DNA of 64,000 nucleotides from Dyella nitratireducens (lineage in GTDB: Bacteria; Pseudomonadota; Gammaproteobacteria; Xanthomonadales; Rhodanobacteraceae). The number at the start of each line of letters is the position of its first letter. Position 1 is the stretch's first letter. The notes beneath the pieces are model-generated. The model saw only the letters and a list, made by a program, of their open reading frames with translations. It ran no database searches and had not been told where the DNA came from. The stretch spans positions 2,204,943 to 2,268,942 of the forward strand of contig NZ_BMJA01000001.1 of assembly GCF_014642835.1 (NCBI RefSeq), given 5' to 3'. Shown one piece after another: positions 1-64,000 of this stretch. The translations under genes and the position numbers were made by a program.

Positions 1-954
1 GAAGAAACCTACGCCACCCTGCAAAAAGGGGTGGATGCCGACACGTTTCAAAACCTGACGACGGGTCCATACAGGGAAACGGTTTTCAAGGATCCATCGT
101 CCCTCGCGCAGCAATTGCCGTTCTATCGCATCCGGGTGCTGTACGTCGGGTTGATTCGGCTGGTCCATGCCATGGGGGCCGACTACCTGCGATCGGCCTA
201 TATCGTCAGCGCCACGTTTGCGGCGTTATCCGTGTTGCTGCTTGCCGTCATCAGCCGCCAGGCCGGTGCGCCGTTGATAGCGGTGCCGTTGGTGGTGTTG
301 TTTGTGGGTTTGCTTGACGTCGCAAGACTATCTACACCGGACGCCATGGCCTGCTTCTTTTCGCTGCTCACCATGTATGGCCTGGCGAGGAAAACAGCGC
401 TGGTTTTTGTCGTTGCCTCCTTGCTCCCCCTGATCAGGACCGACTTCCTGCTGCTTTCGCTGCTGGTGCTGGGTTACACCTTTGTTACTGGCAAGCGCAT
501 GCACTCGGTGGCAGCGCTGGTGGTGGCCGTAGTGCTCTATCTGCTCGTCACCAGGATGTGTGGGGCCTATGGATGGTTAACGTTGTTCAACATGTCGTTG
601 ATCAGCAAGACGCCTTATCCGGCTTCATTGGTACCGTCGCATGTCATCGGCGATTACCTGCGGCCTTACATCTCCACAGCCTACGGCTTCACGATGCATC
701 CGCATTTCGTCATCTATGGATTGGCTGTCTTTTGGTTATTGACGAGGCGGCGAGTGGAACGGACAGATCCGGAATTCCATCGGATCTGCGCTTTTTTGCT
801 CATACCCTTGGGCTTCGTCCTGCTTCACCTGCTGCTCTTTCCTGCCGACACGTATCGCTTTTTCATCTTTGCGGCATCGCTGGCCGCCATTTGGCTGCTC
901 GGCCAAATAAGGTCTGCCGGAGCTCCGCGTAGCGGTATCACGCGGGAAGCCTAA
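1..954 (+). CDS. Polytopic membrane protein, 5' end outside the window
   Basis: The frame is open from base 1, so the gene begins upstream. About 317 codons are visible, ending in TAA at 952-954. The product is very hydrophobic, with roughly seven or eight membrane segments, for example around LLLAVISRQ, VPLVVLFVGLL and FVVASLLPLI. The layout of hydrophobic segments with short polar loops, including PDAMACFF and IRTDFLLLS, resembles the C-terminal part of GT-C glycosyltransferases or O-antigen-type membrane proteins. No catalytic motif can be assigned without the N-terminus. It points the same way as the small envelope-protein genes downstream but is separated by about 135 bases, so co-transcription is uncertain. 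Family assignment is inference; coding status is clear from frame length. Confidence 0.75.
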   Translation, partial: EETYATLQKGVDADTFQNLTTGPYRETVFKDPSSLAQQLPFYRIRVLYVGLIRLVHAMGADYLRSAYIVSATFAALSVLLLAVISRQAGAPLIAVPLVVLFVGLLDVARLSTPDAMACFFSLLTMYGLARKTALVFVVASLLPLIRTDFLLLSLLVLGYTFVTGKRMHSVAALVVAVVLYLLVTRMCGAYGWLTLFNMSLISKTPYPASLVPSHVIGDYLRPYISTAYGFTMHPHFVIYGLAVFWLLTRRRVERTDPEFHRICAFLLIPLGFVLLHLLLFPADTYRFFIFAASLAAIWLLGQIRSAGAPRSGITREA

Positions 955-1089
955 AATCCATCTTTCCGCCGGTTGCACCGCCATGTGGGCACACGGAGGC
1001 CCCATGCCTTCACGCCAGCACAGCACGCCCTGTGGCACATGGAAAACGGGGTCGCGACAGGTGCCCTCGGATGGAGGAGGAATGCTGTC

Positions 1090-1245
1090 ATGCTGCATTA
1101 CGCCCTGGTCTTCCTGGTCATCGCGGTCATTGCTGCCCTGCTTGGTTTTACCGGGATAGCCGGTACCGCCGCGTGGATCGCCAAGGTGCTGTTCGTGCTA
1201 TTTCTGATTCTCGCCGTCATCGCCTTTTTCCGCCGAGCCAGCTGA
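1090..1245 (+). CDS. DUF1328 (YtjA-type) small membrane protein
   Basis: This 51-residue protein has two membrane segments, about residues 3-22 and 27-47, and a basic C-terminal FRRAS tail. The sequence [20 protein letters not shown] and the following [14 protein letters not shown] match the DUF1328/YtjA family of short inner-membrane proteins. The ATG at 1090 is preferred over the longer in-frame reading because a strong GGAGGAGG ribosome site lies at 1073-1080, about nine bases upstream. It opens a run of small envelope genes reaching to 3657. Family members are often induced by envelope or general stress, but their molecular role is unknown. Confidence 0.85.
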
Positions 1246-1321
1246 ACAGTGCGAAGATGGGTTCAGCCAACAGCGCGGCAAACCGTTAGAGTGAACATCC
1301 TTGATCTCACGGAGAAACGTC

Positions 1322-1684
1322 ATGAACAACGAAGTCCAGACGAACGAAAACAATGTCCAGGGACGCATCGACCAAGGCGCCGAGCGCATCAAGCAAGCGA
1401 CTTCCGATGCCGTGGCGAGCAGCAAGGAAAAATTTGATCGGGCTGCCGATCGCGTCGAAGAACGCGTGCATCACGCTACCGACAAGGCCGCGCACGCTGC
1501 CAATCGCGCCTCCGACAAGGTCTCCGAGGCTACCGAGCGTGGGCGCGAGGCTTACGACCATGCCAGGGAACGTGCCGACGAATGGCTGGAAGAAGTGCGC
1601 GAATACGTGCGCGAAAAGCCTGTACAGGCCGTGGCGATTGCTCTCGGCGCCGGCTGGCTGCTCGGCCGCATCCTGCGTCGCTGA
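1322..1684 (+). CDS. DUF883 (YqjD/ElaB-like) membrane-anchored protein
   Basis: The 120-residue product has a long, charged, Ala/Glu/Arg-rich amphipathic helical body (residues about 1-95, probably coiled coil) and one C-terminal membrane anchor, about residues 98-116 (PVQAVAIALGAGWLLGRILRR). This layout is characteristic of DUF883 proteins such as E. coli YqjD and ElaB, which anchor in the inner membrane and associate with ribosomes in stationary phase. Start 1322 is chosen over an in-frame TTG at 1301 because GGAG lies about nine bases before the ATG. The next gene is holin-like, matching the yqjD-yqjE-yqjK arrangement of enterobacteria. Confidence 0.85.
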   Translation: MNNEVQTNENNVQGRIDQGAERIKQATSDAVASSKEKFDRAADRVEERVHHATDKAAHAANRASDKVSEATERGREAYDHARERADEWLEEVREYVREKPVQAVAIALGAGWLLGRILRR

Positions 1685-1716
1685 ACTTGACTGGCAATTA
1701 GGCACGGAGGCGGGCG

Positions 1717-2181
1717 ATGCACGATTCCGTGCGCGACAACGAAACAGCGGCAGCACCAGAACCGGGCGGCGAAGCGGCGCCGGACGGCTTGCTTGACGAT
1801 CTTGGCCGGCTCGCACGCGGAGTGCGCAGCCTGTTCGGCGCGCAACTGAGCCTGCTCGCTGCGGAACTCGGGTTGGCGCGCAGTGCCGTGTCCTGGCTTC
1901 TGGCGGCAGGTCTGGGTGCCACCGTTGCAGGCGTGGGTCTAGGGCTCACTCTGCTTGGCCTGATCGGGCTGGTGCTGGCCAAATGGTTCGATTCCTGGAT
2001 ATGGGCCTTCGTGGTACTTGCCGTGCTGGAAGCCTTGGTGCTGTTTGGCGCCATCCTGCTGTTCCGCCGCTGCATGCACTGGATGAGCCTGCCGGGTACG
2101 CGACAGGAGTGGCGTGCAATCATGCGCGACACGCTGCAGCGGGCCGAGCGTGACATCGATGCAGGCAAGGGGGAGGTCTGA
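1717..2181 (+). CDS. YqjE/phage-holin-like membrane protein
   Basis: This 154-residue protein has an acidic, Pro/Ala-rich N-terminus (residues 1-30), an amphipathic segment DDLGRLARGVRSLFGAQLSL, and two strong membrane segments at about 58-82 and 90-115. The pattern matches the Actinobacterial phage holin/YqjE family, which is found beside yqjD-type genes. GGAG lies about nine bases before the ATG. It is 32 bases after the DUF883 gene and one base before the next start, so the genes almost certainly share a transcript. The C-terminal RQEWRAIMRDTLQRAERDID is cytosolic and helical. The holin label is a family name; no lytic role is implied here. Confidence 0.8.
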   Translation: MHDSVRDNETAAAPEPGGEAAPDGLLDDLGRLARGVRSLFGAQLSLLAAELGLARSAVSWLLAAGLGATVAGVGLGLTLLGLIGLVLAKWFDSWIWAFVVLAVLEALVLFGAILLFRRCMHWMSLPGTRQEWRAIMRDTLQRAERDIDAGKGEV

Positions 2182-2182
2182 C

Positions 2183-2491
2183 ATGAGCTTGTTCAAGCAA
2201 CTGGAAAAAGTGGACCAGGCGCGCCAACGCGTGGCCCTGCACCGCGAAGAAATGGCCAGGCCGGCGGCGGCATTGCTGGAACGCGGCTACCACCATCCGC
2301 TGACCACGGTGGGTGCGGCGGCTGGCGCGGGCTTCGTGCTCGGCAGCCTGGGTGTAGGTCCGCTGCGCGTACCGGGGCTGATCACTACGGTCAGCGCCGG
2401 GCTGGCGGAAATCGTGGCGTACGGCACGCGCCTGATCGCCGAAATGGGCATGGACGAAGGCGACCACGCCAGCGACAGCGACGAACCATGA
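2183..2491 (+). CDS. Small membrane-anchored protein, YqjK-position
   Basis: The 102-residue product starts at an ATG one base after the previous stop, with GGGGGAGG about 6-10 bases upstream. Residues 1-40 form a charged helix (MSLFKQLEKVDQARQRVALH). A moderately hydrophobic Gly/Ala segment follows at about 43-75 (TTVGAAAGAGFVLGSLGVG, then ITTVSAGLAEIVAYGTRL), and the tail is acidic. It occupies the place of YqjK in the yqjDEK unit but is not clearly homologous. Its stop overlaps the next start in ATGA at 2488-2491, implying translational coupling. Function unknown. Confidence 0.75.
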   Translation: MSLFKQLEKVDQARQRVALHREEMARPAAALLERGYHHPLTTVGAAAGAGFVLGSLGVGPLRVPGLITTVSAGLAEIVAYGTRLIAEMGMDEGDHASDSDEP

Positions 2492-3657
2492 CCGCCATCG
2501 AACCCACGGCGCGGCCAGGTACGGCGCCCGTGGAGGAAACGCCGCACGGAACGCCGGCCGCGCGTGCACCGGCCGGTGTGGCGAAAGAAGTAAGGCAGGC
2601 AACGCGCGGCGTCTATCGGATGCACGGCCATATGCGTGCCATCCGCATGACGCTCAACGCACTGCTGATCCTCGCCCTGCTCTACACCGTCACCCTGGTC
2701 AAAGCGCTGATCATTCCGCTGGTGCTGGCCGCTTTCATCGGCTTGGCCCTGAACCCCATCGTCGCGCGCGGCACGCGCCATCACATTCCGCGCTGGCTGG
2801 GCGCGAGCGTGCTGATGGTCACGCTGATCACCGCCATCGCCAGTGGCATCGGCATGCTGACCGAGCCAGCGTTGACCTGGCTGCATACTGCGCCGTCGCA
2901 GATCCGCAGTTTCATTCCCAAGCTGCAGCATTTCACGCGTCCGCTGGAAGCGGCAGGCCGCGCCACGCAGGCATTGGTCAATGGCCATCCCACCTTGTCT
3001 GCACAGAATCCCAGTGACGTGGCCATCAGCGTGTGGGATGTGCTGGCGAACACGCCGAAGGTGCTGGCGGCCGTGCTCACCGTACTGCTGCTGGTGTATT
3101 TCTTCCTGGTCTACGGCGACCTCATCCTGCGCCGGCTGGTCGAGATTGCCCCCAACTTCGGTTACAAACGCCACGCCGTCAGCATCGTGCGCGGCATCCA
3201 GACCGAAGTGTCGCGCTACATCCTCACGACGATCGTGATCAATGTGTCTCTCGGCGTCACCACGGCCGGCATGCTCTATGTGCTGCACATGCCTGACCCA
3301 CTGCTGTGGGGAACGGTGGCGATGTTCGCCAACTTCATTCCTTATGTCGGCGCGATCGTCACCACCACGACCTTGCTGTTCGTGGGGTTGATCCATTTCG
3401 AAGTGCTGACCAACGCCTTGCTGCCGGCGGTGTGCTTCGCGTGCATCACGGCGGTGGAAGGCAACTTGATTACGCCATGGATCCTCGGACGGCGCATGCG
3501 CGTGAGCCCGATCGCCATCCTGATCTGGTTGCTGATCTGGGGTTGGTTGTGGGGTGTGCCGGGTGCGCTGCTGGCGGTGCCGATGCTGACCAGTGCGAAG
3601 CTGATTGCGGAGCGGGTGCGCGGGTGGGAATGGTTTGCGCGGATGGTGCAGCGCTGA
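2488..3657 (+). CDS. AI-2E family transporter (PerM/UPF0118-type permease)
   Basis: The 389-residue membrane protein matches the AI-2E/PerM family: paired N-terminal membrane helices (about 53-100), a soluble insert (about 125-190), then a C-terminal membrane bundle. Typical family sequence includes LPLVLAAFIGLALNP-like text near residue 75, PYVGAIVTTTT and VEGNLITPWILGRRM. Members include the TqsA autoinducer exporter and sodium/proton-linked permeases, so the substrate cannot be read from sequence. An N-terminal extension of about 45 polar residues precedes the first helix. The start overlaps the preceding stop (ATGA), making this the last gene of the envelope-protein unit. Confidence 0.85.
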   Translation: MTAIEPTARPGTAPVEETPHGTPAARAPAGVAKEVRQATRGVYRMHGHMRAIRMTLNALLILALLYTVTLVKALIIPLVLAAFIGLALNPIVARGTRHHIPRWLGASVLMVTLITAIASGIGMLTEPALTWLHTAPSQIRSFIPKLQHFTRPLEAAGRATQALVNGHPTLSAQNPSDVAISVWDVLANTPKVLAAVLTVLLLVYFFLVYGDLILRRLVEIAPNFGYKRHAVSIVRGIQTEVSRYILTTIVINVSLGVTTAGMLYVLHMPDPLLWGTVAMFANFIPYVGAIVTTTTLLFVGLIHFEVLTNALLPAVCFACITAVEGNLITPWILGRRMRVSPIAILIWLLIWGWLWGVPGALLAVPMLTSAKLIAERVRGWEWFARMVQR

Positions 3658-3664
3658 CCACACT

Positions 3665-3687
3665 CCCCTCTCCTTTTCGAAGAGGGG
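3665..3687 (+). terminator. Hairpin after the AI-2E gene
   Basis: CCCCTCT at 3665-3671 pairs exactly with AGAGGGG at 3681-3687, leaving a nine-base loop. No U-run follows, so termination is only suggested by position just after the stop codon at 3657. The REP pair begins two bases later and could also act as the transcript end. Confidence 0.35.
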
Positions 3688-3688
3688 C

Positions 3689-3762
3689 GTAGGTTGGGGT
3701 GCAAACCCCAACATCGCTATGCAGGTGAATATCCTGGTGTTGGGGTTTGCACCCCAACCTAC
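3689..3762. repeat. GTAG-type REP pair, class A, copy 1
   Basis: Two arms in inverted orientation, each starting with GTAG at the outer end and each containing its own small palindrome of the form TTGGGG-TGCAAA-CCCCAA. Between the arms is a variable loop of about 22 bases. The left arm is 3689-3714 and the right arm about 3737-3762. Same arms occur at 11164, 55271, 58775 and 62258. The structure matches paired REP elements with a terminal GTAG, known from Stenotrophomonas (SMAG) and relatives. It sits between convergent genes. Confidence 0.85.
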
Positions 3763-3763
3763 A

Positions 3764-5212
3764 TCACGGCGCTTGTGCGACGTTCGAGCAGCTCGCGTCA
3801 TCACACGCCTGCCAACCACCGCCCAGCGCCTTGTACAACGCCACCGCACGCGTATCGATCGCACTTTCCGACTGCGCCAACGCATCTTCCGCTGACAGCT
3901 GCACGCGTTCGGCATCCAGCAATTCCAGATAACCGGTCGCGCCTTCCTGATAACGCACGCGTGCCAGCTCGGCCGCACGCCGGCTCTGATCTGCCTGTGC
4001 CATCAGCTGCTCGACGCGCCCATGCTCGGCGTTGTAGTTGGTCACCGCGTTGTCGACATCCTCCACGGCTTCCAGCACCGTGCGCTGGTAATTCGCCTCG
4101 GCGGCATCGGCACGTGCTTCACTGGCATGCAGATTCGAGCGCACGCGTTCCACGTTCAACCCGTTCCAGGTGATGCTGGGCATGTACGACCATGCGCGCG
4201 AGGCAGGCCCGCCGAAATCATTGCTTTGTCCAGCCAGGAAACCCACAAAGCCGCCTAGCGTTATATGCGGAAAGAAATCCGCCTTCGCCACGCCAATGCG
4301 CGCGGTCGCAGCGGCGTACTGCCGTTCTGCGATGCGCACGTCAGGACGGCGTGCAAGCACATCGCCGTTTTCGCCAATCGGCAGTACGGTGGCGATGGGC
4401 TTGAAGGTGGTGGGCGATACATCAACGTCCAGTTCACCTGGCCGTTCGCCGAGCAACACTGCCAGCCGGTACTCGTAGGAACGAATCTGCGCATCGAGCA
4501 CCGGCAATTGCGCCTTCGCCGCGCTGAGCTGTGCGCTGGCACTCGCGACGTCCTGATCCGAAGCAGTACCGATCTGCGCGCGTGCATTGATCAGCTTCAA
4601 CGAATCCGCTTGATTGGCGATATTGCGTTGGGCAATGGCGAGGCGCTGCTGGGTGCCGCGCAATTCAAAATAATTGCGCGCCACTTCGGCGAACAAGGTC
4701 ACCTGTGCATCATGCATCGAGGCTTCGCTGGCACCGAGATCGTCACGCGCCGCTTCCACCGAACGTCGAATGCCGCCGAACAGATCGAGTTCCCATGAAG
4801 CGTCGAACCCGGCCTGATACGTATCAGCCGATATGCGCTGCGTGGTAAAGCCAGGCTGTTGCTCACGCGAACGCTGGAAATCGACCGTGGTGTCGATGGT
4901 CGGAATCTGATCCGACTTCGCCGTGCCAAGCAACGCGCGCGACTCGGCCAGCCGCGCCCGCGCGATGCGCAGATCGAGGCTGCCCTTGGCCGCGCGCTGG
5001 ATCAGCGTATCTAGCACCGGATCGTTGAACTGCTTCCACCACGTGGCCTGGAATTGCGCGTTGTTTTCACGCGCCGCATCGACGTTCTGCACCTTGGCCG
5101 GTGGCGTGTTGGGGGTCTTGTAATCCGGCCCCACGCTGGCGCATCCGGCCAGCGCGAGTGCCGCAAACAAGGTGGTGTTGCGAAGAACATTAGCGATAAA
5201 AGAAGGTGTCAT
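3764..5212 (-). CDS. RND efflux outer-membrane lipoprotein, NodT/OprN type
   Basis: The 482-residue protein has a lipoprotein signal ending LALAGC (Cys at residue 23) followed by ASVGPDYKTP, the classic start of NodT-family outer-membrane factors. Both OEP repeats are present, with WWKQFNDPVLDTLI near residue 60, WELDLFGGIRRSVEAARD near 145 and RRPDVRIAERQYAAATARIGVAKADFFP near 295. It forms the trimeric channel that completes the pump encoded by the two genes upstream. Its start lies one base after the stop of the RND gene. Length is normal for the family. The likely operon order adaptor, pump, channel is that of mexEF-oprN. Confidence 0.92.
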   Translation of the reverse strand: MTPSFIANVLRNTTLFAALALAGCASVGPDYKTPNTPPAKVQNVDAARENNAQFQATWWKQFNDPVLDTLIQRAAKGSLDLRIARARLAESRALLGTAKSDQIPTIDTTVDFQRSREQQPGFTTQRISADTYQAGFDASWELDLFGGIRRSVEAARDDLGASEASMHDAQVTLFAEVARNYFELRGTQQRLAIAQRNIANQADSLKLINARAQIGTASDQDVASASAQLSAAKAQLPVLDAQIRSYEYRLAVLLGERPGELDVDVSPTTFKPIATVLPIGENGDVLARRPDVRIAERQYAAATARIGVAKADFFPHITLGGFVGFLAGQSNDFGGPASRAWSYMPSITWNGLNVERVRSNLHASEARADAAEANYQRTVLEAVEDVDNAVTNYNAEHGRVEQLMAQADQSRRAAELARVRYQEGATGYLELLDAERVQLSAEDALAQSESAIDTRAVALYKALGGGWQACDDASCSNVAQAP

Positions 5213-5213
5213 C

Positions 5214-8200
5214 TCAATGCCCCTCCAAGGCGGGCAAGTTGGATGCGTGCTGCTTCTTGCGCGCTTCGCGGCGTTCCACCACGGCGCGGATCAGCACATA
5301 GAACAGTGGCGTATAGATCAGGCCGAAGATGGTCACGCCGAGCATGCCGGAGAACACCGCCACGCCCATCGCGTGACGCATTTCCGCACCGGCACCGTGC
5401 GAGGTCACCAGCGGCACCACGCCCATGATGAAGGCGATTGACGTCATCAGGATCGGGCGCAGACGCAGGCGAGCCGCTTCCAGCACCGCGTCGTAGCGCG
5501 TCATGCCTTCATGCTGACGTTCGCGTGCGAATTCCACGATCAGGATCGCGTTCTTGCACGCCAGGCCCACCAGCACGATCAAACCGATCTGGGTGAAGAT
5601 GTTGTTGTCACCACCCGACAGCCATACACCGGCAATCGCGGACAGCAGCACCATCGGCACGATCAGGATCACCGCCAGCGGCAGCGACCAGCTCTCGTAC
5701 AACGAGGACAGCACCAGGAACACCAACAGCACGCACAACGGGAACACCAGGATGGCGGTGTTGCCGGCCAGAATCTGCTGATAGGTGAGCTCGGTCCACT
5801 CGTAGCTCATGCCGTTCGGCAAATTGTCTTGCGCCAGCTTTTCCATCGCGGCCTGCGCTTGACCGGAACTGAAGCCCGGCGCCGGACCACCGTTGATCTC
5901 CGCGGTGATGTAGCCGTTGTAATGCTGCACGCGTTCCAGTCCTGCAGTACGGCGCACCGTGAGGAACGAACCCAGCGGCACCATCTCACCCTTGTCGTTG
6001 CGCGTCTTCAGCTGCAGGATGTTATCCGGCTCGTGCCGGAACGCAGGCTCGGCGGACACGTTCACCTGGTACACGCGACCGAAGCGATTGAAGTCGTTCA
6101 CGTACAGCGAACCCATATAGGCCTGCAACGCTTCGTTGGCATCGTTGAGATCGATACCTTCGGCCTTGGCTTTCTCGCGATCCACGTCCGCGTCGATCTG
6201 CGGCACGCTCACCTGATAGCTGGAGAACAATCCCGCCAGCGCCGGTACCTTTTGGCTTTGCGCGATCAGATTCTGCGTCTGCTTGTACAACTCATCGAAA
6301 CCGAGCTGGCCGCGATCTTCGATCTGGATACGGAAACCGCCGATGGTGCCGAGGCCTTGCACAGGAGGCGGCGGGAAGGTGGCGATGTAGGCATCCTGGA
6401 TCGTTGCGAACTTCTGGTTCAAAGCGGCTGCAATGGCACCCGCAGACAGCGAAGGATCACGGCGCTCCTCAAACGGCTTCAGCGTCTCGAACACGATGCC
6501 CGCGTTCGTGGCATTGGTGAATCCGTTGATCGACAAACCCGGGAATGCCACGGCACTCTGCACGCCAGGCTGCTTCAACGCGATCTCCGACATGCGGCGG
6601 ATCACGTCTTCCGTACGATCCAGCGATGAAGCATCCGGCAGCTGCGCGAACGACACCAGGTACTGCTTGTCCTGTTGCGGCACGAAGCCGGCCGGCACGT
6701 GATGGAAACCGAAGCCCGCCAACGCGATCAGGCCCGCATACACCACCAGCGCCACCGGTCCCAGGCCGACGATGCGGCGCACGCCGCCCACGTAGCGATC
6801 GGCGCTGCGATGGAAGAAGCGATTGAACGGACGGAAGAACCAGCCGAGCGCCTTGTCCATCAGGATGGCCACGCGATCCTTTGGCGCATCGTGACCCCGC
6901 AGCAGCACGGCAGCGAGCGCAGGGCTGAGGCTGAGCGAATTGAACGCCGAGATCACCGTTGAAATCGCAATGGTCAGCGCGAACTGGCGATAGAACTGGC
7001 CGGTAAGTCCGCTGATGAAGGCGGTCGGGATAAACACGGCGCACAACACCAGTGCCGTGGCGATGATCGGCCCTGTTACTTCGTTCATCGCGCGTCGCGT
7101 CGCTTCACGCGGTGTATGGCCCAGCTCGATATTGCGCTCGACGTTCTCCACCACCACGATCGCGTCGTCCACCACGATGCCGATCGCCAGCACCAGGCCG
7201 AACAGCGATAGTGCGTTGAGCGAGAAACCCGCGAGATACATCACCGCGAAGGTACCGATCAGCGACACCGGCACGGCGACCAGCGGAATGACCGATGCCC
7301 GCCAGGTCTGCAGGAACAGGATCACCACCAGCACGACCAGGAAGATCGCTTCGACCAGCGTATGCGCCACCGCTTCGATCGAACCACGCACGAAGACCGT
7401 CGGGTCGTAGACGATGTGGTACTCGATACCTTGCGGAAAGTCCTTGCTCAGCTCCTTCATCGTTGCGCGCACTTCATCGGAGATCTGGATCGCATTGGAG
7501 CCAGGCCGCGCGAAGATCGGAATCGCCACCGCCGGCTGGTTGTCCAGCATGCTGCGCAGCGCGTATTGATTGGAGCCCAGCTCGATGCGCGCCACATCAC
7601 GCAGATGCACCACGCTGCCGTCCGGATCGGTGCGCACGATGATGTCGCCGAATTCCCCGGTGGTGCTAAGACGGCCCTGCGTGTGGATGTTGAGCTGGAA
7701 ATCCGTATTGCCCGGCACCGGCGGTGCATTCAACGCACCGGCCGCCACGGCAACGTTCTGCTCCTGAATGGCACGCACGACGTCGCCGGTGGTCATGTTG
7801 CGCTGGGCCAGCTTGTTGGGATCAAGCCACACGCGCATGCTGTATTCGCCGGCACCAAACAGCTGCACGTCACCCACGCCGTCGAGACGGGCGAGTATGT
7901 CCTTGATGTGCAGACGCGCATAGTTCGACAGATACAGCATGTCGTAGCGCTTATCCGGCGACGTCAGATGTACCACCATGGTGAGGTCGGGCGAACTCTT
8001 CTGCGTGGTCACGCCCAGGCGCTGTACTTCTTCCGGCAGACGCGGCAAGGCTTGCGACACGCGGTTCTGCACTTCCACCTGTGCATTGTTGAGATCAGTA
8101 CCCAGCGCGAAGGTGACAGTCAGCGTCATCTGGCCGTCGCTGGTCGCCTGCGAGGAGGAATACAGCATGCCTTCCACGCCGTTGATCTGCTCTTCCAACG

Positions 8201-8399
8201 GCGTGGCGACGGTTTCGCCGATCACTTCCGGGCTGGCGCCTGGATAGTTGGCGCGCACCACCACGGTGGGCGGCACCACTTCGGGGTATTCGCTGATCGG
8301 CAGCTTGAATACCGCAATGCTGCCCGCGATCACGAAGATCAGCGAGAGCACGGCGGCCATGATCGGCCGGTCGACGAAAAACTGTGCAATGTTTTTCAT
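5214..8399 (-). CDS. mexF: RND multidrug efflux pump, MexF-like
   Basis: The 1061-residue HAE1 pump is collinear with MexF of Pseudomonas from the start (FFVDRPIMAAVLSLIFVIAG, then ISEYPEVVPPTVVVRA). It has twelve expected membrane helices, large periplasmic loops after helices 1 and 7, and the proton-relay pair in IGIVVDDAIVVVEN in helix 4 (about residue 405). SPDKRYDMLYLSNYA and RPGSNAIQISDEVR are typical of the MexF branch. Expected role is proton-driven export of amphiphilic drugs through the adaptor and channel encoded beside it. The name rests on recalled similarity, not alignment. A 198-base gap with a large inverted repeat separates it from the adaptor gene upstream. Confidence 0.93.
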   Translation of the reverse strand: MKNIAQFFVDRPIMAAVLSLIFVIAGSIAVFKLPISEYPEVVPPTVVVRANYPGASPEVIGETVATPLEEQINGVEGMLYSSSQATSDGQMTLTVTFALGTDLNNAQVEVQNRVSQALPRLPEEVQRLGVTTQKSSPDLTMVVHLTSPDKRYDMLYLSNYARLHIKDILARLDGVGDVQLFGAGEYSMRVWLDPNKLAQRNMTTGDVVRAIQEQNVAVAAGALNAPPVPGNTDFQLNIHTQGRLSTTGEFGDIIVRTDPDGSVVHLRDVARIELGSNQYALRSMLDNQPAVAIPIFARPGSNAIQISDEVRATMKELSKDFPQGIEYHIVYDPTVFVRGSIEAVAHTLVEAIFLVVLVVILFLQTWRASVIPLVAVPVSLIGTFAVMYLAGFSLNALSLFGLVLAIGIVVDDAIVVVENVERNIELGHTPREATRRAMNEVTGPIIATALVLCAVFIPTAFISGLTGQFYRQFALTIAISTVISAFNSLSLSPALAAVLLRGHDAPKDRVAILMDKALGWFFRPFNRFFHRSADRYVGGVRRIVGLGPVALVVYAGLIALAGFGFHHVPAGFVPQQDKQYLVSFAQLPDASSLDRTEDVIRRMSEIALKQPGVQSAVAFPGLSINGFTNATNAGIVFETLKPFEERRDPSLSAGAIAAALNQKFATIQDAYIATFPPPPVQGLGTIGGFRIQIEDRGQLGFDELYKQTQNLIAQSQKVPALAGLFSSYQVSVPQIDADVDREKAKAEGIDLNDANEALQAYMGSLYVNDFNRFGRVYQVNVSAEPAFRHEPDNILQLKTRNDKGEMVPLGSFLTVRRTAGLERVQHYNGYITAEINGGPAPGFSSGQAQAAMEKLAQDNLPNGMSYEWTELTYQQILAGNTAILVFPLCVLLVFLVLSSLYESWSLPLAVILIVPMVLLSAIAGVWLSGGDNNIFTQIGLIVLVGLACKNAILIVEFARERQHEGMTRYDAVLEAARLRLRPILMTSIAFIMGVVPLVTSHGAGAEMRHAMGVAVFSGMLGVTIFGLIYTPLFYVLIRAVVERREARKKQHASNLPALEGH

Positions 8400-8464
8400 G
8401 TCAATTCTCGAAATTCATTGGAATGACGCATGTGCCGAATAGTTGGCCGATGCGTAATCTCTTT

Positions 8465-8593
8465 GCTCCCTCCCCTACGTGCAGTAGGGGAGGGTTGGGG
8501 TGGGGTGAAGCCAATCTCGCGTTGAACTCAAGCTGTGCGGCAAGCGCATGCAACCCCACCCCAGCCCTCCCCTGCCGTCGCAGGGGAGGGAGC
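8465..8593. repeat. Long inverted repeat inside the efflux operon
   Basis: The left part (8465-8505) and right part (8554-8593) are near-complementary C/G-rich arms, GCTCCCTCCCCT...GGGGTGGGG and CCCCACCCC...GGGGAGGGAGC. Each arm is also a hairpin: CCCCT-ACGTGCAGT-AGGGG on the left and CCCCTGC-CGTC-GCAGGGG on the right. This is a different family from the GTAG REPs. Lying between the adaptor and pump genes, it would fold in the mRNA and could stabilise the upstream part or reduce read-through. Confidence 0.75.
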
Positions 8594-8597
8594 AACT

Positions 8598-9860
8598 TCA
8601 GCCCTGCGAACGCTTCTGCGTGTTCCTGCTATCCGCCTGCGCCGTCTGCGAATCCTTGTTGTCCGGATTCGTCTCGGCGGCATCGACCAGCGTTTTCTCC
8701 TGCGCGTCCAGCCGGTAATCCATCGCCACCTGCTGCGGATTTACTTCCACACCCGGACGCACGTGCTGCAGACCGTTCACCACCACCACGTCGCCGGCGT
8801 TGAGGCCTTCATCGATCACACGCAGGCCATGGAACAATGGACCGATGTCGACCTTGCGGTACTGCACCTTGTGCTGCCCATCCACCACGTACACGAATTG
8901 ATTGCTCAGATCCGTGCCGACGGCGCGATCGTCGATCAGCACGCGCGGATGCGGCTGACCGGCTTGCAGATGCACGCGTGCATACAAACCAGGCGTGAGC
9001 AGGCCGTTTTCCTCATCGAACACCGCGCGCAAACGCATCGTGCCGGAGCCCGGACGCACCTGGTTGTCGACGAAGTCGATGCGGCCTTCATGCGGGTAGC
9101 CTTGTTCGTCGGACAAACCCATGGTGGCTTCGATGCGTGGTGCACGGCCGTTCTTGATCGCATCGCGACGCAGACGATCAAGCTTCAGCCAGGTGTGCTC
9201 ATCCACATCGAAATAGACGTAGATCGGGTTCACCGACACCACGCTGGTGAGCACGTCCGAGCTGGATACCAAGTTGCCCGCCTGGATGTGTGCGTTGCTG
9301 ACACGGCCGTCGATCGGTGCGCGTACTTGCGTCCAATCAAGATTGAGTTTGGCCGTGGCCAGCGCGGCGGTGGATGCTTCAAGCGTCGCCTTCGCACTTT
9401 GCTCGCTGGTGTTCTGGCTATCGGCGTCTTCCTGCGAAATCGCATGCTGGGCAAGCAGGCGGCGTGCGCGGTCCGCATTCGACTGCGCCAGCGCGAGCTG
9501 TGCCTTCGCTTGCGCGAGGTTGGCATTCAGTCGATCGACTTCGGCCTGGAACGGACGCGGATCGATCACGAACAGCACGTCGCCCTTGTGCACTTCGGTA
9601 CCTTCCTTGAACAGCACGGTATTCACATAACCGCTGACGCGCGGACGCACGTCGACGGAGTCGACCGCCTGCAACTGCCCGGTGAAGTTGGCGCTATCGC
9701 TGACCGGCCGCACCATGACCGGGGCCACGGTCACTTCAGGCGGGCCACCCTGTGCATTGGCGCCTTGGGCATGAGCGCCGCCACCATGACCGCCCAGCAG
9801 TGCCCAACTGCCGGCAATGGCTGCCACGACCAGACCGGCCAGGATTGTTTTCTTCAACAT
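8598..9860 (-). CDS. RND efflux periplasmic adaptor (MexE/AcrA type)
   Basis: The 420-residue membrane-fusion protein begins at ATG 9860, where GGGAG lies about nine bases upstream; a longer in-frame reading to 9920 lacks this support. The N-terminal helix KKTILAGLVVAAIAGSWALL acts as signal or anchor. The barrel-sandwich lipoyl halves (VDVRPRVSGYVNTVLFKEGTEVHKGDVLFVID and VRAPIDGRVSNAHIQAGNLV), an alpha-hairpin between them, and the beta-barrel and membrane-proximal domains follow in order. The C-terminal part is rich in Asp, Asn and Gln. It is the first gene of the pump operon and diverges from the LysR gene at 10187, the arrangement of LysR-controlled mexEF-oprN systems. Confidence 0.92.
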   Translation of the reverse strand: MLKKTILAGLVVAAIAGSWALLGGHGGGAHAQGANAQGGPPEVTVAPVMVRPVSDSANFTGQLQAVDSVDVRPRVSGYVNTVLFKEGTEVHKGDVLFVIDPRPFQAEVDRLNANLAQAKAQLALAQSNADRARRLLAQHAISQEDADSQNTSEQSAKATLEASTAALATAKLNLDWTQVRAPIDGRVSNAHIQAGNLVSSSDVLTSVVSVNPIYVYFDVDEHTWLKLDRLRRDAIKNGRAPRIEATMGLSDEQGYPHEGRIDFVDNQVRPGSGTMRLRAVFDEENGLLTPGLYARVHLQAGQPHPRVLIDDRAVGTDLSNQFVYVVDGQHKVQYRKVDIGPLFHGLRVIDEGLNAGDVVVVNGLQHVRPGVEVNPQQVAMDYRLDAQEKTLVDAAETNPDNKDSQTAQADSRNTQKRSQG

Positions 9861-10082
9861 CACTCGCTCCCATTTTTTGTCATAGGCAGGGAAAGGGCGC
9901 TCCTGCGCTTTCCGCTGCATCGAGCCGCGCGGATGCCCGGGCTCGGTTACGCTGAAATCAAGCGGTTGCCATGCTTGATTCGCGACAGGTCATCCCAAAC
10001 CTGCGCTGACAGGGCGATAGCAATTGCCGTGTCAGGCTTCTCTTGCGGCAGTGCAGCAAGATAGCGACGGAACGAATAATGG

Positions 10083-10093
10083 GTACACCGTAC
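10083..10093. promoter_or_regulatory. Candidate operator between pump and LysR gene
   Basis: The 11-base sequence GTACACCGTAC contains two direct GTAC tetramers, each self-complementary, so it reads almost symmetrically. It lies in the 326-base divergent region, about 220 bases before the adaptor start on the minus strand. A weak minus-strand minus-10-like CATTAT follows it. Position makes it a candidate regulator site; there is no second copy elsewhere in the region to support it. Confidence 0.25.
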
Positions 10094-10128
10094 AGTTTAG
10101 AAAATCCGTTTCTTGCGCAAGCTACTCG

Positions 10129-10157
10129 TGACTCTCAGTCAAGAATGGGCGCATAAT
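10129..10157 (+). promoter_or_regulatory. Candidate sigma70 promoter for the LysR gene
   Basis: TGACTC at 10129-10134 and CATAAT at 10152-10157 are separated by exactly 17 bases and lie 30 bases upstream of the LysR start. The minus-10 match is good and the minus-35 only partial. No competing candidate is closer to the gene. Confidence 0.4.
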
Positions 10158-10186
10158 CGCCACCAGTCTTTATTCTGGAACACGCT

Positions 10187-11167
10187 ATGGAAGACTTTTC
10201 CTCTATCTCCGCTTTTGTTCGGGTCGTGGAAGCGAAGAGTTTTGCGTCAGCCGCCGCCCAGCTCGGCATGACCCCCTCCGGTGTCAGCCGCGCCGTTTCC
10301 AGGCTGGAGGAACACCTGGGCGTCCGGCTGCTGTTCCGCTCCACCCGAACCTTGCGCCTGACCGACGATGGCGCCTCGTTCTATACACGTTGCAAGGAGA
10401 TCCTCACCGATCTCGCCGAGGCGACCGAGTCGCTGGGTTACGCCCACCGCAAGCCCCAAGGCAAGTTGCGGGTCGGCATGTCTGCCTCGATTGGCCGCAC
10501 CACGATCGTGCCCAAGCTGAGTGAATTCCAGCATCGCTACCCGGAGATCCGGCTGGAATTGATGATGTGCGACTACCCGTACGATCTGAACGAGGAAGGC
10601 GTGGACTGCGCCATCCGCATGGGCGAGCTGGAAGATTCCAGCCTGATCGCGCGCAAGATCGGCCACTTGCGCAACGTACTGCTGGCCTCGCCGGAATACC
10701 TGGAACGCTACGGCACCCCGGCAAGCATTGAAGAGCTGAGAAACCACCGCTGCATCAACTACGTCTACCAGAACGGCAAGCCACGGCAGTGGTCGTTTGA
10801 TACGCGCGATGGCCGCATCGAAGTGGACGTCAACGCGCATTTGCTGATCAACGATGGCGAATCCGTGATTCAGGCGGCCATGGCGGGCTTGGGCATCATC
10901 CAGGCGCCACACGTGATGGCGACATGCGCGCTGGAAGTGGGCAAGCTCGAACCGATCCTCACCGACACTGTGTCCACCGGCAAGAACGTGTGGATCGTGT
11001 ATCCGCAAAAAAAACATCTCTCTGCGCGCGTGCAGGCCTTCATCGAATGGGCGCGCGAGTTGTTCGAGCGGCCCTTCGAATCGGTGTGTCCGATTGCGCC
11101 GGTAGTGGAGGCGTTCCGGCCGCCGTTGCCGGCAGTGCAGAAGGAAAAGCCTGTGCGCGCACAGTAG
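10187..11167 (+). CDS. LysR-family regulator divergent from the MexEF-like operon
   Basis: The 326-residue protein has an N-terminal winged helix-turn-helix at about residues 3-60 (FVRVVEAKSFASAAAQLGMT, then SGVSRAVSRLEEHLGVRLLF), a linker helix, and a LysR substrate domain from about 90 to 295. CDYPYDLNEEGVDCAIRMGE is typical of the CrgA/DhcR/AaeR-like subgroup. It likely controls the divergent pump operon and itself, by analogy with MexT; this is inference from position. Its stop codon (11165-11167) lies inside a GTAG-type REP, whose GTAG supplies the TAG. Confidence 0.9.
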   Translation: MEDFSSISAFVRVVEAKSFASAAAQLGMTPSGVSRAVSRLEEHLGVRLLFRSTRTLRLTDDGASFYTRCKEILTDLAEATESLGYAHRKPQGKLRVGMSASIGRTTIVPKLSEFQHRYPEIRLELMMCDYPYDLNEEGVDCAIRMGELEDSSLIARKIGHLRNVLLASPEYLERYGTPASIEELRNHRCINYVYQNGKPRQWSFDTRDGRIEVDVNAHLLINDGESVIQAAMAGLGIIQAPHVMATCALEVGKLEPILTDTVSTGKNVWIVYPQKKHLSARVQAFIEWARELFERPFESVCPIAPVVEAFRPPLPAVQKEKPVRAQ

Positions 11168-11237
11168 GTTGGGGTGCAAACCCCAACGTTGTGATCGCAA
11201 TCGGCATGGCGATGTTGGGGTTTGCACCCCAACCTAC
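11164..11237. repeat. GTAG-type REP pair, class A, copy 2
   Basis: It has the same two inverted arms as copy 1, with left arm at 11164-11189 and right arm at about 11212-11237. The GTAG at 11164-11167 provides the TAG stop of the LysR gene, and the element ends four bases before the stop of the convergent uppP gene. It therefore fills the whole gap between two convergent genes and may serve both as transcript end. Confidence 0.85.
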
Positions 11238-11240
11238 GAG

Positions 11241-12038
11241 TCAGGCGCCGGCAGGCATCAACAGCAACAACGCCGCCCCCAGCGCAATGCGATACACCGC
11301 AAACCACGTAAAACGATGCGTGCGGATGTAGCCCAGCAGCCACTTCACCGCCACGAACGCCACGATCAGCGACACCACGAAGCCGACGATCAATGCGCCC
11401 CAGTCTTCGTGCGCCGCACCGCCGCCTTTGAGCACTTTCAGCAACTCATAGCCGGTCGCTGCATACATGGTCGGAATGCCGACCAGAAACGAAAATTCCG
11501 TTGCGGCGGGCCGATTGCTGGTGCCCGCAAGCATGGCCGTGAAAATCGTTGCGCCCGAGCGCGAGGTGCCCGGAAAAATACCCGCCACCATCTGCGCCAT
11601 GCCAACCAGGATCGCTACTCGCCACGTCACGTCGCGGCGGTCGACCTGCCGCGCAGCAATCGCTTCTGCGCCCAGGATCCAGAAGCCGCCGATCAACAAG
11701 GCCCAGGCAATCGGCGTCACTGTTTCGGGCAGCTTGAAGCCATAGTGCGTCACCACCAGGCCGAGCACGCAGGTAATCAGGAATGCCACCAGCAGCTTGA
11801 GCAGATAGGCGCGGTTGGCCGGTTCCTGCCACTGGGTGAGCAATTCCCAGATGCGTTTCCAGTAGATCAGCGTGATGGCCAGGATCGCACCGGCCTGAAT
11901 ACCGACATTGAACAGATCGGAACGAGCACCAAGCCCGAAGCTCTCGGCAATCAGCAGATGCCCAGTACTGGAGATCGGCAAGAATTCGGTAATACCCTCG
12001 ATGATGCCGAGCAGAATCACATTGACGAGATCGTGCAC
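11241..12038 (-). CDS. uppP: Undecaprenyl-diphosphatase UppP (BacA)
   Basis: The 265-residue integral membrane protein carries both UppP signatures: the Glu-rich loop EGITEFLPISSTGHL near residues 14-28 and PGTSRSGATIF near 155-165. It dephosphorylates undecaprenyl pyrophosphate so that the lipid carrier can be reused in peptidoglycan and O-antigen synthesis, and gives bacitracin tolerance. Eight or so membrane segments and normal length indicate an intact protein. The start ATG in GTGCACGATC-complement context is the only one giving the conserved N-terminus MHDLVNVILLGIIEGITEF. It stands alone, divergent from an AraC-family gene. Confidence 0.95.
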   Translation of the reverse strand: MHDLVNVILLGIIEGITEFLPISSTGHLLIAESFGLGARSDLFNVGIQAGAILAITLIYWKRIWELLTQWQEPANRAYLLKLLVAFLITCVLGLVVTHYGFKLPETVTPIAWALLIGGFWILGAEAIAARQVDRRDVTWRVAILVGMAQMVAGIFPGTSRSGATIFTAMLAGTSNRPAATEFSFLVGIPTMYAATGYELLKVLKGGGAAHEDWGALIVGFVVSLIVAFVAVKWLLGYIRTHRFTWFAVYRIALGAALLLLMPAGA

Positions 12039-12169
12039 GTGAAAGACTCCTTGGGGGATGGGCAGTGACGTGGTTGGCCGACGCCCAAAACGATATAGCT
12101 TAGGCTTAAGTCCTGCTTCGCCGGATGGTTAACCGCCGTAAGTGTTTTCCGATACGACGTGAAAAGATC

Positions 12170-12628
<459 letters not shown>

Positions 12629-12656
12629 TCGCACCTTCTACTTGGGAACGATCACC

Positions 12657-13067
12657 ATGGACATCAGCATTCACTCCACCTTCCTTCCGCAGACCGACCC
12701 CGAAGCATCGCTGGCGTTCTATCGCGACATCCTGGGCTTCGAGGTCCGCAACGACGTTGCCTATGGCGGAATGCGATGGATCACCGTCGGCCCCGTTGGC
12801 CAGCCCGGCACCTCGATCGTCCTGACCCCGCCGGCCATCACGCCCGGTCTCACTGATGACGAGCGCCGCACCATTACCGAAATGATGGCCAAGGGCACCT
12901 ACGCCATGATCATCCTGGCCACCAAGGACCTCGACAGTACCTTCGAGCGGATCCAGGCCACCGGCGCCGAAGTGATCCAGGAACCGACCGCCCAGCCTTA
13001 TGGCGTACGCGATTGCGCCTTCCGTGATCCTGCCGGTAACCACGTCCGCATCAACGAGGTGCGCTAA
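12657..13067 (+). CDS. VOC (glyoxalase/bleomycin-resistance fold) protein
   Basis: The 136-residue protein has paired beta-alpha-beta-beta-beta modules of the vicinal oxygen chelate fold: HSTFLPQTDPEASLAFYRDIL at the start and YAMIILATKDLDSTFERIQATGAEV at about residue 82. The end FRDPAGNHVRINEV carries the usual C-terminal Asp-Pro-x-Gly-Asn element. Potential metal ligands include His7 and His near the C-terminus, but enzyme activity cannot be concluded. GGGAACGATCACC precedes the ATG. It follows the short AraC gene and is probably its target. A terminator lies shortly after the stop. Confidence 0.85.
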   Translation: MDISIHSTFLPQTDPEASLAFYRDILGFEVRNDVAYGGMRWITVGPVGQPGTSIVLTPPAITPGLTDDERRTITEMMAKGTYAMIILATKDLDSTFERIQATGAEVIQEPTAQPYGVRDCAFRDPAGNHVRINEVR

Positions 13068-13081
13068 ACCGTTCGGCAACT

Positions 13082-13116
13082 CCAGCCCCGGCAGCCACAA
13101 GCGGCTGGGGTTTTTC
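13082..13116 (+). terminator. Rho-independent terminator of the AraC/VOC pair
   Basis: CCAGCC at 13082-13087 can pair with GGCTGG in 13102-13109, with further G/C pairing inside, followed by GGTTTTTC. It lies 15 bases after the VOC stop codon and separates that unit from the glnA control region. Confidence 0.65.
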
Positions 13117-13131
13117 GATGAAATTCGTGAT

Positions 13132-13170
13132 AGCACCATATATGTGCAAATCATGCACTTATATGGTGCT
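13132..13170. promoter_or_regulatory. Twin NtrC-type enhancer sites upstream of glnA
   Basis: Two 17-base dyads, AGCACCATATATGTGCA at 13132-13148 and TGCACTTATATGGTGCT at 13154-13170, are each close to the NtrC consensus (TGCACC-N5-GGTGCA). They are mirror images, and their centres are 22 bases apart, about two helical turns. They lie roughly 75-110 bases upstream of the minus-24 element, a normal enhancer distance. The palindromy is directly visible; NtrC binding follows from the known family motif. Confidence 0.75.
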
Positions 13171-13244
13171 AAAAAGACGTGCGCCTATGACCCATTTTTG
13201 TGCAATCATTTGAAGTTCTGGATATTTTTACAGTGTTTTTACGT

Positions 13245-13260
13245 TGGTACAGTGCTTGCT
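13245..13260 (+). promoter_or_regulatory. Sigma54 promoter of glnA
   Basis: TGGTACAGTGCTTGCT fits the minus-24/minus-12 pattern TGGCAC-N5-TTGCW, differing only at the fourth base, with GG and GC exactly ten bases apart. A transcript would start about 11 bases downstream (near 13272), leaving a leader of about 35 bases before the glnA ATG. Confidence 0.75.
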
Positions 13261-13306
13261 CTAGAAGCACGCGCGATCCCCAATTCACGAATCATCGAGG
13301 TTTTAC

Positions 13307-14716
13307 ATGTCCGCCAAGAAAGTGCTCGACCTGATCCAGGAGAAAGAGGTCGAGTTCGTCGACCTGCGTTTCGCCGACATGCTCGGCAAGCACCACCACG
13401 TCACCTTCCCGGCTCACGCTATCGACGAGTCCACGTTCGAAGACGGCAAGATGTTCGATGGTTCCTCGATCTCCGGCTGGAAGGGCATCAACGAATCGGA
13501 CATGGTGCTGCTGCCCGACGCGGACACGGCCTACCTCGATCCGTTCAGCGCGCACACCCAGCTCGTCCTGCATTGCGACGTGCTGGAACCGAGCACCATG
13601 CAGGCCTACGGCCGCGATCCGCGCTCCATCGCCAAGCGCGCCGAGGCTTACCTGAAATCCACCGGCATCGCCGACACCGCTTTCTTCGGTCCGGAGCCGG
13701 AATTCTTCATCTTCGATGCCGTGCGCTGGCAGAACGACATGGGCCGCGTGTTCTATGAAATCGAATCGCAGGAAGCCGCGTGGAGCTCGCGCTTCAAGTA
13801 CGACGAAGGCAACAGCGGCCATCGTCCGGGCGTGAAGGGCGGCTACTTCCCGGTCAGCCCGGTCGACTCGCTGGGTGACCTGCGCGCCGACATGTGCAAG
13901 GTGCTGGAATCCCTCGGCCAGGTGGTGGAAGTGCATCACCACGAAGTGGCCAACGCGGGCCAGTGCGAGATCGGCGTCAAGTTCAACACGCTGGTGACCA
14001 AGGCCGACGAGCTGATCACGCTCAAGTACGTGATCAAGAACGTGGCTCACCAGAACGGCAAGACCGTCACCTTCATGCCCAAGCCGATCGTCGGCGACAA
14101 CGGCAGCGGCATGCACGTACACCAGTCGCTCAGCAAGGACGGCAAGAACCTGTTCTCCGGTGATCTGTACGGCGGCCTGTCGCAGCTCGCGCTGTGGTAC
14201 ATCGGCGGCATCTTCAAGCACGCCAAGGCCATCAACGCGTTCGCCAACTCCACCACCAACAGCTACAAGCGCCTGGTGCCGGGCTTCGAAGCACCGGTGA
14301 TGCTGGCCTACTCCGCGCGCAACCGTTCGGCGAGCTGCCGCATTCCGTTCGTGTCGAACCCGAAGGGCCGCCGCATCGAAGTGCGCTTCCCCGACCCGAT
14401 CCAGTCCGGCTACCTCACCTTCACCGCGCTGATGATGGCGGGTCTCGACGGCATCTTGAACAAGATCGATCCGGGTGCGCCGGCCGACAAGGATCTCTAC
14501 GACCTGCCGCCGGAAGAAGAGAAGAACATCCCGCAGGTCTGCTCCAGCCTCGACGCCGCACTGGAAGCGCTGGACAAGGACCGCGACTTCCTCAAGGCCG
14601 GCGGCGTGTTCACCGACGACTTCATCGATGCCTACATCGAACTGAAGATGCAGGAAGTGACGCGCTACCGCGCTAGCACGCATCCGCTGGAATTCCAGAT
14701 GTACTACGCGATCTGA
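13307..14716 (+). CDS. glnA: Glutamine synthetase type I
   Basis: The 469-residue enzyme makes glutamine from glutamate, ammonia and ATP in the cytosol. It matches GSI-beta: [16 protein letters not shown], the metal-ligand stretch [12 protein letters not shown], the ATP-loop [11 protein letters not shown] near residue 265, the Asn/Pro loop [14 protein letters not shown] and [18 protein letters not shown]. The adenylylation tyrosine is in [10 protein letters not shown] (about residue 399), so GlnE-type control is expected. GAGG lies about ten bases before the ATG. Transcription appears to be NtrC/sigma54-dependent, from the sites upstream. The ntrBC genes that often follow glnA are not in this window. 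Confidence 0.98.
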
Positions 14717-14738
14717 TTGCGGTTGCAAGGTTGTAAAG

Positions 14739-14770
14739 ACAACGGGTGCTTCGGCACCCGTTGTTGTTTG
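14739..14770 (+). terminator. Rho-independent terminator of glnA
   Basis: CAACGGGTGC at 14740-14749, loop TTCG, and GCACCCGTTG at 14754-14763 form a perfect ten-pair stem with a stable UUCG tetraloop, followed by TTGTTTG. It lies 24 bases after the glnA stop. Confidence 0.9.
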
Positions 14771-14788
14771 TGTGCCGAACAGAGCGAC

Positions 14789-14849
14789 GTAGGCTGGGAT
14801 GAAATCCCAGCACCTGGGGGGTAAAAGCTGGGATTTCATCCCAGCCTAC
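14789..14849. repeat. GTAG-type REP pair, class B, copy 1
   Basis: It has the same architecture as the class A pairs, but each arm carries GCTGGGATGAAATCCCAGC instead of the G4/C4 palindrome. Left arm 14789-14810, right arm about 14828-14849. The second class B copy is at 35029. It lies between the glnA terminator and the fucosidase gene. Confidence 0.85.
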
Positions 14850-14942
14850 AAAAGCTCCAGCTTGCGGCTTTATCCCTAACAAACCGCGTTTCATGGCAGG
14901 CTCGATCCATGCATCCATTTTCAATGGCGGAGCGAAGGCAGC

Positions 14943-16742
14943 ATGGCGACACGGGTAACGGGCAAGCGAATCGCACTAGGGCTCATCGCATCCATAGCGT
15001 GCTGTGCACATAGCCTGTATGCCGCACCGACGTCCTCCGCGACAACCGCCATAAGCCGTCCCTTCGATCAACCGCAGCCGTTATCCGGCCCTGGCCCCAG
15101 CGCACAAACCATCAAAGCCTGGCAAGACCGCAAGTTCGGCATGTTCATCCACTTCGGCCTGTATTCCATTGCCGGCGGCATGTGGAACGGCAAGCGGGTG
15201 GACAACGGCTATAGCGAACAGATTTTTGCGAATGGGCCGATTCTTGCGAAGGACTACGAAGCACTCGCCAAACAATTCGATCCGGAGAAATTCGATCCTG
15301 ATGCGATCGTCGCGCTGGCCAAGGCCGCCGGCATGAAGTTCATCGTGATCACCGCCAAGCATCACGATGGCTTCAACCTGTTCCAGACGGCACAGACCTC
15401 GTACAACGCCGTGGATGGCACGCCGTATCACCGGGATATCGTGAAAGAACTCGCCGATGCGTGCGCGCGCGGTGGTCTCAAGTTCGGCGTGTATTACTCG
15501 ACGATCGATTGGCATCACCCGGGCGGCAACACGTACATCGAAGGCAACAGCAATCCGATCACCTCAGAGCAGGAAGCTTTCAACGTCGCGCAGCTGAAGG
15601 AGCTGTTGGGCCATTACGGCCCCATCTCCGAAATCTGGTTCGACATGGGCAAGCCTACGCCTGCGCAAAGCGCAGACTTTGCGCACACCGTGCATGCGCT
15701 GCAGCCGCAGACGATGATCTCCGGCCGCGTGTGGAACTACTACGGTGATTTCGCAGTGATGGGCGACAACGCCGAGCCCGATGTGGCGATGGAGCTGCCG
15801 TGGCAAGCGCCGGCCTCCATGTTTCCGGAGACATGGGGTTATCGCTCGTGGCAAGAGAGAAAGGATTTGCCGGGCAAGATCCGCGAGAACATCACGCGAC
15901 TGGTGCGCGTCGTCAGCGGGGGCGGCAATTACATTCTCAACATCGGGCCGAAAGGCGACGGCTCCGTCGTGCCGTACGAGGCACAGGTGCTGCAGGGCAT
16001 CGGCACATGGCTGAAACAGAGCAGCGAGGCGATTTACGGTACGCGTAAGCAACCGTTCGCTGCGTTGGATTTTGGCTATGCCACGGTCGGCCCGCACGCG
16101 CTCTACCTGTTTGTGGCAAAACTGCCGCCGGATCACCAGCTGCATGTACCAGGATTGGCGGATACCGCGTTCGGCCCCGCTTATCGATTGGGTGCGCCTG
16201 AATCGACGGTAGACGTGCAGCGCGATGGGCATGACGTAAGCATCGCGTTGGATCATCTCGCCCATTGGCCAACGGCAGATGCCGGCGGCAACATCGACAA
16301 CTTCATGCCAGTGGTTGTGCTGCCGCTCAAAGGCCCGCTGCGCGTTCGTCCGCAGATGATCGCTGCCTCCGCCGACGGCAACTTCCATCTGCAACCATCC
16401 CAGGCCGAGCACTACCTCAACTACAACGGCGAGGGCTATGAAGCACCCGCCACGCTGTACAAGCTGAGCTGGCAGCTCGATGCAAAGGCGGCCGACTACA
16501 TGCTCACCCTGCACTACACGCCAGCAGCCGCCGAGGCGAAGGTGGATGTGTGGATTGACGGCCAGCGTTATCCGCTCAGGCTGTCTGGAACGGATGGCGC
16601 CAGCCCATCACTGCGCATTCGCCGCAACCCTGTCGCGCATCCTTACGCCATGCACGTCGAGCTGACCCCTTCCGCACCCTTCGAACAGGGCACGGCGCTT
16701 CCGGTGACCGTGCAATCGGTGGAGCTGTCGCCGATCCCATAG
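14943..16742 (+). CDS. Secreted alpha-L-fucosidase (GH29)
   Basis: The 599-residue protein begins with a Sec signal (about residues 1-28, ending LYAA). The GH29 catalytic barrel spans roughly residues 50-400, with KFGMFIHFGLYSIAGG, the KHHDGFNLF motif (HHDGF, substrate binding) near 140, and SEIWFDMGKP near 230, where the Asp after WF is the expected nucleophile. A C-terminal beta-sandwich follows, ending in a jelly-roll-like segment. It would release terminal L-fucose from glycans in the periplasm or outside. It stands alone after glnA; no fucose transport or catabolism genes are adjacent, although the MFS gene downstream could carry a sugar. Confidence 0.92.
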   Translation: MATRVTGKRIALGLIASIACCAHSLYAAPTSSATTAISRPFDQPQPLSGPGPSAQTIKAWQDRKFGMFIHFGLYSIAGGMWNGKRVDNGYSEQIFANGPILAKDYEALAKQFDPEKFDPDAIVALAKAAGMKFIVITAKHHDGFNLFQTAQTSYNAVDGTPYHRDIVKELADACARGGLKFGVYYSTIDWHHPGGNTYIEGNSNPITSEQEAFNVAQLKELLGHYGPISEIWFDMGKPTPAQSADFAHTVHALQPQTMISGRVWNYYGDFAVMGDNAEPDVAMELPWQAPASMFPETWGYRSWQERKDLPGKIRENITRLVRVVSGGGNYILNIGPKGDGSVVPYEAQVLQGIGTWLKQSSEAIYGTRKQPFAALDFGYATVGPHALYLFVAKLPPDHQLHVPGLADTAFGPAYRLGAPESTVDVQRDGHDVSIALDHLAHWPTADAGGNIDNFMPVVVLPLKGPLRVRPQMIAASADGNFHLQPSQAEHYLNYNGEGYEAPATLYKLSWQLDAKAADYMLTLHYTPAAAEAKVDVWIDGQRYPLRLSGTDGASPSLRIRRNPVAHPYAMHVELTPSAPFEQGTALPVTVQSVELSPIP

Positions 16743-16833
16743 ACCGTCTCGCCAAGGTCATAAGTTGACCCGTCGCGTCCAGGCATCTGCCGTAGCGCAG
16801 TGCCTGGCATGCGGACAGGCGCGGCCAAGCGCG

Positions 16834-16849
16834 TGGCATAAACATTGCT
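16834..16849 (+). promoter_or_regulatory. Candidate sigma54 promoter before the MFS/AraC pair
   Basis: TGGCATAAACATTGCT matches the sigma54 consensus TGGCAY-R-N4-TTGCW at every fixed position. It lies 85 bases upstream of the MFS start in a 191-base intergenic region. An enhancer site was not recognised nearby, so activity depends on an unidentified activator. Confidence 0.55.
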
Positions 16850-16933
16850 GTCCCTGCCGTTTGGTGACGCAGTTCACAAAATGGACGACTGCATCACCGC
16901 TTCTGGGCTCACGACCAGTTGTACAGGGGAGAT

Positions 16934-18220
16934 ATGCGGCTGTCCGATTCTCGCGTCAATCATGGAAGCATGCCGGCTTCGCTGCTTGGCTTGCTCGCCT
17001 GCGGCCATGGCATGGCCTTTATCGATCGCTATCTACCTGCTGTCGCAGCCCCGTTGCTAAGGGCGAACCTGGGCCTGTCGGATACGCAGATGGGGCTGCT
17101 CGACGGGCCCGCGTTTGTACTGCTTTATGGCGTGGGCATGCTGGCCAGCTGGCCGCTGGCGCGCTCGCCCTATCGTCTTCGCTTGCTGGCCGGATGCATC
17201 GCCACATGGATGCTTGGCATGGCCGTGTTCGCGCTGGGCAACTCCTTCGGCGTGCTGATCGTGGCGCGTGCCCTGGTTGGCCTTGGACAAGCGGCCTTCG
17301 TGCCGCTTGCTCTGGGATTGATCGTGGACTGCTCGGCCCCGCGATGGCGAGCCCGTTCCATGGCCCTGTTCACCGCGGCATCGTCTGCCGGGCACAGTCT
17401 TTCGATGCTTCTGGGCGGTGCGACGCTGGCACTGCTCGCGAAGTGGACGTCCGTGCCGGCCGCCGCTCACTGGCGCTGGCTGTTCCTGGTCATGGCGGCG
17501 CCCAACGCCGTGTTGATCCTCTTGCTGCTGCGCCGGGCGGAGCGCCCGTATGCACCATCGCTGCCGCCTGGTCGCGTTTTCAGCCAGATGCGGGCTGCGT
17601 TTCGCGAATCTCCATGGGTGATGAGCATGTATCTGTGCGGTGCTGGCGCCAGCATGCTGGTCATCCAGAGCATTGGTGCATGGGCGCCGTCAGTGCTGCA
17701 TCGAGAGCAAGGGCTGACGCCCGCGACCGCCGCCCTGGTCTTCGGCGCATCGCTGCTCGTGGCGGCGCCGTTGGCGAATTTCATCGCCGGCACGCTGGTC
17801 GACAAGCGCGGCGAGAAGTTGCCGCCCATGACGATCATGGCGGTGCTGCTGCTGATGGCCGTTCCCGTGTTCTGGTTTATTCCCTGGTCGACGTCGGCGG
17901 TGGCGGCGTGCGTTCTGTTGACGGCAGCCTGGCTGATTGGCGCGATCGCCGCCGTCACCCTGCTGGTGGGATTGCCATCCATGCTGAGTGCCCCGCTGCA
18001 TGACATGGGCCTGCGCGTGTTCCTGACCTTCGTCACCGTGGTGGGCGTCGCGCTTGGCCCGCTCATCGCGGGCGTCGTGAGCGATGGCATGCACTTGGGC
18101 ACGCATGGTCTGTCCTGGGGCCTGAGCGAGGTATGCCTGGGCGCGGCGATCGTGGGCATCGTGGCGGCGTTGCTGTCACGCAGCATTGGACAGCGGGTCG
18201 CGATCGAGGCAGCCCGGTGA
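16934..18220 (+). CDS. Major facilitator superfamily transporter
   Basis: The 428-residue protein has twelve predicted membrane helices in two halves around a central loop (about residues 195-225). MFS signature elements include SDTQMGLLDGPAFVLLYGVG near residue 50, the loop 2-3 region with RSPYRLRL, and ARALVGLGQAAFVPLALGL near helix 4. The family resembles Spns/hexuronate-like MFS carriers that often move organic acids or sugar acids, but substrate is not evident. The ATG at 16934 is chosen because AGGGGAG lies five bases before it. The downstream AraC gene begins inside its stop codon (GTGA at 18217-18220). Confidence 0.9.
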   Translation: MRLSDSRVNHGSMPASLLGLLACGHGMAFIDRYLPAVAAPLLRANLGLSDTQMGLLDGPAFVLLYGVGMLASWPLARSPYRLRLLAGCIATWMLGMAVFALGNSFGVLIVARALVGLGQAAFVPLALGLIVDCSAPRWRARSMALFTAASSAGHSLSMLLGGATLALLAKWTSVPAAAHWRWLFLVMAAPNAVLILLLLRRAERPYAPSLPPGRVFSQMRAAFRESPWVMSMYLCGAGASMLVIQSIGAWAPSVLHREQGLTPATAALVFGASLLVAAPLANFIAGTLVDKRGEKLPPMTIMAVLLLMAVPVFWFIPWSTSAVAACVLLTAAWLIGAIAAVTLLVGLPSMLSAPLHDMGLRVFLTFVTVVGVALGPLIAGVVSDGMHLGTHGLSWGLSEVCLGAAIVGIVAALLSRSIGQRVAIEAAR

Positions 18221-19215
18221 GCGGCATCTTCGCCTTCGACAGCGCAGCCTACGATACGGATGACGCTTTTGCGCGCTATTGCGAGCTCTATGCGCGCGGT
18301 GCGGACGTGGAGCGCACCGGCACGCCGTTCTTCGCCCGGGTGCGCAGCTGGCGATTGGAGCGCACGCTATTGTTTGCACGCGAATACGGCGGCATTCGCC
18401 ATCGTCGTGGCGCGCGTGTGGCAGACGATGGCTTCGATCACTTCGTGCTAAACCATGTCGTCAGCGGCGAACTGGTGGGTGGCCCGATGGGTCGCGCCGT
18501 GCCGGTTGCGCCAGGCGAAACCTTGTTGACCGACACGTGTCAGCCGATGGAAACCGCCGCAGAGCGCGTCTGCCTGATCACCGTGAGCCTGGCGCGCGAT
18601 GCCACTAGAGCGGCGGCTGGCGATTTGAGCAACCTCCATGGCTACTGCATTGGCGCGCATGAGGGCGCCTTGCTGGCCGCCATGCTGCGGGCACTGGTCG
18701 AGCAGGCGCCGCGGCTTTCGCATGGGGCGCATGCGGCCATCACACGCACGCTGGTCGATCTTTTGTCCGTGGCGATCAATCCCTTCGGCTCGAGCGCCCG
18801 CTCGGAGTTTTATCGGCTCGAACACGTGCGCCGCGAAACGGTTGGTCGATTGATCGAAGCGAATCTCGGCACGCCGGATTTTTCCATCCAGGACATCATC
18901 AACGCCACCGGTATTTCCCGCGCGGCGCTTTATCGTCTGTTCGAATCCTGCGGCGGCGTTGTGCGCTTTCTTCAGCTGCGCCGGCTGCAGCAACTGCGTG
19001 ATCGCCTGGACGACCGGGCGTTCGATCATCGATCGCTTGCCGAGTTGGCCCCGATGCTGGGTTTCTCCAGCGAAAGCCATGCAAGCCGTCTGTTCAAGCA
19101 GGCCTTTGGCATAGCGCCTGGCGCTTACCGTGCCGCCAGCATCCGCGGCACCCCGCATCCCACGGTCGAGCTGATGGCCCGCCGCTGGAATAGCAGCCTG
19201 AGCGAGCTGCGCTGA
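18217..19215 (+). CDS. AraC-family regulator with cupin-like sensor domain
   Basis: The 332-residue protein starts at GTG 18217, overlapping the MFS stop, so the two are translationally coupled. Residues about 20-180 form the AraC-binding-like sensor domain found in the FeaR/NahR-like subgroup (VADDGFDHFVLNHVVSGEL, then PVAPGETLLTDTCQPME). The C-terminal double helix-turn-helix occupies about 220-320, with FSIQDIINATGISRAALYRLFE and LGFSSESHASRLFKQAFGIAPGAYR. It probably senses the substrate of the MFS partner and controls its transport or breakdown. This is inference from coupling; no catabolic gene is adjacent. Confidence 0.87.
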   Translation: MSGIFAFDSAAYDTDDAFARYCELYARGADVERTGTPFFARVRSWRLERTLLFAREYGGIRHRRGARVADDGFDHFVLNHVVSGELVGGPMGRAVPVAPGETLLTDTCQPMETAAERVCLITVSLARDATRAAAGDLSNLHGYCIGAHEGALLAAMLRALVEQAPRLSHGAHAAITRTLVDLLSVAINPFGSSARSEFYRLEHVRRETVGRLIEANLGTPDFSIQDIINATGISRAALYRLFESCGGVVRFLQLRRLQQLRDRLDDRAFDHRSLAELAPMLGFSSESHASRLFKQAFGIAPGAYRAASIRGTPHPTVELMARRWNSSLSELR

Positions 19216-19385
19216 TCCCGGTACGCGCCCCTTCTTGCACGCCTGTTTCAACCCTGAGACGTACAGGCATGTTCCTTCATCTGTCAGATCGCTAGCATTG
19301 ATTGCGATAAAAAACTGAGATTCAAATCACGTTTTTGACAGTCACTGCGGCATGGAACGGCCGTGCGTGAAACAGGGGACAACTG

Positions 19386-20201
19386 ATGGAACGCCGATTT
19401 CACTTCATCTCGGGCCTGCCAAGGTCCGGGTCGACCTTGCTTGCGGCCATTTTGAGCCAGAACCCGCGCTTCCATGCGGGCATGAGCGGCCCGATGGGTG
19501 GCGCCTTCGGCACCATGCTGGGCGAGCTGAGCGGCCGCAACGAGTACTCGGTGTTCGTCACCGATGAGCAGCGCCGCCGCATGCTCAAGGGGATGTTCGA
19601 TCACTACTACGGACCCGAATATGGCGCCGAGGTGGTGTTCGATACCAATCGCGTCTGGTGCACGCGCATGCACCAGCTGAAAGAGTTGTTTCCGCAAGGC
19701 AAAGTCATCGCCTGCGTGCGGCACGTGTCGTGGATCATCGACAGCATCGAACAGCTCGTGCGCAAGAACACGTTCCAACCCTCCTCCATTTTCAACTACC
19801 AGACCGGCGGCACGGTGTATTCGCGTGCCGAAGGCTTGGCCAACGGCGAGGGCATGGTCGGCTTTGCGTATAACGCTTTGAAAGAAGCGTTCTACGGCCA
19901 TGACACCGCCAACTTGATGCTGCTGCGTTACGAAACGCTGGTCAGCAACCCGGCGCACGCCATCGCCGCGGTCTACGACTTCATCGGCGAAACGCCTTGC
20001 GCCCACGACTTCGAAAACATCAGCTACCAGGCCGATGAATTCGACCTGCGCGCGGGCACGCCGGGGCTGCACACGGTGCGCAAGAAAGTCGAGGCGCGCG
20101 AACGCAGCAGCGTGCTGCCGCCGGACGTATTCCGCCGCTTCGAGAACGACATGTTCTGGCTCGATCCCGCGCTGAATCCGCGCGGCGTACGGGTGGTTTG
20201 A
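19386..20201 (+). CDS. PAPS-dependent sulfotransferase family protein
   Basis: The 271-residue protein begins with ERRFHFISGLPRSGSTLLAAIL, whose GLPRSGSTLL is the 5'-phosphosulfate loop that binds PAPS. The second PAPS motif is likely CVRHVSWIIDSIEQLVRKN near residue 115, with Arg and Ser placed as in cytosolic and Stf-type sulfotransferases. LMLLRYETLVSNPAHAIAAVYDFIG is the family C-terminal element. No signal peptide or membrane segment is seen. The acceptor is unknown. The gene lies 115 bases before the giant autotransporter and could share its transcript, raising the idea that the surface protein, or a glycan on it, is sulfated. Confidence 0.85.
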   Translation: MERRFHFISGLPRSGSTLLAAILSQNPRFHAGMSGPMGGAFGTMLGELSGRNEYSVFVTDEQRRRMLKGMFDHYYGPEYGAEVVFDTNRVWCTRMHQLKELFPQGKVIACVRHVSWIIDSIEQLVRKNTFQPSSIFNYQTGGTVYSRAEGLANGEGMVGFAYNALKEAFYGHDTANLMLLRYETLVSNPAHAIAAVYDFIGETPCAHDFENISYQADEFDLRAGTPGLHTVRKKVEARERSSVLPPDVFRRFENDMFWLDPALNPRGVRVV

Positions 20202-20316
20202 GCGTGGCGCATCCGCGCTGCGCAGATCTTCTTCTTCGATCGGACAAGGCACGCCACGCGCGCAGGTACGCGGCGATGCCCGACAACAACACACAGGCCA
20301 ACAGGGGGCCATTGCC

Positions 20317-23300
20317 GTGAATCGCATCTACCGCATTGTTTTCAATCGCACGCTCGGTGTCATGCAGGTCGCATCGGAACTGACGAACGCGCCCGGCGGC
20401 GCCATCGTGGGCGGGACGGACGCGGCGACCGCGCAAGCGCCGAAATCGCGCAGGCTGGCGCTGGCAGTGAGCATGGCGCTGGCCCTGGCGACCTCGCCAG
20501 CATGGGCACAAACCTGCGTGCCGAGCGCGAGCACGATCTGCGGTACCTCTGGCGGCAACGGCGGCAGCGGCGTGCAAGGCAGCACGATCGGCCAAGGTGG
20601 TGCTGGTGCGGTGAGCTCTGGTGCCTATGCCAATGGGGGCGGTAATGGTGGACCTGCTGCCGGCACCGGTTCGGCAGGCCAAGGCTTCGCCGGCAGCGGA
20701 GGCGCTGGCGGCAGGATGGGCGTCAGCGGCGGCGCAGGTGCGGGTGGCGGATTGAACACCCACGGCTATGGCGGCGGCGGCGGTGGTGGTGGCGGCTTCC
20801 CGAGCGAGACCGGTGGCGGCGGTGGTGGCGGTGGTGGCGTGGGGCAAACGGTCGGCAGCACGTCCTTTACCAATTCGGGTTCGGTGACCGGCGGCAGCGG
20901 CGGCCACGGCGGCGATGCCGGTCATGGCGGGAGCGGCAGCAGCTCGGCTTATGGTGGTGGCGGCGGCGGCGGTGGCGGCGGCATTTTTACCAGCGCCGGC
21001 ACCATCGGTAATACCGGCACCATCAATGGTGGCAGCGGCGGCAACGGCGGCGGTGGCTATCATGCAGCCAACGGCGGTGGCGGTGGTGCGGGCCTGAGCG
21101 GCACCAGTTTCTCGCTGAACAATTCCGGCTCCATCACTGGCGGCGCGGGTGGCGCGGGCGGCGGTGCAGTCAGCGACGGCGGCACGGGTGGCAGTGGCGG
21201 GAATGGCGGCGATGGCGTGGAAGCGTCGGGCGCGGTCATCACCAACACCGGGCAAATCCAGGGTGGTACCGGTGGCAGCATCACCGAAGCCGGCGGCAGC
21301 GTCGGGAATGGCGGTGTGGGCATCGTATCCACCGGGGGAACCACGGTCTTCAATGCCGGCTCCATCGCCGGCGGCGTGAACGGCTCCGGCGTACAGGCCA
21401 ATGCCATTACCTTCAGCGGCGGTGGCAACAAGCTGGTGATCGAGTCCGGCTCCAGCATCAGCGGGAACGTGGTCAGCAGCAGCGGCAGCAGCAACGGTGG
21501 CGATACGCTTGGCCTGGGCGGCGCCAACGCCGGCAGCTTCAACGTGGCGCAGATCGGCGCGCAATACACGGGTTTTACGCAGTACGAAAAGCAAGACGCC
21601 AGCACCTGGACCCTGACCGGCACCACGACGCAGACCACTGCCTGGACTCTCAACGGTGGCACGCTGGCGATTTCCAGCGACAGCAACTTGGGTGCAACGG
21701 CCGGCTCGCTCACCTTCAATGGCGGCACCCTCAAGGCCACGGCAACGATCACCACCAACCGCGCCATGGCACTGACCGGCGCTGGCGGTATTGACGTCGA
21801 CACCGGCATGACGCTGACCGCCAACGGCGTGATTTCAGGCGTCGGCGCGCTGACCAAGACCGGTGCAGGCACGTTGTTGTTGACCGGCGCGGAGACTTAC
21901 ACCGGCACTACCACCATCAGCGCCGGCGCGCTGGCGCTCAGCGGCAGTGGCAGCATCGCCCAGTCGGCTGGCGTGATCGACAACAGCACGTTCGACATCA
22001 GCAATACGAGCGGAGCTTCCATCCAATCGCTGGGAGGAAATGGCAACGTCAACCTTGGTGCGCGCACGCTGACGCTAACCAATGCCAGCGATACCTTCAG
22101 TGGTTCCATCAGCGGCAGCGGTGGATTGACACTGAATGCCGGGAACGAAACGCTTACCGGCGCCAACAACTATTCGGGTACGACGACGGTCAACGGCGGC
22201 ACGTTGTCGGTGACGTCCGGCGGCACCCTTTCCAACACGAAGACGTTGATTGACAACGGTACCGTGGTGGTCGATGGATCGGGCTCGAACATTACCGCCA
22301 CCCTTCCTCCCGGTGGTACGCCCATCATGGTGGGCGATAACGGCACCGGTACGCTGACCGTCAGCAACGGTGCGACCGTCAACAGTAACGGCCAATTGAA
22401 CATCGGCCAGAACGCAGCCGACACCGGCACGGTGACCGTCACCAGCGGTGCGCAACTGTCCAGCAGCACCTTCATCAATGTCGGCCAACTTGGCACCGGT
22501 ACGCTCACCGTGTCCGATGGCGGCCAGGTCAGCGCCAGCAGCTTCTTCTCCATCGCCGACGGCGGTGGATCCAACGGTACCGTCCTGGTTACCGACAGCG
22601 GTTCAAGCCTCAGCTCGCCGAACATCGCGGTGGGCAATCACGACGGCACGGGTAGCCTCACCGTCGCTAACGGCGGCACCGTCACCGCTACCAGCAGCTT
22701 CGTGATCGCCGCGGATAGCGGCTCTGTCGGCATCGTGAACATCGGCGCCGCGGCGGGCGATGCTCCCGCAGCGGCGGGTACGTTGAACACCAGCACCGTC
22801 GCCTTCGGCAATGGTTCGGGCACGCTGGTGTTCAACCACACCGACACCGGCTACGTGTTTTCACCAGTGATCACAGGAGCCGGCACGGTCGACCAGCTGG
22901 CGGGCACCACCATCTTTACCGCGGACAATAGCTACAGCGGTGCGACCAACATCAGCGGTGGCACGTTGGAGTTGTCGGGCAGCGGCAGCATTGCCTCGTC
23001 CAGCGGTGTAACCGTCAACAACGGCACCTTCGACATTTCCGCGCTGACCAATGGTGGCACCACCATCGGCGACCTTTCCGGTGCGGGCACGGTTGCGCTG
23101 GGTGGCAATACGCTCACACTCGGTACCGCCAACAGCACCGAGTTCGATGGCGTGATCGCTGACGGCGGCATTGCGGGTGGCAGCGGCGGTTCGTTGGTCA
23201 AGCAGGGCAGCGGCACGCTCGATCTGACCGGCACGGAGACTTACACCGGTAGCACCACGGTCAACAGCGGTACGCTGCAATTGTCGGGCTCCGGCACCAT

Positions 23301-26300
23301 TGCCGCATCGAGCGGCATCAACGTCAGAAGCGGTAGCAGCCTCGACATGTCCGGTTTGACTAATGGTGGCACCACCGTTGGTGATCTTTCCGGTGCAGGC
23401 ACCGTCGCCCTGGGCGGTAACACGCTCATGCTCGGTACCGCGAACAGCAGCGAGTTCGATGGCGTGATTGCTGACGGCGGTATTGCGGGCGGTAGCGGCG
23501 GTTCACTGGTCAAGCAAGGCAACGGCACGCTCGATCTGACCGGCACGAACACCTACACCGGTAGCACCACGATCAATGGCGGCACGCTGCAGTTGTCAGG
23601 CTCCGGCAGCATTGCCGCATCGAGTGGCGTCAACGTCAGCGGCGGCAGCAGCTTCGACATTTCCGGCGTGACCACGCTCGATGCCACGATCGGCGACCTT
23701 TCCGGCACCGGCACCGTCACGCTTGGCGGCAACACGCTCACGCTCGGTGCCGCGAACAACAGCGAGTTCGACGGCGTGATCGCCGATGGCGCGCTTGGTA
23801 TCGGTGGTGCCGTCGTCAAGCAGGGGAGCGGCACGCTCGATCTCACCGGCGACAATGCCTATACCGGCAGCACCACCATCAACGGCGGCACGCTGCAGTT
23901 GTCGGGAGCCGGCAGCATTGCTGCATCGAGGGGCGTCAACGTCAGCAGTGGCAGCAGCTTCGACATTTCCGGTTTGACTAATGCTGGCACCGCCATCGGC
24001 GATCTTTCCGGCGTGGGCACAGTCGCCTTGGGCGGTAATACGCTCACGCTCGGTACTGCGAACAACACAGAGTTCGACGGGGTGATCGCCGGCACCGGTG
24101 GTTCGCTGGTCAAGCAGGGCAGCGGCACGCTCGATTTGACTGGCACGAACACCTATACCGGTAGCACCACAGTACAGGCGGGTACCTTGCAGCTGGCTTC
24201 TGGCGGGTCAATCGCGGGCGCCGTCAATGTGCAGAACGGGGCCACGCTGAGTGGCTCCGGTTCGGTGGGTGGCCAGGTTGACTTGGCCTCCGGTGCAAGC
24301 CTCAGCTCCACCGGCACCTTGACCCTGGGCAGCCTGGTCGCCGAACAGGGCAGCCAGCTCAACGTTTCGTTGGGTGCGCCCGGTCCGAACTTCACCACGC
24401 TCGGCAGCGGCACCAACGTTACCGTCACCGGCAACCTGGAGCTGGATGGCGCCACGGTGAACATCGGCAACAACGGCAGCATGGGACCGGGTTTGTACAA
24501 CCTGTTCAGCTACGGCGGCAGCCTGGTGCAGAACAACGGCGGCCTCAACCTGGGCAGCACGCCAGCCGGCAGCAGCTTCTCGATCCAGTACCTGTCTGCC
24601 GACAAGCAGATCAACTTGCTCAATACGGCTGGCCTCACGCTGAGCTTCTGGAACGCGAACGGCCAGGCCAGCGCCAGCCAGCTCGGCGGCGGCAGCGGCA
24701 CCTGGTCGGTGACCTCGCCCAATTGGACCGATGCGAGTGGCGATGCCACGGCGCCGATGCAGCCGCACCCTGGCTTCGCCATTTTTGGCGGCGCGGCCGG
24801 CACGGTGACGGTGGACAACAGCGCGGGCGCCGTGCAGGCCACGGGCCTGCAGTTCGCCAGCAACGGTTACGTCTTGAATGGCGGCTCGCTGACCCTGGTG
24901 AGCGGCAACGGCAACGCTCCGGTGATCGCGGTTGGCGATGGCAGCAGCGGTAGTGCGAGCTGGGTCGCCACGATCAACAACGCGCTGGTTTCCAGCGCAG
25001 GCTTGGCCAAGACCAATGCCGGCACCCTGGTGCTGGCCGGCGACACCACCATTAGCGGAGGTGTGTCGGTGCAGGGCGGCGAGCTGGACTTGGCCGGGTC
25101 CGGCAGCAGCGTCAGCGGCGGCGTCAGCATGGCATCGGGTACCACCCTGGCGGTGGGCGTGACCGGCGCGAGCGTGACCGTGACCGGCGCCAACGGCGTT
25201 GCCAACAGCAGCAGCGGCAGCAATGGTTCTTCCGGCGCGTCGGCCACGGCCGGTGGCGCGGGTGGTGCAGGTTACGCCGGCGGTGCCGCGGTCAGCGGTA
25301 CCGGTTTTGTGCTGAATAACCAGGGTCAGCTGGTCGGCGGCGCGGGCGGCGCAGGTAGCAGCGGTGGTCAGGGCGGTTTTGGCGCCATGCACGGTCCCAA
25401 GTACTCGGGAGCGCCGACAGCCGGTGCTAATGGCGGCATGGGCGGCAGCGGTGGCATCGGCGGCGCGGGCGTGAGCGGCTCGGGGCTTACCTTCACCAAT
25501 ACCGGCAGCATCGTCGGTGGCCAGGGTGGTGCAGGTGGCGTGGGTGGGCGTGGCGGTTATGGCGGCAAGTATTGGGGTGCCACACCACTTCCTTCTGGCA
25601 GTGCCGGTAGCAGCAGCGCTATAGCCGGTGACGGTGGCCTCGGCGGTGCGGGCGGCGTGGGTGGTCAGGGCGGCGCCGGCGTCTATGCGGCTGGTCAGAG
25701 CGGTCTGACCAACAGCGACTCGATCACGGGTGGCGTCGGCGGCGCGGGCGGTCAGGGCGGTTTGGGCGCCACCGGCGGCTCGACCGATTTCCTTGTCAGC
25801 GGCACCACCGCTGATGGCGGCGCGGGTGGCGCTGGTGGCACGGGCGGCTACGGCGGTGCCGGTGGCGCGGGCGTGAGAGGCAGCAACTTCAGCCTCACCA
25901 ATAACAGCAACGCATCGATCGTCGGTGGCCAGGGTGGCAACGGCGGCGCGGGCGGCAACGGCGGTCAAGGCGGCTATGGGAACAGCAACGGCGTCACGGG
26001 CGGCAATGGGGGCCTCGGCGGCGATGGCGGTGCTGGTGGCGTGGGTGGCACCGGCGGCAATGGCGTGCAGGGAACGCAGTTCACCCTGACCAATGCTGGT
26101 TCGGTGGTCGGCGGCATGGGCGGCACCGGCGGCTCTGGTGGAAACGCCGGCTCGGGCGGCGGCTCGCATAGCGGTACCGCAGGCGTTGGTGGCAATGGTG
26201 GCAACGGCGGTGCGGGCGGGGCCGGTGGCAGTGGCGTGCAGGGCACGCAGTTCACCTTGACCAACAGCGGCTCGGTGGTTGGCGGTGCCGGCGGCCAGGG

Positions 26301-29253
26301 CGGTGCTGGCACGGGTGCCGGCGCACAGTCCGGCATGAATGGCAACGGCGGCGCGGGTGTGAGCGGCTCCGATTTCACTCTCACCAACACCGGCACCATC
26401 GCTGGCGGCACGGGTGCCCAGGGTGGCGTCGGCGTGGTGTCGAGCGGCAACTCGACCATCGTCAATGCCGGCACTATCAGCGGAGGCCTGAGCGCCAGCG
26501 GTGTGCAAGCCGATGCCGTCGATCTGAGCGGCGGCGGCAACACGCTGGTGCTGGAAGCCGGCTATGTGTTCAACGGCAACGTGGTGAGCACCAGCGGCAG
26601 CAGCAACGGTGGCGACACCCTCGAACTCGGCGGCAACAGCAACGCCAGCTTCAACCTGGGACAACTGGGTGCGGTGGGCAGCAACGCGGCGATCCAGGGC
26701 TTCGCCCAGTTCACCAAGAGCGGCACCAGTACCTGGACGCTCACCGGTACCGGCAATGCCAGCCAGGCATGGACGATCACCAACGGCAGCCTGGTCGGCA
26801 ACACCACCAGCCTCGTCGGCAACGTGACGTTTGCACCGGTGAGTGGTGGCAGCGCGAACCTGACCTTCAACCAACCCGCCAACGGCAGCTTCAGTGGCAC
26901 GATCAGTGGCGACGGTTCGTTGATCAAGACCGGCACCGGCACGCTGACCCTGACTGGCGCCAATACGTATACCGGCGGCACCACGATCGCCAACGGCACG
27001 CTGGTGGGTAACACCACCAGCCTCACCGGCACTATGACGTTCGCACCGGTGAGCGGCGGCAGCGCCAATCTGACTTTCAACCAGTCGAGCAACGGCACTT
27101 TTGCCGGCGCGATCAGCGGCAACGGAGCGGTGACCAAGACGGGCAGCGGCACGCTGGTGCTGACCGGCGCCAACACGTACACCGGCGGCACCACGATCGC
27201 CAACGGCAGCCTGGTCGGCAACACCGCCAGCCTCACCGGCAACGTGACGTTCGCGCCGGTGAGCGGTGGCAGTGCCAACCTCACCTTCAACCAGTCGACC
27301 ACCGGCACCTTCAGCGGCACGATCAGCGGCACCGGCACGCTGACCAAGACCGGCAGCGGCACGCTGACCTTGACCGGCGCCAACACGTACACCGGCGGCA
27401 CCATGATCAGCAACGGCACGCTGGTCGGCACCAGCAGCAGCATTGCCGGCAATGTGACGTTCGCACCGGTCAGCGGCGGCAGTGCCGACCTGACGTTCAA
27501 CCAGTCGACCAACGGCAGCTTCAGCGGTTCGATCAGCGGCGACGGCTCGTTGACCAAGACGGGCAGCGGGACCTTGGTGCTGACCGGCGACAACACCTAT
27601 ACCGGCACCACCACCGTCAATGGCGGCCTGTTGCAGGTGGCCAACAACACCACCAGCGGCATGATCAACGGCAATGTCACCAGCACCGGCACGGTGGCGT
27701 TCGATCGTTCCGACACGGTGATCTACAGCGCGGTGATCAGCGGCACCGGCAACGTGGCGCAGATCGGCAGCGGCACCTTGATCCTCAACGGCGTGAACAC
27801 CTACACCGGTGGTACCACCGTGCAAGCGGGCACGCTGGAAGTGGGTGACAGCACGCACACCAGCGCGTCGATCCAGAACGACGTCACGGTGGATGCCGGC
27901 GCCACCCTGCGCGGCCACGGCACCATCGACGGCAACGTGACCAGCGACGGTACGGTGTGGCCAGGTGGTTCGGTCGGCGTGCTGACCATCAACGGCAACT
28001 ACACGCAGAACGCCGATGCCAGCCTGCAGATCGACATCACCCCGGCGCAGGCCTCGGAATTGCTGGTGAACGGCAATGCCAGCCTGGCCGGCAAGCTGAA
28101 CCTGATCTACGCGCCAGGCAGCTACCCGGGCGGCAGCTATACGCTGGTGCAGGCGAACGCGTTGAGCGGCCAGTTCAGCACGGTCACCGCCAGCGGGTCA
28201 GTGCCGACGACGAATGATCCGCAGGTCACCTACAGCAGCACGCAGGTGGACCTGGTGATGGCCCCGGTAATGGTCGCGCCCCACGACGGCGCCCTGTACG
28301 CCAACCTGATGCGCAGCGCCAACCTGACCGGCCAGCAATCGCTGACCACCGTGCTCGGCGCCACGCTGCGTTCCGGCGATACCGCGTGCAACGGCGACAA
28401 CGCCGCGCACGCCAACACGGTGGCGTCCGCGTGCCACAGCGATCTGTGGGTGCAATACAGCGGTGGCAGTGATTCGTTGTCCGGCGCCAACGGCTTGAAC
28501 AGCTCGCTGTTCGGCCTGCAGGGTGGCTTCGATCATGCAGTGGCCGAGACCGTGCACCTGGGCGTGGAAGCCGGCTTCAACCGCATCAACGGCAGCGACC
28601 ACCAGGACGGCAACGGCAGCATCGACAGCGTGCACGGTGGCGTGTACGCCTATGCCAACGCGGGACCGGTAGTGCTGTCGGGCGTGCTCGACGCCACGCA
28701 GACCAACTATCGCGTGAATCGCCAGACCGGCATCGGCCACAGCGTGGCGACACCCGATGGCGACATCACCGCTATCGCGCTGCAAGCCGCATGGCCGATG
28801 GCGGCGGCGCAGTGGCAGGTGACGCCGGCGGTCGGCGCGTTGTACCAGCACCAGACGCTGAGTGGCTTCGGCGAAACCATGGCCAGCAGCAACCCGTTGG
28901 CACCGGCCTACCTGTTGCAGGACGGCCATGGCTCGTACAACACCATGCAGCCGTATGCACGCGTGCTGTTCTCGCGCCCGTTCGTGGCCCAGGGCATCAG
29001 CTACGTGCCGCAATTCGATGTGGGTTATCGCTACGACACGCGCGGCAGCAACCCGGTGGTGCAAGCCACCAGCTTCGACGGCACGGTGTTCGCCATGCCG
29101 GGCGAGACGACGGGCCGCGGCATGGCGACGGTGGGGGCGCGCATCACTGCGCAGGCCGGTGCGTCGTGGAGCCTGTACCTGGATTACCAGGGACAGTTCT
29201 CCAGCCATGTGAATGACAACGCCTTGAGCGTGGGCTTTACCAAGAAGTTCTAA
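20317..29253 (+). CDS. Giant ESPR autotransporter adhesin with Gly-rich and PATR repeats
   Basis: The 2978-residue type Va autotransporter starts at GTG 20317 with AGGGGG about nine bases upstream. Residues 1-25 (MNRIYRIVFNRTLGVMQVAS) are an extended signal peptide region, with the Sec signal ending PAWA, cleavage near residue 64. Glycine-rich region 1 spans about 75-345; PATR-type beta-strand repeats (GTLDLTGTNTYTGSTTINGG) fill about 450-1450; glycine-rich region 2 spans about 1628-2045; a second PATR block with 70-residue repeats spans 2155-2435. The beta-barrel is about 2706-2978, ending in Phe (VGFTKKF). Four cysteines are visible, at 67, 76, 2691 and 2706. The predicted role is surface adhesion or aggregation. 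A sulfotransferase gene precedes it. Confidence 0.93.
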   Translation: MNRIYRIVFNRTLGVMQVASELTNAPGGAIVGGTDAATAQAPKSRRLALAVSMALALATSPAWAQTCVPSASTICGTSGGNGGSGVQGSTIGQGGAGAVSSGAYANGGGNGGPAAGTGSAGQGFAGSGGAGGRMGVSGGAGAGGGLNTHGYGGGGGGGGGFPSETGGGGGGGGGVGQTVGSTSFTNSGSVTGGSGGHGGDAGHGGSGSSSAYGGGGGGGGGGIFTSAGTIGNTGTINGGSGGNGGGGYHAANGGGGGAGLSGTSFSLNNSGSITGGAGGAGGGAVSDGGTGGSGGNGGDGVEASGAVITNTGQIQGGTGGSITEAGGSVGNGGVGIVSTGGTTVFNAGSIAGGVNGSGVQANAITFSGGGNKLVIESGSSISGNVVSSSGSSNGGDTLGLGGANAGSFNVAQIGAQYTGFTQYEKQDASTWTLTGTTTQTTAWTLNGGTLAISSDSNLGATAGSLTFNGGTLKATATITTNRAMALTGAGGIDVDTGMTLTANGVISGVGALTKTGAGTLLLTGAETYTGTTTISAGALALSGSGSIAQSAGVIDNSTFDISNTSGASIQSLGGNGNVNLGARTLTLTNASDTFSGSISGSGGLTLNAGNETLTGANNYSGTTTVNGGTLSVTSGGTLSNTKTLIDNGTVVVDGSGSNITATLPPGGTPIMVGDNGTGTLTVSNGATVNSNGQLNIGQNAADTGTVTVTSGAQLSSSTFINVGQLGTGTLTVSDGGQVSASSFFSIADGGGSNGTVLVTDSGSSLSSPNIAVGNHDGTGSLTVANGGTVTATSSFVIAADSGSVGIVNIGAAAGDAPAAAGTLNTSTVAFGNGSGTLVFNHTDTGYVFSPVITGAGTVDQLAGTTIFTADNSYSGATNISGGTLELSGSGSIASSSGVTVNNGTFDISALTNGGTTIGDLSGAGTVALGGNTLTLGTANSTEFDGVIADGGIAGGSGGSLVKQGSGTLDLTGTETYTGSTTVNSGTLQLSGSGTIAASSGINVRSGSSLDMSGLTNGGTTVGDLSGAGTVALGGNTLMLGTANSSEFDGVIADGGIAGGSGGSLVKQGNGTLDLTGTNTYTGSTTINGGTLQLSGSGSIAASSGVNVSGGSSFDISGVTTLDATIGDLSGTGTVTLGGNTLTLGAANNSEFDGVIADGALGIGGAVVKQGSGTLDLTGDNAYTGSTTINGGTLQLSGAGSIAASRGVNVSSGSSFDISGLTNAGTAIGDLSGVGTVALGGNTLTLGTANNTEFDGVIAGTGGSLVKQGSGTLDLTGTNTYTGSTTVQAGTLQLASGGSIAGAVNVQNGATLSGSGSVGGQVDLASGASLSSTGTLTLGSLVAEQGSQLNVSLGAPGPNFTTLGSGTNVTVTGNLELDGATVNIGNNGSMGPGLYNLFSYGGSLVQNNGGLNLGSTPAGSSFSIQYLSADKQINLLNTAGLTLSFWNANGQASASQLGGGSGTWSVTSPNWTDASGDATAPMQPHPGFAIFGGAAGTVTVDNSAGAVQATGLQFASNGYVLNGGSLTLVSGNGNAPVIAVGDGSSGSASWVATINNALVSSAGLAKTNAGTLVLAGDTTISGGVSVQGGELDLAGSGSSVSGGVSMASGTTLAVGVTGASVTVTGANGVANSSSGSNGSSGASATAGGAGGAGYAGGAAVSGTGFVLNNQGQLVGGAGGAGSSGGQGGFGAMHGPKYSGAPTAGANGGMGGSGGIGGAGVSGSGLTFTNTGSIVGGQGGAGGVGGRGGYGGKYWGATPLPSGSAGSSSAIAGDGGLGGAGGVGGQGGAGVYAAGQSGLTNSDSITGGVGGAGGQGGLGATGGSTDFLVSGTTADGGAGGAGGTGGYGGAGGAGVRGSNFSLTNNSNASIVGGQGGNGGAGGNGGQGGYGNSNGVTGGNGGLGGDGGAGGVGGTGGNGVQGTQFTLTNAGSVVGGMGGTGGSGGNAGSGGGSHSGTAGVGGNGGNGGAGGAGGSGVQGTQFTLTNSGSVVGGAGGQGGAGTGAGAQSGMNGNGGAGVSGSDFTLTNTGTIAGGTGAQGGVGVVSSGNSTIVNAGTISGGLSASGVQADAVDLSGGGNTLVLEAGYVFNGNVVSTSGSSNGGDTLELGGNSNASFNLGQLGAVGSNAAIQGFAQFTKSGTSTWTLTGTGNASQAWTITNGSLVGNTTSLVGNVTFAPVSGGSANLTFNQPANGSFSGTISGDGSLIKTGTGTLTLTGANTYTGGTTIANGTLVGNTTSLTGTMTFAPVSGGSANLTFNQSSNGTFAGAISGNGAVTKTGSGTLVLTGANTYTGGTTIANGSLVGNTASLTGNVTFAPVSGGSANLTFNQSTTGTFSGTISGTGTLTKTGSGTLTLTGANTYTGGTMISNGTLVGTSSSIAGNVTFAPVSGGSADLTFNQSTNGSFSGSISGDGSLTKTGSGTLVLTGDNTYTGTTTVNGGLLQVANNTTSGMINGNVTSTGTVAFDRSDTVIYSAVISGTGNVAQIGSGTLILNGVNTYTGGTTVQAGTLEVGDSTHTSASIQNDVTVDAGATLRGHGTIDGNVTSDGTVWPGGSVGVLTINGNYTQNADASLQIDITPAQASELLVNGNASLAGKLNLIYAPGSYPGGSYTLVQANALSGQFSTVTASGSVPTTNDPQVTYSSTQVDLVMAPVMVAPHDGALYANLMRSANLTGQQSLTTVLGATLRSGDTACNGDNAAHANTVASACHSDLWVQYSGGSDSLSGANGLNSSLFGLQGGFDHAVAETVHLGVEAGFNRINGSDHQDGNGSIDSVHGGVYAYANAGPVVLSGVLDATQTNYRVNRQTGIGHSVATPDGDITAIALQAAWPMAAAQWQVTPAVGALYQHQTLSGFGETMASSNPLAPAYLLQDGHGSYNTMQPYARVLFSRPFVAQGISYVPQFDVGYRYDTRGSNPVVQATSFDGTVFAMPGETTGRGMATVGARITAQAGASWSLYLDYQGQFSSHVNDNALSVGFTKKF
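23191..24190 (+). repeat. Tandem 312-base PATR repeats in the autotransporter
   Basis: The unit beginning SLVKQGSGTLDLTGT recurs at 23191 and 23503, exactly 312 bases (104 residues) apart. Two further copies start near 23810 and 24100, with shortened linkers. Each unit ends in EFDGVIA plus a Gly-rich linker. DNA identity between neighbouring copies is high by eye. Confidence 0.8.
26781..27620 (+). repeat. Four 210-base tandem repeats in the autotransporter
   Basis: Units start with CAACGGCAC/G at 26781, 26991, 27201 and 27411, an exact 210-base period (70 residues). Each encodes GNVTFAPVSGG, FNQ, and a PATR tail LTGANTYTGGTT. The exact spacing and high identity suggest recent tandem duplication and possible copy-number variation. 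Confidence 0.9.
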
Positions 29254-29264
29254 GGAAGCCGGGT

Positions 29265-29295
29265 GGGTACCTCGACACGACGTGTCGGGGTGCCC
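29265..29295 (+). terminator. Hairpin after the autotransporter
   Basis: GGGTACCTCGACAC and GTGTCGGGGTGCCC form a 14-pair stem with two G-U wobbles around a three-base loop. It lies 11 bases after the stop codon, but no U-run follows, so termination is inferred only from place and stability. Confidence 0.45.
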
Positions 29296-29398
29296 GCGAC
29301 CTTGCACGGGAGTCCTGGGAAAATGCGATCGACAGGACGCCATGCGGTTGCTTGGCCGTGACGTCAAAACTCCCCTGGACATTCAACACTCCCAGATC

Positions 29399-29477
29399 CG
29401 TCGTCCCGGCGAAAGCCGGGACCCAGCGACTTGCAGATCGTCAAAGACACTGGGCCCCGGCGTTCGCCGGGGCGACG
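29399..29477. repeat. Inverted repeat of the GTCGTCCCGGCGAAAGCCGGGAC type
   Basis: The left arm carries CGTCCCGGCGAAAGCCGGGA and the right arm CCCCGGCGTTCGCCGGGG, each a hairpin, flanked by an outer CCCAG/CTGGG pairing. It belongs to the broad proteobacterial class of CGTC(C/A)CCGGC-type intergenic repeats, distinct from the GTAG pairs. The 316 bases between the autotransporter and the next gene hold only this and the preceding hairpin. Confidence 0.75.
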
Positions 29478-29569
29478 AATCGCTAGCGTTGAATGGGCTG
29501 GCAAACATAGAGGCTTCGGTTGAGTGGCAGATGCTTGTCTAGAGCGCGGCGAATTTTCCCGGACAGCAA

Positions 29570-30073
29570 CTATGTGACGAGATGGCGCTGCATGACCAAC
29601 TCACCATTCGGCGCCACGCCGACATGCACGAAGCCCAGCCGGGCAAGAATGCGCTGCCCCGCCCGTCGCTCGAGCTTGCGGTTCTCCATCGTCGCCACCA
29701 GGCGCTGCGGGCCGCCCGGCTCACGCGCGAGCGCGGTGAAGCCTTCGATCATCTTTTCCATCAGCCGCACATTCATCCCAACCATCCGACTGTCCGGCCG
29801 GATAAAGATGCGCACGAATCCGTAAGAACGCTGATGATCGTCCAGCCGGATCGCGACCGTGCAAACGCCCGCAATGCTTCGCGTCTGCTCATGCTGAAGC
29901 ACGCACGCGACTTCGAACGAGCGGCGCCAGGCTTCATCAGGGTTCGGCAGGGCGCCTTCCTTCAGCCAGAAGGCCACCAGTTCGCGACGCAAGGGTTCAT
30001 CGATATTTCCGAACACCCAGCGGACGTTGAGCTGCGGACGTGCGCCGGTCATCGGGCCGCTTGTTTCGGACAT
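29570..30073 (-). CDS. GNAT-like N-acetyltransferase
   Basis: The 167-residue protein shows a divergent GNAT fold: VCTVAIRLDDHQRSYGFVRIFIRPDSRMVGMNVRLM includes the central beta-strand and the start of the acetyl-CoA loop, and KLERRAGQRILARLGFVHVGV is the typical C-terminal strand-helix. The canonical Q/RxxGxG/A loop is not clear. No signal or membrane segment is present. Its neighbours (autotransporter, multicopper oxidase) give no hint of substrate. It converges with neither and appears to be a single-gene unit. Confidence 0.65.
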   Translation of the reverse strand: MSETSGPMTGARPQLNVRWVFGNIDEPLRRELVAFWLKEGALPNPDEAWRRSFEVACVLQHEQTRSIAGVCTVAIRLDDHQRSYGFVRIFIRPDSRMVGMNVRLMEKMIEGFTALAREPGGPQRLVATMENRKLERRAGQRILARLGFVHVGVAPNGELVMQRHLVT

Positions 30074-30175
30074 GAAAAATCCCCCTTTTTTCGGCGCAGG
30101 CTAGTATGCGCGAACCCGATCCACGACGCGCTTGAACACGTTACGCGCACGATCGACCACTCTTGGTATGAAGAG

Positions 30176-30187
30176 ATGTTGCAACAT
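30176..30187. promoter_or_regulatory. 12-base perfect palindrome before the multicopper oxidase
   Basis: ATGTTGCAACAT is a perfect dyad in the 204-base divergent region between the GNAT gene and the oxidase. Its place about 90 bases upstream of the oxidase ATG suits an operator. The binding protein is not known from sequence. Confidence 0.35.
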
Positions 30188-30277
30188 TTCTGTCATTCCC
30201 GCCCCGTAGGGTTGTTGGATGACCTCAGGTAACCGATGCTCGCGGCGGGTTCCATGCCGCCGTCAGGCGGAACGCGC

Positions 30278-31927
30278 ATGACGATCACGCGGCGTGACTT
30301 TCTGCGTGGTGCTGGCGCGTTCGTTGGCGCGTATGCGTTAGGTGATACATGGCGCATGGCAAGGGCTTCCACCATGCCGATGGCGATGCCAGCGCGTACC
30401 AGCGCAGCGATGTTGGCCGCGCCCAAGGTGCCGCTGATCAATCCCACGTCGCTGGCGAGATTTGTCGACCCATTGCCCATTCCATCCGTGGCGCGTGCTG
30501 CGGAACAGCGCGCAGATCCGGCCAATCCAGGCCACACACTGCCCTGTTATCGGATCGAGATGCGCGCATGCAAAGTGCGCCTGCATCGCGATATTCCGAC
30601 GACACCGGTGTGGGGCTACAACGGTCAATTTCCCGGTCCGAGCATCGAAGCACGGCGCGGCGAACCGCTTTTAGTCGAATGGGTGAACGCACTGCCCTCG
30701 CAGCATTTCCTGCCGATCGACCACACGCTGCACGGCGCGGAAAGAGACAAACCCGACGTGCGCGCCATCACCCACGTGCACGGTGCGCGCGTGCCGGCCA
30801 AGGCGGATGGCTTTCCGGATGATTGGTATACGCCCGGGCATTCCGTGTTGTATCGCTATCCCAATGGGCAGGATGCAGCCACGCTGTGGTATCACGATCA
30901 CGCGATGGGCATCACGCGGCTCAACATCTACGCTGGCTTGTTCGGTGCCTACATCGTGCGTGATGCGGAAGAACAAGCGCTCCATCTGCCTTCCGGCGAC
31001 TACGACATGCCGCTGATACTGTGCGATCGGCTCGTTGCCCAGGATGGACAGCTCTACTATCCCGTGTCGGATGACCCCCATGCGCCGTGGGTGATGCAAT
31101 GCCTCGGCAATCTCGTGCTGTGCAACGGCAAGGTTTTCCCTTATCTGGACGTCGAGCCACGGCGCTATCGTTTCCGCCTGATCAACGTCGCCAACACGCG
31201 CTTCTTCGATCTGTCGCTATCGCACGATCAAGCCATGCAGCAGATCGCCAGCGATCAAGGTTTGCTGCCTGCGCCATTGGAACGCGCACGCATCGAGCTC
31301 TATCCCGCCGAGCGTGCGGACGTGGTCATCGACTTTGCCGGCTTTGCCGGCAAATCCGTGCAATTGCGCCATGAATCGCAAGGCATCGTGGAGTTTCGCG
31401 TTCGTGCGCAAAGTAGCCGCGATATGTCCGCGTTGCCTGCAACGCTGCGCCCGGTCACACGCATCGATCCGGCCGCGGCCGCGCGCGAGCGCATTCTCAC
31501 GCTCAACGAAATCGACGATGCCAACGGCAATGCCATGCAGATGCTGCTCGATGGCAAGCGCTGGTCCGATCCCATCACCGAAAATCCGCGCCAGAACAGC
31601 ATCGAAACCTGGAGCTTCGTCAACCTTACCGGTGATGCACACCCCATCCATGTGCATCTGGTGCGCTTCCAGGTGATCGATCGCCGGCCGTTCGATCTGT
31701 TTGCGTGGAATGCCCACCGCAAGCTGGAGTTCACGGGACCCGCCGTGCCGCCGGAGCCGCAAGAACTTGGCTGGAAAGATACGGTGCGTGCAGATTCCGG
31801 CATGGTGACGCGCATCGCCATGCGTTTCGACGGGGAGCCCGGCCGTTACGTGTGGCATTGCCACTTCCTCGAACATGAGGACAACGAAATGATGCGACCC
31901 TTTCAGGTATTGCCGGCGCATTCGTAA
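30278..31927 (+). CDS. Tat-exported multicopper oxidase, CotA/bilirubin-oxidase-like
   Basis: The 549-residue protein begins MTITRRDFLRGAGAF, a twin-arginine signal; this start is preferred over an upstream in-frame ATG at 30236 because it places the signal at the N-terminus. The copper ligands are all present: THVHGARVP and LWYHDHAMG in domain 1, HPIHVHLVRF and VWHCHFLEHEDNEM in domain 3, giving the type 1 and trinuclear sites. The HVHG form and LHGAERDKPDVRAITHVHG place it nearer CotA than CueO. It would oxidise phenols, metals or bilirubin-like compounds in the periplasm. No copper-resistance genes are adjacent. Confidence 0.92.
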   Translation: MTITRRDFLRGAGAFVGAYALGDTWRMARASTMPMAMPARTSAAMLAAPKVPLINPTSLARFVDPLPIPSVARAAEQRADPANPGHTLPCYRIEMRACKVRLHRDIPTTPVWGYNGQFPGPSIEARRGEPLLVEWVNALPSQHFLPIDHTLHGAERDKPDVRAITHVHGARVPAKADGFPDDWYTPGHSVLYRYPNGQDAATLWYHDHAMGITRLNIYAGLFGAYIVRDAEEQALHLPSGDYDMPLILCDRLVAQDGQLYYPVSDDPHAPWVMQCLGNLVLCNGKVFPYLDVEPRRYRFRLINVANTRFFDLSLSHDQAMQQIASDQGLLPAPLERARIELYPAERADVVIDFAGFAGKSVQLRHESQGIVEFRVRAQSSRDMSALPATLRPVTRIDPAAAARERILTLNEIDDANGNAMQMLLDGKRWSDPITENPRQNSIETWSFVNLTGDAHPIHVHLVRFQVIDRRPFDLFAWNAHRKLEFTGPAVPPEPQELGWKDTVRADSGMVTRIAMRFDGEPGRYVWHCHFLEHEDNEMMRPFQVLPAHS

Positions 31928-31960
31928 AGGCAGCGTCAATACAGCGTGCACTTTGTAACG

Positions 31961-31983
31961 TTTGTCGCACCATTGTCATCGCT
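31961..31983 (+). promoter_or_regulatory. Pho-box-like site before the phospholipase/phosphatase gene
   Basis: TTGTCGC at 31962-31968 and TTGTCAT at 31973-31979 are direct repeats 11 bases apart, the spacing of PhoB half-sites (CTGTCAT-N4-CTGTCAT); a weaker TTTGTAA lies about ten bases further upstream. A minus-10-like TATGAC occurs just downstream. The site lies about 155 bases upstream of a secreted phosphoesterase, a usual member of the Pho regulon. Confidence 0.55.
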
Positions 31984-32135
31984 CTATGACGCGATGTCGC
32001 GCTCTTGCCAACGTTGCGTCACATGAGCGGCGCAGACTTCCCGGCGGTCTGTGGGGATAAGCCAAATCGCAGACCGTAATCAGGGGGATTACTCGATTGC
32101 AGGCTTTCGCAGCATGCCAGCAGGAGACACCAGTT

Positions 32136-34163
32136 ATGCCCACGAAGTTTGGCCGTACCCGGTTGAAACCCTTTGCACTCTGTGCACTCATCACCAGCCT
32201 TGTCGGCGTGGCGAACGCGCAGAATGCCGATCAATCCAATGACGCAAGATTTCGCGCCAACGTACCTGCTACCGCGATCAAGCCCGTAAGCGGCCAACCC
32301 GGTGGTGCCGTCACGCTCTACAGCCCTGATTCTACCGATGCGAGCAATCGCACGCGCACGCCGATCAAGCACGTGATCCTGCTGATCGGTGAAAACCGCA
32401 CCTTCGATCACGTGTTCGCCACCTACACGCCGCCGAAGGGACAAACGGTCGAGAACCTGCTGTCCGAAGGCATCGTCAATGCCAATGGCACGCCTGGCCC
32501 GAACGTGGCCAAGGCGGAGCAGTGGCAGGCGAGCCAGACCGGCGACTATACGAATTCGCCCACACACACCAGCGCCTATACCAACCTGCCGTCGATGAAC
32601 ACCGGTGGCGCGCCCACCCAGGCGTATCTCTCTTCGGTGGCGCAAGCAGAAGCGATCGAACCGGCCTTGCCGACCGCCTACTACCCCTACCTCGCCGAAG
32701 GCGGCACGGGGTTGCCGAACGATGTCGTCGACACGCGCTTCCCGGCCACGCTGGCGAATGCACCGGTCGATATGCACGCTTCGATCAGCTACAACGACTA
32801 CGCCAACAGCCCGGTGCACCGCTTCTTCCAGATGTGGCAGCAGCTGGATTGCAGCACCAGCCATGCCACCTGGAAAAATCCCAGCGGTTGCCGCGCGGAC
32901 CTGTTCCCGTGGGTGGAAGTGACCATGGGTGCCGGCAACAACGGCAACACCCAGCCGGCCAATTTCACGGATGAAAGCACCGGTGAAGGTTCCACCTCCA
33001 TGCAGTTCCTCAACATGGCGCAGGGCGACGCACCGTACTTCAAGCAGCTGGCCGAGCAGTATGCGCTCAGCGACAACTTCCACCAGTCGGTGATGGGCGG
33101 CACGGGTGCCAACCACATCATGCTGGGCTTCGGCGATGCGATCTATTACGCCGACGCCAACGGCAATCCCGCCGTGCCGCCGACCAACCAGATCGAAAAC
33201 CCGAACACGCAGTCGGGCACCAACAACTGGTGGGTGCAGGACGGCTACAGCGGCGGTTCCTATGTGAACTGCTCCGATGACACCCAGCCGGGTGTCGGCG
33301 CCGTGCGCAAGTACCTCAAGAGCCTGCCGTACGACACCTTCCGCCACGGCGATTGCAAGAAGGGTGCGTACTACCTGGTGAACAACTACAACCCCGGCTA
33401 CCTGGGCACCGGTACGCCCGCACCGCTGGGCGCGGACCAGTTCACCATTCCGCCGACCAAGCAACAGAACCTTGGCTTGTTGCTGTCGCGTCGTCACGTC
33501 AGCTGGAAGTACTACGGTGAAGGCTGGGATGGTGGCAAGGAAGACGGCGAAGCCGGCACCTTCTGCAACATCTGCGATCCGTTCCTGTACTCCACGCAGA
33601 TCATGACCAACCCGACCCTGCGCGCGAACAACCAGGACATCAACAACCTCTACAGCGACATCCAGAACGGCACCCTGCCGGCGGTGGCCATCGCCAAGCC
33701 GGATGGACTGCTGGACGGCCATCCGGCCTCAAGCAAGCTGGAGCTGTTTGAAGGCTACGTGCAGAAGATCGTGGATGCGGTGAAGGCCAATCCGAAGCTG
33801 TGGGACAACACGGCCGTCATGATCACCTTCGATGAAGGCGGCGGCTACTATGACTCCGGCTATGTGCAGCCGATCGACTTCTTCGGCGACGGCACGCGTA
33901 TTCCGCTGCTGGTGGTGTCGAAGTATTCGAAGGGCGGCCGCGTGGTGCATTCCTACTACGATCACGTGTCCTTCGACAAATTCGTGGAAGCGAACTGGGA
34001 TCTGGATGAAACCATCTCCAGCCGCAGCCGCGACAACCTGCCGAACCCGATCTCGTTGCCCAACAATCCGTATGTGCCGCTCAACTCGCCGGCCATCGGT
34101 GACTTGATGGATATGTTCGACTTCCACCGTCATTGGGACGGCGACAGCACCGCGCAAAACTGA
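32136..34163 (+). CDS. Secreted phosphoesterase (phospholipase C / acid phosphatase AcpA family)
   Basis: The 675-residue protein has a Sec signal ending VANA (about residue 28). The phosphoesterase domain (PF04185) starts at IKHVILLIGENRTFDHVFATY near residue 73, whose ENRTFDH holds metal- and nucleophile-region residues. Further family motifs are GGTGANHIMLGFGDAIYY, AVMITFDEGGGYYDSG near 565 and YDHVSF near 605. Members hydrolyse phospholipids or phosphomonoesters outside the membrane. ATG 32136 is supported by CAGGAGA about nine bases upstream. A Pho-box-like site upstream fits a role in phosphate scavenging. A strong terminator follows at once. Confidence 0.9.
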   Translation: MPTKFGRTRLKPFALCALITSLVGVANAQNADQSNDARFRANVPATAIKPVSGQPGGAVTLYSPDSTDASNRTRTPIKHVILLIGENRTFDHVFATYTPPKGQTVENLLSEGIVNANGTPGPNVAKAEQWQASQTGDYTNSPTHTSAYTNLPSMNTGGAPTQAYLSSVAQAEAIEPALPTAYYPYLAEGGTGLPNDVVDTRFPATLANAPVDMHASISYNDYANSPVHRFFQMWQQLDCSTSHATWKNPSGCRADLFPWVEVTMGAGNNGNTQPANFTDESTGEGSTSMQFLNMAQGDAPYFKQLAEQYALSDNFHQSVMGGTGANHIMLGFGDAIYYADANGNPAVPPTNQIENPNTQSGTNNWWVQDGYSGGSYVNCSDDTQPGVGAVRKYLKSLPYDTFRHGDCKKGAYYLVNNYNPGYLGTGTPAPLGADQFTIPPTKQQNLGLLLSRRHVSWKYYGEGWDGGKEDGEAGTFCNICDPFLYSTQIMTNPTLRANNQDINNLYSDIQNGTLPAVAIAKPDGLLDGHPASSKLELFEGYVQKIVDAVKANPKLWDNTAVMITFDEGGGYYDSGYVQPIDFFGDGTRIPLLVVSKYSKGGRVVHSYYDHVSFDKFVEANWDLDETISSRSRDNLPNPISLPNNPYVPLNSPAIGDLMDMFDFHRHWDGDSTAQN

Positions 34164-34176
34164 GTAAGCTCCAGCA

Positions 34177-34214
34177 CATACCCTGCCTGCCAAGCAGGCA
34201 GGGTATGTTTTTTT
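34177..34214 (+). terminator. Rho-independent terminator
   Basis: CATACCCTGCCTGC pairs perfectly with GCAGGCAGGGTATG around a CAA loop, then TTTTTTT. A 14-pair stem with a seven-T run makes this the clearest terminator in the window. It ends the phosphoesterase transcript 13 bases after the stop. Confidence 0.95.
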
Positions 34215-34236
34215 CCACCTTTTCGTGATGTGAACG

Positions 34237-34686
34237 ATGAGCCTGCTAGCCCGTTCTACCGGTTATCTCAGCCGCTGGTCCAATCCGGTGGCCGCGTTGG
34301 TGTTGATGAGCGCATCCGCTGCCATCAGCAACGGTGCACATGCCGATCCCGCTGATTTCCAGGCCATGCCAGGCCTGTGGAAGATCACCTTGCACACGCT
34401 CAAGGACGGCAAGGACCAGGTGAAGTGGAAATGCCTTTACGACGGTGGTGATCCCTGGACAACATTTGTGGACTCGATGGCACCTGCCACCAATTGCCAG
34501 CGTAGCAACGAACATCGAACCAGCACGGCACTGGCCTGGAAAGTGAACTGCAGCGAGCACGCCGGCAATGGGCATATCACCTTGGATGCGCCCGATCACT
34601 ACACCGGCAGCGTAAAGCTGGAAGGCCATGATGTGCTGCAGATCGAAGGCAAGCGCTATGCCGCCTGCACCAGTCCGAGCGATTGA
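34237..34686 (+). CDS. DUF3617-like exported protein
   Basis: The 149-residue protein has a membrane-type signal (about residues 18-36, ending AHA). The mature part begins DPADFQAMPGLWKITLHT, whose PGLWKIT is the hallmark of DUF3617. Four cysteines (KCLYDG, NCQRS, NCSEH, ACTSP) and a C-terminal YTGSVKLEG element also fit. Expected place is the periplasm; function of the family is unknown. It lies after the strong terminator at 34177, so it probably has its own promoter in the short gap or depends on read-through. Confidence 0.75.
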   Translation: MSLLARSTGYLSRWSNPVAALVLMSASAAISNGAHADPADFQAMPGLWKITLHTLKDGKDQVKWKCLYDGGDPWTTFVDSMAPATNCQRSNEHRTSTALAWKVNCSEHAGNGHITLDAPDHYTGSVKLEGHDVLQIEGKRYAACTSPSD

Positions 34687-34701
34687 TATCGGTTGGGATA
34701 G

Positions 34702-34986
34702 GGAAGCAAAGCGGTAAAGCTGAAGTCCACGCGATGCTGTTTCAGCGCGAGTCGTCATTCCGGTGAAGGCACATTGCTGCCCGGCGAAGATTTTGTCGAA
34801 GCTCAGAAAATTGCCGCTGTATAGGCACTTTTTGCAAAGCAATGCAGCGAGGAATTTGTTGTCACCATAGTCTTCAATCTTGCCTTATCGTCATTCCGGC
34901 GAAGGCCGGAATCCATGCTTCGTACTGGCGATGGATTCCGGCCTTCGCCGGAATGACGTCGAGGCTAGAACAGGCTTTTCTGCTTC
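34702..34986. repeat. Composite intergenic repeat module, copy 1
   Basis: Three parts: a 69-base unique-looking block (34702-34770), a palindromic pair with CGTCATTCCGGCGAAGGCC arms (34889-34958), and a tail TCTAGAAC-like stretch ending GCTTTTCTGCTTC (to 34986). The first block recurs at 35103-35171 and the tail at 35235-35277, both about 93% identical by eye. The 34889-34958 arms are near-perfect inverted copies around a short loop. Confidence 0.75.
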
Positions 34987-35028
34987 GAACAACGCTTCAG
35001 AGAAAAAAAAGGGGATACCTGAGTCCGT

Positions 35029-35092
35029 GTAGGCTGGGATGAAATCCCAGCACCCGGAACCGCAAGAGAGCTGGGATTTCATCCCAGCCTGC
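35029..35092. repeat. GTAG-type REP pair, class B, copy 2
   Basis: The arms carry GCTGGGATGAAATCCCAGC in inverted orientation, as at 14789. The right outer end reads CCTGC instead of CCTAC, so the terminal GTAG is mutated on that side. It lies between the two copies of the composite module. Confidence 0.8.
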
Positions 35093-35102
35093 GCATTGAT
35101 GA

Positions 35103-35277
35103 GGAAGCAAAGCGGTAAAGTCGAAGTTCACGCGATGCTGCTTCAGCGCGAGTCGTCATTCCGGCGAAGGCCGGAATCCATGCTTCGCACTGGCCATAGA
35201 TTGACCAGCTTCGCTGTTGAAAAGCGCCTCGGCCTTCGCCGGAATGACGTCGAGTCTAGAACGTGCTTTTCTGCTTC
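35103..35277. repeat. Composite intergenic repeat module, copy 2
   Basis: It repeats the block order of copy 1: 69-base block (35103-35171), inverted CGTCATTCCGGCGAAGGCC arms (35154-35249, with a longer loop), then the GCTTTTCTGCTTC tail. The tail ends exactly at the stop codon of the minus-strand gene at 35277, so that gene's 3' end abuts the repeat. Confidence 0.75.
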
Positions 35278-35561
35278 TACTGCCACGTAGGGCTTGAATC
35301 GCCAAGCCAATTCTCATTACCTACACCGTCAAGCACATCATCCAGCTGTATGTTGACAGCCTGAAAGATAAAGAAAAGCTCCGCGCGTCCCATCGTTATC
35401 ATGGCGTCGCCATTCGCCGTGTGTTCGTCGTTGTAGGTAATGTGCGCCATCAAATCCAGCATGGCTTGAATACGTTTTATGGTTTCGTAGCCCTCTCGTG
35501 ACAATAGATAAAGTTGCGGCCCGCAGCGGCCGCTGTGCATGTCTTCCATGGTGTTCTCCAC
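35277..35561 (-). CDS. Small protein, possibly XAC0095-like
   Basis: The 94-residue acidic protein MENTMEDMHSGRCGPQLYLL has no signal or membrane segment. The layout YLLSREGYETIKRIQAMLDLMAHIT, then MGRAELFFIFQAVNIQLDDVLDGV, resembles small XAC0095-type proteins of Xanthomonadales (a SPEDGYQxLRxLRDxLxLLAxLA-like helix followed by a helix rich in E, L, F). The match is from recalled pattern and is tentative. GGAGAACACC precedes the ATG. Codon use looks less G+C-rich than neighbours. Function unknown. Confidence 0.55.
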   Translation of the reverse strand: MENTMEDMHSGRCGPQLYLLSREGYETIKRIQAMLDLMAHITYNDEHTANGDAMITMGRAELFFIFQAVNIQLDDVLDGVGNENWLGDSSPTWQ

Positions 35562-36376
35562 TCGCTTAGGTCACGCCGCGTATTGCGCGCGGCGTGAAGG
35601 GCTTCAGGAAAAATCCTGCTCGTTTTGTCGGAATCAGCTGCTTCCGTTTCGACGAGTGCCCACTTCGGCTCGACGTCGCGCGGTCCGCGCGGCGGAGAAG
35701 TAGGGGAAATGCACCAGGGTGGGAGCACGAAGATGTGCAGGTGCCTTATGATGATCGATAACCATAGTCAACTCGCTAGTTAGTTGGTGGTGGCCAGCGG
35801 ATCGTTTGGGTTGCCTCCCAGGCGATCCGCGCTACTTCTCTCATGTCGGGCGTGTCGTAAGTCATCATCATTTGGGATGGGCACGCCCGACAGCCGAACC
35901 TTCGCATGAAATGCATCTCGCCATCTGTCGGGCTCGAATGATTCGCTGTGTTAGCGAATGCCTACTTGATACAAAGATTGGATGACGTCGATAAGCGCAG
36001 ATGGTTATTCGTTTCGCCGCTGAGAACGGGGTGAGGTCGCGGCCATGTCAGCGGTCTATCAGCCCATCGGCGAATCCTGGTTCGAGCACGATTTCAGAAA
36101 CTAAGGTCAGATTGCACTTCTATCGGGTAACCTGGACTTTCTTGGCCTTCCGATCCGAGCAGTTCACTGATCTCAGTGCTATGCAACCCGCGCCAGACCC
36201 AGCGATTTTTTTCGCTGAAAAATTTCCTTCCCTTGCTCGATCGCGCACTCTTTACCTTCTTCCCGCCACGTAACAGCGATCAGTTGTCCGCAAGGCAGAT
36301 CCTCTTGATCTAACCTTAACAGTCGGCCGCGTAGATTGCTGGCCCCAAAGGACAGGGCGCAGGGGCTTGGTGGGGG
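35562..36376. other. 815-base stretch without a convincing gene; two large hairpins
   Basis: Open frames here are short and lack family features or ribosome sites. Two structures stand out. GCGGATCG at 35798-35805 pairs with CGATCCGC at 35824-35831, extended by G-rich/C-rich pairing to about 14 pairs. GTCGGGCGTG at 35846-35855 pairs with CACGCCCGAC at 35882-35891 around a 26-base loop. The A+T content is higher than in adjoining genes. A small RNA is possible but not shown. Confidence 0.5.
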
Positions 36377-36421
36377 ATGGACGGCCGCAAAATCTTGCAG
36401 GATCCGGCTGCCGCCGAAAGT

Positions 36422-36979
36422 ATGACGGCAAGCCTTGGTGTTTGCGTTTCGCATGACGAGCTCGCGTTACGCGCCGCCACCGATGCAGACATGGATTTTC
36501 TTCGCGATGTGTTTTCGTCCACGCGAATGCAGGAATTCATGAGTGCGGGCATGCCGCTCGAACAAGCCGAGACGCTGCTCGCAAGCCAGTTTTCCATCCA
36601 GCACGACTATTACCGCCGGCATTATCCACAGGGTCGTTTCGACATCATCATGCAAGGTGAGAGCAACGTCGGCCGGCTTTACCACGATTGGCATGGTGAC
36701 GTTGTCCAGTTGATCGATATCGCGCTGTTGCCGGCGTATCGCGGTGCAGGCATTGGTACGCGCTTGATGCGCGCGATCGTGGCCGAAGCGGCGCAAAAAC
36801 AGATGCCCATGCAGCTGTTTGTGGAATTCAACAATCCGGTTCGCACGCTGTATCGCCGGCTTGGATTCGTGCCGACCGGCGAAAACGGTATCTACGAACT
36901 GATGCATCGGCGTGCCATGCCCTTGGACGATGAAGGGGCGCGGACGTCAGTAAGAGGTTTGAGTCATCACTTTCAGTAG
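36422..36979 (+). CDS. GNAT N-acetyltransferase beside the tail-collar genes
   Basis: The protein has 185 residues from ATG 36422; an in-frame ATG at 36377 would add 15. It shows a good GNAT core: ELALRAATDADMDFLRDVF at the start, VVQLIDIALLPAYRGAGIGTRLM with the acetyl-CoA loop RGAGIG near residue 108, and NPVRTLYRRLGFVPTGENGIYELM at the end. Such a GNAT gene commonly precedes microcystin-dependent/tail-collar genes in proteobacteria, and here it is followed by DUF6916-like and two collar genes on the same strand. Substrate unknown; modification of the collar proteins is a guess. Confidence 0.85.
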   Translation: MTASLGVCVSHDELALRAATDADMDFLRDVFSSTRMQEFMSAGMPLEQAETLLASQFSIQHDYYRRHYPQGRFDIIMQGESNVGRLYHDWHGDVVQLIDIALLPAYRGAGIGTRLMRAIVAEAAQKQMPMQLFVEFNNPVRTLYRRLGFVPTGENGIYELMHRRAMPLDDEGARTSVRGLSHHFQ

Positions 36980-37032
36980 TCGACGTTTGCATGACGTTGG
37001 CGGCACGGCCGCGAACGCAACAAGGGGGGCAA

Positions 37033-37350
37033 ATGCAGGCTGTTCCAACTCATGAAGCACTCATGGCATCGCTACACCGATTGTTCGTGCTGGAAACAGC
37101 CGATGGCAGTCGCATCGAGGCGCGCCTGGCCGCTGCGCCAGTCGGCGTCGCGATGGATGAAACGTATGTCAGTTATTCGGCGATTTTCGAGCTGCCTGTC
37201 GGCATCTGGCTTCCCCAGGATACCTATCGCATTACGGCGCCCGATGGCGCGTGCTGGGATTTGCTTGCCACGCCGACGCGGCCCAGCGCCAACGGTCAGG
37301 CCAACTTGACTGCAGTCATGCATTACCTGCGTTCCAACGACACCGCATAG
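37033..37350 (+). CDS. DUF6916-like small protein
   Basis: The 105-residue protein starts at ATG 37033, with AAGGGGGG about six bases upstream; the frame is open further 5' but lacks a ribosome site. It is a compact beta-rich protein, LFVLETADGSRIEARLAAAPVG, FELPVGIWLPQDTYRITAPDG and DLLATPTRPSANGQANLTAVMHY. This is the pattern of DUF6916 proteins found with tail-collar genes. No signal peptide. It lies 53 bases after the GNAT gene and 71 bases before the first collar gene, suggesting one transcript. Confidence 0.7.
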   Translation: MQAVPTHEALMASLHRLFVLETADGSRIEARLAAAPVGVAMDETYVSYSAIFELPVGIWLPQDTYRITAPDGACWDLLATPTRPSANGQANLTAVMHYLRSNDTA

Positions 37351-37421
37351 CACGGCACAGAACTGTCGTGCCGGGTAGCGACGTCATCATTCGATCCTTC
37401 ACTTTCTAGCAGGGGAACATC

Positions 37422-38039
37422 ATGAGCGATCCGTTTCTTGGAGAAATTCGTTTTGTTGGTTTCACTTTCGCGCCGATCGGTTGGGCTCTGTGCAACGGAG
37501 CCCTGATGTCGATCAGCCAGAACAATGCGCTGTTCGCCTTGTTGGGTACAACCTATGGCGGCAACGGCCAAAGCACGTTCGGCCTGCCTGATCTGCAAGG
37601 ACGCACGCCGGTCGGTACGGGCACCGGCCTGGGGCTTAGTCCGGTAGTGCCTGGCCAGAAAGCCGGCATCGAATCCGTCACGCTCACCATCAACAACATG
37701 CCTGCGCACACGCATACAGCGCAAAGCAGCGGCAGTCTGTCGGTAAGCGGCAGTGTTTCGGTCCCGGCTTGCTCGTCGCCGACTTCCGGCACCGTTACGG
37801 CAACCCCCGGACCGACCGCGGTGTTGGGATCGATCAGCGCCGGTGGCCGGCCAGGTGAGCTGTACACCACGACGGCGCCCAACACCAATCTCCTGCCGTT
37901 TACGCTGCAGTCGACCGGTACGCTCCCTGCGATCACCGTCGGTACCACGGGCGGCAGTACGCCGGTTTCGGTGCAATCGCCCTACCTCGGTCTCACGGCC
38001 ATCATCGCGTTGCAGGGCATTTACCCGACCCGTTCCTGA
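37422..38039 (+). CDS. Tail-collar (microcystin-dependent-type) protein 1
   Basis: The 205-residue protein begins MSDPFLGEIRFVGFTFAPIG, where GEIR, FAPxGW and LGTTYGGNGQSTFGLPDLQGR are the phage tail collar domain (PF07484). A conserved HTHTAQSS stretch near residue 90 follows, with candidate metal-binding histidines, then a Ser/Thr/Gly-rich C-terminal part. In phages the collar domain joins tail fibre parts; free-standing bacterial relatives such as MdpB of Microcystis have no settled function. No other phage gene is in the window. CAGGGG lies about eight bases before the ATG. It is followed by a close paralogue. Confidence 0.9.
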   Translation: MSDPFLGEIRFVGFTFAPIGWALCNGALMSISQNNALFALLGTTYGGNGQSTFGLPDLQGRTPVGTGTGLGLSPVVPGQKAGIESVTLTINNMPAHTHTAQSSGSLSVSGSVSVPACSSPTSGTVTATPGPTAVLGSISAGGRPGELYTTTAPNTNLLPFTLQSTGTLPAITVGTTGGSTPVSVQSPYLGLTAIIALQGIYPTRS

Positions 38040-38159
38040 GGCTTGATCGCGGCCATGCATGGCCTGCGTTCCAAAGATATCGACCCGTGCGGCGCAGCGC
38101 CGCCGCACCGGGTGGTGACGTAACCACTCGATCCTTCACTTTCAAGCAGGGGGAACATC

Positions 38160-38777
38160 ATGAGCGATCCGTATATCGGCGAAATTCGTTTTGTTGGCTT
38201 TACGTTCGCGCCCGTCGGCTGGGCCCAATGCGTTGGCAATTTGATATCGATCGTCCAAAACCAGGCGCTGTTCGCCTTGTTGGGGACGGTCTATGGCGGC
38301 AATGGCCAAAGCACGTTCGGCCTGCCTGATCTACGCGGACGCTCGCCGGTTGGCACGGGCACGGGTATGGGGCTTGCCACGGTAGATCCCGGCGAGATGG
38401 GCGGCAGTGAATCGATCCAGCTCACCCTCAGCAACCTGCCTGCGCATACGCATACGGCGCAAAGCAGCGGCAGCCTGTCGGTAAGCGGCAGTGTTTCGGT
38501 CCCGGCTTGCTCGTCGCCGACCTCCGGCACCGTTGCGGCAAACCCCGGAGCGACCACAGTGTTGGGATCGATCAGCGCCGGCGGCCGGCCAGGTGAGCTG
38601 TACACCACGACCGCGGCCAATACCAACCTGAAGCCTTTTACCCTGCAGTCGACCGGTACGCTCCCTGCGATCACCGTGGGTACTACGGGCGGCAGCCAGC
38701 CGGTTTCGGTGCAGTCTCCCTACCTCGGTCTCACGGCCATCATTTCGATGCAGGGCATTTTCCCAACGCGGGGTTGA
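38160..38777 (+). CDS. Tail-collar (microcystin-dependent-type) protein 2
   Basis: It is the same length as protein 1 (205 residues) and about 85% identical by eye, differing mostly at residues 25-40 and 70-85 (for example VDPGEMGGSESIQLTLSNL against VPGQKAGIESVTLTINNM). The 30-base leader, including CGATCCTTCACTTTC and the ribosome site, is also duplicated, so the duplication took in the upstream region. The shared SVSVPACSSPTSGTV stretch holds the single Cys. The variable patches suggest divergence of a binding surface. Confidence 0.9.
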   Translation: MSDPYIGEIRFVGFTFAPVGWAQCVGNLISIVQNQALFALLGTVYGGNGQSTFGLPDLRGRSPVGTGTGMGLATVDPGEMGGSESIQLTLSNLPAHTHTAQSSGSLSVSGSVSVPACSSPTSGTVAANPGATTVLGSISAGGRPGELYTTTAANTNLKPFTLQSTGTLPAITVGTTGGSQPVSVQSPYLGLTAIISMQGIFPTRG

Positions 38778-39524
38778 GCCGATGGATGTCCAGTCTTCGC
38801 GCCTCGCCGTCCGCCTTTCACGTGGCGGCAGGCGTCGGGACTCGAATTGGATCGTGCAAAATTCCCGTAGGCTTCTTCGCGCATGTGACACGCCTGGTCA
38901 GTTTCCGGGTGCGCTGGATGTCATTTCCGCGAAGAGATGCAGGTTCTACGCCGCGCAAGCTTTGAAGTCCGCCTTGGCGTGTGCCTTTACGGGCGAAGGG
39001 AAATTTAGCGTGGCATAAATCTTGATTGCGCTGTCTGCGGTGGTTGGGTAAATTTCCGGCCTGCAAGCTTCACGCAAGCTCGTCCGGGGAGCGGTAAGCT
39101 GTGTCAGAGCACCGTTGCGCACCGGGGTGTGGAGCGCGTAGGTTCAGGTGGGTGTTCACAAATGGATGTGCCGGATGGGTAGAGGCCGGCAAGGGGAGCA
39201 GCAGGGTATGGCATTGCGTTAGGCGTCCGGCCGTGAACCGGAGTCGGCGCATAAGGCTGCAACACAGACCACAGCGACATCAGGGGGAGATGTGGCGCGC
39301 GTTCTTACTTATGCAGTACTGGCCGTCGGCACAGGCCAAATGATTTTTTCGAAAACATCGAATGGCCGGTGCGGTGAGTCGGTCCATGCCGCGTGCCGGA
39401 CCCCTACTGCGTTGTCCCGCCGTGTTCTACGCCACCCTGTATTCGCTAGCGAACAGCCGCTCACAAAAGCTGCTGCGTCGCATGTGCGCCCCGTGCGGTG
39501 CGCCGCTATTGGAGAGTTGTCGTT
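38778..39524. other. 747-base leader region of the LEPR operon, no gene seen
   Basis: Only short open frames without ribosome sites occur. TGGCATAAATCTTGAT at 39011-39026 resembles a sigma54 promoter but has GA in place of the essential GC, so it is weak evidence. A G-rich stretch ATCAGGGGGAGATGT is at about 39280. The long leader could carry regulation of the giant gene; nothing specific was recognised. Confidence 0.4.
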
Positions 39525-42500
39525 ATGAAGAAGGCTCTGGAATTTCTCAAGCGGCTCGGTATGCGCGACCAGCGCAGCACTTCAACGGCGGTTGCGCCGG
39601 CGCCCTTGCTGATGGTGCTTGAGCCTCGCATTGTTTATGACGCATCGGTCGCCGCGGCCGGCATGGCGCAGCACCATGTCGAAGTCAACGCGCACATCGC
39701 TGGCATTCGGCCCCAGATCGTGCACGCGACCGAACTGGCCGCGGCAGTGGGGAGCGACGGCGCAACCCAAGCGCACGCCAGCACGCCTGCACGTAGCCTG
39801 GCCCAGGCGAACCGCGATATGACCAGTAGCCCCCAGGCCGGCCAAGTGGTTTTCATCAACTCCAACGTGGCCAACTATCAACAGTTGATCACGGGACTGC
39901 CGGCAGGCACACGCTATGTGGTACTGAACGCCGATACCGATGGTCTTCAGCAGATCGCCCAGTACCTGCAACAGCACCACGACGTGAGCGCAATCCACCT
40001 CATCTCGCACGGGGCGGACGGCGAATTTCAGGTCGGCGACACGTGGCTCACCGAAGGTGACCTGTCGGCGCATAGCGCCGAGCTTGCGCAGATCGGCGCG
40101 GCCATGAAGCCCGGCGGTGATTTTCTGATTTACGGTTGTGACGTCGCCGAAAACGCGGACGGCAAGGCGTTCGTGCAGCAGATCGCCTCGATTTCCGGAT
40201 TGAACGTGGCGGCGTCGACCGATGCGACAGGTGCGGCGGCGCTGGGCGGCGATTGGGTGCTCGAATACGATGCGGGCGCCGTACATACGCAGGTGATCTT
40301 TTCAACTGCGGCCGAGCAGCAATATGGCGCATTGTTGGCGGTGACGGATGAAACGTATGACAGCCAACTGGGCTACGTTACGCCAGGCGGCGCAACGGGA
40401 GTTACGTCGTTTTCGCTCGATGGCTTCACGTACACGATGGATCAGCCTGTCGAGTTTGCCGTTGACAGTACAACTGTCAATCAAGGCGGCACGCCGCCGT
40501 TGAGCACGGGTCCGACCGATGGGGTGCTGTTCGGCAATGTGCAGGGTACGCAATTGACGTCGATGACGATGACGTTGACAAACGGCGACAAGATGGCTGT
40601 CCAGAGTTTCGATGTCGACACATTCGGTGGAGCGGTGACGATCGAGGGACTCAATGCGTCCGGTAGCGTCGTCGCATCAGTTGCCATCAACGGTTCCACG
40701 AGTCATGTGGACCTTTCGAGCAACGCAGGGTTTTCCGGCATTACCAGTCTGAAATTTGTCGAGACGGACGGATTTTTCCTGTCGCCGACATTCAACAACT
40801 TCGCCTATGTCGATCTGTCGTCGCCGCCGACCATGACGGCCAGCGGCGGCAGCACGTCCTTTGTCGAAGCTGACAACGTCGCCTCCACGCCCGTTGTGAT
40901 CGACAGCGGAATCACCTTGAGCGATGGCGATGCGACCACTGCGAAGCAGGGCACGGTCAGTATCACCAGCAATTTCGCGAGCGGCCAGGACTCGCTGGCG
41001 TTCGTAAATACCAATTCCGCGATCTACGGCGATATCAGCGCCTCTTACAGCAGCGGGACCGGTGTGTTGACCCTGACGTCGACGAGCGGCACCGCCACTA
41101 TCGCTCAATGGCAGAACGCGTTCCGTGCAGTGACCTACACGGATACGACAGTGTCGCCGAATACGGCAACGCGCACGATCAGCTTTGAGTTGACGAGCGA
41201 TGCCTATTTCTCGTCCAGTAATACGGTGACGAAAAACGTGACTGTTACGGCGACGGATCAAACGCCGATCGTCACGACGACGGGGCATACGGCGACGTAC
41301 TACACGGGCGGATCGAGCGTGACGATCGATAGCGGCGTCACCGTCAGCGATCTCGACAATACAACGCAATCGTCGGGGACGGTATCGGTCACCGGGGGGT
41401 TCCATAGCGGCGACACGCTGAACTTCACGAACGACGGCTCGACGATGGGCAACATCTCGGGCTCGTACAACGCGGCGACGGGGGTGCTGACGCTGACCTC
41501 TTCCGGCGCCACGGCCACCGATGCGCAGTGGCAACACGCCCTGGATGCCGTCGCGTTTTCGAGCACGAGCACGACGCTCGGCAATCGCACGATTTCGTTC
41601 ACGACGAACGACGGCACGAAAACGAGCGCGGCGGCGACCGACATGGTCAATGTCGCGAATCCCATTCAGATCACGATGGATTCGGGCTCGGCCGCGTTCG
41701 TGGCGGGAGACAACGCGACCTCCACCCCTGTTGCGGTCGACTCGGGCCTGACATTGATCGATGCTGCAACCGGTACGCTCTCGTCGGCGACAGTCGCGAT
41801 CACGGGCGGCTTTGCGAGCGGACAAGACCGGCTCGCGTTCACGAACACGAACGCTGCGACGTTCGGCAATATCGCCGCGTCGTACAGCTCCGCGACAGGC
41901 GTGCTGACACTGACGTCGGCCGGTTCGACCGCGACGGTCGCGCAATGGCAAAGCGCGCTGCAAGCGGTGACTTACACCGACACGGCGGTTACCCCGAACA
42001 ACGCGACGCGTACGGTCAGCTTCGCGGCGACGGACAGTCTGGGCAATACGAGTGCCACGACTACGCGCACGGTGACCGTGACAGACACGGATCAAACGCC
42101 GATCGTGACGACAACGGGCGGCACGACGAGTTATGTGGGCGCAACATCGGCCGTGACGATCGATAGCGGTATCGTGGTCAGCGATCTGGACAATACGACG
42201 CAGGCATCGGGGACGGTATCGATCACCGGAGGGTTCCATAGCGGCGATACGCTGAACTTCACGAACGACGGCGCGACGATGGGCAACATCTCGGGCTCGT
42301 ACAACGCGGCCACAGGGGTGCTGACACTGGCGTCATCCGGTGCGACGGCAACCCTTGCGCAGTGGGATAGCGCGCTTCGCTCGGTGATGTTCTCAAGCAC
42401 GAGCACGACGTACGGCAATCGCACGATTTCGTTCGCGACGAGCGACGGCACGAAGACGAGCGTGGCGGCGACTGACACGGTCACGATCACCGCGCCGCCG

Positions 42501-45500
42501 GTGATCACGACCGATTCGGGTTCGGCTGCATTCGTGGCGGGCGATAACACGGCGTCGACGCCGGTAGTGATCGATTCGGGCATGACGGTGACCGATGGCA
42601 GCGCAACGACGCTGGGCACGACGACCGTTGCGATCACGGGTAACTTCCATAGCGGCGAGGATGTGCTCGCCTTCACGAACGACGGTTCGACGATGGGCAA
42701 CATCGCCGTCCAGTCGTATAACGCCGCGACGGGCGTGTTGACACTGACTTCTTCCGGCGCGACGGCGACGCTGGCGCAATGGCAGAGCGCGCTGCAATCG
42801 GTGACGTACACCGACACGGCCGTCACGCCGAACAATGCGACGCGCACGATCAGCTTCACCTCGGTCGATGGGGCAGGCAACACGAGCGCCACGGCCACGC
42901 GCACGGTGACGGTCACCGACACCGATCAAACGCCGATCGTAACGACGACAGGCGGCACGACGAGCTACGTGGGTGCGTCATCTCCGGTGACGATCGACGG
43001 CGGCATCTCGGTCAGCGATCTGGACAATACGACGCAATCGTCGGGCACGGTATCGATCAGCGGAGGGTTTCATAGCGGCGATACGCTCAGTTTCACCAAC
43101 AATGGCTCGACGATGGGTAACATCGCGGCCTCGTACAACGCGGCCACGGGCGTGCTGACGCTGACATCATCAGGAGCGACGGCGACCGACGCGCAGTGGG
43201 CCAGCGCGTTGTCATCGGTGACGTTCTCCAGCACGAGCACCACCTACGGCAACCGCACGATTTCCTTCGCGACAAGCGACGGCACGAAGACGAGCACCGC
43301 TGTGACCGACGCGGTCAATATCACGGCGCCGCCGACGATCACGACCGATTCGGGTTCGGCCGCGTTCGTGGCGGGCGACAACACGGCGTCGACGCCCGTG
43401 GTAATCGACGGGGGTGTGACGGTGACCGACGGCAGTGCGGCGACACTGGGCACGACAACGGTCGCGATCACGGGCAACTTCCATAGTGGCGAGGACGTGC
43501 TCGCCTTCACGAACGACGGTTCGACGATGGGCAACATCGCCGTCCAGTCGTATAACGCCGCGACGGGCGTGTTGACACTGACTTCTTCCGGCGCGACGGC
43601 GACGCTGGCGCAATGGCAGAGCGCGCTGCAATCGGTGACGTACACCGACACGGCCGTCACGCCGAACAATGCGACGCGCACGATCAGCTTCACCTCGGTC
43701 GATGGGGCAGGCAACACGAGCGCCACGGCCACGCGCACGGTGACGGTCACCGACACCGATCAAACGCCGATCGTAACGACGACAGGTGATACGACGAATT
43801 ACGTAGGGGGCACTTCCGCTGCGACGATCGATGGCAACATTTTGGTCAGCGATCTCGACAATACGACGCAATCGACCGGGACGGTCTCGATCTCGTCCGG
43901 TTTCCACAGCGGCGACACGCTGACGTTCGTCAACACGAGCTCAATGACGTTCGGTAACATCGTTGCTTCATACGATGCGGGAACGGGGGTATTGACGCTG
44001 ACCTCCTCCGGTGCCACGGCTACCGACGCGCAATGGTCCCAGGCCTTGAGTGCGGTGACATTCTCGGCCAGCTCGAGCGCGACGCCGGGCAATCGCACGA
44101 TTTCGTTCACTGTCAACGATGGCATCAAAAACAGCGCGGTGGGGACGGATACGGTGGCATTGCTTGGTCCGCCTACCATCGTGACCGATTCGGGTTCGGC
44201 TGCGTTCGTGGCGGGCGACAATGTGACGTCCATGCCCGTCGTCATCGATTCGGGATTGAGCCTGACGGACGGCACGTCGCCGACATTGGCTTCGGCTACC
44301 GTTGCGATCACCGGCAACTTCCGGAGTGGCGAGGACGTGCTCGCGTTCACGAACACGAGTTCGGCGACGTTCGGCAACATTGCGGCGTCCTACAACGCGG
44401 CAACAGGCGTGCTGTTGCTGACGTCTTCCGGCACATCGGCGACGCTTGCGCAGTGGCAGGCGGCGCTCGATGCGGTGACGTACACCGACACGGCCATCAC
44501 GCCCAACAACGCTACGCGCACCATCAGCTTCCAAGCTATCGACACCGGCGCCTTTCTGAGCAACACGGCTACGCGCACGGTCACGGTCACTGATACCGAC
44601 CAGACGCCAATCGTGACGACCACGGGTGGAACCACAAACTACGTAGGCGGTACGTCGGCCACGACGATCGACAGCGGTATCTCGGTCAGTGACAGCGATA
44701 ACAGCACGCAATCAGTGGGCAACGTCTCGATTACCTCGGGCTTCCACAATGGCGATACGCTTAGCTTCACGAATACCAGCTCGGCCACCTTCGGCAATAT
44801 CATCGGTTCGTACAACTCGGCGACTGGCGTGTTGACGCTGACCTCGTCGGGTGCCGTGGCCTCTGATGTGCAGTGGGCTAATGCACTTTCCGCCGTAACG
44901 TTCTCAGCGAGCACGACGGCGACGCCTGGCGACAGGACGATCGCTTTCACGACCAATGACGGCATCAAGACGAGCGCCGCGGCCACCGATACAGTGGATG
45001 TGCTCGCGCCACCGGTGGTTACGACAGATGCCGGTTCCGCCTCATTCGTGGCCGGCGACAACACGACCTCGACGCCGGTAGCAATCGATTCGGGCCTGAT
45101 CATTACGGACGGTGGGGCATCGACGCTGGCCACCGCCACCGTCGCGGTTACGGGCAACTTCCACGCCAGTGAGGACGTGCTGGCGTTCATCAATGACGGC
45201 ACGACGATGGGCAACATCAGTGCTTCGTACAATGCAGCCACGGGCGTGCTGACACTGACCTCGGCGGGTGCCACAGCCACGCTCACGCAATGGCAAAGCG
45301 CACTCGACTCGGTCACCTACACGGATACTGCCATCACGCCGAATACGGCGACGCGCACGATCAGCTTCACCGTGGTAGATGCAGGCGCTGTAACGAGCAA
45401 TACAGCCACGCGCACGGTTACAGTGGCCGATACGGACCAGACGCCGATCGTAGCGACTTCGGGTGGCTCGGCGGCATTTGTGGCGGGTGACAATACCGTG

Positions 45501-47876
45501 TCGACACCCGTGGTGATCGATGGCGGCATCACCGTGTCCGATCGCGACAACACCACGCTGGCGTCGGCCACCGTGGCCATCACCGGCAATTTCCACAGCG
45601 GCGAAGACGTGCTGGCGTTCACCAATGACAGCGCGACGATGGGCAACATCACCGCGTCGTACGATCCGGCGACTGGCGTGCTCACGCTTACCTCGTCCGG
45701 CGCGACGGCAACGGTCGCGCAGTGGCAAGCAGCGCTGGCTTCGATTACCTATACCGATACGGCCATCACGCCGAACAATGCTGCGCGCACGATCAGTTTT
45801 ACTGTCAACGATGGTGTGGAGAACAGTGCCGCGTCGACGCGCGCGGTCACTGTCACCGATACGGACCAGACGCCCATCATCACGACTTCGGTTGGAAGCG
45901 TTTCGTTTGTAGCCGGCGATAACACGGTCTCGACACCAGTGTTGATCGATACCGGCATCACGCTGTCGGACCGCGACAACACCACGCTGGCGTCGGCCAC
46001 CGTGGCCATTACCGGCAATTTCCACAGCGGCGAGGACGTACTCGCATTTACCAACGACGGCGCGACGATGGGCAACATCAGCGCGTCGTACGACGCGGCG
46101 ACCGGGGTACTCACGCTTACTTCCTCCGGTGCTACGGCGACACTGTCGCAGTGGCAGTCGGCGCTGGATTCGATCACCTATACCGATACCGCCATCACGC
46201 CGAACAACGCCACGCGGACGATCAGCTTTGCTGTCAATGATGGTGTGAAGAGCAGTGCCGCGGCGATACGGTCGGTCACGGTTACCGATACCGATCAAAC
46301 ACCCATCATTACGACGTCGGGCGGAAGCGCCTCATTCACCGCTGGCGACAACACCGTATCGACACCAGTGCAGATCGATACCGGCATCACGCTGTCGGAC
46401 CGGGACAACACCACGCTGGCTTCAGCTACGGTGGCTATTACCGGCAACTTCCACGCCGGTGAAGACGTACTCGCATTCGCTAACGACGGCGCCACGATGG
46501 GCAACATCACCGCGTCGTACGATGCGGCGAGCGGCGTGCTCACGCTTACATCCTCGGGTGCTACGGCGACATTGGCGCAATGGCAGGCAGCGCTGAAGTC
46601 GATCACCTATACCGATACCGCCATCACGCCGAACAACGCCACGCGCACGATCAGCTTCACCATCAACGATGGCGTCAAGACCAGCCTTGCAGCGATGCGC
46701 TCGGTGACGGTCACCGACGTCGACCAGACACCTGTCGTCACGACTTCCAGCGGCACTGCGGTCTTCGGCGGCATCGGGCATACCGCGCCGGTGTTGATTG
46801 ATCCTGGCATTACCGTCTCCGACCGTGACAACGCCACGCTTGCAAGCGCCACCGTATCCATCGTCTCCGGTTTCCACCGCGGTGAGGACCGCTTGTTGTT
46901 CGTCAACAACAGCACGTCCACGGGCAACATCATCGGCTCATACGATGTGTCGACGGGTATATTGACGCTCACGTCTGCTGGCGATACGGCCACGCTGGCG
47001 CAATGGCAAGCTGCGCTGGCCTCGGTAGCGTATACGGATACGTCGCTCACGGCTGCTGCTGGCAACCGGACCATCGCCTTTGTGGTAAACGACGGCACGG
47101 TAGATAGTGCTGCCGCGACGCGCGCAATCACTGTCAACGCGGGCTTCAAGGGCGTGACCTCTGTGCCGGCTGAGCCGCCTGTGCTACCCGTTGCACCGAC
47201 GACAGCAGAGACGGTGGATGTTTTGGCGAGCGAACCTGTCGTGCTGGATGCACTCGCACCAGAACTCGTACCAGGTCAACCCACGCTGCTTTTCCATACG
47301 GCAACTTTCACTGCCCCAAGCGCGCAACAAAACAGCCGTCCTGACGTGCTGGGCGAGACGCAGGTCAAGGCGCAGCCAATGGCGTTGCCCAAGTCAATCG
47401 TCGCGCCATTCAACGTGCCGGTTGTTACCGAACATCAAGCTGCTGCGCCGGGAGCCAGGTTCGCGCTGGCGCTTACCCCATGGGTGAGCGAAAACGCGAG
47501 AATCGTTGCCGTGACACAGGCCAATGGTCGCGCGCTGCCAAGTTGGGCGCACTACGACGCGGCCACCGGCCAGTTGCAAGGCCATGCGCCAGCACGCGGA
47601 CACGGGCCACGCGAATTGCGCCTGCTCGTGGCCATGCGTGACCAAGAAGGACATCAGTCGTATCGCGAAATCGTGCTCGATTTCGGCAATGGCCACACGT
47701 CTCACGCCAAGCTTCATCGCGGTACGCAGCATGTACCAACTATTGCCACAAAGCCCTCGCTGAGTGAGCAGTTCGAACGCGAGCGGCGCAGCTTCCATGT
47801 CGTTCGTTCTGTACCCATGCAGCATGAAGATTCGACGCCCGCAGTGCGCTCTTCGATGTCTGCCACGCACACTTGA
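39525..47876 (+). CDS. Giant LEPR/DUF4347 repeat surface protein
   Basis: The 2783-residue protein starts at ATG 39525 (GGAGAG about eight bases upstream). It has no classical signal peptide. The N-terminus carries LEPRIVYDA (residues 32-40), a motif of type I-secreted giant proteins, then DUF4347 (about 106-268; VVFINSNVANYQQLI, LISHGADGEFQ, FLIYGCDVAEN), and a beta-domain (about 274-430). Fifteen repeats of about 135-145 residues fill 435-2540, each with the core NFxSGEDxLxF, ATGVLTLTSSGATAT and AQWQxAL. A cadherin-like putative Ig domain follows (about 2646-2722). No RTX nonapeptides or clear C-terminal secretion signal are visible. It leads a five-gene export operon. Confidence 0.93.
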   Translation: MKKALEFLKRLGMRDQRSTSTAVAPAPLLMVLEPRIVYDASVAAAGMAQHHVEVNAHIAGIRPQIVHATELAAAVGSDGATQAHASTPARSLAQANRDMTSSPQAGQVVFINSNVANYQQLITGLPAGTRYVVLNADTDGLQQIAQYLQQHHDVSAIHLISHGADGEFQVGDTWLTEGDLSAHSAELAQIGAAMKPGGDFLIYGCDVAENADGKAFVQQIASISGLNVAASTDATGAAALGGDWVLEYDAGAVHTQVIFSTAAEQQYGALLAVTDETYDSQLGYVTPGGATGVTSFSLDGFTYTMDQPVEFAVDSTTVNQGGTPPLSTGPTDGVLFGNVQGTQLTSMTMTLTNGDKMAVQSFDVDTFGGAVTIEGLNASGSVVASVAINGSTSHVDLSSNAGFSGITSLKFVETDGFFLSPTFNNFAYVDLSSPPTMTASGGSTSFVEADNVASTPVVIDSGITLSDGDATTAKQGTVSITSNFASGQDSLAFVNTNSAIYGDISASYSSGTGVLTLTSTSGTATIAQWQNAFRAVTYTDTTVSPNTATRTISFELTSDAYFSSSNTVTKNVTVTATDQTPIVTTTGHTATYYTGGSSVTIDSGVTVSDLDNTTQSSGTVSVTGGFHSGDTLNFTNDGSTMGNISGSYNAATGVLTLTSSGATATDAQWQHALDAVAFSSTSTTLGNRTISFTTNDGTKTSAAATDMVNVANPIQITMDSGSAAFVAGDNATSTPVAVDSGLTLIDAATGTLSSATVAITGGFASGQDRLAFTNTNAATFGNIAASYSSATGVLTLTSAGSTATVAQWQSALQAVTYTDTAVTPNNATRTVSFAATDSLGNTSATTTRTVTVTDTDQTPIVTTTGGTTSYVGATSAVTIDSGIVVSDLDNTTQASGTVSITGGFHSGDTLNFTNDGATMGNISGSYNAATGVLTLASSGATATLAQWDSALRSVMFSSTSTTYGNRTISFATSDGTKTSVAATDTVTITAPPVITTDSGSAAFVAGDNTASTPVVIDSGMTVTDGSATTLGTTTVAITGNFHSGEDVLAFTNDGSTMGNIAVQSYNAATGVLTLTSSGATATLAQWQSALQSVTYTDTAVTPNNATRTISFTSVDGAGNTSATATRTVTVTDTDQTPIVTTTGGTTSYVGASSPVTIDGGISVSDLDNTTQSSGTVSISGGFHSGDTLSFTNNGSTMGNIAASYNAATGVLTLTSSGATATDAQWASALSSVTFSSTSTTYGNRTISFATSDGTKTSTAVTDAVNITAPPTITTDSGSAAFVAGDNTASTPVVIDGGVTVTDGSAATLGTTTVAITGNFHSGEDVLAFTNDGSTMGNIAVQSYNAATGVLTLTSSGATATLAQWQSALQSVTYTDTAVTPNNATRTISFTSVDGAGNTSATATRTVTVTDTDQTPIVTTTGDTTNYVGGTSAATIDGNILVSDLDNTTQSTGTVSISSGFHSGDTLTFVNTSSMTFGNIVASYDAGTGVLTLTSSGATATDAQWSQALSAVTFSASSSATPGNRTISFTVNDGIKNSAVGTDTVALLGPPTIVTDSGSAAFVAGDNVTSMPVVIDSGLSLTDGTSPTLASATVAITGNFRSGEDVLAFTNTSSATFGNIAASYNAATGVLLLTSSGTSATLAQWQAALDAVTYTDTAITPNNATRTISFQAIDTGAFLSNTATRTVTVTDTDQTPIVTTTGGTTNYVGGTSATTIDSGISVSDSDNSTQSVGNVSITSGFHNGDTLSFTNTSSATFGNIIGSYNSATGVLTLTSSGAVASDVQWANALSAVTFSASTTATPGDRTIAFTTNDGIKTSAAATDTVDVLAPPVVTTDAGSASFVAGDNTTSTPVAIDSGLIITDGGASTLATATVAVTGNFHASEDVLAFINDGTTMGNISASYNAATGVLTLTSAGATATLTQWQSALDSVTYTDTAITPNTATRTISFTVVDAGAVTSNTATRTVTVADTDQTPIVATSGGSAAFVAGDNTVSTPVVIDGGITVSDRDNTTLASATVAITGNFHSGEDVLAFTNDSATMGNITASYDPATGVLTLTSSGATATVAQWQAALASITYTDTAITPNNAARTISFTVNDGVENSAASTRAVTVTDTDQTPIITTSVGSVSFVAGDNTVSTPVLIDTGITLSDRDNTTLASATVAITGNFHSGEDVLAFTNDGATMGNISASYDAATGVLTLTSSGATATLSQWQSALDSITYTDTAITPNNATRTISFAVNDGVKSSAAAIRSVTVTDTDQTPIITTSGGSASFTAGDNTVSTPVQIDTGITLSDRDNTTLASATVAITGNFHAGEDVLAFANDGATMGNITASYDAASGVLTLTSSGATATLAQWQAALKSITYTDTAITPNNATRTISFTINDGVKTSLAAMRSVTVTDVDQTPVVTTSSGTAVFGGIGHTAPVLIDPGITVSDRDNATLASATVSIVSGFHRGEDRLLFVNNSTSTGNIIGSYDVSTGILTLTSAGDTATLAQWQAALASVAYTDTSLTAAAGNRTIAFVVNDGTVDSAAATRAITVNAGFKGVTSVPAEPPVLPVAPTTAETVDVLASEPVVLDALAPELVPGQPTLLFHTATFTAPSAQQNSRPDVLGETQVKAQPMALPKSIVAPFNVPVVTEHQAAAPGARFALALTPWVSENARIVAVTQANGRALPSWAHYDAATGQLQGHAPARGHGPRELRLLVAMRDQEGHQSYREIVLDFGNGHTSHAKLHRGTQHVPTIATKPSLSEQFERERRSFHVVRSVPMQHEDSTPAVRSSMSATHT
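42664..43786 (+). repeat. Perfect 289-base direct repeat inside the LEPR gene
   Basis: The sequence 42664-42952 is identical to 43498-43786 over all 289 bases, 834 bases apart, although surrounding repeats differ at many positions. Each copy encodes the second half of one type A repeat and its junction to a type B repeat. This points to recent gene conversion or duplication. Confidence 0.9.
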
Positions 47877-47903
47877 CACGATCATAGAATAGGGGATATC
47901 AAC

Positions 47904-49445
47904 GTGAATTCGCCTTTTCCCGCTGCGCGTACCGGTACCTGGCTTCGCCGCACTCCGCTGATGCTTGCATTGTCGACGGTGGTGTTGCTATCCGGTTGCG
48001 CCATTCATCCAAAACCGTTCACGGACGCTGAACGCGCGCACATGGCGGCAACCGAGCGCACCGAGATGTTCAGCCAGCAGGATCCGGTGAATGGTCCAAT
48101 CACGCTCGACGAGGCACTGGCGCGGGCGATCCGCTTCAACCTCGACCAGCGGCAGAAGATGATGGAGGAGGCGCTCGCGCAACGGCAACTGGATCTTTCC
48201 AACTTCGATCTGCTGCCGAAATTGACGGCGGCAGCCGGCTACACCGCGCGCAATCACGAGCTGGCTTCGCGCTCGGTGCTGCTCAACAATCCAAGCGAAA
48301 CCACGGTACCGCCGTCGTATTCCACCGACAAGGACATGCATACTGCGGACCTCTCGTTCTCCTGGAACTTGCTCGATTTCGGCGTGAGTTACTATGAGGC
48401 GAAAGAGCAGGCCGATCGTGTGCTGGTGGTACAGCAGCGCCGCCGCAAGGTGGTGCAATTGCTGATGCAGCAAGTACGCGAGGCGTACTGGGAAGCAGCG
48501 GGCGCCGAGCGCATTCATGACCGCATTGGCCCGCTGCTCGGCGCGGCGCAGTCAGCGCTTGACGATTCCAAGCGCGAGCAACAGGCACAACTGGCCTCGC
48601 CGCTGGATACACTCAATTACCAGCATGAACTGCTCGACCTCATGCGACAGTTGGAACTGGTACGCGACCAGCTCGAAGAGGCCAAGCCTAGGCTTGCTTC
48701 GCTGATGAACCTCGATCCTGGTAAGGAATTCACGCTTGCGCCGCCGGCCGGTTTCGACGAACCGCAATTCGACATGCCCGTCGCGCAGATGGAAACCACC
48801 GCTTTGGAGCGTCGTCCGGAGCTGCTCGAAGCAGGCTACAACGAGCGCATCGGCGTCAATGAAACGCACGAGGCGATGGCCAAACTGTTGCCGGGCATCC
48901 AGGTGGAGTTGGGTGAGCATTACGACAGCAACAGTTTTCTCGCCTTCCATACCTGGCGTGATGCCGGGCTGAGCGTGAGCTGGAATCTCTTAAATGTGCT
49001 GAACGTGAAGAACATCCGAGGCGAGGCCAAGGCCCAGCTTGACGTTGCGCGCGTCCAGCGCGAGGCATTGGCGATGGCAGTGCTGACGCAGGTGCATGTA
49101 GCGCGCACCGACCTGGCTGCCAAGCGCCGTCAGTTCGAGCTGCTCAAGCAGATGAATGACGTGGATCAACAGATCCTCGAACATACGCGCAACGCGGCCA
49201 ATGCGAATGCGGTCGGCAAGCTCAACGAGATCCGGGCGGCAGCCGGCGCGATGATGGCGGAGTTGCGCCTGTATCAGAGCTACGGTGAACTTGAAAGCGC
49301 CTATGGACAATTGCTTGCCACGCTTGGCCTGGATCCGGTACCCGATGCCGTGAAGTCGCACGACTTGGCTGCATTGGAGCAGGCGATCGATCAGGAGCAA
49401 AAGCATTGGGACACCCTCGCCCAGGGAGGCGGCAACAAATCATGA
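47904..49445 (+). CDS. TolC-like outer-membrane lipoprotein of the LEPR operon
   Basis: The 513-residue protein starts at GTG 47904, 27 bases after the giant gene, with AGGGGAT upstream. A lipoprotein signal ends VVLLSGC with Cys at residue 32. Two OEP-type helical repeats follow: ITLDEALARAIRFNLDQRQKMMEEALAQRQLDLSNFDLLPKL near 65-115 and RRPELLEAGYNERIGVNETHEAMAKLLPGIQVELG near 295-330. It would form the trimeric outer-membrane channel for export of the giant protein. It is a different branch from the NodT-type channel at 3764. Lipidation is less usual in type I channels but common in efflux ones. Confidence 0.9.
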   Translation: MNSPFPAARTGTWLRRTPLMLALSTVVLLSGCAIHPKPFTDAERAHMAATERTEMFSQQDPVNGPITLDEALARAIRFNLDQRQKMMEEALAQRQLDLSNFDLLPKLTAAAGYTARNHELASRSVLLNNPSETTVPPSYSTDKDMHTADLSFSWNLLDFGVSYYEAKEQADRVLVVQQRRRKVVQLLMQQVREAYWEAAGAERIHDRIGPLLGAAQSALDDSKREQQAQLASPLDTLNYQHELLDLMRQLELVRDQLEEAKPRLASLMNLDPGKEFTLAPPAGFDEPQFDMPVAQMETTALERRPELLEAGYNERIGVNETHEAMAKLLPGIQVELGEHYDSNSFLAFHTWRDAGLSVSWNLLNVLNVKNIRGEAKAQLDVARVQREALAMAVLTQVHVARTDLAAKRRQFELLKQMNDVDQQILEHTRNAANANAVGKLNEIRAAAGAMMAELRLYQSYGELESAYGQLLATLGLDPVPDAVKSHDLAALEQAIDQEQKHWDTLAQGGGNKS

Positions 49446-50197
49446 AGTTGCGCAGTATCGCTTTTGGCTACATCGTCTTGGCGATGTGGCCGACGCATCA
49501 GAGTAACGCGGCAGATCAACCACACCCGGCAGCCGATGACGGACGCATCCGCGTCCAATTGGTTTCACGCGATGAGGTAGAGCTATCCAGCGAGATAGCC
49601 GGGAAGATCGCCACGCTGCCATTTCGCGACGGCGATGCGTTCCACGTCGGGCAAACGCTGGTTTCGATCGACTGCGCACTCTACGACGCACAATTGCACA
49701 AGGCGCAGGCCGAATCAGAAGCCGCACAGGAGCTGCTGCAGGCCGATGCCAAGCTGGCCCAGTTCCACTCGGTCGGCGAGCTGGAAGTGGCACAGGCACG
49801 CGGCAAGGCCAAAGGCAGCGCTGCCGAAGTGGCCTACATGCAGGCCACCGTACACAACTGCGTGATCAGTGCGCCGTTCTCCGGCCGTGTGGTCAAGCGC
49901 ACGGCCGCACCCGATCAATTCGTGGAGGCAGGCAAACCGCTGCTGACCATCGTCGATACCAGCCACCTGGAATTGAAGATGATCGTGCCTTCGAAATGGC
50001 TGGCCTGGATGAAGCCAGGGCGCCCGTTGACCGTACAAGTCGATGAAGTTGGCAAGACTTATGACGCACGCGTTGCACGGATCGGCGCGCGCGTGGATCC
50101 CGTCACGCAAACGGTAGACGTTACGGCCGCGCTGACCGGCGAGGTTCCCGAACTTCTGCCTGGCATGAGTGGCTGGGCCACATTCGCTAAACCGTAA
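49442..50197 (+). CDS. Short periplasmic adaptor (HlyD/AcrA type) of the LEPR operon
   Basis: The 251-residue protein starts at ATG 49442 inside the stop of the channel gene (ATGA), so the two are coupled. An N-terminal Sec signal ends about residue 22 (HQSNAA). The lipoyl barrel-sandwich halves are VELSSEIAGKIATLPFRDGD and CVISAPFSGRVVKRTAAPDQFVEAGKPLLTI, joined by a short alpha-hairpin. A beta-barrel segment follows (LEL KMIVPSKWLAWM, then VDPVTQTVDVTAAL). It is shorter than usual adaptors and lacks a membrane anchor, so it may be a soluble periplasmic part linking channel and inner-membrane partners. Confidence 0.85.
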   Translation: MKLRSIAFGYIVLAMWPTHQSNAADQPHPAADDGRIRVQLVSRDEVELSSEIAGKIATLPFRDGDAFHVGQTLVSIDCALYDAQLHKAQAESEAAQELLQADAKLAQFHSVGELEVAQARGKAKGSAAEVAYMQATVHNCVISAPFSGRVVKRTAAPDQFVEAGKPLLTIVDTSHLELKMIVPSKWLAWMKPGRPLTVQVDEVGKTYDARVARIGARVDPVTQTVDVTAALTGEVPELLPGMSGWATFAKP

Positions 50198-50204
50198 CAG
50201 TGTC

Positions 50205-51578
50205 GTGACTCAAAACGTTCACATTGACGCGCCCCGGCTTGCCCTGATGTGGCAGCTTTCGGCGCGCGCCCGCGAGGCGGGCAACCAGGCAGCGCTGGGC
50301 TTCACCATCGTCAATGAAACGCAGTCGTTGATACCGTATCGGCAGGCAGCATGGTGGCGTGCCGGAGGTGCACTGCCAGGCGCCATCGCCGCCGTATCAG
50401 GATTGCCGCAATGCGATCCGGGCGCACCCTACGTGCAGTGGCTGACTTCGGTCAGCCGCGCGCTTGCACGCCAGCAGGTGCCGCAGGATGCGGCAGATAA
50501 CACGCAAGCACAGCCGCATGCTTTTACCGTATCGGATCTGCCTGTGGAACTTGCAGCGGATTGGGCGTCATGGTGGCCGGCGCATGCGTTGTGGTTGCCG
50601 CTGATCGATACGCGCAAGCGCATGCAGAGCGCTATCGTGTTCGCTCGCGAAGAGCCATTCAATCCGACCGAAAAGATCCTGCTTGCCGAGCTGGCGCAAG
50701 TATGGGCGCATGCGTTGCATGCATTCGAGCCGCAGGCTTCAGCGCTTGCACGCGTGACAGGGGCGTTACGGCAGGGCAAGCTACGGCGCCGCGTACTCAT
50801 TGCGCTGGCAATGGCCTGCCTGGCGCCCGTGCCGATGAGCGTGCTTGCCCCGGCCGAAGTCACGGCAAAAGACCCATTCGTGGTGCGCTCACCGCTGGAT
50901 GGCGTGATTGACCAACTCAACGTGCAGCCAAATCAGCACGTCGCGGTGGGCGCTCCGCTGTTTTCACTCGATGCGACGACACTGGCTTCGCGCGATGCGC
51001 TGGCGCGCAAGAATTACGCGGCGGCGCAGGAGGAATACCGGCAGACCGCGCAATTGGCCGTCACGGACGACAAGAACCGCCTCGACATGGCCTTGAAGAA
51101 GGGCAAGCTCGATGAAAGTGCCGTGGAACTCGACTACGCGGCAGCACAGCTTGCGCGCCTGCACGTTACCGCATCGCGTGATGGCGTGGCGGTATTCGCC
51201 GATCCCAACGACTGGATCGGCCGCGCCGTGTCGGTGGGCGAGAAAGTCATGTTGCTGGCCGACCCTTCCCACGTGGAATTGACCGCTTACTTGCCCGTTG
51301 CGGAAAACGTGGATGTGAAGCCGGGTGCCACGATGACGCTCTATCCAAAAAGCTCGCCCCTGGTCAGCTACGACGCGCGCATCGACACGATCGCGTATCG
51401 CGCCGAACCTACGCCCGATGGTGTGCTTGCCTATCGCATCAAGGCCAGCTTCACCAGCAATGCACGCCCCGTACTGGGCGTGATGGGCACCGCACGCGTC
51501 CATGGCCGTTGGGTGCCGCTGGCGTACTACCTGCTGCGCAGACCCTTGGCCACCGTGCGGCAGTGGCTGGGTTGGTAA
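50205..51578 (+). CDS. GAF-like/HlyD-type hybrid adaptor of the LEPR operon
   Basis: The 457-residue protein starts at GTG 50205, eight bases after the previous stop. Residues about 10-185 form a cytosolic domain with GAF-like character (AREAGNQAALGFTIVNE, then ALWLPLIDTRKRMQSAIVF). A single membrane helix follows near 205-225 (RVLIALAMACLAPVPMSVL). The periplasmic part is an HlyD-like adaptor: DPFVVRSPLDGVIDQLNVQPNQHVAVGAPLFSLD, a coiled-coil hairpin (about 265-310), and a beta-barrel. A cytosolic sensor-like domain joined to an adaptor is unusual. It may recognise the giant substrate or couple the cytosol to the channel. Confidence 0.85.
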   Translation: MTQNVHIDAPRLALMWQLSARAREAGNQAALGFTIVNETQSLIPYRQAAWWRAGGALPGAIAAVSGLPQCDPGAPYVQWLTSVSRALARQQVPQDAADNTQAQPHAFTVSDLPVELAADWASWWPAHALWLPLIDTRKRMQSAIVFAREEPFNPTEKILLAELAQVWAHALHAFEPQASALARVTGALRQGKLRRRVLIALAMACLAPVPMSVLAPAEVTAKDPFVVRSPLDGVIDQLNVQPNQHVAVGAPLFSLDATTLASRDALARKNYAAAQEEYRQTAQLAVTDDKNRLDMALKKGKLDESAVELDYAAAQLARLHVTASRDGVAVFADPNDWIGRAVSVGEKVMLLADPSHVELTAYLPVAENVDVKPGATMTLYPKSSPLVSYDARIDTIAYRAEPTPDGVLAYRIKASFTSNARPVLGVMGTARVHGRWVPLAYYLLRRPLATVRQWLGW

Positions 51579-51582
51579 GGCA

Positions 51583-53697
51583 ATGGCACAACTGCCTTCA
51601 TTACGCCAGGAACTGAGTTTGACGCGTGGTGCAGCGGCGCCTGACGGCTCACCGACCTGGATGTTGCACGATCCGGCGGCCAATCAGTTCTACCAGCTGG
51701 GCTGGCCGGCCTTCGAAATGCTCTCCCGCTGGACGTTGGATGACGCGCACAAAATTGTCGATGCGGTCAACGACGAAACGACATTGACGGTGAGCCTGGA
51801 CGATTTCGAAGCGCTGCTGCGCTTGCTTCAGCGCGCAAACCTGTTTGTGTCGGCAAGTGCCGACAGCACCGAGCACTTGCGCGCCGTGGCCGAAGCAAGC
51901 CGAATGACGCACGCGATGTGGCTGCTCAAGCACTATTTGCTGATTCGCATTCCTTTGTGGCATCCGATGCCGTTTCTGCGCCGCTGTGCACGTCATGTGG
52001 AATTCGTCTACAAGCCGGCGTTCTGGACCGTCGTGGGTATCTGCGCCCTGATTGGTTTGGCGCTGGTTTCGCGGCGCTGGGATTCGTTCGTGCATACCTT
52101 CCGCGCATACGCCGATTGGCATGGATTGCTCGCGATCGGCCTGACCCTTGCGTTCGCCAAGGTGCTGCACGAATTTGGCCATGCCTTTACCGCCTACCGT
52201 TATGGCTGCCGCGTGCCGACCATGGGCATTGCGGTGCTGGTCATGGTGCCGATGCTTTATACCGACACCACCGAGGCATGGAAGGTACCCAGCCGCAGCG
52301 CACGCCTGCACATCGGCGCGGCCGGCATACTGGCCGAACTCGCGCTAGCCGCTTTCGCCACGCTCGCCTGGAGCCTGCTGCCTGACGGTCCGCTTAGTGC
52401 TGCAGCATTCCTGCTCGCCACCACGACGTGGATCAGCACGGTGACGATCAACGCCAGCCCCTTTATGCGTTTCGACGGCTACTTTTTGTTGTCCGACTGG
52501 CTGGGCATGCCGAACCTGCATGATCGAGCCTTCGCGTTCGGCCGCTGGTGGATGCGCGAATGGTTGTTCGGCTTCGGCGATCCGCAACCCGAACCCTGCA
52601 CACCTGGTCGTCGCCGCTTTTTGATCGGCTTCACCTATGTGACTTGGTTGTACCGGCTTGTGGTGTTCTTATCGATCGCACTGATTGTTTATCACACCTT
52701 CTTCAAAGCCTTGGGCATGCTGTTGTTTGCCGTCGAATTTGGCTGGTTCATCGTACGGCCCATGGTGGGAGAAGTCGCCGCGTGCTGGCGTAGGCGCGAC
52801 GAACTCCGCTGGCGCAAGCAGACGGTGCGCAGTGTGATGCTCGGTACGTTTCTGCTGGGCTGGCTGGTCCTGCCCTGGCACAACGGCGTGGGGGCGCCCG
52901 CTGTGCTTGGTCCGTTGCGAGCGCAAGGTCTCTACGCGCCGGAAGCAGGTTACGTGTCGGCCGACACCGCCTTACCGCGCGACGGTGCGCATGTTCATGC
53001 GGGCGACGTACTTGCTGTGCTCGTCTCACCCGACCTCGAATATCGCTTGAAAGTGGCGCGCGCGGACGAAGCACTTTTGCATTGGCAAGTTGAACAGCAA
53101 TCATTTGACCAGCAATTGCTGGAAGAAGGAGTCGCTCTTCGTAAGCGTTGGGAGGCGGCGCGCGAAACAGTGGCAGGATTGGAACGTCAAACGCAGCAAC
53201 TCACCTTGCGCGCTCCCTTCGCCGGCACCGTGCAGACAGATGGCGAAGGACTCGCCAGCGGTACCTGGTTGCCGCGTGGCGAACATCTGTTCGACGTGAT
53301 TGGCCCCACAGGCATTAAAGGCGAGGCCTTTGTCGATGAAGAAGGTATCGGTCATGTTGCTGCGGGCGATTCTGCCCGCTTTTTGGCGTCCGTCCCGGAA
53401 ATAGGCACCCTGCATTGCCAAGTGACGGCCGTAGATCGCGTCAACCTTGCCACACTCGATGAACCTGCGACCGGCACACCTTACGGTGGCCCGATACCGG
53501 CCGAGAAGCAGCCGGCTACGCATCAGCTGGTACCGGTGGTTGCAACTTATCGTGTCCGTATCGGCAACTGCCGGGAGCGGACATCGCTCAGCCGGCAGAT
53601 GGTTGGAACAGCGAAGCTAGGACATGCTCGTGAAAGTTATGCATGGCGCATGCTGATGCGACTGGTGGCGGTGGTGGAGCGGGAAGCAGGTGGATGA
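51583..53697 (+). CDS. Membrane M50 metallopeptidase fused to HlyD-like adaptor
   Basis: The 704-residue protein starts at ATG 51583, four bases after the previous stop. Residues about 1-90 form a soluble, possibly PqqD-like domain (TWMLHDPAANQFYQLGWPAFEMLSRW). A polytopic membrane region follows with the zinc-protease motif HEFGH (residues 196-200) and a second motif NASPFMRFDGYFLLSDW (290-306), where Asp298 is the likely third zinc ligand. After the membrane part, a C-terminal adaptor-like domain (about 445-660) has lipoyl-type halves (YAPEAGYVSADTALPRDGAHVHAGD and LTLRAPFAGTVQTDGEGL) and a hairpin. There is no ATPase domain. It stands where a type I system has its ABC exporter. Confidence 0.9.
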   Translation: MAQLPSLRQELSLTRGAAAPDGSPTWMLHDPAANQFYQLGWPAFEMLSRWTLDDAHKIVDAVNDETTLTVSLDDFEALLRLLQRANLFVSASADSTEHLRAVAEASRMTHAMWLLKHYLLIRIPLWHPMPFLRRCARHVEFVYKPAFWTVVGICALIGLALVSRRWDSFVHTFRAYADWHGLLAIGLTLAFAKVLHEFGHAFTAYRYGCRVPTMGIAVLVMVPMLYTDTTEAWKVPSRSARLHIGAAGILAELALAAFATLAWSLLPDGPLSAAAFLLATTTWISTVTINASPFMRFDGYFLLSDWLGMPNLHDRAFAFGRWWMREWLFGFGDPQPEPCTPGRRRFLIGFTYVTWLYRLVVFLSIALIVYHTFFKALGMLLFAVEFGWFIVRPMVGEVAACWRRRDELRWRKQTVRSVMLGTFLLGWLVLPWHNGVGAPAVLGPLRAQGLYAPEAGYVSADTALPRDGAHVHAGDVLAVLVSPDLEYRLKVARADEALLHWQVEQQSFDQQLLEEGVALRKRWEAARETVAGLERQTQQLTLRAPFAGTVQTDGEGLASGTWLPRGEHLFDVIGPTGIKGEAFVDEEGIGHVAAGDSARFLASVPEIGTLHCQVTAVDRVNLATLDEPATGTPYGGPIPAEKQPATHQLVPVVATYRVRIGNCRERTSLSRQMVGTAKLGHARESYAWRMLMRLVAVVEREAGG

Positions 53698-54170
53698 GGT
53701 CATAGCGACGGCGTCGTGCAATTCAAAGTCATCGAAGCGCGCTACGACCAGGTGCAGGTCGCCAACCACAGCCGTGTGCAGACCAACCTGCTCAACGCGA
53801 CGCTCAGCCCGCTGCACAACGGCCAACTGGTCACGCAGGACGGCTTGGATCGCCAGCTGTTGTTGTTGAACGACCTGCAGGTCGTGCAAGGGCATGCGGT
53901 GCTAGGCCCCGGCAGCACGCCCGGAACCAGCGACCTCAGTGCCGATGCTCAGGCGTTGCCGCTCGTGACCGGCAACCTCACGCTGGATGATGCGGGAGAT
54001 CGCTATACCGGCGGCATCCGCTTAGGCGGCAACGTGGCCGTGAACAATCTGGCAGGCCTCGGCGATCAATTCAGTGTGGGGCTTTTGGCTTCCGACGAAC
54101 ACATGCACTATGGCCACGTGGCCTATGACTTTGCGATGGTGCAGGCACCCGGTTCGGATTGGCATGCTCT
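53698..54170 (+). pseudogene. Two-partner secretion transporter (TpsB, ShlB/FhaC) fragment
   Basis: The frame opens directly after the M50 gene stop and reads VVQFKVIEARYDQVQVANHS, then QLLLLNDLQVV and GPGSTPGTSDLS. These are the end of POTRA 1, the POTRA 2 region (LxRxLLLLNDLPGV in intact proteins) and the start of the barrel (TGGIRLGGNVAVNNLAGLGD). Both the N-terminal part and most of the 16-strand barrel are missing, about 155 residues remaining of some 550. No start codon or ribosome site fits. Near 54170 the match stops and a sulfotransferase match begins in another frame. It is a remnant of a TpsB gene, and no TpsA partner remains here. Confidence 0.8.
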
Positions 54171-54174
54171 GCAC

Positions 54175-54565
54175 GGACCTACTCTTCGATCGCGCGGATG
54201 CGCTGTTCGCGAAAGATCGGGTGATTGGCGCACCGCTTATCGCATTGCAGGCGGTGCTGGATTTGCCGGATGCGGTGAAGCAGCGGTTGTACTTCGTGCG
54301 CTTCGAGGATCTGATCGCGCAGCCCGTGAAGTGCATGTCGCATCTGTACGCGTGGTTGGGGCTGTCGCCGTTCGAAATTGATCCGGAGCAGCTCACGCTG
54401 GGGAAACAGGAAAGCGACAGCCACTACCGGATGAAGTACCCGCACCGGCAATCCGCTCGCATCGCGACGCCTACGCCGCATGCTGTGCCGCCATGGATCC
54501 AGAAACAGATCGAGACGGTATGGGCGTGGTTCTACCGGCTTTATTACGGCGAGAAGATGTCCTGA
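54175..54565 (+). pseudogene. Sulfotransferase C-terminal fragment
   Basis: In a frame shifted by one from the TpsB fragment, about 129 residues read DLLFDRADALFAKDRVIGAP, KQRLYFVRFEDLIAQPVKCM, LYAWLGLSPFEIDPEQL and ESDSHYRMKYPHRQ. These are C-terminal features of PAPS-dependent sulfotransferases. The N-terminal PAPS loop is absent. The gene is therefore inactive. It is not a copy of the intact sulfotransferase at 19386, whose C-terminus ends differently. With the fragment before it, it marks a deletion that joined two genes of a former secretion-and-sulfation locus. Confidence 0.8.
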
Positions 54566-54763
54566 GCATCTGCGTACGGGCAAAACCCGCGCAAAGTAAG
54601 GTCGCACTTGTCATGCGCGGGACGTTCGGGCCGATCATGCGCGTGGTGATGGCAAGAGGTTGTTTGTTTTCCGAGCCGTGCACGGTCAAGGCAGGTCTTG
54701 CTGCGGTTGGCTTCCTGCTTCAAGCCCCTTTCCACCTCGGCATATCCGATCGCCGAATGAAAG

Positions 54764-55102
54764 TCACTTCTCCAAGGTCAAACGGACGCCGCTTAATGCG
54801 TCACCCACTTTGAGTTGGTAGTCGCAATACACTGTATTGTTATTGACATGGGAACTTTTGAATTGCACCGAAACGACCTTGCCATCCCTTCCCAGCTCAA
54901 AAGGGTCTTCCCCTACCCAGACGTTGCCGGAAGGATCTGTGATTCGATACCTGCCTACATTCATGCCTGACTGCTCGTCCTTGACGCCGTACTCCGGGTT
55001 TTTGACTTTATCCGCACAGGGACAAACTGAGGATGTTTCTGAAGGATATAATGATTTATTAAACGCATCACTGTATAATGAGTAATTAAATTGTATATCC
55101 AT
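54764..55102 (-). CDS. A+T-rich orphan small protein
   Basis: The protein has about 112 residues from ATG 55102; an in-frame TTG at 55117, with AGGA eight bases before it, would add five. Sequence is polar, MDIQFNYSLYSDAFNKSLYP at the start and a beta-rich C-terminus (GRYRITDPSGNVWVGEDPFEL, then VYCDYQLKVGDALSGVRLTL). Cysteines are at about 27, 29 and near the C-terminus. Base composition is clearly lower in G+C than any neighbour, suggesting transfer. It lies next to the decayed locus, so it may be a passenger of the same event. Family not recognised. Confidence 0.55.
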   Translation of the reverse strand: MDIQFNYSLYSDAFNKSLYPSETSSVCPCADKVKNPEYGVKDEQSGMNVGRYRITDPSGNVWVGEDPFELGRDGKVVSVQFKSSHVNNNTVYCDYQLKVGDALSGVRLTLEK

Positions 55103-55270
55103 AACAAGATTATCCAAAAAAATTCCTATAAAAACTTATTAATGCCGAGACTTGAATGAACGATCGAGCAGGCCAGCTTCGTTGATCTATCGGATCGCCA
55201 CGCCTGCACATTGCCGGCAATCTAGAGCATCAAGGTGGTAAATCCTTACGCGGTCGCTATGCCCCAGCTG

Positions 55271-55343
55271 GTAGGTTGGGGTGTAAACCCCAATATCGCC
55301 ATGCCCGATATACAAGGATGTTGGGGTTTGCACCCCAACCTAC
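55271..55343. repeat. GTAG-type REP pair, class A, copy 3
   Basis: Inverted arms with TTGGGGTGTAAACCCCAA (left, one base changed) and TTGGGGTTTGCACCCCAA (right). It ends six bases before the stop of the minus-strand RND gene at 55350, so it lies directly at that gene's 3' end. Confidence 0.85.
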
Positions 55344-55349
55344 GTCGCC

Positions 55350-58300
55350 CTATCCAACACGCTCCACTTCAGGTACCGCGATAGGTTTGCCCAATTGCCG
55401 CGAGCGGCGCTTCTCTTCGCGCCGCGCCCTGCGTGCAGCTTTGCGCATATGCCGGTCGTGCTGCCACAAATAAATCGCCGGAGTGCTGAGCAAGGTCAGC
55501 AGTTGCGATACGAACAATCCGCCAAGTATCGCGATGCCCAGCGGCTGGCGCATTTCAGAGCCGATGCCGAAACCGATCGCCAACGGCAGTGCCGCACCCA
55601 TGGCCACCAAGGTCGTCATGGTGATGGGGCGAAAGCGCACCAGTGCCGCTTCACGAATTGCTTCCGGTGGCGTAAGGCCGCCTTCGCGTTCGGCAACAAG
55701 CGCAAAGTCCACCATCAGGATCGCATTCTTCTTAACGATGCCGATCAGCATCAGCACAGCGATCACCGACATCGTGCTCAGTTGCGTCTGGGTGATCAGC
55801 ATGGCGAGGAAGGCGCCCATGCCTGCGGCGGGCAGTGTTGAAAGAATGGTCAGCGGATGGATTAGGCTCTCATAGAGAATGCCCAGCACGATGTACATCG
55901 CCAGGATCACGGCGATGAACAGGATCAGCGCATTGGTGGCGGCTTCCATCAGCTTCTGGTTGTCGCCGGTGTATTGCTTCATCACGCCAGGCGGCAGATG
56001 CGCGGCAAACATGGCCTGGTCAACGTACTTCAGGCCATCGGCCTGACTGATGCCGTCGGCGAGGTTGTAGTTGATGCTCGCCGATTCCAGCTGGTTGTAA
56101 TGCTGGATGTCGATGGGTTCGATGCGCGGACGGATATGCACCATAGCCGACAGTGGCACCATCTTGTTGGTATTGCTCCGCACGTACAGGTTCAACAGCG
56201 TGGCGGGGCTGAGCGAATTGGCATTGTCGGCGATCAAGATCACCTGATATTGGTTGATGTCGGAGTAGATTACCGATGCGGGTGTCTGTCCGAACGCATC
56301 GGTGAGCGCCTGATCGATCTGCCCGATATTGACCTGCATGCGTGATGCCGCGTCGCGATCGATCTCCACCAGCTGCTGTTTGCCGATATTGTCGAAGCTG
56401 GTGCTTACGTCCTTGAACTGCTTCATCTTGCGCATCACTTGCGCCAGCTGCAGTGTGGGTTGCTGGAGGGGCTGGCTGGTAGTGCTGGTGAGCGAGAAGG
56501 CGTACTGGCCCTTCGCCTTGCTGCCGCCGCCGCCGTTGAAAAAGCCCAGGCTGGTGACAGCGACATTGACGTCGGTCAGCTTCTTGTATTGCTCATTGAG
56601 CCGCTTGATCACTTTGTCCGCCGCGTCGTGACGCTGCCCGGGACCATCGCCACGTGGCTTGAGGTCGATAAAGAACGAAGCCTCGTTGCCAACCGCGCCA
56701 TTGGTGTTGTTGCCGCCCAGGAACGACGCAACATCGATGACGGCCGGATCGGCCAGCATGATGGCTTGTACGGCTTGCGTGCGCTTGGCGAGCAAGTCGG
56801 GCGAGATATTCGGATCGGCCACCATGTCCGCCTGCAACATGCCGGTATCGCCCTCGGGCATCAGCGCGCCACCGGCGGTCTTCACTACGGCCATGGCGAC
56901 GCCGACCGTCAATCCCAGCAGGATCAGCGGCTGCCAGCGCATCACGCGCCGATGCCGCATGGCCCAATCCAGCGCGCGCTCGTAGATGCGGAGCAGCCAG
57001 CGATCCATCCGTTCGACTGCCATTTCCAGCTTGCTGGGTGCAGGCCGCGCGCGCGTTTCCTCCACCAGGAAACGGCCGCACAAGGCTGGCGTGAGCGTGA
57101 GCGACACCAGCGCCGAAATCACGATGGTGGCGATCAGCGTGACTGAAAACTCACGCAGCAGCATCACCATCGGGCTGTTGCCGAACACCATCGGCGCAAA
57201 CACGGCCACCAGCGATAGCGTGATCGAGATCACCGTAAAGCCGATTTCGCGCACGCCGATCAACGCGGCATCCAGCGGCTTGGCGCCCTGCTCCATGTGG
57301 CGAAAGATGTTTTCGATCACCACGATGGCGTCGTCCACCACGAAGCCGATGCACAGCACCAGCGCGATCAGCGACAGCATGTTGAGCGTGAAGCCGAGCG
57401 AGTACATCAGCACGAACGCGCCGGCCAGCGACAGCGGCACACTGAGCATGGCGATAAGGGTGGGGCGCATGCGCCGGAGGAACAGCAGCATCACCAATGC
57501 CACCATCACGATGCTGATCAACAGGGCGATTTCCACTTCATGCAAGGCGGATTTGGTGGATAGCGTCAGATCGAAAATCGGCGTGATCTGCACGTCGGCC
57601 GGCACGAGCCTCTGCAGTTTGGGCAGCGAGTCGCGGATGGCTTGCACCACTTGCACGGCGTTCGCATCGGAACGCTTCTGCACCTGCATGATCACGCCGT
57701 GCCGGTTGTTGAACCAGGCTGCCTGGGTGGAATCCTGCTGGCCGTTGCTGACGGTGGCGACATCGGAAAGATGGACCGGTCTACCTTTCTGATTGGCAAT
57801 GACCAGCGAGGCGAAATCGGCCGGCGTCTGCAGACCGTCGTTGGCTGACACCGTCATCTGCGTCATGCCGTCGCTCAGGATGCCTTGCGGCGAGGCGACA
57901 TTGGCAGCGCGCAGCACGTTGGCAACATCGTTGGCGGTCAAGCCTTTGGCGGTCAGCGCGCTGTTGTTCAGCGAGATGCGAATGGCGTGCGGCGAACCAC
58001 CGATCAACTGCGCCTGCGACACGCCCGTGACCTGCGCCACAGCCGGAAGCATCAGCGTGTTGGCTAGGTCGTAGAGCTTGTCCGGCGGCATGCTGGTCGA
58101 CGTCATGGAGATCAGCAGTACGGGAATCTGCGACGTATCGTTCTTGAAATACTGTGGCGGCGACAACGCCATCACGGCCGGCAGATCCGGTGAAGCGGCG
58201 TTGAGGGCAGCCTGTACGTCGCGCGCGGCTTGATCCGCGCTGCGCGACATGTCGAACTGGATCAGGATCAGCATGCCGCCGGCGTTCGAATCGGAGGTCA

Positions 58301-58538
58301 TCTGCTGGATGCCGGGAATGCGCGCCAGCTGGCGCTCGAGCGGTGCCGTGACGGTTGATGCCACGGTTTGTGCGTTGGAGCCAGGTAACGTGGCAACCAC
58401 TGCTATGACAGGAAATTGAATCGAAGGAAACGCTGCGATGCCGATCAGCAGATAGGCACAGAAGCCTGCCAGCACCAAGCCGATGGCAAGCAGCGAGATG
58501 CCGGTGGGGCGTCGAATGATCGGCTCAAAAATATTCAT
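55350..58538 (-). CDS. RND efflux pump, MdtC/MuxC-like (second of a pair)
   Basis: The 1062-residue pump has the HAE1 layout with MdtBC-type features: NIFEPIIRRPTGISLLAIGL at the start, AAFPSIQFPVIAVVATLPG, and the proton-relay pair in CIGFVVDDAIVVIENIFRHME in helix 4 (about residue 408). The end VKKNAILMVDFALVAERE and GIGSEMRQPLGIAIL are typical. It is about 60% identical by eye to the pump gene upstream. Pairs of unlike pumps form heterotrimers in MdtBC and MuxBC. No adaptor or channel gene adjoins within the window, so a partner must lie further away. A 316-base gap with a REP separates the two pump genes. Confidence 0.9.
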   Translation of the reverse strand: MNIFEPIIRRPTGISLLAIGLVLAGFCAYLLIGIAAFPSIQFPVIAVVATLPGSNAQTVASTVTAPLERQLARIPGIQQMTSDSNAGGMLILIQFDMSRSADQAARDVQAALNAASPDLPAVMALSPPQYFKNDTSQIPVLLISMTSTSMPPDKLYDLANTLMLPAVAQVTGVSQAQLIGGSPHAIRISLNNSALTAKGLTANDVANVLRAANVASPQGILSDGMTQMTVSANDGLQTPADFASLVIANQKGRPVHLSDVATVSNGQQDSTQAAWFNNRHGVIMQVQKRSDANAVQVVQAIRDSLPKLQRLVPADVQITPIFDLTLSTKSALHEVEIALLISIVMVALVMLLFLRRMRPTLIAMLSVPLSLAGAFVLMYSLGFTLNMLSLIALVLCIGFVVDDAIVVIENIFRHMEQGAKPLDAALIGVREIGFTVISITLSLVAVFAPMVFGNSPMVMLLREFSVTLIATIVISALVSLTLTPALCGRFLVEETRARPAPSKLEMAVERMDRWLLRIYERALDWAMRHRRVMRWQPLILLGLTVGVAMAVVKTAGGALMPEGDTGMLQADMVADPNISPDLLAKRTQAVQAIMLADPAVIDVASFLGGNNTNGAVGNEASFFIDLKPRGDGPGQRHDAADKVIKRLNEQYKKLTDVNVAVTSLGFFNGGGGSKAKGQYAFSLTSTTSQPLQQPTLQLAQVMRKMKQFKDVSTSFDNIGKQQLVEIDRDAASRMQVNIGQIDQALTDAFGQTPASVIYSDINQYQVILIADNANSLSPATLLNLYVRSNTNKMVPLSAMVHIRPRIEPIDIQHYNQLESASINYNLADGISQADGLKYVDQAMFAAHLPPGVMKQYTGDNQKLMEAATNALILFIAVILAMYIVLGILYESLIHPLTILSTLPAAGMGAFLAMLITQTQLSTMSVIAVLMLIGIVKKNAILMVDFALVAEREGGLTPPEAIREAALVRFRPITMTTLVAMGAALPLAIGFGIGSEMRQPLGIAILGGLFVSQLLTLLSTPAIYLWQHDRHMRKAARRARREEKRRSRQLGKPIAVPEVERVG

Positions 58539-58647
58539 GCCGGCGCCTGCTTATGCGCACGGAGGACGGCCATGTACAAGTCGCGTGAACGGTTGTTGCG
58601 CGTATCGGAAGTATCCATATGTACTTCATACGCTGACGTGTGTGCGT

Positions 58648-58687
58648 GCAAATGTGCTTGAAGTCGGGCCGTGCCGGAAGGCATGGC
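58648..58687. repeat. 40-base leader repeat, copy 1
   Basis: The sequence, from GCAAATGTGC to GGCATGGC, recurs at 62166-62205 with two differences. Its second half, GCCGTGCC-GGAA-GGCATGGC, is a stem with a GNRA-type tetraloop on the plus strand. It lies about 110 bases upstream of the second RND gene. Confidence 0.75.
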
Positions 58688-58774
58688 AAGGCTTTCATGA
58701 ACCTGTAACGGTGTCGCTTGAAATGCTAATGACGGCTCCTGGGTAGCTTTCGTCATTGCTGGTGTCGCAGTCAC

Positions 58775-58847
58775 GTAGGTTGGGGTGTAAACCCCAACAT
58801 CGCTCTGCGACGCGCAAGATGATGTTGGGGTTTACACCCCAACCCAC
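58775..58847. repeat. GTAG-type REP pair, class A, copy 4
   Basis: Inverted arms as in the other class A pairs, with TTGGGGTGTAAACCCCAA and TTGGGGTTTACACCCCAA; the outer right end is CCCAC. It lies between the two RND genes, at the 3' end of the first, and would fold in a shared mRNA. Confidence 0.85.
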
Positions 58848-58854
58848 GTCGACA

Positions 58855-61800
58855 TCATTCGGTTTCGGCCACCGGGATTTGCCTTCCCAATTCCCGCAAC
58901 CGCCGCTTCTCCGCACGCCGCGCCTTGCGCGCTGCCTTGCGCAGCCCACGGTCATGCGACCACAAATAAATCGCCGGCGTGCTCAGCAACGTCAGCAGCT
59001 GCGATACCAGCAAGCCGCCGACGATCGCGATACCCAGCGGCTGGCGCATTTCCGAGCCAATACCGAAGCCGATCGCCAGCGGCAATGCGGCGCCCATCGC
59101 CACCAACGTGGTCATGGTGATCGGCCGGAAGCGCACCAGTGCTGCCTCGCGAATCGCTTCCGGCGGCGAGCGGCCATGTTCACGCTGTGCGACCAAGGCA
59201 AAGTCCACCATCAAGATCGCATTCTTTTTCACGATGCCGATCAGCATCAGCACTGCGATGATCGCCATCAGCGACAGCGGCGTGTGCGTGACCAGCATCG
59301 CGAGGAATGCGCCCATGCCTGCTGCCGGCAGCGTGGAAAGAATGGTCAGCGGATGGCCAAGGCTTTCGTACAGAATGCCTAGCACGATGTACATGGCAAT
59401 GATCGAAGCAAGCAGCAGGATGCCGCCATTCGATTTCGCTTGCTGGAACTGCTGGTTGGCACCGGTGAAGTCCAGCCGCACACCCGCAGGCATGTGCACC
59501 GCAAGTGCCGCCTGCTGCACCAGGTCGATACCGGTGCTTTGCTGCACGTCCGGCTTGAGGTTGTAGTTGATGGTCGCCACCTGCTGCTGGTTGTGGTGGC
59601 GGATGCCGAGCGGGCTCATGTCCGGCACGATAGAGGCCACTGCAGCCAGCTGAATCATCTGGCCCTTGGTGTTGCGCACGTACAGATTGAGCAACCCGTC
59701 GGCGCTCATCGATTCGGCGCTGGACGAGGTCAGCACCACACGGTACTGGTTGATATCCGAATAGATCACCGATACCTGGTTCTGTCCAAACGAGTTGAGC
59801 AGCACCGAATCGATATCGCCGATATTCACGAACAGGCGGCCCGCTTTCGCACGGTCGATCTGGATCTGCTGCTGCTTGCCCACCAGGTCGAAGTTGCTGC
59901 TCACATCGGTGAGTTGTGGAACGGTGCGCAGCTTGCGTACCAGCTGCAGCGTGATCGGTTGCAGATCCTGGCCACCGCTGGTGTCGAGGATCTGGAATTC
60001 GTATTGCCCCGCGTTGTCGCCGGCACCGCCGCCGTTGAAGAACTGGATCGGGTTGAAGTACGCCTTGATGCCCGCGAGCGGCTCGAACTTCTTCTGCAGC
60101 CGCTCGATCACCTTTTTGATGTCGTCCTTGCGCTGACCCGGGCCGTTGCCGCGTGGCTTGAGGTCCGCGTACATCGACGCCGCATTGCCCACGGCGCCGC
60201 CGCCGTTGTTCTCGGAGCCCAGCACGGTCAGCACATCCAGCGTTGCCGGATCGTCCTGCAGGATCTTGTTGGCCTGCTGCACGCGCGTGGCCAATAGCGT
60301 GGGTGAGATATTGGCGTCTGCCTTGAGCGACGCGGCAAGCTGGCCGGTGTCCTGGTCGGGCATGAACGTGCCGCCCGCCGTTTTGACAATCGCCATGCCA
60401 AGTACGACGGTGAGGACCAACAGGATGAGTGGCTGCCAGCGCATCAGGCGGCGGTGGCGCATCGCCCAGTCCAGCGCGCGCTCGTAATGGGTATGCAGCC
60501 AGCGGTCGAAACGCTGCAGGGTCAGTTCGATACGTGACGGCGCTGCCGCCAGGGTCGCCTCGGGTTTCAAATAGTGCCCGCACAGCGCAGGCGTAAGCGT
60601 CAGCGACACGATCGCGGAAATCACCACCGCAGACGTGAGCGTCACGGAAAATTCGCGCAACAGCATGATCAGCATGTTGTTGCCGAACAGCAGCGGTGCG
60701 AACACGGCGATCAGCGACAGCGTGATCGAAATGACGGTGAAGCCGATTTCGCTCACACCGCGCATCGCCGCATCCAGCGGCGCCTCGCCATGTTCCATGT
60801 GGCGGAAGATGTTCTCGATCACCACGATGGCGTCGTCCACCACGAAGCCGATGCACAGCACCAGCGCCACCAGCGACAGCGTGTTGAGCGTATAGCCCAG
60901 CGACCACATCACCACAAACGCGCCGGCCAACGACAACGGCACGCTGAGCGATGCAATCAAGGTGGGGCGCAGCCGGCGCAGGAACACCAGCATCACCAGC
61001 GACACCAGCACGATACTGATCAGCAGCGCCACTTCCACTTCGTGCAGTGCGCCCTTGGTGCTTTCGGTGAAATCGAAGATCGGCGTCATCTGCACGTCGG
61101 CCGGTAGCAGCTGGCGCAGTTCGGGCAACTTGGCACGTACTGCTTCGGCCGTTGCCACCGCATTGGCTTCCGGCCGCTTGTTGATCTGCAGGCCCACGGT
61201 GCGCATGCCGTTGAACCAGGCGGCCTGGTATTTATCCTGCTCGCCGCTGCTGACCTTGGCCACGTCGGACAGATACACCGGCACACCCTTGTGGTTGGAG
61301 ATCACCAACTTGGCGAAATCCGCCGGCGTGTGGAGCGAGTCGTTGGCCGTCACCGTCATCTGCGTCTGGCCGTCGCTCAGGATGCCCTGCGGCGAGGTGA
61401 CGTTGGCGGCGATCAGTGCATTGCGAATGTCGTTGGCCGTAAGGCCTTTGGCGGACAGCGCGGCGGTATTCACGTCCACGCGTACCGCGTGTGGTGTGCC
61501 GCCGAACAACTCCACCCGCGCCACGCCTGGAATCTGCGCAAGCGCAGGGCTGAGCAGGGTGTCGGTGAGATCGTAGAGCTTGTCCGGTGGCATGCTGGTC
61601 GAGGTCAGCGCCACGTGCAGGATGGGAATCTGCGAGGTGTCGAACTTGAAATACTGCGGCGGGTTCGGCAGTGAACTGGGGAGGTCGGGCTGGGCGGCGT
61701 TGATCGCGGTCTGCACGTCTTCGGCGATCTTGTCGATGTTGCGCCCGAAGTCGAAGCGCACCATCACGGTGGCGCTGCCCTGGTTCGCGTTGCCGTACAT

Positions 61801-62040
61801 ATCCTGCACGCCGGGAATACGGCCCAGGTGGCGCTCCAGCGGCGCAAGCACCGTGTTGGCCATGGTCTGCGCACTGGCACCCGGTTGTGCGACCGTCACG
61901 AAGACGCCCGGGAAATCCAGCGTGGGCAGCGCTGCCACACCCAGCATCAGATAGGCGCAGAAGCCGGCAATGGTCAGCCCGATCGCCAGCAGCGAGGTGC
62001 CGATAGGGCGGCGGATAATGGGCGCAAAGATATTGTTCAT
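58855..62040 (-). CDS. RND efflux pump, MdtB/MuxB-like (first of a pair)
   Basis: The 1061-residue pump begins MNNIFAPIIRRPIGTSLLAI and carries AALPTLDFPGVFVTVAQPGASA, the helix 4 pair CIGFVVDDAIVVIENIFRHME (about residue 407), and VKKNAILMVDFALVAQREHG. It is of normal length. The 316-base gap to the second pump gene holds a REP and a 40-base repeat. The gene lies after a BtuB-like TonB receptor on the same strand, but a 304-base gap with a REP lies between them. MdtB/MuxB-type pumps export bile-acid-like or antibiotic compounds, and sometimes siderophores. The substrate is not readable. Confidence 0.9.
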   Translation of the reverse strand: MNNIFAPIIRRPIGTSLLAIGLTIAGFCAYLMLGVAALPTLDFPGVFVTVAQPGASAQTMANTVLAPLERHLGRIPGVQDMYGNANQGSATVMVRFDFGRNIDKIAEDVQTAINAAQPDLPSSLPNPPQYFKFDTSQIPILHVALTSTSMPPDKLYDLTDTLLSPALAQIPGVARVELFGGTPHAVRVDVNTAALSAKGLTANDIRNALIAANVTSPQGILSDGQTQMTVTANDSLHTPADFAKLVISNHKGVPVYLSDVAKVSSGEQDKYQAAWFNGMRTVGLQINKRPEANAVATAEAVRAKLPELRQLLPADVQMTPIFDFTESTKGALHEVEVALLISIVLVSLVMLVFLRRLRPTLIASLSVPLSLAGAFVVMWSLGYTLNTLSLVALVLCIGFVVDDAIVVIENIFRHMEHGEAPLDAAMRGVSEIGFTVISITLSLIAVFAPLLFGNNMLIMLLREFSVTLTSAVVISAIVSLTLTPALCGHYLKPEATLAAAPSRIELTLQRFDRWLHTHYERALDWAMRHRRLMRWQPLILLVLTVVLGMAIVKTAGGTFMPDQDTGQLAASLKADANISPTLLATRVQQANKILQDDPATLDVLTVLGSENNGGGAVGNAASMYADLKPRGNGPGQRKDDIKKVIERLQKKFEPLAGIKAYFNPIQFFNGGGAGDNAGQYEFQILDTSGGQDLQPITLQLVRKLRTVPQLTDVSSNFDLVGKQQQIQIDRAKAGRLFVNIGDIDSVLLNSFGQNQVSVIYSDINQYRVVLTSSSAESMSADGLLNLYVRNTKGQMIQLAAVASIVPDMSPLGIRHHNQQQVATINYNLKPDVQQSTGIDLVQQAALAVHMPAGVRLDFTGANQQFQQAKSNGGILLLASIIAMYIVLGILYESLGHPLTILSTLPAAGMGAFLAMLVTHTPLSLMAIIAVLMLIGIVKKNAILMVDFALVAQREHGRSPPEAIREAALVRFRPITMTTLVAMGAALPLAIGFGIGSEMRQPLGIAIVGGLLVSQLLTLLSTPAIYLWSHDRGLRKAARKARRAEKRRLRELGRQIPVAETE

Positions 62041-62165
62041 GGCGTTACCTGCGCCAAGACGTCAGATAAGCGTAAGCCACGGTCGCGCGCATCCCGCGCT
62101 GGCCGTGGCGCAAGCAAAAAGAAGGGCACATTCATGGGCACCTTTATGCCTTGGGGGCCAGAAGC

Positions 62166-62205
62166 GCAAATGTGCCTGAAGTCGGGCCGTGCCGAAAGGC
62201 ATGGC
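62166..62205. repeat. 40-base leader repeat, copy 2
   Basis: 38 of 40 bases match the copy at 58648. The hairpin has the loop GAAA on the plus strand, with the stem GCCGTGCC/GGCATGGC kept. It lies about 126 bases upstream of the first RND gene, a place similar to copy 1. Confidence 0.75.
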
Positions 62206-62257
62206 GTTCAGTTAGTGAATGCGGAGATCAAATCTCATCGCTGTGGGAAACAGCCTC

Positions 62258-62331
62258 GTAGGCTGGGGTGCAAACCCCAGCATTGCCATGCCTCTTTGGA
62301 CGGCGATGTTGGGGTTTGCACCCCAACCTAC
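62258..62331. repeat. GTAG-type REP pair, class A, copy 5
   Basis: Inverted arms with CTGGGGTGCAAACCCCAG on the left and TTGGGGTTTGCACCCCAA on the right, so the left palindrome carries a compensatory T-to-C/A-to-G pair. It lies 13 bases after the stop of the TonB receptor gene (minus strand). Confidence 0.85.
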
Positions 62332-62344
62332 GGGCATCTCAGCT

Positions 62345-64000
62345 TTACAAACCGTAGCGCACCGTCAGATACCAAGTGCGACCCAGCTGGTTGTAGTAGT
62401 ACACCGTCTCATAGTTGTGATCGAACACATTCGCCAGCTTGGCCTCTACCTGCCAGTCCTGCGCGAAGGTGTAGCTCGCACGCAGGTCAGTGGTGGCATA
62501 GCCCCCCATGCGCTCGGTATTGGCGATGTCGTCGTAGCGCTTGCTGGATGCGAAGAACGTGGCGCCCACGTTGAACCGGCCCAGTTTGCGATCGACATCG
62601 ATACGCGCCGTACGCTGCGCACGCCGCTGCAGCAGCTTGCCGTTGTCGGCACCGCCATCATCGTTTTTTGGCTGCATCAGCGTGAGATAGCTCTGCACGC
62701 GCCAATCATCGAGATTGAACCCAAATTGTCCTTCCAGGCCACGGATGCGCGCGCGGCTCAGGTTTTGCGGCACGAAATTCTGATCCAGCACGATCAGGTC
62801 GTTGATGGTGGTCTGGTAGGCGTTGACGCCCCAGTTCCAGTGCTGCAATTGTTGAGTCAGGCCGATTTCCGCACTGTGCGAGGTTTCCGGCTTCAGATCC
62901 GGGTTAGCGGTAGGGATGCCGCCGAAAGCGGGAAAGTACAGATCATCGAACGTCGGTGCGTGGAACGCGGTGCCATAGCTCACCGACAGCACCGGACCGT
63001 TTTGGAAGTGATAGCCCCACGCGGCCGAGCCGGTGTTGTGATTGCCGAACTGGTCGTTGTGGTCATGGCGCCCTGAAACCTGCACCTCGTTCTGGCCAAA
63101 CGTGCCCTGGTACTGGGCGAAAGTACCGGTGTCTCCACGGGTGGTTTCTTGGAACGCAGTGTCGCTGGCGATGTGTTCCTGCTGGTAATCCACGCCCACG
63201 GTCAGCAATTGATTCGTGCTTAGCGTGATGTCGTTCTGCCACGACGCCTGATTGCGGCGCGAATTGAAATAACCCGTCGCCATGCGCGGGTAGTACTGGC
63301 CGAAATAGGTCCCCTGGTAGAAGGTGTCGTCATAGTCGCGGCTTTGGCCTGCGTTGAGCGTGACTTTCCAGATCGACAGCGGCATGAAGCTCAGGCGTGC
63401 ACCGGCCACGTATTGTTCTTCGAGGGCATCGTTGCCGCCGTAGGGACTGCCGGCGTATTCCGCGTTGCTCTTGCTGCGCAGCCAGTCGAAAGCCAGCTCG
63501 GTGCCATTGTCCCAGCGATAGCCGAAGTTGGCGAAGCCGTTCCAGTTGCGATAGGCATCGTTGCGCGGATCATCCACGAAGCACGCCACACCCACTTCCG
63601 CCGCGCCCATGCGGCAATTGGGAATGCCGCCGCTGTACGTACCGCCGAGGCTGGCGTTGTACCAAAGATGCGCGTCGCCGCCGGAGACACCGGCCTGGCC
63701 GCTCACGTAGCCGTGGCTGCCGCCGGTAACGCTCACTGACGGGGAGATGCCGCCGTTCGGTTGCCCGTGTTTCGTGAAAATCTGGATCACGCCGCCGATC
63801 GCATCCGAGCCGTACAGACTGGCACGCGGACCGCGCACGATTTCGATGCGGTCGATCGCTTGCACGGGAATTTGCTCCAGCGCCGGTAGGCCGATGCTCA
63901 CCGAGCCGATGCGCACGCCATCGATCAGCACCAGCACGTGGTCCGCATTAGTGCCGCGCAGGTATAGCGAGGTTTGCCCGCCGATACCGCCGGTCTGGCC
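62345..64000 (-). CDS. btuB: TonB-dependent receptor, BtuB-like (5' end outside the window)
   Basis: The frame is open to the right edge, so the start lies beyond 64000; about 551 residues are visible. The plug domain is seen in [20 protein letters not shown], then [21 protein letters not shown] and [31 protein letters not shown]-like sequence, typical of cobalamin receptor BtuB. The barrel follows with many aromatic-rich strands and ends [15 protein letters not shown], ending in Leu instead of the common Phe or Trp. The predicted function is energy-dependent uptake of cobalamin or a similar ligand through TonB. A riboswitch, if present, would be upstream, outside the window. Confidence 0.85.
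   Translation of the reverse strand, partial: [551 protein letters not shown]

Follow-up and report, generated by a model that had tools for sequence, protein, structure and literature searches.

A conserved gene set centred on an M50 protease–HlyD fusion is predicted to export a tagged giant surface protein

Giant adhesins of the LapA and SiiE type are exported by type I secretion, in which the signal on the substrate is usually C-terminal. An operon in a 64,000-nucleotide stretch of Dyella nitratireducens DNA (referred to here as the window) shares with these systems a TolC-like pore, HlyD-type adaptors, and a giant repeat substrate encoded in the operon. The best reading of its sequences is a tag-directed, protease-gated export route that would be distinct from type I secretion. 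By title and the start of the abstract, none of the openly licensed PMC papers listed is about the present gene set, and these papers gave no link between the LEPR-XLL family (NF012209) and a secretion machine.

Organization and conservation of the operon

Five genes on the forward strand make up the operon, with intergenic gaps of 27, -4, 7, and 4 bases, in agreement with the original prediction of same-strand genes separated by 27 bases or less with one ATGA overlap (at position 49442). Family matches also bear out the protein types it had assigned: an LEPR/DUF4347 giant, a TolC-like lipoprotein, a soluble adaptor, a cytosolic-domain/adaptor hybrid, and an adaptor protein carrying HEFGH. The giant repeat protein and predicted substrate (39525..47876, + strand, as are all features below; 2783 residues) contains a DUF4347 domain (39846..40337; PF14252, E 4e-57). 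It is followed by a TolC-like outer membrane factor (47904..49445; 513 residues; OEP, PF02321, E 1e-34), a lipoprotein by virtue of a lipobox, LLSGC, recognized by eye, and by a soluble periplasmic HlyD-type adaptor (49442..50197; 251 residues; HlyD_3, E 1e-22) with a signal peptide assigned by eye. The fourth gene (50205..51578; 457 residues) combines a GAF-like cytosolic domain, one transmembrane segment, and an HlyD-type adaptor (HlyD_3, E 8e-16). Its cytosolic domain has no Pfam match of its own in the window; hhalign relates it at 96% to the profile of a sister branch of such loci, whose member L076 has Pfam GAF matches. The last gene (51583..53697; 704 residues) encodes a fusion of a PqqD-like domain, an M50 protease (Peptidase_M50, E 3e-7), and an HlyD adaptor (HlyD_3, E 6e-9), referred to as M50-HlyD.

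A motif search confirmed the predicted lack of Walker A-type, GxGK[ST], and LSGGQ-type motifs in the five proteins, and the same kind of search found no ABC-like ORF of at least 150 aa across the window. RND genes lie downstream on the opposite strand. A downstream ORF (54074-54565) appeared sulfotransferase-like by eye and was set aside when Pfam gave no match.

M50-HlyD carries the HEFGH zinc/protease motif (52168..52182), a second protease motif, N..P..RFDGY (52450..52482), and a periplasmic HlyD/MacA-like adaptor domain (52888..53637) that Foldseek relates to MacA, MexA, and EmrA. Among full-length M50-HlyD proteins (one per locus, 640-860 aa, above 200 bits, which excludes L086, L097, L100, and L101, among others that are shorter or score lower), HExxH is present in 111/111, the window's included, and N..P..xDG is likewise present in 111/111, slightly altered in L092. 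Both motifs lie in predicted membrane helices, as in the M50 (site-2) protease family. The nearest curated M50 models are those of the daptide intramembrane protease (NF041824; E 3e-41, below the curated cut-off) and of YydH/LiaK (NF058609), both small-peptide maturation proteases. A sequence search of P0005 against solved structures returned nothing at E 0.01. Besides the window's protein, the structure alignment included 50 of the 73 full-length relatives; alignment A1 comprised 14 sequences.

By profile comparison and structure prediction, the N-terminal domain of M50-HlyD (51655..51867) is PqqD-like; in peptide-modification systems this fold binds leaders, and here it is predicted to do so. 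Alignment with hhalign against 20 PqqD domains gave 94.2% for the window's branch and 96.6% for the sister branch, with 0.25% for a GAF control, and the predicted model (pLDDT 88) has the order strand-strand-strand-helix-helix-helix. PF05402 scores above its cut-off at this position in the sister-branch genomes G052 and G009 and just under it in G090. In a Pfam search of 94 genomes, only 3 of the 13 with M50-HlyD had a PqqD match at the N terminus, and the window's own N terminus gave none at E <=5. Because the best 50 Foldseek matches of the M50-HlyD model are adaptors only, the assignment is drawn from the profiles and from the strand and helix order. A positive-inside count predicts the PqqD end inside and the HlyD part outside.

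Relatives of M50-HlyD are encoded in at least 559 of the 593 stretches scanned, and the matches listed include loci from Pseudomonas, Burkholderiales, Pectobacterium, Serratia, Nitrospira, Azospirillum, Magnetococcales, and others. Gene content was compared in 118 loci, made up of sets of 80 and 38 that may share genomes, many of the loci being cut by contig ends; in the gene maps, profile hits were ranked ahead of antisense ORFs, and 38 of the 39 class loci L063-L101 were above the score cut. At least 5.5 kb of upstream sequence is available for 60 of the 80 loci. There, GAF-HlyD is encoded in 55, a same-strand gene of more than 600 aa in 53, HlyD in 42, and OEP in 41, with all four partners in 30.

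The N-terminal tag and its matching machine

The window giant bears LEPR at residue 32, within an N-terminal tag, LEPRIVYDASVA (39618..39653; residues 32-43), that is predicted to serve as an export or recognition signal. Residues L32, E33, R35, and D39 are invariant in 17/17 aligned N termini. It contains charged residues (E, R, D) and by eye is unlike a classical Sec signal peptide. A degenerate DNA pattern of the tag matched the genome once, as did its backwards control. The DUF4347 domain, modelled with pLDDT mostly above 90, probably adopts a caspase/legumain-like fold, with Foldseek matches to Tce1, caspase, and legumain; its cysteine is invariant in the 17 aligned rows, and the caspase-like histidine is replaced by glutamate in 3 of the 17 giants. 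Further along, the motif TDQTP recurs eight times at spacings of 278-280 and then 143 residues, and a pattern search found no RTX nonapeptide.

The original prediction had called for a co-occurrence search, and M50-HlyD was found in 23 of 31 genomes with DUF4347 compared with 19 of 243 others (Fisher 1e-15). As these 19 genomes have M50-HlyD without a DUF4347 match, DUF4347 is not a required part. Of the 23 genomes with both, only 9 have them within about 20 kb of each other; 13 have them on separate contigs, and in G106 the distance is 39 kb. Tags of the form LExR..FDG or LExR.LxSA, an expression framed post hoc, with the sequences in view (LEPR-XLL, NF012209, alone having been defined in advance), occur in 21 of the 22 DUF4347 genomes that have M50-HlyD and in 1 of the 7 that do not (Fisher 1e-4). 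This tally counts 29 of the 31 genomes at one DUF4347 gene each, leaving out G193, where a contig edge cuts the N terminus, and G068, which is below the cut-off; among the seven, G186 is only 81% complete. Matches in the seven are confined to the HlyD part, save for a 32-residue piece in G186.

The exceptions to the rule are G077, with M50-HlyD and an untagged DUF4347 protein; G245, tagged, where M50-HlyD was not found; and G299, with untagged extra DUF4347 copies. A second reading of 30 genes gave 21 D, 1 E, and 2 S tags, and six without a readable tag (L290, L291, L295, L298, L299, and L300, with L291 and L299 cut off). The E variant, from Trinickia (L272), was missed by the expression and spotted by eye. 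Untagged DUF4347 proteins in genomes without M50-HlyD begin, by eye, with an ordinary signal peptide or none, an observation that suggests the tag as an alternative signal for export.

The tag position occupied by D in the window's branch is S in the sister branch, and this dialect tracks the type of machine (24 D and 15 S/A, assigned manually). A prediction test was offered by G304, which has DUF4347 genes of both dialects: it contains one machine of each type with the matching giant beside each, and a SecA-like gene sits in the S-type operon. NF012209 (curated score 17 bits) matches the tags of three sister-branch giants (L117, L115, and L083) and did not match the three window-branch giants tested, P0001 (at a threshold of E 0.001), L224, and L175.

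Candidate motors

No membrane-fused ABC exporter is present inside the operons of the 118 loci, many of which are cut by contig ends. ABC genes occur in 0/80 operons of one set and 2/38 of the other, both encoding soluble ABC-F-like proteins and not exporters; an in-operon exporter in most relatives, the result named at the outset as contrary to the original prediction, was looked for and not found. Partners flagged as ABC in L074, L079, and L318 were rejected as soluble ABC-F-type proteins (PF16326). Further ORFs flagged as ABC (L077, L104, L177, L186, and L204) lie outside the operons, and in Serratia (L218) a true ABC exporter lies next door on the opposite strand.

The window's genome encodes three unlinked HlyB-family exporters above the curated cut-off, none near the operon, and one SecA with no SecA paralog. 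Among 24 window-type genomes, nine had no match among their best 25 candidates that extended into the N-terminal, peptidase-like region of the HlyB model at a cut of E 1e-90, which PrtD-type or weaker exporters could escape. A single strong SecA match was found in 13 of 15 window-type genomes, the exceptions being G235 with none and G100 with two partial pieces; another such set gave 9 of 11. In 17 sister-branch loci, a truncated SecA-like ATPase is encoded beside M50-HlyD; most loci of this branch have the gene, and the genomes G206, G190, G052, and G094 are without it. These proteins end at about residue 650-700 of canonical SecA, so the usual use of SecYEG may not apply, and that of L078 scores below both the SecA2 and SecA cut-offs.

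Candidates for the motor of the window's version are the housekeeping SecA and an ABC exporter encoded elsewhere, either of which would agree with the alternative offered in the original prediction, an unlinked ATPase. The original prediction had the peptidase substitute for the ABC motor. Its conserved M50-HlyD/adaptor/TolC-like set without an in-operon ABC exporter stands, but the replacement is not supported as worded, because M50 proteases are not known to have an energy source and because the sister branch has a SecA-like ATPase.

A model for export, its alternatives, and known systems

Gene content, domains, conserved active-site motifs, predicted topology, the lack of an in-operon ABC exporter, the match between tag and machine, and the SecA-like partner of the sister branch together suggest a four-step scheme, and on balance we lean towards the operon being a dedicated export apparatus for a single tagged giant surface protein. 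In the cytosol, the PqqD-like domain of M50-HlyD would bind the N-terminal LEPR-type tag. SecA would provide the power to push the giant across the inner membrane, through the dedicated SecA-like protein in the sister branch and, presumably, housekeeping Sec in the window's branch. Cleavage by the M50 protease at or near the tag would license release, and a channel made up of the soluble HlyD protein, GAF-TM-HlyD, and the HlyD part of M50-HlyD would lead the giant to the TolC-like lipoprotein and out through it to the surface. It is the PqqD-like domain and the tag–machine correspondence that supply a concrete mechanism beyond the original prediction, and they raise a yes/no question, namely whether the tag peptide binds the PqqD-like domain. 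More tentatively, the sequences may define a separate Gram-negative secretion class, in which PqqD-M50-HlyD would read an LEPR-type leader that the protease removes, with a SecA-family motor and an HlyD/TolC-like exit, in two lineages with D and S dialects and matching machines.

A simpler route, in which the tagged protein reaches the periplasm through ordinary Sec, leaving the outer-membrane step alone to the M50 set, is unlikely but deserves serious weight. It would fit the SecA-like ATPase of the sister branch and the single strong SecA matches of window-type genomes (13/15 and 9/11), but not the charged tag, by eye no classical signal peptide, the SecA-like proteins without the region past residue 650-700, or the predicted cytosolic location of the PqqD-like domain. 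Somewhat less probable is that M50-HlyD and the adaptors process or release the giant once it has left by some other path, or that what they export is a small cleaved peptide. Although the closest curated M50 models serve small-peptide maturation (daptide, YydH/LiaK) and the active-site motifs are kept in all 111 proteins, three adaptors and a TolC-like protein would be an expensive apparatus to assemble around a protease whose sole task was processing, and the ordinary or missing signal peptides of untagged DUF4347 proteins in genomes without M50-HlyD also speak against it.

Ordinary type I secretion, with the ABC exporter encoded elsewhere and M50-HlyD as an extra adaptor, seems improbable to us: the three HlyB-family exporters of the window's genome could serve it, but membrane-fused exporters are absent from the operons compared, 9/24 window-type genomes have no match into the HlyB N-terminal part among their best 25 candidates, and the giant has no RTX repeat by pattern. 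Very improbable indeed is two-partner secretion through a ShlB/FhaC-like protein encoded just downstream. A ShlB match does start at 53716, but it covers only 60 of 311 model positions before the reading frame breaks off, and it is disfavoured because nothing corresponding to this fragment turned up in the 138 other loci (phmmer, E 1).

If the preferred scheme of tag-directed export is true, it would represent a widespread route, for which no name was found, that handles giant surface proteins without an in-operon ABC motor, and it would bring together giant adhesin secretion, membrane proteases, and the domains with which peptide-modification systems read leaders. The daptide and YydH/LiaK systems have a homologous membrane protease that acts in small-peptide maturation, whereas the window protease, scoring below the curated cut-offs of both models (NF041824 and NF058609), is fused to HlyD and accompanied by a TolC-like pore and a giant substrate. 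As in accessory Sec with SecA2, a second SecA-like ATPase is encoded beside genes for large proteins, but only in the sister branch, where it is C-terminally truncated; the window's genome has none. The adaptor fold and the outer membrane factor are shared with the tripartite pumps MacAB-TolC and MexAB-OprM, while the window operon includes no ABC, RND, or MFS pump. Compared with type I secretion of LapA and SiiE, the operon is without an ABC exporter and places an M50 protease with a PqqD-like domain at the inner membrane, and the predicted signal of its giant, the tag, is at the N terminus, where the usual type I signal is C-terminal.

Operon content and conservation

The original prediction described five compactly spaced genes on one strand that encode export components but no ATPase, and coordinates and gaps (27, −4, 7, and 4 bases, in order) confirmed this layout. 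On the + strand, a 2783-residue giant repeat surface protein with a DUF4347 domain (gene 1, 39525–47876), the predicted substrate, is followed by a TolC-like outer membrane factor (gene 2, Pfam OEP, 47904–49445), two HlyD family proteins (genes 3 and 4, 49442–50197 and 50205–51578), and M50-HlyD, which combines Peptidase_M50 and HlyD domains (gene 5, 51583–53697). As predicted, a motif search found Walker A–type, GxGK[ST], and ABC signature motifs in none of the five genes. By motif, no ABC-like ORF was found in the 64-kb window either. The genome has two M50 genes, gene 5 and one elsewhere with a full-length M50 match.

Directly before the operon (36377–38777) lie a GNAT acetyltransferase gene and a tandem pair of 205-residue phage-tail-collar (PF07484) genes; a second giant surface protein, a 2978-residue autotransporter with ESPR and passenger repeats, is encoded ~10 kb upstream (20317–29253). 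At 53716–54565, an ShlB/FhaC-like N-terminal fragment precedes an ORF in another frame, sulfotransferase-like by eye and without a match in a Pfam search. This ShlB gene appears to be disrupted, and none of 138 other loci compared yielded a counterpart of the fragment. Three RND pump genes also lie in the window (5214–8399, 55350–58538, and 58855–62040); the last two are on the opposite strand, downstream of the operon.

M50-HlyD was detected in 42 of 274 same-class genomes (E 1e-10) and DUF4347 in 31 (30 above cut-off), with both in 23 (Fisher 1e-15). The two genes lie within ~20 kb of each other in 9 of these 23, 39 kb apart in G106, and on separate contigs in 13, mostly drafts. M50-HlyD occurs without DUF4347 in 19 genomes, where the large neighbor is cadherin/Ig-like at some loci (L069, L070, and L074). 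Among the 593 pattern matches listed from GTDB contigs, 559 encode an M50-HlyD relative (total at least 559), the nearest listed being from Trinickia and Paraburkholderia (69–74% identity, best segment). Operon content was counted in those 60 of the best 80 of these at least 559 relatives with ≥5.5 kb upstream: GAF-HlyD was present in 55, a same-strand gene for >600 residues in 53, HlyD in 42, OEP in 41, and all four in 30; some of the absences may reflect ORF calls that were fused or shadowed. At L085 (G056), the M50-HlyD coding sequence is split into three ORF pieces, flanked by giant and adaptor ORFs.

Domains of M50-HlyD and the giant protein

An AlphaFold2 model of M50-HlyD from 51 sequences had a mean pLDDT of 88.4, and a positive-inside count over seven membrane helices predicts a cytosolic N-terminus and a periplasmic HlyD part. 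HExxH and the second protease motif are kept in 111/111 full-length proteins, the latter slightly deviant in one, and the protease part matched a daptide intramembrane protease model (E 3e-41, under that model's cut-off). The N-terminal ~95 residues are modeled as three strands followed by three helices. Pfam PqqD (PF05402) matched this region in 3 of 13 M50-HlyD genomes, of 94 searched (above cut-off in G052 and G009, slightly under in G090), with no Pfam match on the N-terminus of the window's own protein; profile comparison to PqqD gave 94.2% for the window branch, 96.6% for the sister branch of related operons, and 0.25% for a GAF control. In peptide-modification systems, PqqD domains bind the leader peptide.

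The DUF4347 model had pLDDT mostly above 90. Foldseek hits included Tce1, a type VI effector (2e-5), as well as caspases and legumain (3e-4 to 1e-3); the match is weak, since dehydrogenase-type folds appear from 2e-3 onward. All 17 aligned sequences share the Cys, and in three the His is Glu; given this replacement and the weak fold match, self-processing is only a suggestion. PA0256 has been noted to contain DUF4347 (PMC8262886), and a B. thailandensis proteome table gives the DUF4347 protein BTH_II1339 as "Up" (PMC12322963).

N-terminal tags and machine type

The giants begin with a basic stretch followed by a tag. In the window branch this reads LExR-h-h-(F/Y/L)-D-(G/A), with L, E, R, and D invariant in 17/17 aligned N-termini (D dialect); in the sister branch it is mostly LExR-h-L-x-S-(A/G) (S dialect). 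Individual sister-branch giants deviate, for instance with VE.R, QE.R, or A in place of S, and NCBIfam LEPR-XLL matched three giants tested from this branch. The N-terminus could be read in 29 DUF4347 genomes and carried the tag in 21/22 with M50-HlyD versus 1/7 without (Fisher 1e-4); the six untagged genes of the latter group start, by eye, with an ordinary signal peptide or none. At L108 (G245), a contig stops within a tagged DUF4347 giant (LEKRIVFDA); no M50-HlyD was found in this 99% complete genome.

Dialect agreed with machine type in 39/39 hand-sorted cases (24 D, 15 S/A). A further 30 genes had D in 21 cases, S in two, and E in one; in the remaining six no tag could be read. Both S tags came from G304, previously known to have a window-type machine only, in which a subsequent search revealed a sister-type M50-HlyD in one operon with a SecA-like gene and one S-tagged giant; the other S-tagged gene (L297) lies on a separate contig, and a D-tagged giant of 3208 residues heads the window-type operon. 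Pectobacterium aroidearum carries two window-type machines, each adjoined by its own D-tagged giant.

SecA-like proteins, ABC exporters, and a proposed export route

In 17 sister-branch loci, M50-HlyD is adjoined by a SecA-like ATPase of 571–726 residues. GxGK[ST] and DEAD occur in 17/17 (a narrower Walker A expression caught 15), and the two scanned with Pfam (L078 and L090) contain SecA_DEAD (~1e-100) and the preprotein cross-linking domain. Coverage of canonical SecA is ≥0.84 to residue 650, save 0.40 at 501–550, then 0.17 at 651–700 and 0 beyond; the absent region comprises the scaffold, wing, and C-terminal linker. In a midpoint-rooted M50-HlyD tree (n = 111), all 17 loci fall within one 20-leaf clade (support 0.84), whose other three leaves have an unlinked copy (G081) or none in the genome (G206 and G190). 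G052 and G094, with an M50-HlyD too short for the tree, have a single SecA each, as does the window's genome. A single strong SecA match was present in 13 of 15 window-type genomes; of the other two, G235 had none and G100 had two partial pieces. In a second set of 11, nine had a single SecA; the exceptions, G279 and G282, also carry a sister-type M50-HlyD with an adjoining SecA-like gene and are not an independent test because they were chosen for their extra SecA. PAS-GGDEF-EAL, PAS-GGDEF, or hybrid kinase genes lie near sister-branch machines or giants at L077, L081, L088, and L115, hinting at c-di-GMP control.

The lack of an ABC exporter in the operon, noted in the original prediction, extended to relatives: in-operon ABC genes (same strand, gaps ≤250 bases, to contig end) occurred in 0/80 and 2/38 loci, the two being of the soluble ABC-F type. 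At L218 in Serratia marcescens, the opposite strand beside the window-type operon encodes a membrane-fused ABC exporter together with an adaptor-like gene, probably a separate type I system. The window's genome encodes three HlyB-family exporters above the curated cut-off, all unlinked to the operon. Of the listed matches to the HlyB model, none extended into its N-terminal part in nine of 24 window-type genomes, PrtD-type exporters being outside this count, and a HlyB-type exporter thus does not seem to be a general need.

From the parts list and these correspondences, we favor a route in which the PqqD-like domain would bind the tag, a SecA-family protein would supply power, the M50 protease would cleave, and the giant would leave through an HlyD/OEP conduit. 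The defining part of type I systems, an in-operon ABC exporter with its adaptor, is absent here; the operon is therefore not filed as type I, despite a pore and adaptors that resemble those of such systems.
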